From assembly GCF_000189635.1 (NCBI RefSeq), contig NW_002476434.1, forward strand, positions 496,001 to 560,000: 64,000 nucleotides of DNA. The letters run 5' to 3'. Position numbers and translations under genes: made by a program. Positions 1-64,000 of this stretch are shown piece by piece. Positions within the stretch are counted from its first letter, which is position 1; each line of letters opens with the position of its first letter. Below the pieces are notes generated by a model. It ran no database searches. It had not been told where the DNA came from and worked only from the letters and a program-made list of their open reading frames with translations. The DNA is from Tetrahymena thermophila SB210 (lineage: Eukaryota; Ciliophora; Oligohymenophorea; Hymenostomatida; Tetrahymenidae).

Positions 1-851
1 TAATTTATAAAACCTTTAAACATAATAAGTTTAACTTTAAAGTATTTTTTTTTAAATAATTATTTTTAATAATTTATCATTTAAGAAAAGTATCTTCAAT
101 AATAAAAATATAAGAGAGTTTCATTTAAATTTTTTATTTTAATTTTATAAAAACATAAATCAAACTATACTAGTCTATATAATATACCTGATAGATAACA
201 TTCGAACATTTTATTAAAAATGGAAAAGTTTTTTACTTTCTTTTGCTGTACTTTTAAAAATAGTCTACATAAAGAAAGTGAAGAATGAATAATTGCATCT
301 TTAAGATTTAGTATCATTTATTTATTTATTACACATTTATTAAACTGGAATTAATTCACTAATTGCAAGAAATAATCAATATTTATTTTGATTAAGTAAA
401 GACTTTTTTAAGAAACTATAATATTAATTGCTTAAATAAAATGTAAATAGCTATATTGATTGTATAAATTATATCCTATTTTTTGAATTGATATAGATAA
501 TGACTAGATTATCTCTTACAGACTATTAAATGATATTGACTTATTTCTGTATATCTATTAATTTCATAATTATCTCGTTAATTATTGTTATTAGAAAGAA
601 ATAAGAAATTAAACTAATTCAATTATTTCTAGTAAAATTTGCTGATAATAATAAGAATTAAAATTCATTTTTTAGATTTTCTAAAAGCAGAATTCGAAAG
701 TAGTAAGTGGTTATAAATTTAAGAGATCACACAAGGTAACTGCAAAACTTAAATAAAAATTGCTTGAGTTTTTGAAATATACTAATTAGGCAAGATATAT
801 TTATATTTGCAGTATTAAGAAGTAGAAGGAAATATATAAACTAAATTAAAG
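1..851. other. upstream non-coding stretch
   Basis: Very A+T-rich DNA before the first gene. No frame reads like protein for any length under the ciliate code, and no RNA gene was recognised. It presumably holds the promoter and 5' leader of the gene starting at 852. A 24-codon frame near 221 is too short to support. Confidence 0.6.
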
Positions 852-3800
852 ATGAATGGAAATGAAACTAAAAATACCCTTACTACACCTTTGATGGGAG
901 GTGGTGGTATTAGGAGTAAAAAAGGTACTTTTATATTATAAAAGCAAGGAAGCTATAATTTGGATAGTGTAAATACAAATAAGAATGAAAAGTAATCCAA
1001 AGTATCAATAAATGAGAAGTCATCAAAAATAATTAAATAAGGATCCTTGAACATTACCCACGATCATCACTCTAACTCTCCTTAAAATTAGCAAAATCTA
1101 GAGTAATAAAAAATAGGAAGTGAGGCAAAAGCAAATAGTTAAGCAAATATTAGTATAAATGCGGGAAGAGAAAGCAATTTCCATCAAAGCAATATCAGAA
1201 GTTCAAAAGAAATAGGACATGAGTAATCACGCAAGAGTAGTTTACATACTAGAAGATTGACAAATTAATATTACATTGTTAGGAAAGAATTTGATCCTTT
1301 CAAGTCACCCCCAGATTTAAGCTTAGCAGAAAATCATAAAAAAGCTAGGTTAGTTGGTTGGGCAACAGAAGAATAAAAATTAAACTAAGAAAATTATTGT
1401 CCTTGCTGTTATTCAATTATTGAAAAAAACCAGTTTAACATTTCATGTGATGAAAAAGAATTGGCGTTTTTAGGAGTTGGATATGCATAAATATTTCTCC
1501 TTAACAAATTCTTTGGATTTCTAATAGTAGTTATATTTGTTCTTGGTGGCTCTCTTCTGCTTTTTGTTAAAAATTAAATTAATTGCTATGACAAGTGTCT
1601 TTCCATATTAGGTATTGGTATAATGGCAAATAAAGAGGATGATATAGAGCAGATGCATCCTTTTCTTTAAATTCTAATGGCAATGTTTATCATAGCATCT
1701 ATATTATATGCAAAGAAAAGAATATAAAAAAGAATAACTAAATTTAATGAAGGATATGTTTCACCCTGTGAATATACAATAATGGTTTAAAATCTGCCTC
1801 TTGATGCTCGAAAGGAAGAATTAAAGCGTCATTTTTAAAAGTTAATGAATCGTCAAATAATAACTGTTAATATGGCATACGATATTGAAAAATACAATGA
1901 GGCTATTGACTCTAAATCAGAAGATATCCTTACATACAATACAAATAAATATCAAATTAAATAACTCTAAACCTAGTTAGAATCACAGCAGGGATTAACT
2001 GAATCAAAAAAAGAAAAAATAATGAATAAAATTAATTAAATATAAGGAAAAAATGAATTTCTATTATCAGAAATGAAAATCAATGATGAATTTATTGATA
2101 GATTTGAAAAAGACTGTGATAATGATAGAGACCCTTCTAAGTTTTTAGGAACAGCCTTCATTACTTTTAACGATACTGTGCCAGTTAATTCGATTGTAGA
2201 TGAGTGGGGATACACTTGGATTAACATTTTAAAGTTTATTTTCTTTAGATGGGTAACTCCACCATTTATTGAGTACAAAGAAAAACTCTTGATTATTAGA
2301 AAAGCACCAGCTCCTGCTGATATTATCTGGGAAAATTTGAGATTTTCGTTGCCTAAAAATATTGCAAATAATACATTTATGCTTTGCTTCAGTTTTATCA
2401 TTCTTTATATTTGCTTTAAAATTCAATTTTTGGTTATGTACTACATTTACCCTCTTAAAAAGCAAAGTTACGAAGAGCACTCCTTCATACTTATGATTAG
2501 AGGAAGTAAGTTTGTTACAAAATTTACAAATTTTAATAGATTACAAGAAATTTATTTAATCAGCTTGATTGATGTTGTTTATTTTATTTAAATTAAATCA
2601 GAAATAAAATTTAGAATTTTATTGAATTATGTATTGATCATAATTTGTTCTACAAACAAAGTAATGATTTCAAACAAAACTAAACTAAAAAATACATTTG
2701 AATTACTTCACTTTTATTACTGAATCAAATTAACAAATTAAAAATAAATAAATAAATAAATTTGTAATCTCTACTGGATAAATCATTTTTATTAATTATT
2801 ATTAAATAAATAAATAACTAGGTCTTCTTAGTATATGTGTAGTTATTGTAAATCTTGCTTTGAGAAATACAATGTATCATTTCACCAAATTTTAAAGATT
2901 CGATCATCACACAAAATTACTGAATGCCTATATTAACAAGTATATCTTTTTATACTTTTTTAATAGTGCATTTATGCCTTATGTAGTTCATGCTTAGTTA
3001 GATTAAGGAAATATTAATATTGAATTATTAGTTTGGGATATTCACTTTATTATTATTGCAACTTCTATTTCTACACCTTTATCTAAAGTGTTTGACCCTG
3101 TGATGTTCTATAAACTCTACAAGCGCTGGCGTATAAAATCCTATCCTCCAGAAGATTGCCCTTATACTCAAAAAGAGGCTAACATGTGGTTTGAAGGCCA
3201 TCCTATAGAAATAGCTGATAGCTGTAATTATTAATTTTGAAATTTAAATTAAGAAAAATAACATTTCATTTCGTTTATATTAATATTTTCAACAAATTAA
3301 TCAGCTACTTTGAAAAATTTATATTTTTATTTTTTATAAAAGATGCATATATAGCCAGAAATCTTTTTTTAAGTGCTTGGTATGCTTAAGTAGCTCCATT
3401 TGGAATAATATTTTCAATGCTTGGATTAATTTGCAATCATTATATAGATAAATATTGCCTTTTAAGGATTCACCCAACTCCAGAACTTATCACAGAAGAA
3501 GTTTACAGTAAAGTCATTTTTGCTCTTGACTTAATACCATTTATTTATCTTTGTGGTTGTATTGAATACAACTTAAAAAATATTGAATCAACTAATGTAT
3601 TTGCTATCATATTTAACTTTATAACTGAAGGAGGCGCTATAGTTGGCTTATTTTTGAGCTTAATATGTATTATTTTCCATTATAAACGTAAAACTAAAGC
3701 AAAAGGCGCATAAAAAGAAAACCGCCCATATAACGAAGTGAGAACTCTTTTCCCCACTGAGTATGATAGATGCAATCCAGTCACTGCTTCAAAAGCAAGC

Positions 3801-4502
3801 ATTGAATATATCAAATTTTTGTACAACTAAAAAGCTGTATACTTATCAGCTAATATGCAGGAAATGATTGGTGTGTAATCTCATAAAAAAGGTAGTAAAA
3901 AAAAGAGAAAATCTAAAAAATAAATAGTTGATGGCACAAATCTTAATCATTTATTAAAGTCAGGATCCTAACAGTACTAAGAAAAGTTTTTATTAAATCA
4001 TTAATAATCAAAATCAAAACTATTATCATCTCAAAACTTGTAACAATATTCCTCCTATTCTTCTTCTTCCGATAGCGACTCTGAATCTTCTGACAGTGAT
4101 AGCAGTAACAATAATGATTAGAATGAGACTAAAAAAGATATTGAACTTAATCCCATTCAACTACCTAAAAACATAGAAGAAAGCAATACTTATCAAGCAA
4201 ATGATGATTAAAGCAACAAAGCCAGAAACGGAACTCTCTTTTATTAGAGATAAAGTATTCCAACGATAGCATCTTCATTTCAAAATTTTATTCATGGCCA
4301 TTCTACCTTTTACATAGAACATACACTAGTTCCTCATAATTAAGAATCTTCAGAATCAGATAAGCCTTTAGATATAAATATTTAAAAAGTTGAATCTAAA
4401 TCTATTGAAAATGAAGAAGAGTTAAAAACTTACCTTGAAAAAAATAAACAAATTGAGAGCTTAAAAAATATTCAAGAAGAAAATAAACAAACAAAAGAAT
4501 GA
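852..4502 (+). CDS. OSCA/TMEM63 (CSC1-like, DUF221) membrane channel protein
   Basis: Predicted plasma- or organelle-membrane protein of the OSCA/TMEM63/CSC1 family, osmo- or mechanosensitive cation channels in plants and animals. The model is three exons (852-2505, 2822-3223, 3343-4502), ATG to TGA, 1071 aa; introns are 2506-2821 and 3224-3342, both GT-AG and frame-preserving. After a Ser/Asn/Gln-rich N terminus (about 150 aa) comes a hydrophobic segment (FFGFLIVVIFVLGG). A long cytosolic loop then ends in APAPADIIWENL (about residue 490), which is the hallmark at the end of the PHM7-type cytosolic domain just before the 7-TM core. Several further membrane segments follow, including one starting SLLSICVVIVNLALR. 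The last 270 residues are a cytosolic tail with a Ser/Asp/Glu run. Family call is strong; ion selectivity cannot be inferred. Upstream of 852 nothing suggests an earlier start. Confidence 0.82.
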
Positions 4503-5426
4503 ATGAATGAATAAGTGAGCAAGTTTGTGAATCAAAAATTGAAATTATGATTGGAAACTTTTGCTTCATTTCTATAATTTTGAACCTTAAATCGTGGTAA
4601 ATTTTGTATTTAAAATCAATAATAATTTATATTTTGCTTAAGCAAGATTGTATATAATACTTAAGTTATTTTCTCTTGACTATTAATTAATTTCTAATAA
4701 TCAACCTTTGTGTAAAATAAAAAAGTAATATCAATTTTATAACCTAACTATAATTAGATACATTGTTTTAAATTCTTAATTAAAATTTCATCTTTGATAA
4801 TGAAATATTTTTTTTCTTCTAAAGTTGTTTTTTTGTATTTAAAATCAGTAATAATTTATATTTTAATTAAGCAAAAACTTCTATAAAACACTTTATTTAT
4901 TTTATCTTAACTATTAATTAATTTCAAATAATCAATTTTTATGTCAAGTAAAGATATTAATATTAGTTTAATTAATTAAACAACAATTATACATCAATAA
5001 ATAAATTTTATAGCTCCATTTTAATAATATTTCATATGATTTAAGGCAATACTTTTAAATAAATATTTTTCATCGTTTAATAATCATTTACATTAAATAG
5101 AAGTAAGTTTGTAAAATAGCTTAGAGTGATAATATTTTATTATATATTTTTAATATAAAAATTTAATAGTAAAATTTAGATTTTATCATTTAATAAAATT
5201 GATTTTAGCAATAAGTAAAAATATTAAATTTAAATTTGAAAGAGTAAATTAGTTTTTTAAGTTAATTTTTGGAGAAAAATTTAAAATTTAAACTAAATAT
5301 TCTAAGAAAATTTTATAAACTATTATTTGTCATACAGAATATAAAAAGATAATTGCAATAATTTATGTAAACATTTTATTCAAATAGTTTCCATTTTAAT
5401 TTTAAATTTTAATTGATGATTTAATT
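4503..5426. other. convergent intergenic region with a diverged direct repeat
   Basis: This separates the 3' ends of two convergent genes. No coding signal is seen. It holds a duplicated block of about 140 bp (about 4598-4738 and 4830-4970), described separately. Confidence 0.6.
4598..4970. repeat. two diverged direct copies of a ~140-bp block
   Basis: About 4598-4738 and about 4830-4970 share the same order of blocks: TTTGTATTTAAAATCA, then AATAATTTATATTTT, a TTAAGCAA element, then CTATTAATTAATTTC and AATAATCAA. They are diverged by substitutions and small gaps. Each begins in a run of T. The origin is unknown. Confidence 0.65.
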
Positions 5427-8400
5427 TCATTCTTTGCCTTCTTGATTGTTCTAGTTTTCTCCTACTAAATTTTATACTATTTCCTTAATTTATTCAGCGT
5501 TAGCTACCTCGCCTTGATCAGAAGTATTTTCTTTGCTTTAAATTTAATTATTATTGTCCACAGAATCGATTGCACTGGTACCATTACCTTCTTCATAATC
5601 ATCTCCCCTGACACTTTTGTTAGAAATTCCTTGATCTTCTTAATCTTCATCATTGTTTGGCTGGTTTTGCTTTGCTTAATTTAAATCTTACCTATTTTAT
5701 CTATTTTCATCTTCAGAAGAAGTAGCTTCGTTTTCCATTTTTTAAATATATTCAGCAATCATCTCTTTCAATGTGAAACGCATATCATCATTTAAAGAGT
5801 ATATTTTTGCAAAATTTAATGCTAAATCTTCAGGATTATCTCCTTTGTAAATAATTATTCTGCCTTTTTTTCCTTTAGAGAAGTTTACATCAACATTTCC
5901 AATAATTTCTCTCTCTTTACGCATTGATTAATTACCTATGCATTTCAAGGAGTTTTACTGGTCAAATGAAAATGGTCTTGTTTCTGTGAATCTAGACACA
6001 TTTTGGCTGAGTGCTTGTCTTTGACGTTCGAAAAAGGATTCTTTTTCAACTTGTTAGTTCCTTGCTTTCTAAAGACGCTCTAAAATTTACTAAGTTCCTT
6101 TAATATTCAATAATTTTTCTTATTCTTCAGGAGTTTTTACAATTGGTATATTATAATTTATATTAGGTCTAAATGTGCATTCTTATTCTTCTTTGAGCTC
6201 TCTTTGTTCTTTTACTTTTGAGCGGACATTATTAAGCTCTTCTTCTTTTGTCTAATGCTTTTCATATAATTTTTCATACACTGGCTTTTTAATATCTCCT
6301 TGCTACTAATTTTGTCCTTCAATTAATACCTTACTCTATTGCAGAACAAAACTTTTCTAATTTACAATAGGCTTGAAAGTACATTTATTGTTTTGTTCTT
6401 TTTCTATAATTTCCTTTTATTCCTTTTTCTTTTATTCTAAATATTTAGAATGCTCATATAATATTTCGTAACGCTTTTTTTAGCTATCTTACTTCTTACC
6501 ACTTTTCTAGCTCAAGCTTAGTTCAGAGGTGAAATTATCTATTGGATTCAAGCTAGCTGCATTTTTGGCTGTTTATGCTTTAGTAAAGTAAGTACCACTT
6601 TAGCTCATCATTAAGCAGCTATCTAATATCTTTGACTTTTTATTGATAACAGGATGGAATTTCAATTCTGCATTTGTCATGGAATTTCTAAGTTTTTTTG
6701 ATTTACCTCCATTGCTATCTAAATTATTTTATGTAGGCTCATTAGCAGCCTCTACGAAATTGCTTTAATCACTCATAAATTTAATATCATTCAAAATATT
6801 ATTATTTTTTGAGCTGTACCATTCCATTAAATTTGTTTTATCATCATGAAGTTTTCTAAAATTAGCCACCAGCTAAGGAATATCCCAACATTCTCCATGT
6901 GATAAACCTATATTTCGATAAGTAGAATATTAATTTTGATATTTAATTAAATTAATAAAAAACTCTTTTTAGCAAAAGAAAAATTATAATATAGAAATAA
7001 CTTACTGTCTTAAGGTACATTTGATTCCTAGAGAAGCTGTTAAAGAATTAGCAATCTTTCTTCCTAATTTGTTGAAGCTTAGTTTATTTATAAACCATTT
7101 ATAAGAATTTCTTTGATGTAAGTTTCTGCTTGTGGATTTAAGATTTTTTTCTCAATCAAAACCATTAGCACGTCAAAAGCAAGTTTTTTAGGAACTCCAG
7201 ATTCTGCGTTATTAAGGTTAAGGATTCTGTATGATTATTCGTGGAATTTCATTTCTTACTGCATCCTATTCATATCTATGTTCTTGCGATCATTAAGATA
7301 AAGAGAAGTTTGATTCTAGTCTTTTTGGAATTAAAGTGCTCTAAATAAACCGATTTCTTGGTAAATGTATCCTAAATTTTCGTAAGAAATGTAATCTCCT
7401 TCCTAAACTTAATTGATAATAAATGAGAGCACTTTATCTATCTTCTTCAAAATTATCTTCTAACTTTTTGGATCTATCTTCGACTTAGTCATTTATGCCT
7501 TTAATGTTTAAATTTCCTGCTCTTTCTTCAATTTTTCTTTTTCTTAACGTTATAAAAAGTCTTGGTAAAGATATTTCACTGAGTAATCTTTATCTCCTTA
7601 TCCACGTTTGACAATTTTTTCAGATTTTTTATTGATTGTTGGGTGGAATGTACATTTTAATTCTTCTTTGGTGTTGAAGCTTAAAACATCTTTCTTTGTA
7701 GTGTATGCATTGTTTGGTGAGCCTAAAGATTGATTTCTTAATGAAGCGGCTATTCCATACTTACCTTCGGAAAACTAATTTTAAGATTAAGAAGACCCAT
7801 AAAATAAGTCTTTATTGTTAGATTTTTAAATATTTTTCCCTTAAAGGATTCCATAATTTTCTATCTATGAAGAATTTTGAAGGACGTAGCTATTCACCAA
7901 ACTACGATTTTCTAATAAATTAGCTTGGTTAGTCATGGTATTGTTGTTATTACTCATAGAAGTAACTAAAGCTCCTTACTAAGAGGCTTTCAATTAATTT
8001 TATTCTATTCTCTTTAGTTAATACTCTTGCTCATTTTTCTTTTTTGCTATTTCTTTCTCCAAAGCATCAAGTTATGAAAATATTTTCAGACCTTCTTCTT
8101 ATTGTTTTAGAATAGTTAAGCTATTAGCATCGAGTTGAGTCTAAGGCATCTATTTGAAGAGCTTTAATGCAAGTTCGTAGTTAATGTTTTCATAATTTTC
8201 AGTAAAATTCATAGGCTGATTGGCTGAAATTTATTCTTCATGCTAGGCTAATAGATGTTGCTATTAAATAAGTTAATTAGCTATTTGCTACTCTTACTCT
8301 TGCTAAAAGTCATGGGCATTCATGCGATGGTGATGCTATTAATGTAGGTCATCATGATGGAGTAGAAGATTAGGGTCTTGCTATTGCTACATTTCTGATC

Positions 8401-8476
8401 CTGCTACATGTATATGATACACTTAATCTTCTATCATGTCTTAAACAGCTTAAGGGCCTGCTAGTTCGTAGCTCAT
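5427..8476 (-). CDS. coiled-coil protein with TFxPxIN repeats and C-terminal GDNPEDLA module
   Basis: 983 aa in two exons (8476-7006 and 6907-5427). The 98-bp intron (6908-7005) has GTAAG and TAG ends and preserves frame. The N terminus is Gln/His-rich. At least four short motifs of the form [KL][CK]xFxPxIN recur (CTFHPTIN, KFHPVIN, CTFKPIVN, CTFRPNIN), each followed by a charged helical stretch with Tyr-Leu-Tyr elements. A helical region around residue 350 (KIDKVLSFIINQ) precedes them. Near the C terminus is RIIIYKGDNPEDLALNFA followed by YSLND, a compact module seen in many ciliate coiled-coil proteins. The last 80 aa are acidic and Gln/Asn-rich. No enzymatic domain was recognised. Such architecture is common among ciliary or basal-body scaffold proteins, but that role is a guess. 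The start is the first ATG after an A/T-rich leader. Confidence 0.7.
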
Positions 8477-10123
8477 TATTATATATATTTTTGTTTATAA
8501 CCTTTAAACTTTTAATTAATAAATCTTGAATTTAATATTTTTCTTGTTTTACTTGCTATTTTATTTAAAGATTCTCTTATTTAGAAATTATAATTTTTTA
8601 TTTATAAAAATAGTTGCTTCTGAATAACTTAAATAAATTATTTTTCAACACCTCTCAATATAGATAGAGTGTTAATAAAAAATTTAAATTTTACTATGCT
8701 AATTCTTTTTTTACTTTCTTCTTTCTTTGTTTTTAGAGATAGATATATAAATGCATACTTTCAAAACTTTTAAAACGTAAATAAAACAATACTAAATTCA
8801 TTTTAAGACAAATTTAATGAAAATAGAAAACCAAATGGACTTATAGGATATCAACTATGTTCTTTACTTATCGTTTTTTAAGATTTAATAGTGGTTATTA
8901 CATCTTTTGTTTATAATTTAAGTTCTATTTTAAACAAATCGAATTTATTATGACAACTTTATCCTTTAATACAAAAATTCCAGTAAATTTTTAAATAAAA
9001 ATTGTTAATAAAATTTATTTTCTGATATGTTAAAATTAATTATATAAATGCAAAATTAGATTTTTACTTTTTTAGACTATATTAGCAGGAAAAAACAAAT
9101 GGTAATGTCTAGCAATTTTAATTGTAATGTATGTATCAAAAGAAGAGAAATATTTATTTTTTATAAAAGATACGAAATTAAAATATAGTCAATCACTAAA
9201 ATTTCAAAATAAAATTTATAAATGGAACTATTTTATCAAGTTAATATAAAAAGAGTGTTTATTTGAATAGCTTTTTATAAGGAGAGAACGAAAATAATTT
9301 ATCAATTTAAAATTTGCTATTTAAGACTCAATATCCAATTAATTTATGGATAATTTTATAGAGCTTCTAAAAAAAATTTATATTTTATCATCGAAACAAT
9401 ATTAGAACAAAATTTAACTCAAAGTGATTTATATTTAATTAAAGATTTTTGTAAAGAATACTCCAGAGACCCTTAATATTTTTTAATAAACAAACTTAAT
9501 AATTGATAAACTTAATAAACAATTATTATTAGAATAAGCTAGGTCATTTTTATGAGAAATAAATCAAAAAAAAAAAAAGAATTGCATTTACGGTCAACGA
9601 TATCACATATATAGTGTATTGTTAACAAATTTATGCAGACATTGAATATTGAGAGTCTACACATGTTCCTCCTCTTAATGAAGGAACGTGCAAAAAAATC
9701 AATTACAATTTATTTTTAAAAACTAAATTAGAAAAATATTTAATTTTAAAATATTTTTTTTTGAATATTTCTAAATATGGTTAGAAAGAAAATTTTAGCT
9801 GTTTGATTTACTATTTTGACTAACAAAACTTTGTTATATTAATTAGTTTATGTTAGCTTTATTGATATTTTTGATATAAAAATTAATAATAAATAATTAT
9901 GAGATGAAATAATTGTTTGGTTATTCTTTACTTTTACCAGAAATATTATTGTTATTATTTATTGCTTTAATTTGTTCTGAATTTTTGACAACATAATAAG
10001 CCTATCAATTAGTCAGCTGAATAAATAGAATTTAAGCTAAATCATTAAATATTAAATTTTAAATAGTTTTAGCAAGCAATTCTTTCACATATTAGAATAG
10101 GAGTTATCATTAATTTTTATAAT
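8477..10123. other. divergent intergenic region, 5' of two genes
   Basis: About 1.65 kb between divergently oriented genes. No protein-like frame was found. The only structured part is the G+C-enriched stretch at 9590-9692 (see the candidate ncRNA). Promoters for both neighbours are presumably here, but no motif is recognisable. Confidence 0.55.
9590..9692. ncRNA. candidate structured RNA (two hairpins), unclassified
   Basis: A short island of mixed composition in otherwise A+T-only DNA. Two inverted repeats are visible. The first pairs GTCAACGATATCAC (9593-9606) with GTGTATTGTTAAC (9614-9626) around a short AT loop. The second pairs CATGTTCCT (9662-9670) with AGGAACGTG (9682-9690), nine pairs with one G-U. 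A weaker AGAC/GTCT pair lies between. Strand is not determinable. It does not match tRNA, U1-U6, SRP or telomerase RNA features that I know. An H/ACA-like two-hairpin layout is conceivable, but no ACA box is obvious. Confidence 0.3.
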
Positions 10124-12450
10124 ATGAGTTTACATTAAAAAGGGTTTAGTACTCCAAACGGAAAACTTCATACAATATCTTCTGCGATAAAACAACAAAA
10201 ATAAAATAATGGTCAGGTTCAAAAGACTTTCGTAAATAAGAATTTCTCTTTAAACCCAGAAGGAGAAACGAAAGCTGTTTTATAAAAAATAAACTAATCA
10301 TAAAAGTAATATAAAACAAATTATAATGAGAAGATCTTGAATAAATATGATGAAAAGGATTATAGCATTTCTGATAATTTAATGACTCCCAATAATAAGA
10401 AATAAATTAATTTAAGTTCATCTAAATTGTACAGCCAACAGTAAATTTTATCTCCAAACAGTGAAGTCAATATATCAAGGAGTAATTTTAAGAGCAGTTA
10501 AATTCTAAGCCCAAAGAGTCAAAATATTAATAGTAGTATTAGTCCTTAGAGGCAGTATTCTAAGTAATCATTGACATAAAGAGGTTTGTAAAAATCTTAA
10601 TCTCCATCAAAGTAATCAATACAAAATTAAATTGTAAAAAAAGAGCTTTAAGAGGCTCTAGAAAAATAAAGGGAAATGTAAAGGTAGAGATAACGCACAA
10701 TGGCTGATCCAGAAAGATTAAATGAAGAAAAAAAGCTTTTAAAACAAATGATTATTGAGTTAGAAGAAAAAAAATTAAAAAAATAGAATGAAATTAATAA
10801 CATAAAAACAAAATGCATAAAGGAAGAAAAGGATATTAAAAACCTTCGTGAAAATTATTTAGGAGAAAAGGAAAAATTTAAAACAATTGTTGAAACAATT
10901 GCTAAAGACAACAAAATTCTTGAAGAGTAGTTGAAACGTACAAGATAGGTAGCTAATTTAAATATTTTGTATTTATGATAAGATATCATTTTGAAATAAG
11001 ATTAATTGAAATTTTTATTTAATGTTAATAAGGCACATGACGTTCTTTAGAAGGAGAGAAGTGAGAGTTAAAAATTAGAAAACCAATTTAAGTTAGAAAT
11101 AGCACATCTTAAAGAAAATATTAAGATCCTTGAAGAAAGAAATAATAAAGAAGTTTAATTAATGTAATAAAAGATTAAATCTGAAGAAGAAAGAAATGAT
11201 AAGCTTAGAAAAAAACTAGAAGAGGCTAACTTTAACTTAGATGTAGAAGAGAGGTTGAGAAATTCTTACAAGGAAAAAAGATCAAAAATAGAGTAAAACT
11301 AAGAATTAATCTCTCAGCTTAGCTAAAAAAGAGATTAACTTTCTAAAAATCTTGCACAATTAAATGAAGAATATGATAGACTGTAATATATTTTAAAAAT
11401 TAATATTTTTAGTAATTTACTTTAAAATATTAAATTATAGATAAAGATAAGTCAAAATAGAGATAAAAAGCTAAGAAAAAGAGTATGAGGAATTTGCAGA
11501 AACAATAAAAGATGAGTAAAAAAATCAAGAGCTTAATATATCTGACTTAGAAGCAGAAATAGAAATACTTATAAAATAAAGCAAGGAAGAAGAATTAAGG
11601 ATTTAAAAAGAGTGCCATGATTCTGATGAGTAATTAAATTTAGTTATTCAATAATAGAAGAAAGTAGTTGAGCAATACAAAGATTACGAAGTATAAATTA
11701 GTTAATTCTTTCTACTTTTATAGTTTTTGAAATATATTTATTTATAAATAACAGAAATTTTAGTAAAATGAGTAAGTCCTCCAAAAGGAATTTGAAGCAT
11801 TGAAGGCAAAGCAAGTTAATGAAATTTAAATTAGAAAGGAATTGGAAGAAGAATAAAGAAACTTGATCCGGTAAGAGCTAGAAATCTAAGCTAAAAAAGA
11901 TAGAGAAATTAAGAAATTATAATAAGAAAATTAAGAACTAATTAAAGAAATAAATTAAGTAAAGGAGCAAATAAAATAAATAATTGAGAAAACTGATAAT
12001 ACATCAGCAGAAATTGAAGAAAAAAAGAATTTAATGAGGGAAGATTTAGATTTAAAAAATAAAGAAATATATGAATATGAGTCACTAATAAATAAACTGA
12101 ATCAGGCAAAAAGAGAATAGCAAAAAGAAATCAATTAAATATAATCAGATTTATAGGAGTAAAGAAAAGTTTTAGAGTAAATCAAAGAAGTTGAGAGTTT
12201 AAAGAATGAATTAATAGAATAAAATTAGATTCTATTGAAGAACACATAGCTAAAAGACAGTATAGAGCTAGAATTAGGAGTTATTGAGAATAAAATTAAA
12301 TAAAATAATGAAGATATTAAGTATATTTAAGAATAACTTGAAATTAATAAATCAGAATCCAGCAAAAATAAAATAAATAACGATAGATTACAATAAGAAA
12401 TTGCAGCTCTTCAATAAGAGCTAAGTAAATAAAAGAAGAAAAAAAAATGA
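10124..12450 (+). CDS. long coiled-coil protein
   Basis: 703 aa in four exons, with GT-AG introns at 10949-11032, 11383-11440 and 11691-11763; each splice preserves frame and the model ends at TGA. The first ~180 residues are low-complexity Ser/Gln/Asn/Lys with several SP sites, including QILSP twice. From about residue 170 to the end the protein is almost continuous Glu/Lys/Gln/Leu heptad-like coiled coil, with runs such as LEEKKLKKQNEINN. No catalytic domain or membrane segment was seen. Many Gln codons are TAA or TAG. The architecture fits a cytoskeletal or centrosomal scaffold, but any such assignment rests on coiled-coil content alone. Confidence 0.75.
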
Positions 12451-13099
12451 CTTTTTTTTTTGGATATTCATTTAGTTAATTATTTATTATGGAATAAATA
12501 TATTTACAAAAAAGCAAAAAAATCAAACAGTCTTTGCAATAAAATATTTAGTTTTTCTAAGTATCATACATATTTACAATAAATTTTTATTAAATTCCTA
12601 AATATAAACACTAAAAATTATTTTTTATATTTTATTTCTATCAAATACTGTAATTTCTAGATAAGATTGGGTTAGGGAATCCCAGGGAATATCAAAAATA
12701 ATTAAAAAAAATTTTGTTAACATTTGATGAAAAAAATGATAAAAAGAATTAAAATATATAAAATTATATGATATATTTTTATTTTAAAAAACATATTGCC
12801 ATTTAGACCAAAACGTAAAAAACAGTAGGTGATATTTTAATTACAAGATTAATAAATATTATTAAAACTAATTTAATTACAAATGGCCTTGAGAAAGATT
12901 TAAAATTATTATTACTGTTTAAAATAGTGTAAATTTAAAAAAAATTATAAAAAAAATAAATATTTGCTGTAATATAGTTGACATAATGAATTATATATTT
13001 CTTTTTATAATTTTATTTATAGATAATTAATAATTTTTTATGCAAGCTGATATTGATATTTAATCTGAAGCTGTAGGCGCTTTGGTTAAAATAATTATC
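12451..13099. other. convergent intergenic region
   Basis: About 650 bp of A/T-rich sequence between convergent genes. The only unusual spot is a G/C-containing patch near 12665-12690 (GGGTTAGGGAATCCCAGGG), which can fold weakly. No gene is seen. Confidence 0.55.
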
Positions 13100-14266
13100 T
13101 CAATAAAATAAATCAGTAACTATCTGGCTGATACTATTTTACAATTAATAAGAGTTACTATTTTTTTATAGTACTAAAATTGTTAATAAAATTTGATCTT
13201 CAAGAAATAGCTCATCCAATTCAGACTAATTTTAAAGCTATTTTCCATAGACAAAGCACTAAGCTTTTTCAATAATACTAGGAATCTCAAAAATATCATA
13301 AATTTCACCTTCTCGATACCCACTATAACCATACAACATTGGCTAATCATCAATTACATATTCTTCAGTTTTATTCATTATAATAATCTTTCCTCTGTAA
13401 TTATCAATTATAAAATTTGGTGTTAGATGTATTTTGAGATTAATTATACCTCCGTAGCTCTTAGAACATGTAATATTCAAGTAAAAATAATTAGTAAGGA
13501 GATTTGGCATTTCATAGTATCCTTCTGCTTCTTCAAATTCATCTCCTCTCACATATATAGATGTATTTACAGATTACTACAAATCTAAATTCACTTCTAC
13601 ATGTTTTGCAGATAAAATTATTTTTTATTTTTAAAGAAGTTATTATACTTTATCAAATTGCGATAGTTCAAAACTATCTACATAGTTTTCATGTAAATTA
13701 AATTAAGATTATATTTGTAAAGGAAGCATATCAAATTCAAAATTTTTAAGTTAAGTGTAAGTTATTTGAGAAGGATTTTCAAATTTAAAGAAAAAATCAC
13801 CATTTTCAAAGCATAATTAAAAAGTCAAGGTATGATAATTATTAATTATATTCTCTAGTTTATTTGAAATTCTAAACTAGCTATTTTTATTCAGAAATTA
13901 TTCATTTGTTATTTCATTTTATTGTGATTTTGTTTCAGAATCAACTGATTCTATTTCTATAGCTTCATTAATTATAGGTATTTCTTCAACTAATTCACTT
14001 TATATCATTTCATCAATTATAGGTTTTTCTTCAAGATCAAGAAGCATAACTTCTATTGTTTTCTATAAAAACAATAATTTATTAAGTGAATTAGTAAGTG
14101 TAGTTATAAATTTTATGAAATCTGAATATAAAGGTGTAATATTTATTTTGGAATCTGGTATGAAATACTAATCTTGGTTAATAATAAAAGATGAATCTTT
14201 AGAAGGATATAGAAAATAATTTTCATTTTTTCTTTCCAAAACTATAAAATCATCTATTTTTAGCAT
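13100..14266 (-). CDS. hypothetical protein, 388 aa
   Basis: A single uninterrupted frame under the ciliate code, ATG at 14266 to TGA at 13100-13102. I do not recognise the family. The N terminus (MLKIDDFIVLERKNENYFLY) is followed by a helical segment, then an acidic region containing a repeated phrase (EEKPIIDEMIQSELVEE and EEIPIINEAIEIESV). A mixed alpha/beta C-terminal half includes VRGDEFEEAEGYYEMP and FIIDNYRGKIIIMNK. There are no signal peptide, membrane segments or zinc ligand clusters. It is convergent with the coiled-coil gene and divergent from the membrane-protein gene at 15333. The continuous frame and normal amino-acid composition support a real gene. Confidence 0.65.
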
Positions 14267-15332
14267 ATCTTAAAATATTTAATAGATATTCTTCATCTTA
14301 CTTTACTTGGCTTAATATTTCGAATTTTATCAATTTTTGTTTCAATTTTTGTAATATTAATGAAACTTTAATTCATAATTTTATCATAATCTTTTTAAAA
14401 GGTTTATTTATTCTCAATAAAATCACAAAAAATAATCTGATTAATTATTATGAATTAGTTAGGCGCTATTTAGTAAATACATCAATCTTATTTTCTCGAA
14501 GTTTTTAAAGCATGTTAATTGATTATTTTTTATCAAGTTAATCTTACATTTATTATAATAATTATGATTAAGAAATATAAAATACTTTAAATAGAATTTA
14601 TATTATAAATAAATAACTAAGGTAACAAAATATTTTAATTTTTTTATTATTAAAAAATTTTTAAATTTAATAATAAGATAGAATGATTTATTATGAATTA
14701 AACTTCGAGTTAAAGAATTTCAAAAAATAATAAAAAAATAAATAATTATTTGAATTTAGAAGAAATAGTTTTTAAATATATTTTTTCTAATCAATGTGTA
14801 AGAAAATTATATTTTTTTACTTAAATAAATATTTTATTTTTCCTTCTTAGAAAAATTATTAAACAATTTTAATAATTTTATATCTATTTTAAAAATATTG
14901 ATTAATAAAATATAAAATACATCTTTAAATACTATTTAAGTTAAAAAACAAACTAAGTAAAGAAAAATTTTAATTATATTAAGATTAAAATTTTAAGTTT
15001 TTTATATTAAATAGGACGATCTGTTATCAATTAAACTACTGAATTCAAAATTTTTTAAAAAAATAATAAGAAATAAATATTTTAATTTAGAAGAAAAAGT
15101 TTTTAAATCTATTTTCTCAAACATATGGTTTATAAAAAATAATTTTTTATTTGATTAAGATTTTTTGATACTGTTGATGCTTACTGGAAACTTATCAGAT
15201 GATTTCAAAATTTAATATGCTTAACTAAATATAGTTAAGTATTAAATTAATTTGATAATGATATTGAAATGAAATATATGACTTTATGTTAATCTATTAG
15301 AACTAAAAAAAGATAATATTTGTATTTAGAAA
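14267..15332. other. divergent intergenic region with a duplicated block
   Basis: About 1.07 kb, extremely A+T rich, between divergent genes. No coding signal. It contains two diverged copies of a block of roughly 230 bp (about 14570-14800 and 14905-15130). Confidence 0.55.
14570..15130. repeat. diverged tandem direct repeat, two copies ~330 bp apart
   Basis: Copies at about 14570-14800 and 14905-15130 share ATATAAAATAC, then AACTAAG followed by a T-rich tract, AATTAAACT, a polyA/AATAATAA tract, and TTTAGAAGAAA followed by AGTTTTTAAAT. They are diverged by substitutions and indels. The function is unknown; it lies in the shared upstream region of two genes. Confidence 0.6.
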
Positions 15333-16868
15333 ATGATAGACTCCAACTTTCATGAAAATTCTTAAATCCATTAAGCTCAAAATTCAAATATAAAAAGCAT
15401 CCAAGTTGACATTAAATAGTAAAAGTTTAGTAGTAGAGAAAAATTGTTTTTATTCTACCCTTTGTTAGAAAAATGGATAATAGAAGAAATAAATTAAATA
15501 AAGCATAAAAAAAGACTGCATATCCTCATTTCATGCTCAATGGCTATGTTTTGTCTTTGCCTAGCCTAGTAAATGGCTTTTTTTTGCATTAAATATTACA
15601 TGTATAAGTCTTATAATATTCTTAATCTCACTGCTGAATTAAGCACTTCATTTTTTACACAAATCTTTGCTTCATTGTGTGCAGATTTCTTTTCAATATT
15701 GCCCGTTGCTTATTTTACTATAGGCTTATCTATTATTTCTCTTGCACTTTTTGGATACACTGCTATTTTTGATGACAGACTTTTCTTTTTAGCTTTGTTC
15801 TTTTCTTTTATCTGCCTTAAACTTTATTATGTTTCCTTTACATATATTATTTACGATTCAGCATATTCTCTTAAAAAGAGATTTAATAATGCGGGTATTT
15901 TTTCATTGCTTGTTCTAAATATAAGCATGATTGTGACAAACATAGTAAAATTAGTTGGGCTATCATACTATAGTTCATAATAATAAGAAGAAAAAGGGGA
16001 CTTATATAAGCTTTACCTAGACTGGCTTTTAATATTTTCTTCTGCAGGTTTATTATTGATAATTATTTCTGCTATTATCTTATAAAAAAGTTATGGAAGT
16101 ATTCAGAGATTAAGAGAGACTTCTTAAAAATATAAATTATTCACTATCTATTAAGGAATTGGAATTAATTTGAAGTTGATTTATAAATATTTTAGGAATA
16201 AAGATTTCATTTATCTCTGCATTTTGAGTTGTGTTGGCTGCGCTTCGATAAGTCCAAACAATATCTTCTTTAATTTATAATCCTGTGGGAAATTTGACGA
16301 ATTTGAAATAAGTCTCTTTTTTTTAATCAGTTGCATAGGCGGAATTATGGGCTATTATATTTTCTTACATATAAATGAATAAAAAAATTTGGTGGAATCA
16401 GGATATCTGTCTATCCAAAAGACTATGGTAATAATAGCTATTAATAAATTAGTAGAAATAATAATCCTTCAGCTTTCTAATTAAATTACAAGAACTATTC
16501 TAATAGTTTTATATGGGATAATATACTTCATAAACGGAGCTATTTTCTATTTGGTTTTTGTTATCAACCACCAGTTAAGTATATGCCTTCAACCTTTCCG
16601 TAGTTCTCTAAAATGTTTAGGAATAGGAGTTATAACTACATTTTGTGATTTTAATTATATTATTTACAAGATCATAAATATGTTAGATCCTCAATTTTAA
16701 TGGGTAATGAGCCTCAATATATCTTTTTTATCTCTAGCTATTCTTGTATGTGTTTATTCTTACAGATATTTAAAAAATAAGTAATTTTAAAAATTATACT
16801 TAAAAATCAAAGAATAGCACTACAAAGATGTTGGATTTTCATTACAATAAAGGTCTGAGACATTTTGA
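15333..16868 (+). CDS. multi-pass membrane transporter, probably MFS-like
   Basis: 511 aa in one exon, ATG 15333 to TGA 16866-16868. Around ten to twelve hydrophobic segments are visible, for example SILPVAYFTIGLSIISLALF, LIFSSAGLLLIIISAII, FFLISCIGGIMGYYIFL, ILIVLYGIIYFINGAIF and SLAILVCVYSYRYL. A hydrophilic loop of about 60 aa sits in the middle (RLRETSQKYKLFTIYQG), giving a 6+6 layout like the major facilitator superfamily. The N terminus (about 60 aa) is polar and cytosolic. No diagnostic substrate motif was recognised. Membrane topology is certain; MFS membership is inferred from layout, and another polytopic family is possible. No introns are needed. Confidence 0.65.
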
Positions 16869-17307
16869 ATGCAACAAATAATATGATTTTATATAAATAG
16901 TAATAAATATGTATTCATTATATATTTCTTTCACATAAATCTTAGACTCCATTGACAAATTAATATGAAAATATTCTAATAATTATAATAATTTTTAAAT
17001 AAACAAACAATAAACAGCGCTTCAAACTCAACTTCTATATAGCTTGATACATCATAGAAAAAATATAATAAAAGATACATTAAATTAAGGGAAAAAAAAG
17101 GAGACAAATAGATTTAAACAAAATATTATTTTTATTTGTTAACTTTCTTTTTATGAATTAATTAATTAATGAAATAGAAAAAAATTTTGAAATATTTCTC
17201 TTTTTTTAAATATTTATTCAATTTTTACTTTAAATCTTTATATTTTGAATTCTTATTTCTAATTTAAAAGTAAAAAAAAAAATTTTTTGATATTAGATTT
17301 TAAAAAA
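16869..17307. other. intergenic region upstream of the first giant gene
   Basis: About 440 bp of A/T-rich sequence between two co-directional genes. No recognisable element was seen beyond homopolymer tracts. Confidence 0.55.
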
Positions 17308-20300
17308 ATGATAGCTGAAATAGTAAAAGTGAAAAATGTTAATAGCCCAAACAAACAATTAGAAAATGGCGACAACATGAAATTTAAAGATAATTTTAAA
17401 TAACTTGAAGAAAGCAAGCCTTAATAAAAATAAGAATAAGAAGGGAAAAAGCTTTTATCTTCAACTAATAAATAATAAAATGACCTTGTTTGTAAAATTA
17501 GTTAAAGCTCAATAATAGAAGTGGAAAAGGGTAATAAAAATTTTATTTAATTTTAAGAAAAAAATAGTCATAAAATAGAAAAAATATCCAATTAAAATCC
17601 AAAAAATATACAAAATTAGACAAAATAATAACCAAATGAAGTCCCAATTTATTAATTTATCAAAAGTAATGAGAGTTAGATGTAAAATAGTGAAAGTTAA
17701 ATATTAATAATTGTAGAAAATACTAATTCAACTGAGTAAGAATCTTAGGTTTTATCAGATATTATAAATATTGATTCTGATTTAGGATTGATATGGAAAT
17801 GCATATTAAATGATAATTTAACCATCTTTTTAATGTTAGATACATAAGAAAATATAGAAAATTTGAAACTTCAAGCAGTATGTAATGATTAAATTTAATA
17901 AATTGAAAATATATGGCCGCTTAAAGATACAGTATCTTCATAATATTACTTTAAATTGTGTATTAAAGGTTATAGTAGTAAAGATAATTTAAGTTTTTCG
18001 TTAGAAAAATAGAATACACAATATTAAATGAAATTGAACATCTTATTTAATTCAAAATACTAAAATTTTGAAATTGAAAAATATTTTAATAACAAGCAAC
18101 TGGAAGTTGAGAAAATAAATGATGGATAAATATTCAGTTTTATTAAAACAATGTATTGTTGCTTTGGTTTATATGAATTTATAAGCTATTTTTAAGATTA
18201 AAAGTATTTGGATGCTTTATTTTAAGAACCAAAATTAGGATCAACCTTAAAAAAATATCTTAGTAATAATGATTCTTTAATAATGAACTACTTATTAATT
18301 GTTAGCAATATGTAGATAGAAATAAAATTTGATGATTTTTAACTTTTTTTGCATTTTCAAAAATTAGCAGACTATCTAAAAAATGAAAAAAATAATAATT
18401 ACTATAAACTCAATTAAAAATTAGTATTCTCTAATCAAATTAAAAAAATGAAGAGGAAAATCAGTGATTGGTTTTAAAGAATTATTCATTTTGATTTAAT
18501 AGAAGATTTTATATAATTCTAGAATGTTTTAGACTTTTCAATAAGTTAAAAAGCAGTAAATATACTTTTGTAAAAATAAAAGTATAGTTTAATAAGCTTA
18601 TATTAGCTTTAATAGTAAAATTAAATATATATAGATAAAAAAACATGGTTTGAATTAATTAAGGAATAGCTTTCTTAAATTAACAACTTAGCATTATTTC
18701 AACAGTAGATAGAGAAAAATTAATTGCTTATACTTAAATTGATTTAAGATTAAAATAAAATGTTTATGATTGATAATAGATAAAGCCTAATTACTTTAAT
18801 TAGAAATAGAATATATGATTTGATTTAAAGAGAAAATAAATCAATATGTGTTTTAAAAATAATTTAGAACATAGATGGCATAATATAAACGCGATTTATT
18901 GAGGATCAACTTTAATTCTTAAATCAATATCTTTAGTAATTTGATTACAATAAATTAAGTGAAAGAGATGAGAATGAAATAGAAAATATCATAAATTTAT
19001 TTTCATAGCATATTTAGGTATAAACATTAGAAAATATACTACGCTAACTTAAAAATTTTGAAGAAAGTTAACACAAAAAAATAATTTAATAAATATTAGA
19101 ATTATTTTATCAAAAAAATTAAAAAGGTAACAAATTTTAGCAAAATAACTTTTTAGAAATAGTCAGAAACATTTATAGTTAGGAGATCTAAAATCTAATT
19201 TCAAATATAGATAAATTTAAGAAGGCATCAAGATTTGTTGAATTTGTAGCAAGATAATTTTAAAATATTGATTTTTAAATCATTTTTGATAATATAAGAA
19301 AACTTTTTAATTTTGCGTTTTAATGCTTAGAAAAAAAAAATTTTATTTCTGATTTTTAATCTTTGATTCAAATTTTGACAAATATTTAGCAATCTAATTA
19401 TGAATTATAATAATTATTTGCTGATTATAAGAATTAACTAGTTAAATTTTTAAGCGAAAAAATTATTAAATAGTGTTAAACATAATAATCTTTTTAAAAT
19501 CTGTTGTATAATTTAACTGAAAAAAGTAGTTTAATGTAACAATTTTAATCTAGTTGGATATTTGATTAAATTGTTGAATAGCTAATACAAATTAAAAAAC
19601 CTGATCCAGAAACTGTTTTCTCAGATGATTTTTATTCGATGTTTGTCTTTTTGCTATCAAAGGACTCTCTATTTAAAAAGCATGAATTCTACCTTTTTTG
19701 TTAGAATTTAGCTAATAAATTTTTAAAAATTGAAGATATAGAATGGGGAATAATTTAGTACTATGTGAAGAACGAAGCACTTTATACAAGATTTTTATAG
19801 GTATTTAGTGTAGAAGCAATAAGATTTAGCAAAAAGCAAAAACAAATCTTACAAAAAGCATCTGAAAAAGTATATAAAGTAGAACAATTTTTAAATATAT
19901 TGACAAAAATATTTTAAGTGCAAACAAACAATCATATCATTTAAAAATGCTATAATCTTAACAAAACTTATAATAAAACAAGTTGGTCTAAGATTTCTCA
20001 AAATAAAGATTTAGAAGAACTAGACAACTATCAAGATATTATTCAGATTTCACATTAATTATATAATTCAACAATTTTTAAAAGTATAGCACGTCAATTT
20101 TCTTAAAAGAATTAAATAGATGAAGTTTATTAAACTATTAAATAGCAAATCATGCCTCTGATATTTTATACGGCTAAACAAGTTAGTACTGGAACAGGAT
20201 TGGATTTCTCTTCAAAAATCTCTAACTAAAGCATTTTAAATAATTAATATATATCTTAAAAAATCATTTAAGAACAACCTATTGTGTAGAACTACCTTTA

Positions 20301-23300
20301 CATTTTAGAGAAATATATTATCGAAATTAATTAAGAAGAAGAGTAAGAAATGATGCACTTGAATGAAATTTTAGAATTCATCTTTTCAGATACAAAATTT
20401 AATTAATATATTGATTAAAGTTTAGTAACATAATTCATGAAAAATTCTAGAGATATTTATAGATAGGTATAAATAACATAACAAATTATGCATATTTCTA
20501 ATAGCGTACAAGTAGACTTACCAGATTAGTTAGTGGAAGTGTTTAAGAAACTTAGTAAATTATAATCAGATCACGAAAACACTTATTAGAATATGATGGA
20601 TTTTTACAATTAGAATTTAACAAAATTTTCATACATTTATGAGAATGTGGAAGATATTTAATTAAGATTAATTCCCGTTTTGAAAAACTATTCCAATATT
20701 TTAAATAAATGGAATGATTAGATATTAAATGATTTAAAGCAGAGTGATGAATAGGATATAGCTGAGTAAATTAATTGGCTAATTGGCATTAAAAAAAAAC
20801 TCATTGATTATAGAGCATATGAATATGTTTAATTACTTGATAAAGAAAAAAGTTTAACCAACTTATTAAATTAAGTATCTAACATTGTTAAATGTATTTA
20901 ATAAGATCAAGCACTAACTAAATAAATAGAAGGAGTTAGTATCTCTTTTCAAAGAATCAAAGATTATTTAGATGAGCAGCAAGGTGGTTAGAGCTCTATT
21001 AGTGTGATGAATAAATTTTTAGAACTAGGGACAATTATCATAACTTTTTAGGACATTTAAGGCAGGATGTAGGAAGAGATTGTCTTTTAAGTAATTTTAA
21101 TTAGTATAAAAAATTTATGAAAAAATAATTATTTTATTTATTAAAGATAGAGGAGCCTTTGTAAGAGTAATAATAACCCCAGTAAATGCAAATTGCTAAT
21201 TAATAATAAGGATAGAACTAAAATAGCTCATATTAAAAGAAAACTATTATAAAAAGGTTTGATATGGATGAAATATACTCAATTTAATCAAGGTTAAATT
21301 TGTAAGTTTAAAATAACTAAGATGATGCTAAAAATTTGAGTATCATAGAAAGAAAATAATACTTTGATATCCTTGTTAAATATAGCTAACACATAGCATA
21401 AACTATTATCTATCTAGATGAAGAAGGTAGTTTAGAAGAATAAATATAATAAATTACTGTTCAAATTTAAAATAATCTACCTTAGAAAATAATTCAAGAT
21501 TTATAAGAAGTGATTAATATTTATGAAGGTAAGATATAATAATGGCATTAAACTCTTTTAAATATGAATAGTAAGTATCCTGTTCTTTAACTTATACCTT
21601 AGCACTTATTAAGAAAATTTAGCTACTATATATTTAAAAAATATATGGAATTTGTGTATCAAAATGAATCAACTGAAGTAAATAATAGATAGCCTCCTTT
21701 ATAAATTAAGGAATCAATAAGAATATAAAAGATTTAATTTGACTTAAAAAATTTAATGGTAGAAAGCAACTGTCAAAATTATTTGCAAATGATATTTATC
21801 AATCCTAGTACAATTAACTATAAAGCATATGAAAACGAGTTAACTATATTTAGTGATCCAAATTCTGAAGCATAAATAAGAATAGAACTAATTGCTAAGA
21901 TTCTTTAAGATGCTTTCAAGAATAATAATCACATTTAATTGAACAAAAATAATAATGAACCCTTATAGATTTGTAGAAAATAGGTCAAAGACTATTAAGA
22001 CTGTATTAAATTTTTGTTGAGATTTCCTTCAATTTCAGCTTATTAAGTACTTATTTGTAACTCAGATACAAACTTTTAAGATATTTCTTGTTTCTTCTTA
22101 AGAGCGACTAAATTTCAAATTATTTAAAAGTAATAAATTCACTATGAAAAATACTTTTTATGTAACTTTGATCAACTTAATTACATTTCACAGTAAAAGA
22201 CTATTAAGTTGATAAGTTAAATTAATTCTGATTCTATAAAATCTAAAAACAAAATATTTATCATTTATAGAGATCAAAGAGATAAGTAATAACTTTAAAG
22301 TATAGTCAATTACTAAATTATTAATGATTCATGGTAAGATTTTCTTTAAATAAATCACGATGATGATGTATACTAAGATAAGGTCTCAGTGAATAAAGAA
22401 AATATATATATATATACTTCAAAAAGAGCAGGTATAAAATATTTTATTATTAAATTTTTTAAATAATTTTTAAATATAAAATATTCCTTAAATTAAAATA
22501 TCAGGTGAGGGAAAGACTTACCAGATTTAGCAATAGATTCTAAGTAAAACAAATAAAAACTAATATATAAGAATCCCTTTGCACTAATTTGAAAATCTTG
22601 ATTAGTTCATATCTAATATCATAAAAAATTCACCTAATAATGAACTTTAAAAATACTATCATTTAGATGTATGCTATGACGAAACTGATGAGGTAAGCTT
22701 GCTTCTTTACCAAATACTTATGCTAAATTGCGTTTGTAAAAATTTTAAAACTGTGTACTTACTACCATCAAACTCAGTATATTTTGTAGAAAAATCTAAT
22801 TTTTTTGATAGACAATATATTCAATTCCTTGACTTAGTAAACAATCAAGCAAAAGATAATCAAGAAAATATATATAAGATAGATGTAGTTTTTTCATTAA
22901 GCAATTTTATCATAGATAATGATTTATTTAGTCAACATTAATTTGCCTTTTAGTATTTAAAAATTTCTATGCAATCAGAAAATTCATTCTATATTTTTAG
23001 CAACTACTAAAGTCAAATAGAAGATTTTAACCAACATAAAGCAATAAATAGTAAAGAAGCATAAGATTTATTAAAAAATTTATTTGCTAATTAGGGAATT
23101 AATGAGAATGAAATAACTTTTTCTCATATATAAATGTTTATTTAGCAACTTTGGTGTAAATTGTAATTATTTGAAAATCTGGAGCTGTTTAAATTAAATT
23201 ACATATATTAAATATAATAAGCCGCATAAGTATAGGATTAAACTATATTTGAAAATGTAAGAAATAATTTAATTAAGACTATTATTTAATAATCACTTAA

Positions 23301-26300
23301 TAGTACATTGTTAATTGAATAAAAAAATATAGAAATAAATTAAAAAAAAAATAAGAAGTAAGTTACACTTTTTTAAATTGAATAGTTTGAGAAAACAAAT
23401 AAAGAGTTAATTTAGCAAAGCTATAATTCATAAATAAGCCAAAAAGGACTAAATTTTAAAAATAAAACTTGTGCAAGTTACTTTTAAAGGTGCTTTAATA
23501 CTAAATTATACTAATAACAAATTGTTTCAATTAAAAAGTAAATAGATGAAAAAACAAATTTCAAAGACTTGCAATTGAAGGAATTACAAAATTTAATCTG
23601 TAAAAAATACTAAAAACTCAATTTTAAAATAGATTTGGACCCTCAGGATAATGAAATCAGAGAAAAAGTAATTTTATTAATTAATTCATAAATTGTTTTT
23701 TTCAATTTTTTTTTGTTAACATAATAGAATAAAATGAAAAAGTACAACAATTTAGACAAAGACATTTTAGCATTGAAAGTTGATGATTTTATTATTGTTA
23801 CATAAGTTTAAAATCAGACAACATATTAAATGTAACAAATCATATAATTTTTGCAGTAATATATTTAGATTTACAATACATTTAAGCAAAAATAAGATTA
23901 GAGTAAATATGAGTTGTAAATCCCAGATTTTTCATAGAATTAATAAGATAGCCTTGCTTAGATAGTAGTTAATATTGTTTGTGAGTAGCCAGGAGAGTTT
24001 TTCAATCTTGTAACGAAAAAAAATAATGAAAATTTATAAAAAATACTTTCCAATTTTGTTTTTTCTCCTGATAATGCTTTTAAAATGGTACTGATAGCTT
24101 TTAGAATTTAAGCTAGGCTTCCTGTTATTATAATGGGTGAAACTGGAATAGGAAAAACTTAATGCATCAAAATACTCTCTGAGCTTTTGAAATACGAATT
24201 TCGAATTATAGAAATAGATTCTGGCTTACATGTAGATAAGATAGTAAATGCAATACTAATGTATTAAAATGATTAGTAATGGGATAATTAGAAGGTTTTA
24301 ATATTTTTAGATGAAGTAAATACTACTTACTGTGTTAATGGAATCATCAAAGAAATAATCATTGATAGATACATTAATGGCGTGAAAATTAAGGATAATA
24401 TAGTATTTGTAGCAGCCTGTAATCCTTACTAATACAAAAAATTCAAAGTAGAATAAGATGACCTCTAAGCAAATAATCTACTTTTATAGTAATCGCAAAA
24501 TAAAAAATCTTATGAGTTAGAATATAAAGTGAAACCTCTTAGGGAAAGCTTTTCATATTGTATCATCAATTTTAAAAGTTTAGAAGAGGAATAGGAGCTA
24601 TTGTATATTGAAAATTTGATAAAAATGTATTAACATAAAAATGAAAAATGCAATATTAGCGAAAAAGAAGTAGAATAATTAAAAATATTACTATTCTAAT
24701 CATAGTTATTTATCCGTAAAGAATCGTGTGAAAGAAGTGTGAGTTTAAGAGACGTGAACAGATTTTTAATTTTATATTTTTATTTCTAATAGAAATATTT
24801 CAGAATTAAATTAGATAACGAAAATAGTAATTATGATCAAAATGCAGTTATGAGTGAAGTAAAACAAAAATCTGTCATATTAGCCCTATACATGGTTTAC
24901 TATTTGAGATTGTAAATCTAAGTTAAAAGAGAGTTATACTTAAAGTTTTATGAATATCTTGTTAACTAAAACTAATGGCCAAATATTAAATTTAAATAAA
25001 CTGTTGATGAAGAATTAAAGTGGTTAACTGATTAATGCGGTATTTAATCGCAATACATAGCAAAAAATAATGCTTTGTAAGAAAATATTTTCTGTATCAT
25101 CATATGCTTACTAAATAAAATACCTCTAATAATAACAGGCGAGCCTGGTACTTCTAAAACTCTAAGCTTTTCTATTGCTCTTAACTGCTTAAAAGGAAAT
25201 TCTTAAAGCAAATTTTTTACTTCTCAACCTACCATTAAAGAATTTTATTATTAAGTAAAATTTCATTAAATATTTATTTTCTAAATATCTTTTCTAAAAG
25301 GGTAATCCTCAAACTACTTCAAAACACATTGAAGACGTATTTAACTAAGCAAGGAAATATCAGGCTTCCATGAAATCTAACTTTAAAGTGATACCACTAG
25401 TGGTTATTGATGAAATTGGATAAGGAGAAGCAAACAAAAATAATCCTAATAAAGTAAATTTATTAATTTAATAATTAAAGTCATAATTGTATGTTTGTTT
25501 AAAATTAAAAAGATACTTCATTATCAGTTGGAAAACTGTGATGTAGCTTTTTTGGCTATATCTAATGTTGATTTAGATGTGTCTAATATGAATAGATGTC
25601 TACATTTATATAGGTAGAAATTCACAGAATAGGACTTAAAAGATTTTATTGTCGAGATCATGAAAGGATTCAATAATTTCCCAAAAGAGATTGAAGAATT
25701 AATATTATAAGTAAATCAAAACACCAAATCCAAATTTTATAAATTTTTTATTTTTTTAAATTTAGATCGCCCAAATCTATCATAAATTTTAATAAGGATA
25801 AAAAACCTAAAAACATGGAACTCGAGATTTTTATTATACAGTTAAATATACTTGTCACAAACTAAATATTTTAATAGAATCAAACACCTAAATTACTAAA
25901 TAAGAAGCATAGAAATTCATAGCAAAAGCTTTCTACAAAAATTTTGGAGGTGATATTTCAAACTAGTAGATCATTATGAATTTGGTTAAAGAAACTTACT
26001 AGTTAGACAATGAAATATTGTAAATCAGTTAAGCTGATTTAATAAGAGAAAGCATAAATTCAATAAACAATGGTGATTTTTATCATTCAAGATTTTTAAT
26101 GCTTGTAACAAAGGATCCTATTTGTTGCACTAATTATGTTCAATCTTTATTTAAATAGGAAAATAAAAAGAGTGAAGTAAGTAATTATTTCTTTAGTAAA
26201 TAAAAAAAATTTATTTATTTATATCAGGTGTTTATGGGATCACATTTTAGAGATGATCATACAGTAGATTTAAGTAAAGATATAAGTAAGTTAAATTCTA

Positions 26301-29300
26301 GAATAGAGTCAGGTATCAATGTAATATCTGTTCAGTAGTATTACTTATATACTATATACTATGATTTCTTCACAATGAATTTCATTAGAATGGGTGAAAA
26401 TAATACTTTTAGAATCAGCTATAAGCAATTCTCAAAGAGAGTTTAAGTGAAACCTGAATTCATCTTTGTTATAATAGCACATCAAGACGAATATGAGCAT
26501 ATGGATCCTGCTTTGCTTAATAGATTTGAAAAATATATAATAAATTTAAAAGACTTGTTAAGTGAAGCTGACAGAAAGCTACTGGTTGAGCTTAAAAAAG
26601 AGTATGTTTTTTATTTTAAAATTTCAATTCAAATTGAGTATTTTATTAATTATTTAGAATAAGATAACTAGAGAATATCTAATCAAATATGAAATTATTT
26701 ACTTTTTCTTCTGAGAGTGAGCTATACAGCTTAGTTATACAGTAAAAGCACAATGAAGAAAATTATGAATGTTTAAAATAAAAGTGTTTGAACAAGCTAG
26801 GAGATTTGACATATAGAACTTACATTTTCCATAATAAAAACAATGAGAACAATGTTCAATACAAAGATTGGTTAAATAGATCATATCTAGATAATTTATT
26901 AAGCTATTTAGAATATTAGAAGTAGCAAATTAATTAAAAATAAGAATCTTTTAAAAGCATTATTTATACAACCTCCTTTATGCATGATAAATACAAATAA
27001 CAGATCGATCTAAAGGGATTCAATTCTAAAATAATAAGCATTAAAATTTATCCTACTAAAGATTTATTTATCTAACAACTAGAAGAATTTTACAATAAAG
27101 GAGATGAAGATTTACTTATAATAGGTGTTGATCAAATATATGAATCGTATAAGAACTTATGCTACTTGCAGTATGAGCTATAATATTATCACTCTTTATA
27201 CCAACAACAAAACAAAAAGAAACTTAAAAACTTAATTTTAACTATTCAGCTATCTTCTTTAAATGTCAATGGATTGGCGTTTTGTGAAAATTGGAACCAA
27301 GTTTAAATTGAAAATCTTCTACCATATGTCTATACAGTTCCTGTGAATTTATCTCATAAAATACTAGAAAAAGCTAACTAAAAGTTAAATTATCGTTATC
27401 TAGTTAACAACAACATTATAACAATCCTAACAGATAAATATGATAGGGATATTTTCTTATATTTTATCTCTACACCAGGTTTTTTTACAAGCTTAATGAC
27501 AAGCATTTAAATTAATGATAGCCAAAATACAAATGAGAGTAATGAAACCAAATATACATACTTAAATAGTAGAATTAACTATTTTAAAAAACTTATTTCA
27601 TTTTATAATGGCATTCAAAGTGAATATTAAATCTAATTACTTAAATTATTTTATGAACAGTTTGATAAAAAGATAAGGATAGATTAAAATTACGACGTTC
27701 ATTGGTCAAAAAATATTTAATTTCCAAATGTTGTCTACAAAAAAGAAGGAAACAATAAAAAAATAAATAAGACTCAATAAATTCCAATCATAAACTTTGA
27801 AAAAATTCTTATTAATCATCTAATAAGTTATTTCGTTGATTAGCTATCTGAAATAGTAGTTATTATGGAAAAAAATAATTTTATTGTAGAGGATTTAATT
27901 ATAGAAAATGAAATAAATGTAGAGTAAAGAAAAAATTAGATAGAAATGATAAAACAATATTTTAATTTCGAGTACAATCAACCAGTTATAAAAATATTAT
28001 AAAAAATACCTGAACCTTTCAAATTAATATAATCAAGATAAATGTATAATTAATTAGAAGAAAACAAGTTTCGCATGTAGTATTTAGAATTAAATAATAT
28101 TAAAAAAGACATGGCATACTTGCTTTTATATATTGAAGATTTTTCAAGAATTAAAAGATTCTTACCCGATTAGATAAAAGAAATTCTAATCATGCTAGTT
28201 AAATAGAATAAATTATAATCATATTAAAGTATTCATTAATTCTGTTGGGATTATGAAGATATTTTAACTGAAAAAGCTGAACTTTTCAAATGTTTAAAAA
28301 TTGATGGTTTTATATAAAAGCTCACTTAATTTATAATAAGCAATAATATAAACAAATAATAATTGAACACATTCTATCAAGATACTTCATTCTAATTCGT
28401 AGCTAATTAACCATTAATGAAAGATGTTAAAAAATTTACTTAATAAGTTAATATTTTCATAAAGTTTTTCTCTTATGACAATATTGATTCCTAAATATTA
28501 ATTTATCTCCAAAAATTAAGAGAGATTATACCAATTTAATTTCAGCATATATATTAGGTAAAATATATTTATATTTTTTTAAAAAATATTTTTATTTTTT
28601 TTATTGTAGGAAATTTCAGGAGAAATTCTTCAATATAAATCCCTTGGATTTATAGAATTATAAAAAAATGTTTAGATAGAGGAGCTTTCTTAAATAGAAT
28701 AATTAAAATTTTCAATTAAGTTTAACAAAATTCATTTAAATGCTAATTTCATCAATGGTGAAGAAAAATAAATTTTTATATAGAATTTCTTAAACTAAAC
28801 TTTTACATATTTACAACAAGTTTAACAAAACTCTCAAAACTATGCTATTGATTCTTAAATTACAAGTATAATAAAATAAGGAGTTAGTATTATTGTTGTT
28901 TAGTTTATCTAAGAAAATAAAGATGTGCTTTTAATTAAGTTAATGTAAGAGTTATAACCAAATTAATAAAATGCATCTAATATTTCTAGCATCTTAAGAT
29001 AATTTTTTGATTAAATTAAAATGCCTATCTCCTCTCCTCTCTCAATTATTTTTGTGGAAACACTATATAATGAACTTATAGCTTTATACAAAAACCCTAT
29101 ATTATAAACATTGAATTTTGTTAGTATTTATCAAGCCTTCAAAGATTCTAGAAAAGATCATGCTAATCTTAGTTAGTTAATTGCTATTTCTTGTCTAAAA
29201 ATCCTTTCTTCAGTAAATTTATTGAAATAAAATTTATATTAAATTTTATACTTTAGTATTTAATAGATCCAATAAAATAGACTATGTAGAATGGCACTTT

Positions 29301-31106
29301 AGAATTCTAAATTTAAAATAAATCATTTTTAGATATTTTGACTTTAATGTCAGATTCGTTTGATGCTTAGGATCCATAAAACAATATTTTTCATAATCAT
29401 ATAATATTATAAATAATAGATTCTTTACCTATTTCCATAGTAGAATATTCAAAAAAACTAGATGATAATAAGTAGAATTAAAATTAGTTAGGTTTCATTT
29501 ATAAATTTATATCCAAATATGAAGATTACTATGCTAAACTATAAAAATTACTTCGTGATAAAGAAAGCTACACTACTATATTTAAGATAAACAATAATGA
29601 ATATAAACCTTAAGAAAAACCAAAATTATTGAATATCTTAAACTTAAACAACAATAATTTAAAAAGAATTTAATTTATTTATCCAATAATAAGTCTAATA
29701 AAAATCATTTACGAGAAATATGCTTATGAATTTAATGAAAATGATTTAAAAGAAATAGATTTATCCTATATATTTTAAAATAGCTTAGAAATAAACGAAA
29801 ATTAACTTCTAAATTCTAAGATTGCAATAGAAAAGGTAAATTATAAAAAAAATATTTTTTTATTATTGTTAATAGTTTTTATTTTTTAAAGTTATTAGAT
29901 TAAAATGATGATGATGATGATGTAAACCAATTAAAACTTTTTGAATTGATATGCCCTCAAAAAGACTAGAATAAAAGTAGAATCTTTTAAGAGATTAAGA
30001 ATTTAATAAATATTTAGAATGAAGCGATAAATCAAATTTCAAGTTCACAAGAAAAATTTATTTTTGATACAACCTAATCTGATTTTATTGAAATAAAATC
30101 TGACTTATTTGATAAAAAACATATTTATTTTTTTTCAGATGGCGAAGGAAAAGTAAACTATGAAGAACTATAAGATTATTACTAAAATGAATTTTTAGAA
30201 TTTAAACCAAAGATATTAGGATTAGATAAAGTTGACTATAAAGTCAAACAATAATTTTACTCATTAGACTTGATATACCATAATTTATAAATTCCTCAAA
30301 AAGAACTAACTTTGGATAAAATTTATAATTTAGAAAATTTAAATATTGACACAGAGTCATGTATTGAAATAAGAAATATTCTGATTAAACTTAATTAAAT
30401 GCTGAAGGTTAAAGGTAATAAAGTTGGCGATTCTGAAGTATTAATAACAAAGCTACTTCAAACAAATAATATAAAAGAAGAATTAGATAATAAAATAATT
30501 TAACTTCTTGACAATTTCACTTGCAACTATCTCTGTTCTTTAATTTAGTATTTTGAAAATAAAATAATGGACTATCTTATAAGCTTATTGATTACGAGGA
30601 AGTATATTGGTGAATAAATTTAATAAGAATCAGACTTAAATAAACTTATTTAACTAATCTAATAAAATTAAATATAGATAAATAGTTTCAAAAATTTGAT
30701 CGGAAGATTTATTATAAGGTTGAACAAAAACTTTAGGGTTGGTTCATTGCAAAACAATCTATTTTAAAACATATTTGACTCAAAGTATTAAAAGGAGTTT
30801 TTTTCATCAATTGAGTCACCATTATGCAGTATTAAATTATAATAGGAGTTTAAGAAATTTTTATTTACAAATGAAGACTCTTATATAATTTATCAAAGAT
30901 TATTAATCTTAATTGAATTAGATAAAAAATAATAATAATAAGAATTATAAAATTTAAAATTAGAATAAAATAAAAATAAAAATAATCAAAACGCAATAAA
31001 ACTATTGATAGATGAAAAATGTTAAGACATGCAGTAAAATATAGATTAAGATGTATAAGATAATAGCTAGTATAACGAAGATTAATCATTTTTAGATGTT
31101 GTGTGA
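17308..31106 (+). CDS. giant RNF213/mysterin-like AAA+ protein, copy 1 (no RZ finger seen)
   Basis: 4416 aa in 11 exons. Introns: 21091-21146, 22432-22504, 25255-25300, 25454-25512, 25711-25765, 26177-26227, 26602-26657, 28558-28609, 29213-29256, 29836-29891. All are GT-AG and the spliced length is an exact multiple of three. The AAA core shows: a degenerate Walker A, KRAGEGKTY (about residue 1690, split by an intron); GETGIGKT (2234-2241) with Walker B FLDEVNT (D2292, E2293) and sensor FVAACNPY; GEPGTSKT (2568-2575) with Walker B VVIDEIG (D2643, E2644), sensor LAISNVDLD and NMNRC; then HMDPALLNRFEKY. This order and these variants (SK instead of GK in the second site, DEIG, LLNRFEK) match the AAA3/AAA4 modules of RNF213. 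The ~1700-aa C-terminal part has neither a RING nor an RZ cysteine cluster that I can find. It ends in a Gln/Asn/Asp-rich tail. It is paralogous to the gene at 34619. Confidence 0.85.
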
Positions 31107-31689
31107 AATTTATTTAAAATATTATTTTTTTATTACTGTTTGTAAAATTATAAATTAAATATTTATTTTGATTTTAGAAATTGGAATTTTAATATTATTT
31201 TTTACTTCTTCATTCATATTAAAACATTTAATTTTACATTCAATCAAAAATTCAACTTTTTTATTTTATTTTTTGTTCTGGAATTAAAAGAATTTTCTCT
31301 TTTTAATTTTTATTAACATTAATTAAAACAAGGAAGCATGTTTTTCAGGTTTAAGATTATCAAAAATAAAATTATTTCTAAATTATTAAAACAATATGGT
31401 TTAACTCACTATCAATTATTCTAGTTGAAAAAAATACTACATTATAAATAATTTTTTTATTTTAATATAATTAATAAAAAAATTATGAAACAAAATTATT
31501 TTTTTAAAATAATTTTTAATTATTAACATTATTAAAGTAAAAGTTTAAATAGTTAAAAGAAAGGAAAAGAGAGTGAAATGCGAATAGAAAATTAAAAAAA
31601 ATAAATAGTAAAGAGTAAAGAGTAGACTGTATGGAATAAAAGCTGAAATTAAAAAGGTAGTTATTATAATTAATTTATATACAAAATAA

Positions 31690-32575
31690 ATATTGAGAAA
31701 AAAAATTCATTTTTTCAGAGAATAAAATCGTAACAATTATTTTAATAATGTCCTTTAAATAAATGATTTATAATTAAATACTTTTATTTCTTAAATTTGC
31801 TTTTGGATTTAAATTATGATTGAAATATCCTTATTTATTTAAAATAGATATCTCAGGTCAATTTTTCCCATTTTATATTACATAATCTTGATAATTTGTA
31901 TCATTAATTGATGGGGAAATCCAATTATACCTATTCTTTTTAAATTACGATTATCATTTGGTGAAATAAATATCTTTTTTTTCATAAAAAAGCTTTTCCT
32001 ATCCACTATAAGTTTTTAATTAAGATATATAGGTCATAATTCATAGATATTTTTAGATTTTGAAATAATCCATTTTATTTCATTTCAAAATATCCCTTTT
32101 TACTTGATTGATAATATAAATCATTAATTGCATATTATAATTTACCCATCATAAGTTGGAAAATAAATATATTAGAAATCAAAAATTTAAATAAATATCT
32201 AGCAATTTTTGAATATATTTATTAATAGTAACTTAAAATAATGATGTCTTAAAAATATGTCTAAAATAAAAATTATTAATCCATTTTGCTATTAAATTTT
32301 TCATGAAAACAAATAAAATAAGATAAGGAAATTGAATAAATTAATGATAAAACTTATTAAAACAAGCAATTTTATTTTGTTCATTTTGATTTAATGGATA
32401 TTTTAAAATTTGGTTCATATAAATTAACTTATCATTTTTAAATTATATTTCTCTTTTTTAAAAATAATAATTTATTATTGTTATAAAAGAGGAGAATTTC
32501 TTTTTTAAATTATCATCAAATTATTATATAAATACTCTCACCTTAAAGAAAGTATTTATAGTTTTTAAGCAGGGT
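31690..32575. repeat. direct repeat, copy A
   Basis: It matches copy B (33058-33360 plus 33830-34480) in collinear order. Shared blocks are AAATAAATGATT, TTTGGATTTAAATTATGAT (TTGGATTTAGATTATGAT in B), TTTTTCCCAT, CCAATTATACC against CTAATTATACC, GGTGAAATAAATATCTTT, AAAAAAGCTTTTCCTA, GTTTTTAATTAAGATATA, TTTTTACTTGATTGAT and AAATCATTAATTGCATATTA. The divergence is substantial but the alignment is continuous. Confidence 0.8.
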
Positions 32576-32579
32576 ATTA

Positions 32580-33000
32580 AACAATGATTTAAATAGAAAT
32601 AGCTGAAAAAGTTATCCTTAGATACCATGTTTACCCTCTATCAGAAGGTATGCTATCTTTTTGAAGTAAATTATGATTAATTAGAAGAAAAAGTTGAAGA
32701 AAAAATAATAATTAAATTCTCAAAAAAATCAAAGTAATTTAGTATATTCAAAGGGAATATGAATTTTTAAACAAAATCAACCAACCATTATTATTTGATA
32801 AAATTATAAATGAAGAAGTGGATTTCTTTATTTATCAACTAAAAATTGATTCAAAACTAATTTGAAAAAGCTGTACTTTAAAAGAAAATTGTTTATGTAT
32901 TGCTTTATTCATATTCACTGTAGCTCCTATTTTTATTACAGGAGAATCTGCAATATCAAAGTCATTAAAGTTTACAATAACTTTTTTAAAACTTTTTGCA
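32580..33000 (+). pseudogene. decayed fragment of RNF213-like AAA core
   Basis: A collinear, closely similar copy of two parts of the second giant gene. About 32600-32725 matches 41735-41870 (region just after the AAA3 module), and about 32725-32990 matches 42200-42455 (the AAA4 P-loop region). The ~330 bp between them are deleted. It is broken by a frame-shifting change with an in-frame TGA near 32663 (TTTTTGAAG where the intact gene has TTTTGTGG) and by a second TGA near 32862 (ATTTGA where the gene has ATTTCA). The P-loop reads GESAISKS instead of GEPGTSKT. No promoter or start is seen. Similarity is closer to the downstream than to the upstream giant gene. Confidence 0.85.
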
Positions 33001-33016
33001 ACTAAAATTAAGTTTC

Positions 33017-33033
33017 ACCCTTAATTTAAGGGT
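33017..33033. repeat. 17-bp palindrome
   Basis: ACCCTTAATTTAAGGGT: two 8-bp arms around one central base, in a region where G/C runs are rare. It lies just 3' of the pseudogene fragment and may mark its breakpoint. Confidence 0.6.
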
Positions 33034-33057
33034 TGACGGTAATTGAAATATCATATA

Positions 33058-34480
33058 AATATTGAAAAAAGAATTAATTTTTTAAAAAAATAAAATCCTA
33101 ATAATTATTTTATTTAAATAAATGATTATTTAATTAATACTTTTATTATTTAAATTTACTATTGGATTTAGATTATGATAGAAATATCTTTATTTATTTA
33201 ATTAAAATACATATTTTTAGGTTAATTTTTTCCCATGTTGTATTACATAACCATGTAAATTTTTATCCTAAATTAATTGGTAATGAAATCTAATTATACC
33301 ATTTCTTTTTAAATTTTCAATATGAACTGGTGAAATAAATATCTTTGTTTGCACAAAAAAATATTCCCTTTAAATACTTAGGGTTATTACTGAACTTTTA
33401 GCGAAGAAAAATAATTGAGCAATATATCGTATTAGTTACCTTAAAGATAAATAGATATAACATCAAATTAAAAACTCCAGAAAAAGATTAAGAATTCAAT
33501 CATTTAATCAATAGTTTATGGGAAACATTAATTATAGAGCTCACCATATTAAATATGTCTCAAAGTAAATGATCGATTTGATTGAAGGATATGTTATTAT
33601 GTTCTAATTGGGAAAATAAAAGAAAGAACTATATTAATTCAGGTATTAAATAAAGGATTAAGTATCTATCCCCCTTAGAAAAGTCTCTTAAGATAAAAAA
33701 AAACTATTAACTCTAAGATTATAAGATATTTCAGCCTGCTCATCTCTTTTATAATTAATCACAAAAAGAAGTTATTCCCTAAGAAGAATACCTATCATTA
33801 ATAAAGGGAATATAAGAAGAAAGAAATAAAATATATCTTGAACATATGAATGTAAGAATATCTTTTTTTGCATAAAAAAGCTTTTCCTACGCATTATGAG
33901 TTTTTAATTAAGATATAATGATTGATATAGGTCAGAATTCAATAGATATTTTTTGATTATTAAATAATCCTTTTTATTTGATTGAAATATTACTTTTTAC
34001 TTGATTGATGATACAAATCATTAATTGCATATTAGAGTTTTACCCATCAAAAATTGATAAATACATTCAATAATATTAGAAATCAAAAATTTAAATAAAT
34101 ATCTGGAAAATCTTCATCTACCTTTGAGCATCAATATTAATAACAACTTAAAATAATGAAGTTTTAAAAATATGCCTAAAATAAAAATAATTAATCCATT
34201 CTGCTAATAAATTTCTCAAAAAAGCAAATAAAATAAGATAAGGACATTAGATAAATTAATGGTAAGACTTAACAATACTAGCAATTTTGTTCAACTTATT
34301 GTGATTTAATGAATATTTTAAAATTTGATTCGTCTTCACTATTTCTCTTTTTTTAAAAAAATAATAATTTATTATATTAAATTTGTCTATTTTTTTTTTA
34401 TAAAAGTGGAAAGTCTCTTTTTTGAATTATCATAGAATTATGATATAAATACTTTCAACTTAAAGGAGGTATTTTTAATT
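33058..34480. repeat. direct repeat, copy B, interrupted
   Basis: Second copy of the repeat seen at 31690-32575. It is split: the left part runs to about 33360, a foreign-looking segment follows, and the right part resumes near 33830-33850. It ends about 140 bp before the start codon of the downstream giant gene, so it forms most of that gene's upstream region. Confidence 0.78.
33361..33813. mobile_element. ~450-bp insert with 12-bp terminal inverted repeats
   Basis: It interrupts repeat copy B; the equivalent point in copy A has no such sequence. It starts ATATTCCCTTTA (33361-33372), and the exact reverse complement TAAAGGGAATAT is at 33802-33813. Imperfect direct repeats AATATCTTT(g/t)TTTGCA(c/t)AAAAAA lie on both sides (33338-33360 and about 33850-33873), though the right one is some 35 bp past the inverted repeat. 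Open frames of 70-110 codons exist on both strands; no transposase motif was recognised. It could be a small non-autonomous element or an internal-eliminated-sequence-like insertion. Confidence 0.45.
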
Positions 34481-34618
34481 ATTATAATATTGATAAATTT
34501 GCAAGAGCAGCTTTTAAAAAAGAAATATTGAAAGAAAAAAAAACGCATTAGTTATAAATCAAATAAGCTTCAGATAATATAAAGATTTATATATTGTTGT
34601 ATTAAAAATATTACACAG

Positions 34619-37600
34619 ATGTTTAGCATTAATAATTAACGACTATCGAATATTCAAAAAAGTGGACTTGATGTTGGATAAGTGGAAGATTAGAAAGTAC
34701 TTGAAAATAATTATAAAGATATTAAGATATATCCAAATCTCTTAAATGACTAGCACTCAAGAATTGAAACAACCAATTAAAATAAATCTATTTAAATCTA
34801 ACAACCTTAAATAGATAATAGATTATCCAAAGAAAGTGAAATATCAAAAAATTTAAATAGCAATTTAAACATTAACCTACAAAGCAATATTTAGTAAAAT
34901 CAAAATAAGATGACTATATACTTGCAAACTCCTAATAACGAATCTTATTTAAATTTAAAAAGTACTAAAGTTCAATTAATAAATTCAACTAAAAAAACAG
35001 AGTTAAAGTTAGCAAATCACTACTAAGAAGATGCGAATCATCCTCTGCTTCGAAATTGGAAAAAGGAAAATGTAGAACAAAAATTGTATCTGTATTCTTA
35101 AAAGTAGCTTTCAGAAATATAACAGTTGAATTAAAATGAGTTTTTACTTATTTTTGAGAATGATTAAGGTTCTAAAAAACTATAATTCACTTTACCATAA
35201 GATTCTGATGTGTTCTTTATTGATTCAAGTACTTTGGAAGATAAGCTCAATCAAGATGATAAAGCCTATAATAAGTAAATTAACAGTGAGTGTTTAACTG
35301 AATTTGCTCTTTAGTTACTTTTAAAAGATAGTTTTGTCAAATTTATAAAATTCTGTAATTAATTTGACACAAAGTTTAACAGAGGAAAATTTGTAAACTA
35401 GCTTATTTCATTTGGATTTAAAGATGCCAATCAAGAGTTTGACCTAAAAACATTTTTGATCTTCCTGTTTGCGTAGTCTGTTAATAAAGAACTATCTATA
35501 ATTACTCCAAGAATTAAAATTTATGATATCTTCATAAATCTATATAAAGATGAAAGTGATAGGAAAAGAATATCTTAAGCTTCTGATTAATTAAATAACT
35601 GTAAAGACTGGCATGCTATCAAGAAACTTATTGAAGAAGTTTTTTTAAATGATGCCACTTTTGAACAGTCTAAAGACTATTATAAGATAAAAAACACATT
35701 TAATTTAAATATATGCGCTAAAGCTATTTTTATGTCAAAGATTAAAACAGAATTCGAACCCAATTTGAATGAAATATTTAATTAAGAATACATGGATGAT
35801 AGTGGAATGACTACTGAAGATTATCGCGAGTTGTTCATTGGATAAACTTTTTAAATAAAAAATGAAAACGCTCTCTAATATTTAGAATAAAACATTTCCT
35901 TAATTAATTTCTTATTTGAAAAAACATAAAAATTTGATATAAAGGCATACGAAAATGTAAAAAAGACAGTTTATTCAGTAGTTATAAAGTATTTTAATAA
36001 CAAAGATTTGATTGAAACTTAAAAATTATTGAGGAGCAAAAAATAGATATTTGAAAAATTGCATATTGAATCTGATTATTTTTTAAAATAATTAAAATTT
36101 AATGAAAAATTATTAGAAATAAATTTAGAGGATATAAAATAAGAAGACATTTAAATCTTTGACTCTATATTAAATAGTTAAAATAATAATTTAGATGTGC
36201 TTTTACAAATTTTGTCAAGGATTAAAGTATTAAACTTGGATGAAAAATCAACAATGAATAAAATTTTTGAAACTTTAAACAAAAAGATAGTGCATTAAAT
36301 GTAGTAAATAAATTAGGGTTAAGATTAACAATAAAAAATGGGGTAACTCAAGCAAATCTTGTACAAAATATTTATTAATAATTGGAATAATTTAGAAAAC
36401 TCTCAAAAAATTAAGTAATCTATCAAATTTGAAGTTTGTAGATATGACTTTTAGCGCCAATACAAACAGTAGCTAGTAGAAGAAGAAAAAAGTTTATTCA
36501 CTTTTTTCATATAAAACTAAGACATAATTTAAAACATTTTAGAAATTGATAGCTCAATATAGAAAGAATTAGAGTTACCATAAGATGTAAAAAGTAAATT
36601 AATAGAGAAAATGTATGAAATTTTATTAGAAAAAATATACAAAATTGAAGATAATTAGGAGTTTTGTAAATTTTTAAAAAACATGGGTGATGATAGTATC
36701 AAGCAAAAAGTATTTGAAAAGAATAGTAATCTAGTAATAAAATCTTTGTAAGATAAAGCACACTAACTAATTTAAAAGGGATAAATTAAGTAGATGGAAG
36801 AATGGAACATTTAATATATTTTAGAATAAAAAGTATTTGAGCTACTTTTTTCAGTATTAATAAATAAAAAAGATTTCAACAAATCGGAGATATTCTCAAT
36901 AATAAAATAAATAATTTCTAAAAATGAAAATTTATAGGGTACAACATGGAAAGATTATAAGAAAATAAATGAAAAAAAAGATATATTTAAAAAGTTTATC
37001 GAATTTTGTGGTATAAAAAAAACAAATGGCTTTGAGGTATTTGAGACTTTCTATAATCAGTATAGTAAATTAAAATGTTTTATATAACTTATGAAAAATC
37101 TAAATGTTACTGATATAGATGATTAAAAATAATTATTAGATAGCGTAGACAAAGACGAAAATTAAGAAGTAAAAGCTATTTAAGAAAAATTCAATAAAAT
37201 TATAGATGAAAATAATTCATTAATTGGTACTTCCTAATATTTAGTAGACCTCAAATTATTTGACTAAATTTCTAACACTTATTCAATAAAAAATTAAACT
37301 ATTGATGAGACTATGAATTAAATAAATAGCTTTGCTCTTCCATTTTTAGAGAGCATATATCGATATTTACTAGAGCAAGAATTTCCAGATCTAGTATAAG
37401 ATTTTTAAAATGAAGAAATTGAATAATTTAAAAATGATAAAGATGTTTAAACAAGAAACTGTTATTAATTCCTAAATACACATTTTAAAGATCATTTTAG
37501 TCTAAATAAAGAAATTTTATTCTAAGAATATGAAAACTTAAGTATGATTTGTGAATAAAAGTTTTAAAAAAAAATTTCTTCTACTTTTTTTATTTAATTT

Positions 37601-40600
37601 ATTTAGTAGGGATATCATAAAATTATTGATTATGAGCTGCTAACTCAAATATAAAAAACTGCTAAAAATTTAAAAATGGTTTTTCCTCCTAATTATTAAA
37701 AATAATTAGAAAGTTTATAAATACTTATTTCTTCTTAGGATCTCTCAAAAAAGTAATTTTTTGAAGGTACTCAATAAATATAAGTATATTTAGATACTTA
37801 TATAAATGAGACAGTGTAAAATTGTGAAAATCGTTAAGTAGATAGAAAATTTTTAAAAGATTAAATTATTCCATTTATCTCACCTATTTTCAATGTAATG
37901 GATTTACACTCTAACTTTAAGAATGAGGTTGATTTATAGGAGCTATTATTCGATGATGACAATGATCTAGCTAATAGAATATAACATTATATTTAGATTA
38001 AAAAATATCTTGAAGAATTTAATAAATCTTTAAACAGTAACATATTTGTTTACATCCAATAGATTATACTATTCTTTTACAAAGATGAAAAATGTAAAGA
38101 AATCAGATAGAAAATAGAAGATATAAGCAAATTTAAAGACTATATATAGTAAAAATTTATGGAATTAGGAAAATCTCAAGCATAGAATTCTGTAAAAGTA
38201 CTTTAGATGTTTATGTAATTTGCATTAATTCATATAAATGTAAATGATGCTTATCTTGAGAAAAATTAATCCTAAAAAGTTAATAAACAAGATAGATCTT
38301 AAGCTTATAGCTATTAATAGTAAGGAGATGAAAGAAATTACAAAGTTACATACAAAACACAAAAAAAAGTTAACAATAAAGAGAAAACTGAAGAGTATAA
38401 TGAAGAGCAAATATTTTAAATAATATAAAGATTAAATATTATTAGTGGATAGTAATTAGATGAAGCATATAAATCAGAGACAGAAAAAGAACAGTTTAAA
38501 GAAAACAGAAAAAGATTGGAAGAAATTTATACTCTAATCTAAAAAAACTTGATTTAGATTTTAGAGAAATATATTTAGTATGGATATCTTGATGGATTTA
38601 TAAAAGAAATAGATATATTAATAGACGATAAGTAAAGTAATATAGAATCAGTCATTAAAAATATAGAAAATATAGTTGAAGAGAAAGAGAATTAAATATA
38701 AGAATGGAAATTAGTAATTGAAGAAGCTTAAAAATAATATCCATTCTTGAAATTAATAATTCCATAGTGTTATCCTGATATATTAAGATATTTTTAGAAA
38801 CTATTAAATGTTAATGCCAACTAAAATAGTTCAGATACAATTAAAAACAGTATAAAAATAAAACACCAATAATTTGGGTAGTCTAATTCTATGTTATAAT
38901 TTAATGTTGAAGAAATGATTACCTTTTATCACATGAATACAGAAAGCTTAGCTAAAGAACTTCTTAAAAATAAAGATTAAATTAGATTAAATACCATTAA
39001 TGAAAAAATTTCCTTATTAGGTTAGTATTTAAATAAATAATTTTAATAAGAAAAAAAAGTATTAAAAATTTCAGATAAAACTTTTCGAAAGAATTAATAC
39101 GATAAGCTAGAGGCTAGCAAGATTTAGTGTGAAAGTTATGGCGATTTGTGTAAATAACTACTTCTCTTCTTTGGAGATAAAAACAAATAACCCGATAAAT
39201 TATAATTTTTCTTCGCAAACTAGCAGACAACTGAGATGGATATAGAAGCATTTCTAAACAGAGTCATATACTTTGAGATGGAAAATGAATCGAGACACTT
39301 TTTTATTATTGATTTTAAGAAGTTAAAATATCAAGTTTAAAAATTTGCAACAGAACAAATAGATAAATATATGAATACAGAAGATAAATAGTTTTAAACT
39401 AAAAATAAATTAATTATTTTGTATTTATTTAATCAAAATAATGAATACTCTAATGATTAAGATGATGAAACTACAGAGGATTGCATCAGGATACCTCTTA
39501 CTGAAGAATATAAACGAAAGACTCCATAATATTAAAATTAAAATATCCATTTGTTTAAATCACATTAAGCAGGTAAATAGATAAAAATTTAACTTTTTTA
39601 TTATCATTTAAAATTTAATTACTTAATAAAATTAAAAATATTAACTATATAATAGGTGTTGGTAAAACATTTCAGATATAAAAATAAATCGAATTAACAA
39701 ATTAACTCCTTATAAATATTCCAGCTCATTAATTCTAAAATATCGATAATCTCCTTAAGATTTTGAGAAGTAAGAGAAAATAAATATAAAATTAACAGTA
39801 AATTCATGGAATACATATTGAAATAATATATGATTAATAGGATAAAATAAGTTTACTATTATTTCAAATTTTGGTGTTGAAGTGCATCTCATTCAACTAG
39901 AATAAATTTTTCAACTTTTCATCTTAGTCTCATTTTTATGTTGAATAATCGAATTATTATGGAATAAAATATGCTAATATACTAACTCACATATAATCAA
40001 TTTAATCTAATACAATTTATTTCAATTTATCATAATTGTCTGTTTCAAACTAATTCACATCAGATGATTAAACAATGCTCAGATATTTAAATGGTTTAAA
40101 ATAAGGGGCGTAATATTTGATGGATAAAGACTTTGTAAGATTTGAGGCTTTCCCAAATTAAAAAGTTGAAAATAAAAAAATATTTACAGATACCGAAGCG
40201 ATTTAATTAATATAGCTTTTCTTTAATAAATACATGGAAGAATATAAAATAAAATAGAATTTAACTTATTAGCATATAGTAATGTTCAAATAATAATTTG
40301 TTACTCAAATAAAAGAAATGGAGTAAGATCCAAATTATACGAGCTATTAAATAAAAGAATTAATGAATAATGCCTCTCCAGAATAAATAGAAAATATAAA
40401 ATAATTAAGGTATAACATCATTAATATTTTCTTAGAATAATCCCTTAAAAATACATTTCTTAATTCATCAAATTAAAATTAAAGTTAAAATTCAAAAAAT
40501 TACTATGAAACTTACATGAAAGAATTATACGAAAAAATTAGCAATGAAATAAATATTTAACCAAAAACTTCAAAATATAATTGGAATTATAAGTAATACC

Positions 40601-43600
40601 AGACTGAAGGTACAAATACAATCAGTACACATTAGAATATTTAAAAATAAAATTAGTAGAATCGTGATTCATCAACTTCTTTGTTAACTTGCTTGAATAG
40701 ACTATTTAGTTGCTTCAAAAATACCTCTTCTTAAAAGTATTTTACTTCACCTAGTTTACAATAAAGTGAGATGAAATATTTGATTAAAGCATAAACCAGT
40801 GATCATAAAGATAATAATAAAGTTGCTTCTTAAATTGAAATTGAAAATCTGAAGCTTTCAGACGATGAAGAGAGAATACAATAGATGGTATATTTATTTA
40901 TTGTTTCTATTTTATATTATTTATTGAATAATTTAATAAAAAGAATACCATACTCTAGTATGATCAAGCTATAAAGAACTTAATATTCTTCATTAATGGT
41001 AGTATAATAGCTGCGATATTTAAAGATGACAGAGAAGATTAAATAATACTTAAATTAGAATAATTGATGAGAACTTTTATATCATAGGTTAACAGAATAT
41101 CTAATATTAAGATAAATATTGATGAAGAGCTTTAACTAAGAATTCCACATATCGGATAAACGGAAGATGAATATACTCTTCTCAGAACACTTGTTTATAT
41201 ATGTTCTAGAAATCCTAGTAAATTTATAGATGAGAAATCTTAACAACAAAAACCTGAATTAAGCAGAATTTTATAAGAAAGAGCTTTTACAAAAGATAAT
41301 ACTTGCAAATTAATATAAATAGCATTCAAAATATACTCAGGCGTGCCTTTAGTAATTATGGGAGAGACTGGAATAGGAAAAACTGTAAATATTTAAATTT
41401 TAACTGAAATTATGGGGTTTAGTTTCGAAGTACTGAGATTATCTGCTGGAACTACTGTAGATTAAATAATTAAATTTATGAAAGACATTAAAAAGAAGTA
41501 TCACGATAATTCAAAAGTAGTCATATTTTTTGATGAAATAAACACTAACCAAAATATTTATGGACTACTCAAGGAGATTTTTTTTGATAAATCTGTTAAT
41601 GGTAAAAAAATATTTAAAAATAACCAAAATCTTGTTTGTATTGCTGCTTGCAATCCTTATGAGTACGTATTAAAAAAGAATCAAAATGGTTTTGAAGCAG
41701 GGTATTTAACAAGGATTTAATTGGAAAAAACTAAAAAAGCTAATCTTACATATCATGTTTACCCTTTGCCAGAAAGTATGCTACCTTTTGTGGTAAATTA
41801 TGGTTAATTAGAAGAAAAAGTGGAAGAGAAAAATATTTATTAAATGCTCAAAAAAATCAACTTTAGAAGTAAGTACACCAGCTAATCAAATTAATTAGAT
41901 GTTAATATGAAGAAAAACTTTGATAATACAGTAAACATTTTCTCTGAAGAAGAACTTAGTTGTATATAATAATTAATAATGGCATCTTAGCAATATATTC
42001 GCTGTCAATAGGGTACTTCTAGAAGTGCTAGCTTAAGAGATATAAGCAGAACAATAAAATTCATTGAGTATTTTATGAAAGTTTACTTTTTGAAAAGGGG
42101 AGATACTAATACTCAAACACAAAAATAAAAATCTTGTATACTTGCTCTCTACCTCTGCTATTAGATAAGGCTAAATTCACAAAAATAGAGAGAAGAATAC
42201 CAAAAAGTGATTTAGTATATTCAAAGCAAATATGAATTTTTTAACAAAATCAACAATCCTCTATTTTTTGATAAAACTATAAACGAAGAATTGGATTTCT
42301 TTATTAATCAATTAAAAATTGATTCAAAACTAATTTCAAAAAATAGGGCTTTAAAAGAAAATTGTTTTTGTATAGCTTTATGCATATTAACTAAAACTCC
42401 TCTTTTTATTACAGGAGAACCTGGAACATCAAAAACATTAAGTTTTACATTGGTTATAAATTCTTTTAAAGGAATTTCCTCCTCTTCATAATTTTTATAA
42501 GGATTTCCATCTATCAAAGAGTTCTACATTTAAGTAAAATAAATAAATAAATTTACTTTTTGTTTAATTAAATTTTTTATAAGGGAAATCTTTAAACATA
42601 ATCTGAGGAAATTAGATAAGCATTTTAGTAAGCTAAGCAAGTCAAGACAGAAGGAATCTTACCAGTTGTATTCTTTGATGAAGCTGGTTAAGCTGAATTG
42701 AGCGAAAATAACCCAAATAAAGTAAATATTGAAAAATAAAATTTTATTAAATTGTTAAATGATTTAGGTTTTGCATGAGCTTCTTGATGAAGGGGATGTG
42801 AGTTTCATAGCAAGTTCAAATTATAGCTTAGATTATGCTAAATAAAATAGATGTTTACATTTATAAAGAAACAAGAATAACCTTGAAGATCTGAAAGAAT
42901 TTGTAAATTAGTTAGTTTGTTCAAACACTAGCTTGAAAACTGTTTTAAAAGAAGTATCTTTATTTTTTAAAAGAAAATGAACTTAAAAAATATTATTTTT
43001 TTTATAAAAAGTTTTGCCAAATTTATTTCAATTTTCATGGCAAGTTAAAGAATTACATTCACAATTCAAGAGATTTCTATTTTACAATCAAATATTGTGT
43101 TTCTATGTTTAATAAAAATCCATCAATTTTCTAAGAAGAAAAAGATCTAGTCAACTTACTTTACAGGGCTATGATTAAAAATTTTAGCGGTTACGATTAA
43201 AACACAAACCTAATAATAGAAGAATTTAAAAAAATTTTTTAGAAATATAAAGATGATATTTAATAAGTAAATACTCTAGAAATAATTGAGGAGTGCTTTA
43301 AACCAATATGTGAAGATTTTGTTTATCACTCAAGATTCCCAATGCTAATAACTGATAACACAGATTAAGGAATTTAATTTGCAAAGTTGTAGTTAGAGAA
43401 AAATAAACTTTAGTCACAGGTGATATAATATTTTTGCATTATTATACCAACTTATTAAAATATTATTGATGTTATAAAAGGTTAAAGCTGGTAGTCATTT
43501 CAAAAAAGATTATTATGAAGATAAAACAAGAGAAATAAGCTCTATCAATGCAAGCATAGAATAAAATTACAGTATCATTTCTGTTAATTAAGATTACATC

Positions 43601-46600
43601 TATGCTGTTTACTATGATTTCTTTACTATGAATTTTTCTAGAATTGGGGATAAATAAAAATTTAGATTAAATTATAAATAAATTTAGACTAGAATTGAAG
43701 TCCCATAGAATTATCTCTTTATAATGATTGTCACAAAAGATTAATATATGAAAATGGATCTTGCACTTTTAAATAGATTTGAGAAGCATGTTTTCTCTGA
43801 AAAACTGATATTCTAAAAATAATAAAAAGCCATTATTGATAATATAATGAATGAGTAAATTTTATATTAATCAATAAATAAATAATTTCTTATTATTTTA
43901 ACTTTTTTATCATTTAAAAAAATAGGTTCAAAATTATCAAATAGCCATTTTAGAAGGATAAAAACTTTTTGAGTTTTATAAAAAAATCTTATATTTTTGG
44001 TATGATCTAAGCTGAGTGCAAAAAACTTGAGGAATCACAATATAATTTAGTAGAGGAATTTTATCAAAAAGATTATTTATTAGAGAAATGTAAAGATTTG
44101 ATTGGTAATTTATCAAAAAAATATGATATTATTAGACTGAGAAACAAAGATACCATAGACTACTTTAATGCTTGGAATTAAAAAATATATTTAGATAACT
44201 TGATTGAGTTCATCAAATTTGAAAAAAATAAATAAAAGAAAGACTTTCATTCAATAATTTATACAAATTCTTATCTTTATAGCAATTATAAAGTATTACT
44301 AAAAGAAATTGGCTTTGAAACTTTACTTATTGACTTAAGTTTAATAAAACAAAAATTTGTATTTTAATAACAAACAGAAGATTACTACTAAGGAAATTAT
44401 AATTTAATGATAATTAAAATATCTTGTTTAGAAGAAAATCCTTAAAATATTTATTATGTTAGATCTTTTATAAATGAATGCAGATAAAAGTATTAGAATA
44501 TCAAGCAAAAAAGCATAATCATCATAATTTAATATTCAAACAGTTAGCATTATAGATTACCTTTTTGCTTAGAATGGGAGTAATATCAAATCGATAACTT
44601 GTTGCCTTATGCTTATACGCAGTCATCTTTATAAAAGTCCTCTGAAATTTAAGAAATTAATTAGATTTTAAATTATAGAAATATTCATGGCAAAAACGAA
44701 AGATAAATCTTAGAAAATAAGAAAATATTTAGCTATTTTACTTAAATGCATGGTTTTTGTTCCAAATTAATTTAAAGAATGACTTTTAGGTTTGAGCCAG
44801 ATAAAGAATAATTTTATTAATATTACGAGAGTATAAGAGAGATATTAGAGAAACATTTTTAGGGATAGAATTCTTTTGTTTATAACCATTTTTATGACTA
44901 TTTTGTTTAATATTTGAAACAGAACAGCGATTAAGATGATGTATGGTCATATAAATTCGACTTGATTAAAGGTTTAAATTATGAAAAGTAAATGATTAAC
45001 TACTTGAAAAATAAAGTTGAGAGTGTTTTATTAATAATATTTTCTAAATATGAAGATTAAAACTTACTGACAAACTTCCACAAAATTTAGAAATTACCTC
45101 ATCAAAAGCAAAATCTATACATGGGTATATTTTAAAAATACATAAATTAAACTATTTAAATATCAGATGGCTCAGAAATTAAACGTATTCCATACATCGA
45201 ACTTAAATTTATATTCTCAAATATTATTTACAATAAAATAGAATAAACAAAAAAAATTTATGAATCTAACGATACAAATTAGGTATATTAAAATCATTTT
45301 TCTGAAGAAGTTAAGATTTTTAAAGATATCTTGAATTTTGATAATTTAAATGACTATATAGAAGATTATTTATTTTACAGAGATATTAAACTAGATATTA
45401 ATAATAATAAAATTTAATATTATGCGATATTTTGTGATAAATTACTAAAATAGTTGAATTAAAAGAAATTCTTTAAAGAATACTACAATATTCATGAACT
45501 TTTTTGGAATAATGAAAAGATTCTCACCGAAATATTAGATCTAATTTATATTTTTAATTGTCCCCAAAAAACTACTGACTTGGCATAATTTTTAGTAGAT
45601 AAAGAGGTTTTTGTAAACAAAAAAGACATATTAGAGAATGTTTCAGAGTATTATTATCTTGTACTATAAAAAATGCAAAATGTACAAATCTAATAAATTG
45701 AGCATTTCATTAGAATATTTCCTTTACAGAAATCTGCTTAGAGATTTTAAATCATAAGCTAATGTTATAAGTCTTACGGAAATCTGATAAATATAAAGGT
45801 AAATAATTTATTTTATTAAATTGTTAAAATTCATGATAGCAGGTAAAAAAAATAAATTATAAACTCTATTAACTTTTGCAGTTTTAATTTTTGCTAATTA
45901 AGTATATTCATACATACATGCAAACATACATATATACACACAAAATCATATAAAATATTTAATTAATTATCTATAAATATATAATATTAAATAAATAAAA
46001 ATATATTTAAAAAAAGGATTTACTAATTATTTTTAAGGAGATGAAAAGTGAATAAATAGCTACTTAATTATAATATTTCTACTAAAAAGAGTCTTTTTAT
46101 AGTTATATATTTATTGCAACTTATGGCATTCTTAATAAGAACAAAGTTGAAATAGATTTATGTTTTAAACATCTAATAATTCAAATTATAGAATATTTTG
46201 ATATGAAGTAGTTCGATGAATAAAGATTGGTTGACATTAATTTGATAATCTCATACTTCTTAAAATAGATAAAAGAAGAAATAGATTAAAATTTTCTTAA
46301 AATATTTAATACTTTATTAGCGGAAGGCTTTAGTAAATTGCTATTTAAGAATAACTACTTGCGAATTCTAGATGAAATACTAAAATAAAAAGCAGTGAAT
46401 TCTGAAGATAAGTTTAGTTAATTACTAATTAGAATAGGTGAAATTGTCTTCTAAAAGAATGATCAAATTTATTAATTAAATCCGAATCATATAATAACTA
46501 ATTTTAAGAATCAAGAAAAATTACCTTATACAACTGTATAATTTACATTTAGTTCTATTTATTTTAGGTTAATTGCGCCGGTAAATATTTTTAAATATTA

Positions 46601-49600
46601 TTTTCGTTTTTTTAATTTACTATTTAAATAGGAAATTTCAAAAATTTTAAAAGAAGGCTATGAAAATGATACATTTGAAAATAAAAACTTCAATTAAAAT
46701 GAAATTAGTTTATTTTTGGTATCGTTAGGTGATAACAATAATATTAATTAAATAGATAAATAATATTTACAATTATATTTACTGAAGCTTATATTCAATG
46801 AAGATTCAAGTTTCTTAAAGAAAATATAGAGCAATGAGGTATAAAAGAGACCTCAGTTCCTATTTATTGACGGCTTTAAAAAAGTGCTTTAGTCAAATAG
46901 TTTTGATCCTTATGAATTTCCATGGTGCAAAGAAAATTATATAAAAAAGCTAGATGAATTGTAAAATTAAAAAAATAAATAAAACTATTTGTTAATAAAA
47001 AATTTTTTATTATTAAAAAATAGGGAGTAAAATAAATAAAACTTTTTAGTACTTGCAACATTAAAAATGATGAAATAGGAAATCAGAGATAGTCTCTTTA
47101 ATGAATAATAAATTTAGATTTACAATAAAACTCAAAATCTAAAAAATTAATCTAGTCTAGTTAAATTTATTATTTATTTAGCTTCAACTGTGATGGATCA
47201 AAACGACTAAATAAATTAATTTAGATAATTCATTGGTCCATAATCAAGTTAATTTATATAAAAAATTTACATTCCTTTCAATAGCTTGACTAAACAATAA
47301 ATTTAAGCTATTGAAATAAAAAATGTGTTAGATTCTGTTAAAGATAAAACAAAGGTCTATTAATGCACCTGTGGTTTTGTTTATGCAGTAGGTAATTGTG
47401 GCAAGAATATGGTTACAGTAAAGTGTAATAGCTGCAATAAAAATATTGGAGGTGCTAATCATATTAATATTAATTAAGAATATTAATAATAAAATATTTA
47501 AGAATAGATAGGATTTATTCACGAGTTTATTGAAGATAAATATTTTGCTCCAAGATAAATAGATCCTTTGGCTTTTAGATTTGGAAATTTGGTTATTTAT
47601 TGCTTAATGTTTATATCCTCAAATAAAAACTAGTAGGATGAAAAGAATTACATTGAAAAAATGACCAACTAGTGGAAAATAATAAAAGAATTTTTAAAAT
47701 TAACTGATGAATAATTACTGGTCATAGCTGTTTAGCTTCTTTAATAGTTATTGAATATAAAATAAAATGATTTTACTATTTTGAATAATAGAAACTAATT
47801 TGAATAGGAATTTAGTTTATTTTGTAAAAATTTCCCATCTTAAATCAAATAGATATTAGAAGAATTTGATAAACATTCAAAAGCTCATTTCGAATAAGAA
47901 TAAAAATATCAATTGTTTTAATCTTTAATAAGAGATAAAGTCAAAACAGTTTTATTTTATAATACTCTATAGTATTATTAAATACCTTAATTTAATGAGT
48001 TAGAAGGCCAGTATCTTAAAAGAGATTACAAATATAGATTTATTATCTAGAATAAAGATAATATTTCTAAAATTAAATATATTTATCCATTGATATACTT
48101 TTACAAAAAAATACATTAATTTTATTCTAAAAAATTGACTGAGAAAATCTCAGAATCATACACTTTATAGAAAATTGTTGAAAATAAACCATATTTACTG
48201 AAGTACTATGATGAAAATGTTAAGGAGTGCTGGAATAAGGTTTTACATACAATTTTATTATTTTTATTTTTACTTAACATTTTTAATTTTAAAAAAGCTA
48301 TGTGAATTTTATCCTTAAATGTAAATTGGATGTAAAGTTTAACCAACACAAAAGCTCGAAACGGCAGATTAAGTACCTTTAGGAAATTTTTTAATAATTA
48401 AAAAGGAAAATGAAACATAAGCAAGTGGAGGCGATTAACTTCATTTTTTTATTACAGAAATAACATCACTTTAAAATAATGTTTTAAATGAGATTAAAAA
48501 CTTGAAAACATAACCTAAAGAAATTTTTGAGTTATATGACGATGATATGATTACAATTTCACAAAACTTTAACACATAAAATTTAATTTATTTTGAGAAT
48601 TTACAGTTGGAAATAGGCTAACAAAATAAAAATATGAATACAAAATTATTAAAAAATTATTATATTTTTGATTAGCTTTTAAATAAGAGTTTAATTAAGG
48701 AATTCTAAGATTCAAACTACTTTGAAATAAAAAAAGATACAAAAAATTTAGGAATCATATATAGTAATAATATTTTATAAGGTATTGATGTATAAAAAAT
48801 TAAAAGACTAAATCCTAAAACGAAAGAAAAATTCTTAAAGCAATGCCTATAGCAAGAATAGAAATTTGAAATTAGGGAATAGCTTTTCTTACTTCATGAT
48901 CTTATGAAAAAAATGCCCTAACAAAAAATTGAACCATTTTTAAAAAATAACTTATATATTGAGCTAGAGAAAAATGGATTTATTGAAGATGAATCATATT
49001 TTAAGGAATGCCTAAGATATTTCGAGGTTTGTGAATTATTTGATTTGCTTGTTATACTAGAAACTGAATTAATGGATGATCTTGTTTAGAATTTAGATAA
49101 AACATACAAAGACCAGCTTTCAGAAAATATGTTTGAGAATTTTATAAAAAAATTTAAATAAAGAGTTTTAGATGTATTAAATAAAAATAGTAATGATGAA
49201 AACGAAATTAAATCTAATAAAGATTTATAATTAATATTAGGCAGATATATTATAAGAAATTTAATAGCATAGAAATAATAACCTAATACCACAGAATAAA
49301 ATATTTTTGAATATATTAATTACTTTCCTGATTAATAATATTTAGATCCTCTATTACTACCTGGAGAAGATGAAGTTAAATTTGAAGATTTAGAAATTAA
49401 ACATAAATATATTTTTAATTTATATGAAAGACTTTCTAAGGATTTTAAATAATAATTAGATTTAAAATAAAAATAACTTTAATCTTAAAAATAAGAAATA
49501 TCTAAAAATATTAATAATTAACAAATGAAAATATTTGGTTTTGAAATGGAAAAAAAGCAGCTTAATGGTAAACTAAATAATATAAATGAACATGTACCAT

Positions 49601-49671
49601 AAAATAATAATGATGGATCAGATGATGATGATGATGATGATGACGACAATAATAATGATGATGCAGTGTGA
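34619..49671 (+). CDS. giant RNF213/mysterin-like AAA+ protein with RZ zinc finger, copy 2
   Basis: 4759 aa in 11 exons. Introns: 39573-39655, 40888-40943, 42534-42583, 42722-42767, 42954-43011, 43420-43480, 43855-43925, 45799-46037, 46581-46631, 48240-48297. All are GT-AG and the total is an exact multiple of three. AAA core: degenerate Walker A QAGVGKTF (about 1651-1657); GETGIGKT (2202-2209) with FFDEINT (D2259, E2260) and CIAACNPYEY; GEPGTSKT (2553-2560) with VFFDEAG (D2624); then MDLALLNRFEKH. Near the C terminus is an RZ-type zinc finger, CTCGFVYAVGNCGKN followed by CNSC and NIGGANH (C4011, C4013, C4022, C4031, C4034, H4043). That order of a giant AAA core followed by an RZ finger is the RNF213 signature; RNF213 is a ubiquitin ligase acting at lipid droplets and on bacterial lipid A. 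No RING was seen. The protein ends in an Asp/Asn run. The function in this organism is unknown. Confidence 0.9.
45905..45955. repeat. CATA/ACAC microsatellite inside an intron
   Basis: TACATACATGCAAACATACA followed by TATATACACACA lies in the longest intron (45799-46037, 239 bp) of the downstream giant gene. The slippage-prone tract may explain why this intron is three to five times longer than its neighbours. Confidence 0.7.
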
Positions 49672-50024
49672 GATAAATAAATAAATATCTATTTTAATAA
49701 TATTTTTATTTTTTATGTTTTTGATATGAATTTTAGTGTTTGATATATTTTTTTGAAATTAATTACATTTATTATAAAAAATTTAATTTTTATTTTTAAT
49801 AATTTTTAATCTTTATTAAAAAATCCTTTTTTATTTTTTTAATATATATTTAACCATAATTATATTAAAATTATAATTTAAAAAATAAAATATAAATAAT
49901 CTATTTTATATTATTATAAAATATCAAATTTTAATATTAATATTATTGAATGTATTATTAATATATATTTTATTTAAACCAATAAGAAATATGAAATAAA
50001 AATTATTTGTATTTCATATCTAAT
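49672..50024. other. convergent intergenic region
   Basis: About 350 bp between the 3' ends of the giant AAA gene and the leucine-rich-repeat gene. It is almost purely A/T. No element is recognisable. Confidence 0.6.
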
Positions 50025-52457
50025 TCATTTAAAAGTTACTAAATATATTAATTTTCTTTTTGTATAACTCTTTATTTCTTTTTATAATTTTGATCCCCTA
50101 TATTAAAATAATTTTTAATGATTAGTATTTTATAAGTAAATTATATTTTTTTTTAACTTATTTAATTCAAGATGCAATCTTCTTAATTTATTATACTTTG
50201 AAAAGTGAAGTAAGATTTGTTTGAAATCATTGAGCTTAATTTCAGTATTCCTTTTTTGTAAAATAAGAATTATTAAACTCATCTAAAATCTAAAATTTTA
50301 CATTAAATTAATACTAATATTCATTAGTTCTTATTAGTTTTATAGTTTTTTAATGAAAGAAAAAACCTGATCTGTATCTATACTAAATTTTCTATAAAAA
50401 ATTAATATATTTATAATTTTATTTAGAATACCTCATATCTAGATCTATTTCTTAAAGCTAAAATGAACTTTACACACAAATGAAATTAGAATTAAAATTT
50501 TATTATCCCCATCTAAAATCATGTTAAAAATATTTAAATTTAAATTTAGAATTTAAACTTTTACTTTAAATCCTGTGATAGAAATTTTAATTTACTGCAG
50601 CAAGACAAACTATTATTTAGTTTTATAGCTCCTTTTTCTGAAATATTATTCAAGCTATTTTTTTTGAATTAGAATGAAACATAATAAATTAAAATGCTAA
50701 TTTTACTTTAAATAAATTGATAGTTTTTCTAGATTGATTAAATTTTACAGTCCTTATGCTACTATTTCTATTGAACTATCTAATATGCTATTGTTTCTAA
50801 AAAAAAATAAATCAAAATTAATTTTTAGTTTAATTAAATTATTTACTGAAAACGGATATTTAAAATAATCAATTTACTCTCAAAATTTCTTAGAGATTTA
50901 GCAAATTCAATTATGTGATTTGGCTAACTGCTTATATTTTGTAAGCTAAAAAATAAATTTGAATGAGAAAGAAGAATATTAAAATTTACTCTAGCTATAA
51001 CTCTTAAATTTGTGTTTACTGCTTTAAATTTTGATAAAATAATTGTAATGCTTTATCTATATTAAATTTATCTGAATTTTGATTTAAATTTATTTTAAAT
51101 TTGATTTATTTAAGTTAATTTATTCTTGCAATCTAAAATCCTAAATCAGCCAATCCCTAACCATTAATTTTATTAGAGCTTTTTTAAGAATATTTTATAA
51201 TTTAAAAAATGTTAAATTAATTTAAATTAGTTGAATTACTTAATATTGATTTTAATTATTTCTAGTTTTTTTAAGCTCTAAAAGCATTTTGAAAGATTTG
51301 TTAGGCCTTAATCATTTAGATCTATGTAACTTTAAAAAAATAAATTACGAATTAATTTATTCTATTTTTTTTTACTTAGTTTTTATATTTAAATTCTATA
51401 ATTCTTAGCAAAGGCTTAAAGAATCAGAAAAAAAATTTATGTCATTTTCATTCATAATTTATGTTACACTATAGCTAAGACTTATATTTAATTTAAAATT
51501 TACATATTTATTATTAAAAATAAATAAATATATTTTACTCAAGATTCAACTTAAATTAAACTAGATTTGGAAAATATTAAAAATTTTCAGACAAAACTTT
51601 AAAAAAGTTTTATGGTAGATCCAGCGACCTTATTTTATTTAATATTTGAATTAAAATTATTTTAAAATATTATATTTACTTTAAAATTATCTTTAAATTT
51701 TTAAGTTTCTCATTTCTTTTCCGAGCAATCTAAAAAAAATTATCTGCTCCAGTTTTCACTCCATTTTATCTTATAAATTAGATAGATAATCAAGTTAAGT
51801 TTGGAATTAATTTTAGTAATTTACTTCATCTTTATTGACAGATCTTGTAATTCTGGGCATTCTTACAACATACATAAAAAATTACTTAAGAAATCATTAT
51901 TGAGATCAATTAATCTATATTTTAAAAGAATAATTAAAATTTAAAATATATTAGATAATATAAATTTACTTTAGATATATTGAAACACAAGAGAGCTTTT
52001 AAAATTAGCTAAAATGATTATAAAAAAAATCATATTGAGTAAATTTATTGATTTAAATTAGCCTAATTAATTTAAAAATATATTTTTTTTAATGGATGAT
52101 TTTTATGTATTAAAATTTACTGAAACTTAAAATTAATAATTTTTATTTTATCTTTTTAAGTGAGGTTATCTAATGCAAATAGAATAGATTCTGGATTTAT
52201 TGAAGCTAATCTAAGATATAAAAAATTTATGACAAACAATTTTTTATTTTTACTTACTCTAAATATAATTTAAGATTATCTACATCAGGAAGTAATTTAA
52301 ATGGAGCTAAATATTTATTTATTTTACAGATCTCAAATTAATATTAGAATTTCCTAGTTTTAAAACAGATGAGAGATAAATCTTCCAAAATTAGAAATAA
52401 ATTTACAAATTCAGGCAAGTAATCTGCTAATTGATAGTCAGAAATTGTTAAAGACAT
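50025..52457 (-). CDS. leucine-rich-repeat protein, one repeat per exon
   Basis: 548 aa in 16 exons. On + coordinates: 52258-52457, 52127-52210, 51970-52062, 51825-51914, 51680-51769, 51539-51628, 51376-51480, 51240-51329, 50990-51178, 50847-50945, 50707-50796, 50565-50654, 50432-50512, 50302-50391, 50158-50250, 50025-50097. The fifteen introns are 40-64 bp, GT-AG and all phase 2. Every internal exon is a multiple of three and seven are exactly 90 bp. Each encodes one ~30-residue leucine-rich repeat, with ends such as LEKLSIYLK, LKNLKIILK and LRRLHLELNK; the 189-bp exon holds two. There is no signal peptide or membrane segment. An in-frame TGA lies just upstream of the start ATG, although a more distant 5' exon cannot be excluded. 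Probably a protein-interaction scaffold; partners are unknown. Confidence 0.82.
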
Positions 52458-53387
52458 TCTAAATCAAATTTGTTTAAGAATATTAGACTTTTAATAATAA
52501 ATATTTAATTTCATATAAATTATTTCTATAAATTTACCTTGTTTACAAAGATAGTCTTATTTAAGACAGGTAATTAATTTGTTATTAAAACTCTGATTTT
52601 TAGTAACTTTTTATTATTTCTGTCATAAATTTTTCAATTCAGTCCTTAAGATATCTAATTTAAATCTATTTCGTTTTTTTTATACTCTTCCTTTTATAAA
52701 TTTTATTTATTTATTTAAATTAAAAATTATAAATTACTTCAAACAATAAAATTCATTAATAATCAATAATTAATTTTCTTTTTTTATATTTATAAAAAAT
52801 ATTTTTTAAAGAATTATATTTTGCTTCTATATGTAAGTGTTTCTTGGAAGATTTATTTAGAAATTTAAATTTATTTGACTATCTATCTTATAAATTGGCA
52901 TCTATTCATAAACTAAAAAAAATTAATACTCTCAATCCTAATAATAATTATGAATTTGTTTATTAAATAATTATTTAATAATTGTAAATTTATTTATTTC
53001 AAGAATTTAAAATAAATTTAAAAATCAATAAAAAATATTAAATTTATTTAAAATCTTACTAAATTTATTTTAACAAAAAGTAATGCTATTTAAACAGAAT
53101 TTACAGTATTAAAAATGAAATAATATATATTATAATTATATAAATAAGTTTCAACATTAAATAATGTTAACTATTTTAATTTTTTTTTAGGTAATTAGAA
53201 GATTTGATGAATAAAATTAAAGATTTATTTATAGAGATATGTTTTGAGAAGTAATAGATATAATTTAAGTAGTTATTAGGATTAGAAAAATTTACTTTAC
53301 ATTATTGTTGTTAATTATAGACATTGAGATTTTTATTGCAATATTATTTTTTAAATTAAGCTTGGCATAATATTTGTAAAGAAATTT
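52458..53387. other. intergenic region upstream of the LRR gene
   Basis: About 930 bp, A/T rich, between two minus-strand genes. No convincing coding exon was found. Stretches near 52640-52700 and 53190-53330 stay open briefly on one strand or the other but hit TGA. Confidence 0.5.
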
Positions 53388-56300
53388 TCAGATTTCTTCA
53401 TATAAGTGATTATTTTTTGATAGAATTTGCTATTAGTCTACCCACCTTTTAATTGAATCGTTGGAATCATTTAATTAGTTGAAGAGATCATCCACAGAAC
53501 TATCTGGAGAGTTGAGTTCTTACTTTTATTCATTCTTATTTGAAAGAATATAATCCTTTTATTTTGAAACAAAATAATCTTTGATGATATCTATATTTTC
53601 ACTCTATTAATATATTTTTTAAGGACTTCTGTGAGTTTATGATGGATTATTTTTAGAATAGTCCACAACCTAGAATGATATGAAAATATGCCTTTGATTA
53701 ACTTTGAATTTGATCATTTCTAAATCCTCAATTTGAGTATTTTCTATAGAGCTACTGCCTTTATTAATTATGGCTTTATCTTTTTCTAAATTTTGATATT
53801 TTTAGGTATCATAATTTATTTTACTATCAGAGCTTTTAATGGTTAAACCTTAGATTTACTTAGGTTTAAACTGGGCAGAGTTTATAGTTTTTTCAGAAAA
53901 TTAAAAAGGAATTTTTAAATATTCAGTTTCTTGATCTTTGAAATTGGGATTTTGAATATCTGTCAAACTAGTTTTTTATTATTTATTAGGAATTTATATA
54001 AAGCTTTGCATATTAGGATTGCTATTTTACTATTTTTCGTCTAAAGTTTAATTATTCTCATGCTTTTTCTCAAACTGTTGATTATTTTTTTAAAACTTTA
54101 AGCCATCAATATTTCTATCGTTTGTTATTTATTATTCTTCATTTTCTGGATTATTCTTTTTTAAGTGTTATAAATTGTTTTGCTCATTTGGGTTTGACTT
54201 GAATTTTGCATAAAAGTTTTTACTTTTACTCCTAAAATGCTAAAAAGGCTAGGAATTAGAAGGAGTAATGTTAGATCCCTAGTTGAATTAATTTCTGCTT
54301 TCTATCGAGTTTTTCCTGATTTCATTTATTGAACTTTGATTCTGATTGGAATAGTTATTGAGAGGATAGTTACTTAAATTTAAATCTACGTCAAGTCCGC
54401 CTTCATTAAATATTTTCTTTTCTTGTAAGTTATATTTTTTAGGCGAAGTATTATAGCTAGTATTTCCGATCATTGAGGCTGATGGAGTGTTGTAAAATGA
54501 GTGATGACTACTTAATATTGGGCTAAGTATTGTGTTTCCACCTTTTTAAAAACTATTTACTGGAGACATTATAGGGTTTTAGAATGATTATTAAGTGTTG
54601 TTTAATTACTAAAAAGTATATTCAGAACCTTTTATGCTGTTATGCCTTTCGTTGATGTCGATTTGAAACATTTTTGGAGTAATATCTTGATGTTCTTTTG
54701 GAGATAAGTTTTATGTCATAAAATTACTTTCGATCTAGTGTCGTTTAATTTATTCATTGTTTAATTGTTAGATTTTTTATTTATTTAGGATAGCCAATAA
54801 TTAGTTAGATAGTTTGAGATCTAAGAACAGTTGTTTATGGTTTATTTTATCTTATTTCATTCCTTCCAGAGATATGTCTTAAAATTAAATTAAATCTAAT
54901 TTATGATTTTATACAAAAGGCATTTGTATTTGAATTTTTATAGTTTAATTTTGATGGATTTTATTGTATTTTATAGCTACATACTATGATTACTATTTAC
55001 TTTGTAAAGAGTTATAAGATTATTACTATAATAGTTTATAGCAGTACGTGATGATATTTACTAGAATTTACTAAAGAAAATTCTAATCTGTGGATATGTA
55101 ATCTTCTTTTTCTTAATCTATGAATAATTTAATCTAACTTTCTCTAAACAAAGGCTCGAAATGCTATTTTATTGCAGCGCTTAATTCAGAAAGTTGGATT
55201 TTTTTAATCACCATTTGTTATTTTTGGCTTCTGATTTTCATTAGCTTCAAGAGATTGGCATTTTATAGCTATATTTCTGAAGCAAAGCTCCGAAAATATG
55301 ATGATGGATCAATATTGAGCTAAGCGAATTTCTTTGTATCAAATTTTTGTTTAAATTATTCCAGCTTTTGAAGAATAACCTTGATGGTTTCTTGAAATAC
55401 TTCAATTAGCCAGTCTTTTCTCAAAGGATCGTTGTTTAGATTTGAAATATTATTACTATTAAAACAGCTTAATTAATTTAAAATAACAGGAGTCGCAGTA
55501 GACGTTTAAAGTGATGAATTATAGTTATTTGTATTTTCTGAGTGCTAAAGTAGCTTAATTATAGGTATATTTGGCACATTTACACTCATATTTGTGTTTT
55601 AATTAAAGGACTGCTAATTTATTAACCCGTTAGTAATAGTATATAGATTATTGCTAGTAGAAATATTATTAAAGCTTCCCATTTATGTAGTGGGAGGAAG
55701 TAGAGCTGAAACAGGTTGGTTATTTATTTTAGTATTATGGAATTAATATTACTTTTATAATATATTCTGATTATTGTAATTTCCAGAAAGAGAATTACTT
55801 TTTTCCTTCATAGTTACTGAATGTATAGTGTGCGCTTTACTTTTTTATTCTGGTTAGTTATGATGCTTTTTCTTTTCAATCGTAATTATAACATAATATT
55901 AATGCCATTTAAACAAACTTAGCTTGGCCTTAAGGATATTTTCTTAATTTAATTCTTTATCGAAGTGAAACAACTTTAGTTTTTTAACACTGGAATCATA
56001 ATTTTTTTCTATTCCGTAGGTGTTTGAGTCAAGCTTCATTTCATCAGCTATTTCATTAATATCTTTATCATTTTTTTATTTTTGTTGTTATCTGCTTTTT
56101 TATTTTTTACTCTTAGTGCTCATTTACTTTTAAAATTTTTTCATTTCTGCTTTGTCCTACTTTTATTTATAAATTTCTTTTTAAATCATTGATTTTATTT
56201 GTCCCTTCAAAGAATTTTGATAATTACTCTGTTCCTCAATTTGATTATTAGAAACCATGAAATTCGGCTTATTTTTTTTCCTGATAAAAATCTAGCTGAT

Positions 56301-57581
56301 GAAATTTTCAAAATCGCTTTCAGCTTTAATTTAAAACTCTTCGGTTGCCCTTGTATTGCACTCTATCAATTCTATTTTATCAAGCTTTTAGTTGAACCTA
56401 GCTGACATTAAGCAGTATGGAGCTTAGTTATTCATCATTTTATTATACTGATCAATTTATTTTTAAGTGAGAAATGAGAATCTGTAAAACTTATCATTAG
56501 AATAAACTGTATAAATATACAGAATAATAGCCAAAAGAAATCTGATTAAAATACTGTATTAAATTTATTATTTCAAGTAGACTGAGAGAAAGAAAATAAT
56601 TATGGAGTATGAGAAACTAATAGACTTTAAAATTAAATTTGATCCTTGAATACCTATTTTAAAATATAATAAAATAAGAAAATGAGCTAGATTTAAAAAA
56701 ATACAAAATAAATTTGAATAAAACGATTATATAAATGATTATAATAATTTAGTTATATTAGATGTAGTTAGTTCTATTAAATATTAAAAACTTAAAAATT
56801 TAAACTGTAACAAGTAATTTGATCTCTAACTAAAATGATATTTATTTAACTTAAAATAATTTAAGTCTTTTGCTCTTTTAAGATTATAGAAACTATTTTT
56901 TAATGAGGATAATTGAAATTACGATAACAATTTTAAGAATTATTAATACCATTCATTAATCCACCCGAATTTATTTTAAAGACTTATTTTCAGGTAGAAT
57001 AAAACTTTTAAAGAGAGGAATTTATCAAAGGAGATAAAGACTACAAAAAGTTTAAAAAAACAATGAAGAAGTAAATACTTACCTAGTATGATAAAATTGG
57101 AAACTGTAAATCCTCTGAGAAAGGGGTTATTTGTCTCCTTTTCTAAATTATCTAACGTTTGATCATATATTTCATAGGCAGTAATCGTAATATAAAATAT
57201 CTGAAAAGTAAAGTAAATCCAATTAATATACCGCTTTTTCAAGTTTATTAGTATTATAAAGAAAAGATCCATTAAGATGAGAATGACCATTACGATTATG
57301 CTTTTTTGCTCGCTTTGAAAAGAATAAGATGTAATAAATGTAATTAAATCAGACGATACAATAATCATATGCATAGCTAATGTTATATTTGCTTAGTAAA
57401 TGTAATGTATCCTATTAAGCTAAAAATACTCTTTTTCTATTTTGACATTCCTAAAATGTAATGTGTATTTATTAACTTCCTTTTCCGGTTTATAGAAAAT
57501 GCCCTTTCCAGTAACTTCTATTTCTTATTAACCTCCTTCTTTGTTAAAAATTTCTTTGATTCGTTTTATTTTTTCATACAT
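53388..57581 (-). CDS. membrane protein with degenerate histidine-kinase architecture, copy 1
   Basis: 1254 aa in two exons (57581-57083 and 56653-53388). The 429-bp intron is phase 1 and falls in a Gly codon within the membrane domain. The N terminus has about six hydrophobic segments, including IIVMVILILMDLFFIILI and SYSIIIFFLSVYL. A PAS-like stretch follows (APYCLMSARFNQKLDKIELI then NTRATEEF), then Gln/Asn/Ser-rich linkers. A helical plus ATPase-like part (about 590-740) reads like a sensor kinase: KIQLSEL, then QIKLFIDQE, STDQNFLQQILVNIITYCYK. In the N-box the Mg-binding Asn of true kinases is Tyr703; I find no H-box histidine and no G-boxes. The C terminus has conserved DSIKRWVD. It is probably a pseudokinase receptor or scaffold at a membrane. 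Paralogue at 59362. Confidence 0.72.
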
Positions 57582-59361
57582 TTACTAGATCTATCTATGA
57601 TTGCCTTTTAATTATTTAAAAATCAAATAAATTACAAAAAAAAACAAGGATATTACAGTTCTTTAATATCCTTAATATTTACTTTGCTATTCTAAATTAT
57701 TTATTAATTCAATTATTAATTTTTTTGTTTGCTTGTTTTTCTGTCTAAGTTTTCCCTTGAGAAAGAATTTAAGTCGTTTATAATCATCTTTTTATCATAT
57801 ACCTTCTCATTCACTCAATCATTGAAATTAGCATCTTATTGGATATTCACTAAAAAATATTAGTTTTTATTGCATGAATGAATCGATTATATTTATTGTT
57901 TCGCATTAGACTTTTATTTAATAAATTTTTCACTGATAAAAATCACTTTTTGAGGATGAATAATCTATCAAACAAATTTATTGAATTTTCCAAACTCTAC
58001 AAAAACCAAATAACATTGCTTGATTTCTAAAATATTAAGTTACTAAATAATATAATTGAAAATTCATTAGCATTTTTGAATATATTGATTATTTGTTTCA
58101 ATTTTATTTCTAACAGGTTATTGAAATTTGTTTCTATTCTTTAGTAAGCAATAAAAAATTATCCATAAATTAAATTTTTGTAAATAACTTATATATCCTC
58201 AAACCCAACTACAGGGAAAAAAAAGTTACCACAAATTATAGATTCTTGATGTTTCAACTTTTTAAAATCTTGAAATGATAAGTATCACATATAAAATTGT
58301 GAATATATTTATTATCTTTGAAATTCATTTTTTTCTTATAAATTTTGTAATAATTTCTAAATAGTTAAAGAACATATAAAATGGAATTTTTATATTCATC
58401 CTAATATTTTTAGATATTTTGTTTGATAACTAAAAATTTAATTTTCGAATTAATTATATCAATACAAAGAATCTATTACTCTCAAAGAAAATCTACGAAA
58501 ATATTTTAATGATATAATTATAATAATTATCTAATTCATACAAATAAAATAATTCAAGATTAATAATTATTCACAATATATTTATTTAAATGAAAAAAAA
58601 CTTTATCAAATATTTATTAGAAATTTTATTGGACAAATAAGAGATTTTATTTATTTTGTTTGAATGAATTAAATTACATTTAAGAATTAAAATGAATTAT
58701 AGTTTAGTTTATTTAAGAAATTTGTGGATATTTAAACTAATTTATTTAAAAATACACTTATCAAAAACAAAAATAATATTATTAATAACATAGAAATATA
58801 TTATGTATGTTGCAAAGATTATTTAGCTTTTTGAATTAAAACTATATATGTATCTTTATATATTTAAAATAATTTGAAAATAAACATAATATAATAATAT
58901 GAATATAGATAGGGTGGAGGGAGTATTATTTTAAATTAAATTTGATTAAATTATTTTATAAGATTTTTTATATAAACAAAAATAATCAGCATAATAAATT
59001 AATTTTTTTATCAAGCAAGTTATTAGTAAGTTTTTTATTATTAGATAATTTAAGAATATTTGTTCTTATACTTCTTATATCTCTTATTTTAGTTTATAGG
59101 TTTCCAGATTATATTACTTGTTTGTAAATATAATTTTAAGGAAAATTAAAAAATATACAATTTAAGAGATTCAGTATTAAATTTGTTAATGAACTAATTA
59201 TTTCATTTTTAATTTACTTACTGATTTTAAAATTGTTTTTTAAATAAATCGAAATTAATTAAGTAAGTGAGCACTTTTGAATTGGATATAAAATGTTAGA
59301 TAGAGTTCAATAGAAAAGATATAGTATTTTAGTGAGTTTAAAGAGAATGTTATTTATTTAA
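57582..59361. other. intergenic region between the two kinase-like paralogues
   Basis: About 1.8 kb of A/T-rich sequence. A 97-codon frame (57957-58249, +) and shorter ones exist but lack recognisable features and are expected by chance when TGA is the only stop. A short G-rich spot (AGGGTGGAGGGAG, near 58911) is the only compositional oddity. Confidence 0.5.
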
Positions 59362-62300
59362 TCAAACGATTAGTTTTATTTATTTATCAGTTATACGAGT
59401 TGTGTATTGCTTAATTGTTACCCATCTTTCAATAGAGCTTATTGAGTCATCTAGAAAACACTCTTCTGTATTTCTTATATCTTTTGACTACATGTTATGG
59501 TAAGCTGATTGATTAATTTCATTTTGGGATCGTTAATTTATAAAATCTTTTTCATTTAAGTTGATATTTTCCTCCAATCTGTGAACCGGATTGTTATGAT
59601 TGCTAAGACTATGTAGATTCTCATTGATTGGTATGTGGTTGCTCTCTAAATTCGACTTCGGAGTAAATGGCTAAGCAGGAATTGTAAAAGTCAAATACAT
59701 GTGATTGTTATTTGGATGAGTGTGGGTAAATTTTATATAATCTTCTACCTAAGGATTGTCATAGTTAAGCTTTTTGATCATACAAAAAGCAACTCTTAAA
59801 TCTACATAAAATTTATGTAAGACTTAATAATCTTTTTCAATTTAGTCTAAAGCAATAATGTGAAGGGTATCAATATGGTCAAATACGTGGTTTTCTCTGT
59901 ATGGCATTGAGAGCTGAACTTTTAGAGTAGTATTATCATCATTTAAATTAAATTTTAAACCAATATACTATAGTTCTGTTAAAATATTTCCTGTGTAAAG
60001 AACTAAATTCATTAGTATTAATTTTAAGATGTTCGCATCTGTGTAGAATGTAGCATCAAAATCATCCTAGAGATAAAGTTAAATGCTTTTTTCAGCTAAA
60101 ATTGGATTGAGCTAAACTTTTAAAAACTCAATTAAGTCTAAGGAATTTAATTAAGCTGTTTTTACATTAACTTAGTTGAAGACTAGTCTTGTAAATTTTA
60201 AAAAATTAGAGTTGTTTATTAGGATTTACTGCATCATACAAGATGTGTATTTCTCGAAAGCCTCATAGTAACTCTAATCTGAAAAGTTTGATTAATTCAT
60301 CTCTTTTCCTCCACAGTTTTGATTAAGATGCAAATTTTAACTTTGCATGTTGTTACTTGCCATCATGTGTAGCTATGAGGTTGACTAGTTTCTATACTAA
60401 TAAAGAAACTGAGTACTCATTTTACTTTATTTGAAATTAGGCGCAATAGACTTATAGCGTTAAATGAGAGAAAGAGTTTGAGCAATTATTTCGAAGCAAG
60501 TATCAAAAATTTTTTCTTTTACTTTTTTTTCGAGAGAGTTTTATTGATGATTAGTATTACTTGGTTAACCACCTCCAGACTGAGAGTTAAAGTTATTGTT
60601 TGTATTACTGCGACTTCCTAATGAAATTCTAGGATTTGGTTAATATTAATCGATAGAAGTATTTCTAACTTAGTTAATATGAGAGCTACTCAAAGGTAGA
60701 TTAGTAGAAGTAACTGAATTTATACTATTCATAGGTTTCCTAATTGCCATATTTACCATATTAGTAGGATTCGTCAGGGTAAGCTTTTTTTGAGTCATAT
60801 AATTCAAATAGTTATTGTTTGATATAGTTTTAGCATTGAAAAAGCTCTTTCTTTGGCCATTTGTGATGTTTGTAGCACCATTTTTATCTACTCCATTTAT
60901 GCTAACAATATTTGCTGTATCAATTTGGTAATTAAAATTGCCATTAGTTTAACCTGTAGTAGGTGTGTTGCTTCCAAAATTAAATGAATGGTTATTAGGA
61001 TTATAACCTTATCTCATTGTGTGCTATACCGATAAAGAGTAAGTAGCATAATTATTTGGAGGAGAGTTTTTATTTACTAATACTTAATCTTCCTCTTTTT
61101 ATAATTATGCTTGTAGAGTTGGGCTTTACTTCTAAGAATTTGGAATAATTGAATTACTGAATTATTGCTATGAAATTTATTAGAAATTTGGTGAGGTTGC
61201 TGGCTACAAATGCTGAGTATTTTTTATTTAATATTAATCAGGATTAAAACTCATTATTTAGCCATTTATTTGAGTTTTTTAAATAATAGGAGAAATTTAG
61301 TCTCCAATGTTCAAAATAGGGGTTTCATGATTTTAAGCGATATCATCTTGGTATGTAACATATCGAATATTCTCTTGTGTGCGCTGTTTTATAATCTTAA
61401 TTCCTGTTTCATTATTAGGACCTGTTTTAGAGTTAAATTCCTTTTTAAATTTATTTTTCTTTTTGTGGTTTCTGTCAACTGTGATAATTACGTAATACTC
61501 ATGGAGTTTAAATATACTGAGTCTAACACTGATTTTATTATCAGATCCAAGACCTTATTATCTAAGCTTTAATTTAATTATAGGAGATTAATTTAGATTT
61601 ATCTCTGATTGATAATTATTTATTTTGGAAGCACTGCCGTCTTTGATTTTTTATAATTGCTATAACTCTTATTTTTCTTTTTATTAAATTAATTATCTTA
61701 TCTTTCCTTTCAGCGAGTTTTCCCAGGATTATTCTTATTATCTTGCTGAATTAGAGATTGCGTGTGCACTTGCAACACTTTTTTCTGTTTTTTCATGTTG
61801 ATGTATTAAATAAGAATTGCTAATAAACTTATCAAAGTCCTCATTGTCATTAACATTAAATTCCTTTTATGCCCTACTGTTGCATTTAAAGAGCTCAATC
61901 CTTTATTCTTTAAAATTAAATTTAGCAGCAAATAGGCAATGAGGAATTTAATTATTCATAATATTGTTGTAAGAGTCAATTTATTTTTGTTTAAGAAACG
62001 ATATGCGATGAGCTTTTTCTCTGTGGTAAGAAACATAATAATATAATAAGATTACTAAAATTACACGAATAATCGCGTAATACTATACATTTTCTTGAAT
62101 GGCTCTTGATACATATATTAATATAGTACCATAAGTAAATAATATATTTTTAATCAAATAATTAGACCCTGTAATACCTTTTTTATAAAAAAAAATTTAA
62201 TTAAAAAAAAACACACACATAAACTATTTATCTAAGTTTAACTTTACAAAATATTAATCAAACAACTACACATTTAAAGCATATCTAAATTAATTGGTAA

Positions 62301-63610
62301 TACTGTAGGTAAGAGTGATTTTTTGATGATGATTTTTTAATTCGTAACCTTTAATTGTTTTTTGGAAATTGATGATAATTCAAGTGTAAACTTTCAGATT
62401 TTCTCAGTTTTTAAATTTATTAAAAATTAAAAAAGTTTTTTTGTGGTGATTATGTTTACTAAATATTTAGAAATTTATAATACTTTCAAAGCAAATATAA
62501 GATTACGAATCAGCAATCGAAGATATGAAACAATTTAAATAGCTTAGCCTTATGTATTTTCTATGTTAGAAAATTGTTCTTGTAAAAAAAATGAATTGAT
62601 TGGAGTATTTTGATAAAATTTTTTTTAATTATTAGTTGAAAATATCTTGTTGAGTAAATAGCTCTTTTTTTTGAAGATATATTTTGTTTTTTTTGAAATA
62701 ATCAAAAAGTAATTGAAATAAATTTGTTTATTTTGTTAGTTAATTAATTAATTAACAAACAAACTAGCTAAGTAACTTACAACTTTCAAATTTTTTTAGA
62801 AGTTGAGATACTTTTTTATAAGAATAGAGCTTACACTTAAAAATTGTTTGAAAGGATATAATTAAAGTATTTTAGTAAGCATTTTATAGACAAATTTGCT
62901 TTTAATTAAATTACTGATAAAATATGTTGTAATTTATTAATTAAAATAAGCATAGCTAGCTTAGGCTTTAGAACGAAATTAATCATAAATTATTTATACA
63001 TAATTTATTTCTAAATCGAAATTTGTCTCTCTTCTACGATTGATTAATATGTAAGTTATAAAGTCTAAAATTTAGCTTTTTAATATGAAATTTGCAAACT
63101 TTTTCTTGATAATTGTTAACTATCTAAATTACCTAAAATGAGGATTGAAGAAATCGTAAATCCGTATATAAACATATCAATTTAGGTTATGCTACTCATG
63201 TTAACTGCTGATTAATTTGAGTCAAAATCATACATGGACCATCCTAAAAGTGTGATATAGAAAGTGTAGTAGAATGAATATATTGTATTAAACCAGTTTC
63301 CCTTAAAATAAAGAATCAGCAACAAGAAAATTGCGATTAAAAGCATCAAGACAAAAAAAACTACATATTTTTATGTTAGTTTATTCTCTTAGAATAAATT
63401 GATAAAATCTGCTATATAGATTATAATTTATATCAGACAAATTACATAGCCTAATTACCTATACTTCTAAATACTAAACTAAAAATATTCTTCCTCCATT
63501 AGCTAATCATTAAACCTCAATAAATACTTATTAATTTCTCTAGTAGACTAATACAGTCCCTCTTCGGATTTATGGAGAGAGCTAAAAGTACCCTTTTCGG
63601 TTATTGGCAT
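59362..63610 (-). CDS. membrane protein with degenerate histidine-kinase architecture, copy 2
   Basis: 1097 aa in two exons (63610-63133 and 62177-59362). The 955-bp phase-1 intron is at the same position (ILG codon) as in the paralogue at 53388. An in-frame TGA lies just upstream of the start. The N-terminal polar segment shares a pattern with the paralogue (EINKYLLRF and EEEYFQ against EVNKYTLHF and EKEYFQ). Five or six membrane segments follow, including YVVFFVLMLLIAIFLLLILY. The PAS-like stretch starts IPHCLFAAKFNFKEQRIELF followed by CNSRAQKEF. A long Asn/Ser/Thr-rich linker precedes the kinase-like part, with SIQLYLQDD then YTDANILKLILMNLVLYTG. The N-box Asn is again Tyr (Y887) and no phospho-acceptor H-box was found. 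The C terminus has SISSIERWV. Function unknown; likely a non-catalytic sensor. Confidence 0.72.
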
Positions 63611-63667
63611 ATTTTTTATATCGCTTCAATTACTTTCTTATTGGAATGAAATTTTTGCTGAAATATG

Positions 63668-64000
63668 TCAGCGTTTCTATTATGTATTATAATGATGATT
63701 TATTGTATTTAATAATCCAGGTTTTATCTTAAAAGATTGATCCTCTTCTTGAATCGAATTGCTAATGATCAATCTTAATCTATTCTATATTTTCTACCTA
63801 TTTAAAAATTTTATTTCTAAAATGTTTTCTGCTTATTAAATTATCTCGCAAGCGAATCGCTTTATCAACCACTTTTAATCTTTAGTTTTTCTTTGTGGCT
63901 CTTATAATGCTTTAATTGTGAATATATTAGTTTCTTATATCTTTATTCTTTTTTTGCTTATTTAATTAATATAATTCATTGATTTTTGTTTTGAGTTTGT
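63668..64000 (-). CDS. 3' part of an unidentified gene, cut by the window edge
   Basis: A 110-codon frame is open on the minus strand from the window edge to a TGA at 63668-63670. It is rich in Lys, Gln and Ile, with a plausible helical segment (KWLIKRFACEIIQQAENILE). It is not in frame with the start of the neighbouring gene at 63610. The family was not recognised. It could also be a 5' exon of the downstream kinase-like gene if an unseen intron joins them. The start lies outside the window. Confidence 0.4.

Follow-up and report, generated by a model that had tools for sequence, protein, structure and literature searches.

The window analysed here, a 64-kb stretch of the Tetrahymena genome taken as a whole, holds two giant genes that resemble RNF213, W34619 and W17308, together with the decayed fragment of a further copy (Table 1). 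RNF213 (mysterin) is known both as a human disease gene (moyamoya) and as an antimicrobial ligase. With six further genes on contig C17, the ciliate genome contains eight such giants, in which it differs from the mammalian system, and five of the eight sit in one tandem array.

A search based on codon usage and splice sites, using genetic code table 6, gives W34619 as a single reading of ten exons, with nine introns, of which four start with something other than GTAA. The giant gene combining AAA motifs with an RZ finger, as proposed in a preliminary description of this DNA, is real.

Table 1. Coordinates of the giant genes and their features within the window
Feature	Position	Strand	Basis
RNF213-like giant gene W34619, 10 exons, 4758 aa plus stop	34619..49671	+	Splice model; RNF213 matches; RZ match
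W34619 exon 1, N-terminal 1651 residues, no recognised domain	34619..39572	+	No CBM20 or N-arm match
AAA2-type Walker A AGVGKT, residues 1651-1656, split by intron 39573-39655	39569..39669	+	Motif
AAA3 Walker A GETGIGKT, residue 2197	41361..41384	+	Motif and RNF213 match
AAA3 Walker B VVIFFDEIN	41517..41543	+	Motif and RNF213 match
AAA4 Walker A GEPGTSKT, residue 2548	42414..42437	+	Motif and RNF213 match
AAA4 Walker B VVFFDEAGQAE	42665..42697	+	Motif; comparison of giants
Exon 7, post-AAA4, with LLNRFEKH (residue 2914; 43766-43789)	43481..43852	+	RNF213 match, E 1.1e-6
Exon 9, containing the RZ finger	46038..48239	+	Besides RZ, no database match
RZ finger core, C4010-H4042	47364..47462	+	PF20173 match; residue register; roles from excerpts of PMC11549300 and PMC12075652
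Paralog W17308, 10 exons, 4428 aa, AAA core kept, no RZ finger	17308..31106	+	Splice model and comparison of giants
Decayed fragment of a further copy, equivalent to W34619 residues 2300-2560	32542..32979	+	Three pieces, 55, 86 and 71% identity, two frames

The AAA core and its kinship

In a search of the PDB, the 525-aa exon carrying AAA3 and AAA4 has RNF213 as its top match (E 1.6e-37) over residues 110-514, well beyond the P-loops, whereas midasin follows much more weakly at 2.4e-9. Moreover, RNF213 is the sole match at E up to 1 both for exon 7 and for a profile built from the six genes on C17 (E 8.5e-45), the latter match being confined to the first 431 of 2130 positions. The assignment to the RNF213 family made in the preliminary description is thereby confirmed at the level of sequence, as is the order AAA3-AAA4-RZ found in the vertebrate protein. 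The first refuting condition named there, that RNF213 should match significantly in nothing but the generic P-loops, does not hold. In comparison with mouse and human RNF213 (PDB 6TAX, 7OIM, 8S24, 9G08, 9JW1), W34619 has in common the Walker A and B motifs of AAA3 and AAA4, and is alike in its post-AAA4 stretch, chain order and size.

Walker A is intact at both AAA3 and AAA4 in all eight giants; Walker B reads DE at AAA3 throughout, and at AAA4 DE in five and EE in three. W34619 itself retains the Walker A Lys and the Walker B Glu at both sites. A G.GK[ST] motif stands at the place of AAA2 in every giant, and a profile of this region built from four of them matches nothing in the PDB at E up to 10.

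The RZ finger and its surroundings

The RZ finger of W34619 is the only Pfam RZ match in the genome (PF20173, E 3e-14; score 52.8 bits, cut-off 27), which bears out the profile check suggested in the preliminary description. None of the other seven giants matches PF20173, either genome-wide at E up to 10 or in the finger regions of the six C17 giants and one exon of W17308. The spacing is that of the human finger, with, counting from the first Cys, the nucleophile at +11, further Cys residues at +20 and +23, and His at +32, such that C4021 and H4042 align with the ubiquitin-accepting Cys and the general-base His of mammalian RNF213. It is the Pfam profile that the finger matches strongly; to the RNF213 sequences of the PDB the direct match is weak (E 0.26 for mouse, 0.82-0.91 for human) and lies among unrelated ones.

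The zinc site differs. Of the RNF213 set C, H, C, C, the Cys positions are present as C4010, C4030 and C4033, whereas that of His is F4014. An extra Cys, C4012, lies two residues after the first, and may perhaps replace the lost His. According to PMC11549300 and PMC12075652, mutation of this zinc His (His4509/4455) abolishes the activity of mammalian RNF213. Overall, the W34619 finger is probably a working one, and its site would constitute a natural variant with CxC or CxxC in place of CxxxH.

Of the remaining RNF213 architecture, the RING, CBM20 domain, N-arm and E3 scaffold went undetected. No Pfam RING appears in the nine exons scanned (all but the 46-aa exon 4), nor does either of two regular expressions find a RING-like Cys/His pattern in any of the eight giants. 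The RING is dispensable in mammalian RNF213 for auto-ubiquitylation and for bacterial ubiquitylation, as stated in the consulted portions of PMC7311170 and PMC11549300. Exon 1 of W34619, W17308 and C17_892 has no Pfam match, CBM20 included, and a profile of seven N-terminal parts matches nothing in the PDB at E up to 10, the N-arm included; such a fold could persist without likeness of sequence. Exons 8 and 9 likewise lack PDB matches, and exon 9 matches only itself within the genome. The E3 scaffold around the finger, in RNF213 composed of back, shell, core and an E2-docking C-terminal domain, is not recognised by sequence. From its place in the chain, exon 9 would be the counterpart of the RNF213 E3 module.

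A finger pattern occurs in seven of the eight giants, and the catalytic Cys and His pair in two, W34619 and C17_892; in each of the remaining six either the finger is absent or one or both catalytic residues are missing. For W17308, inspection of three frames at 28300-30100 did not reveal a missed RZ exon. On these motifs C17_892 may still be catalytic. Of the other paralogs, five resemble AAA proteins whose finger has decayed and is perhaps structural, and one resembles an AAA protein with no finger; these six could be partners or parts of a coat, or belong to different pathways. HMMs of the E3, finger and N-terminal parts of the tandem set find no match at E up to 1 when searched against the three other giants plus shuffled sequences. 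When the shuffles are omitted, the best listed domains in the finger region score 7.3 bits (W34619) and 6.0 bits (C17_892), and the N-terminal HMM reaches 6.5 bits as its best single domain among the matches listed; scores of 6.0-7.3 bits are swamped by composition bias. With hhalign, the tandem-set finger aligns poorly and out of register with C17_892 alone (7.8%), and at 79% in register when W34619 is added to the profile.

A putative ligase and its alternatives

Taken together, the homology, motifs and residue register favour, with a probability of roughly 0.7, a reading in which W34619 is a RING-less transthiolation ligase that acts through its RZ finger and is gated by ATP, some of its paralogs being non-catalytic. 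The AAA3 and AAA4 sites would bind ATP and gate the ligase; Cys4021 would take ubiquitin from an E2 and His4042 would help to pass it on, with zinc held by CxC...CxxC in place of CxxxH...CxxC and C4012 as a putative ligand. The seven paralogs retain the AAA machine. The E3 activity of RNF213 is ATP-gated and involves an E2 of the UBE2L3 type. Use of the RZ Cys for transthiolation is described for mammalian RNF213 in the available part of PMC12075652.

What such a ligase might do is a more tentative matter. An antibacterial role for W34619, as raised in the preliminary description, is doubtful, though conceivable. A wider scheme is unlikely, namely that W34619, perhaps with C17_892, places ubiquitin while the RZ-dead giants, powered by ATP, provide a coat, sensor or partner at phagosomes or on bacteria that intrude; if true, RNF213-type cell-autonomous defence would predate animals and need no RING. 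Also less likely than not, and compatible with the ligase reading, is a role unrelated to microbes, lipid droplets and mating being examples, in a family expanded by drift in tandem arrays. The tandem array and the decayed copy in the window are consistent with this, as is a Pfam scan of ten exons of neighbouring genes, in which nothing points to immunity. Against it, the fastest-evolving parts of the youngest pair are the first 500 residues and the short tail at the C-terminus (dN/dS 0.75 and 0.96, against 0.28 for the AAA core). The primate RNF213 N-terminus has an arms-race pattern, to which the fast N-terminus of this pair is partly similar, but with dN/dS below 1; the pair is under purifying selection.

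It is improbable that the RZ finger of W34619 is structural only, with the protein serving as a coat or an AAA remodeller and not as a ligase. Such a function would accord with the loss of the zinc His, with the finger-like Cys set kept in six of the seven other giants despite the unscored Pfam signature, and with the observation, in the part of PMC11549300 consulted, that RZ-mutant RNF213 still coats Toxoplasma vacuoles in mouse cells; yet in W34619 and C17_892 the two catalytic positions are kept exactly in register, for which a finger with a structural role only would have no need.

Far less probable is that the model wrongly fuses two neighbours, an AAA3/4 gene and a gene for the post-AAA4 stretch and RZ. 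The model stays whole at intron penalties of -3, -6, -7 and -8, but splits at about 42980/43105 at -9 and -10. Because the two halves align in order to one RNF213 chain (9jw1 2029-2431, then 2705-2825), and because GLRDFY, just past the break point, is followed by LLNR and the finger in a single open exon in each of the six C17 paralogs, a single gene is far more probable than two. A midasin- or dynein-like protein with an unrelated zinc finger is largely refuted, since, despite several AAA units per chain in both, generic Pfam names (AAA_5, AAA, AAA_7) and a midasin lid scored under the cut-off, the RNF213 E-value is better by 28 orders of magnitude and exon 7 and the C17 profile match RNF213 only; moreover, midasin and dynein are not known to have an RZ finger.

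Implications and wider relatives

A single-celled host with the AAA core and a putative RZ active site means that a pre-animal function of RNF213 could be tested there. RZ-dead paralogs and the lack of a detectable RING could show which part of RNF213 is ancient: the family would allow one to ask whether the RING was added later, and the natural RZ-dead giants whether the AAA machine also does something independently.

In a tree where the human and C17_892 branches are long and the human composition is deviant, support of 73/72 does not fix the point at which human RNF213 joins the ciliate set. ZNFX1, which combines a helicase with NFX1-type fingers, is, unlike W34619, not known to carry the RNF213 AAA core. 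As the other animal RZ-finger protein (PMC11549300, in part), it has the RZ-type finger in common with it. A scan of genome contigs for prokaryotic relatives found none. The main text of the LECA interactome paper PMC13261697, as far as available, does not mention RNF213, mysterin or moyamoya, and in the consulted passages of PMC11573180, on huge proteins, the only mysterin named is that of zebrafish. The AAA3/4 exon finds no relative in viral contigs; alignment A5 gives four partial matches there, around the AAA3 P-loop only (query residues 17-143 at most).

Gene structure and family membership of W34619

A search combining codon usage and splice sites under table 6, in which TGA is the sole stop, places the RNF213-like giant W34619 in a single gene of 4758 amino acids, against 4759 in the preliminary description, a count that may include the stop. 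Across the models of the eight giants, 35 of 44 introns begin with GTAA; four of the nine in W34619 do not (GTATAT at 40888, GTATCT at 42954, GTGATA at 43420, GTTTTA at 48240), and the placement of its 239-base intron at 45799–46037 is not unique. The model is intact under intron penalties of −7 and −8 and splits at 42980/43105 under −9 and −10. W34619 is kept here as one predicted gene, since both sides of the break match one RNF213 chain in order (9jw1, residues 2029–2431, then 2705–2825), and since all six paralogues on contig C17 encode GLRDFY (immediately beyond the break), LLNR and the finger, with all that lies between, in one open exon. The doubtful splice sites affect neither the RZ finger nor the AAA3 motifs, each of which is contained in a single exon.

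Membership of the RNF213 family, as originally proposed, is upheld by two exons: the one that carries AAA3 and the beginning of AAA4 aligns with RNF213 chains (E 1.6e-37, residues 110–514 of 525), as against 2.4e-9 for midasin, and for exon 7, with LLNRFEKH, RNF213 is the sole hit up to an E of 1 (best value 1.1e-6). A profile built from the C-terminal halves of the six C17 genes likewise has no match but RNF213 (E 8.5e-45, positions 41–431 of 2130). Pfam, applied to nine of the ten W34619 exons, finds AAA_5 (6.6e-8), AAA and AAA_7, all above cut-off, together with the RZ finger (PF20173, 3e-14), such that the proposed finger also stands.

Eight giant genes and their fingers

Genome searches (101 Mb in 445 contigs, window included) with four different AAA-side stretches each returned the same eight loci, and one of these queries also matched a decayed fragment in the window. 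Exon 9, which holds the RZ finger, found only itself as a fifth query, the E3-side halves having diverged beyond the reach of tblastn. All eight giants are recovered at intron penalties of −3 and −6, seven at −9, and six at −12, one cut to 3238 aa; the C17_433 model probably misses a small intron next to the AAA3 Walker B. Pairwise identity is 19–36%, except for one pair of tandem genes at 83%.

The giant genes and the decayed fragment, with strand, size and main features
Feature	Position	Strand	Protein	Remarks
W34619	window 34619-49671	+	4758 aa	10 exons
W17308	window 17308-31106	+	4428 aa	26% identical to W34619; AAA core intact, RZ finger absent
Decayed fragment	window 32542-32979	+		frame-broken piece of a third copy, AAA3-AAA4 part, between the two giants
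C17 tandem five	C17:411167-496684	-	4617, 4644, 4644, 4728, 4564 aa	
C17_482	C17:482704-496684	-		zinc-type cysteines kept, both catalytic positions lost
C17_467	C17:467690-482309	-		as C17_482
C17_892	C17:892837-907973	+	5017 aa	2 exons; solitary

All eight giants have Walker A at AAA3 and AAA4, the DE of the AAA3 Walker B, and LLNRFEK; the AAA4 Walker B reads DE in five and EE in three. The finger is less uniform. The pattern PF...YxC.C...C..C, written after the fingers had been seen, occurs in seven giants, W17308 being the exception, and in none of 1600 shuffled proteins. The nucleophile Cys is in register in five (W34619, C17_892, C17_448, C17_433, C17_411) and the base His in W34619 and C17_892; C17_482 and C17_467, with neither, appear to be natural RZ-dead RNF213-like proteins. 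Genome-wide, PF20173 at E up to 10 returns W34619 only, one candidate having passed the first look, and it gives no score on the finger regions of the six C17 genes or on one exon of W17308. Homology of the fingers is supported by their position, by the PF...YQC context and by hhalign, in which the tandem profile scores 79.9% against W34619 (best of 168 control windows, 4.9%) and, with W34619 added, 79.0% against C17_892 (best of 109 controls, 1.8%), the tandem profile alone giving 7.8% against C17_892, out of register.

In an AAA3-AAA4 tree two groupings are supported, that of the window pair (97/93) and that of the tandem five (100/99); C17_892 has a long branch, and the point at which human RNF213 joins is tentative at 73/72. 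Since the Cys and His pair is held by W34619 and by C17_892, the latter outside the tandem five, the simplest reading is that W17308 and the tandem set lost it separately.

C17_448 and C17_433 are under constraint. Between the two, dN/dS (Nei-Gojobori counts, without error bars) is 0.46 overall, 0.28 in AAA3-5, 0.34 in the finger (from just 51 synonymous sites) and 0.75 in the first 500 residues; the C-terminal tail, which is short and offers 79 synonymous sites, reaches 0.96. The fast N-terminus recalls, without equalling, the positive selection described for primate RNF213 (PMC11549300).

The RZ site and the predicted enzyme

Human RNF213 (PMC11549300) binds zinc through C4505, H4509, C4525 and C4528, with H4537 as general base and C4516 as predicted nucleophile; the mouse counterparts (PMC12075652) are C4451, H4455, C4471 and C4474, with base H4483 and nucleophile C4462, the last identified by cross-linking. 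At the human spacing (+4, +11, +20, +23 and +32 from the first Cys), W34619 has, after C4010, F4014, C4021, C4030, C4033 and H4042. In other words, only the zinc His is missing (F4014), and there is an additional Cys, C4012, at +2. Mutation of this His abolishes activity in mammalian RNF213 (same sources), and C4012 may substitute for it in W34619. The alignment of the finger to mouse RNF213, at E 0.26 and among unrelated hits, is weak alone.

Other parts of RNF213, the N-arm, AAA1-2 and the E3 scaffold among them, are not recognised. Exons 1, 2, 8 and 9, searched singly, gave no credible PDB match; at E up to 10 there was likewise none for a profile of seven N-terminal parts or for the AAA2 region, searched as a profile of four rows; CBM20 was absent from the Pfam results for the N-termini of W34619, W17308 and C17_892; and two regular expressions found no RING-like Cys/His pattern in any giant. 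A RING-less enzyme is plausible, since the RING of mammalian RNF213 is dispensable for auto-ubiquitylation and bacterial ubiquitylation (PMC7311170, PMC11549300).

In mammals, ATP at AAA3/AAA4 boosts RZ activity and the RZ Cys accepts ubiquitin from an E2 such as UBE2L3 (PMC12075652, PMC7311170). As W34619 retains the residues for both steps, it is held, with a probability of roughly 0.7, to be an ATP-gated RZ ligase, in which ATP binding at AAA3/AAA4 would raise RZ activity and the RZ Cys would take ubiquitin from an E2. The RZ-dead paralogues may serve as partners or coat proteins, or may be AAA machines in their own right. In mouse cells, RNF213 with a mutated RZ retains its ability to coat Toxoplasma vacuoles, though not bacteria (PMC11549300).

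Genomic setting

Among the titles and abstract openings listed by searches of open PMC papers, preprints aside, none reports on RNF213 in ciliates, two of the lists covering a small share of their matches. Ten exons from genes nearby, scanned with Pfam, gave nothing bearing on a possible link to bacteria. Two long predicted proteins are encoded at 53388–57581 (−) and 59362–62220 (−), of 1254 and 952 aa; in the exons scanned, neither yields a Pfam match (E up to 0.01). The gene at 852–4502 (+) carries PHM7_cyt (E 2.9e-13), the cytosolic domain of a 10TM putative phosphate transporter.

Genetic code, base composition and telomere-type repeats fit a Tetrahymena-like ciliate. In the window, G+C is 18–28% in 2-kb steps, and open frames of at least 200 aa number none under table 11 and 69 under table 6. 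Among the matches listed, all of them on contig C4, telomere-type CCCCAA repeats occupy the beginning of the contig and recur from 465612 onward, the reversed-pattern control being uninformative for repeats.
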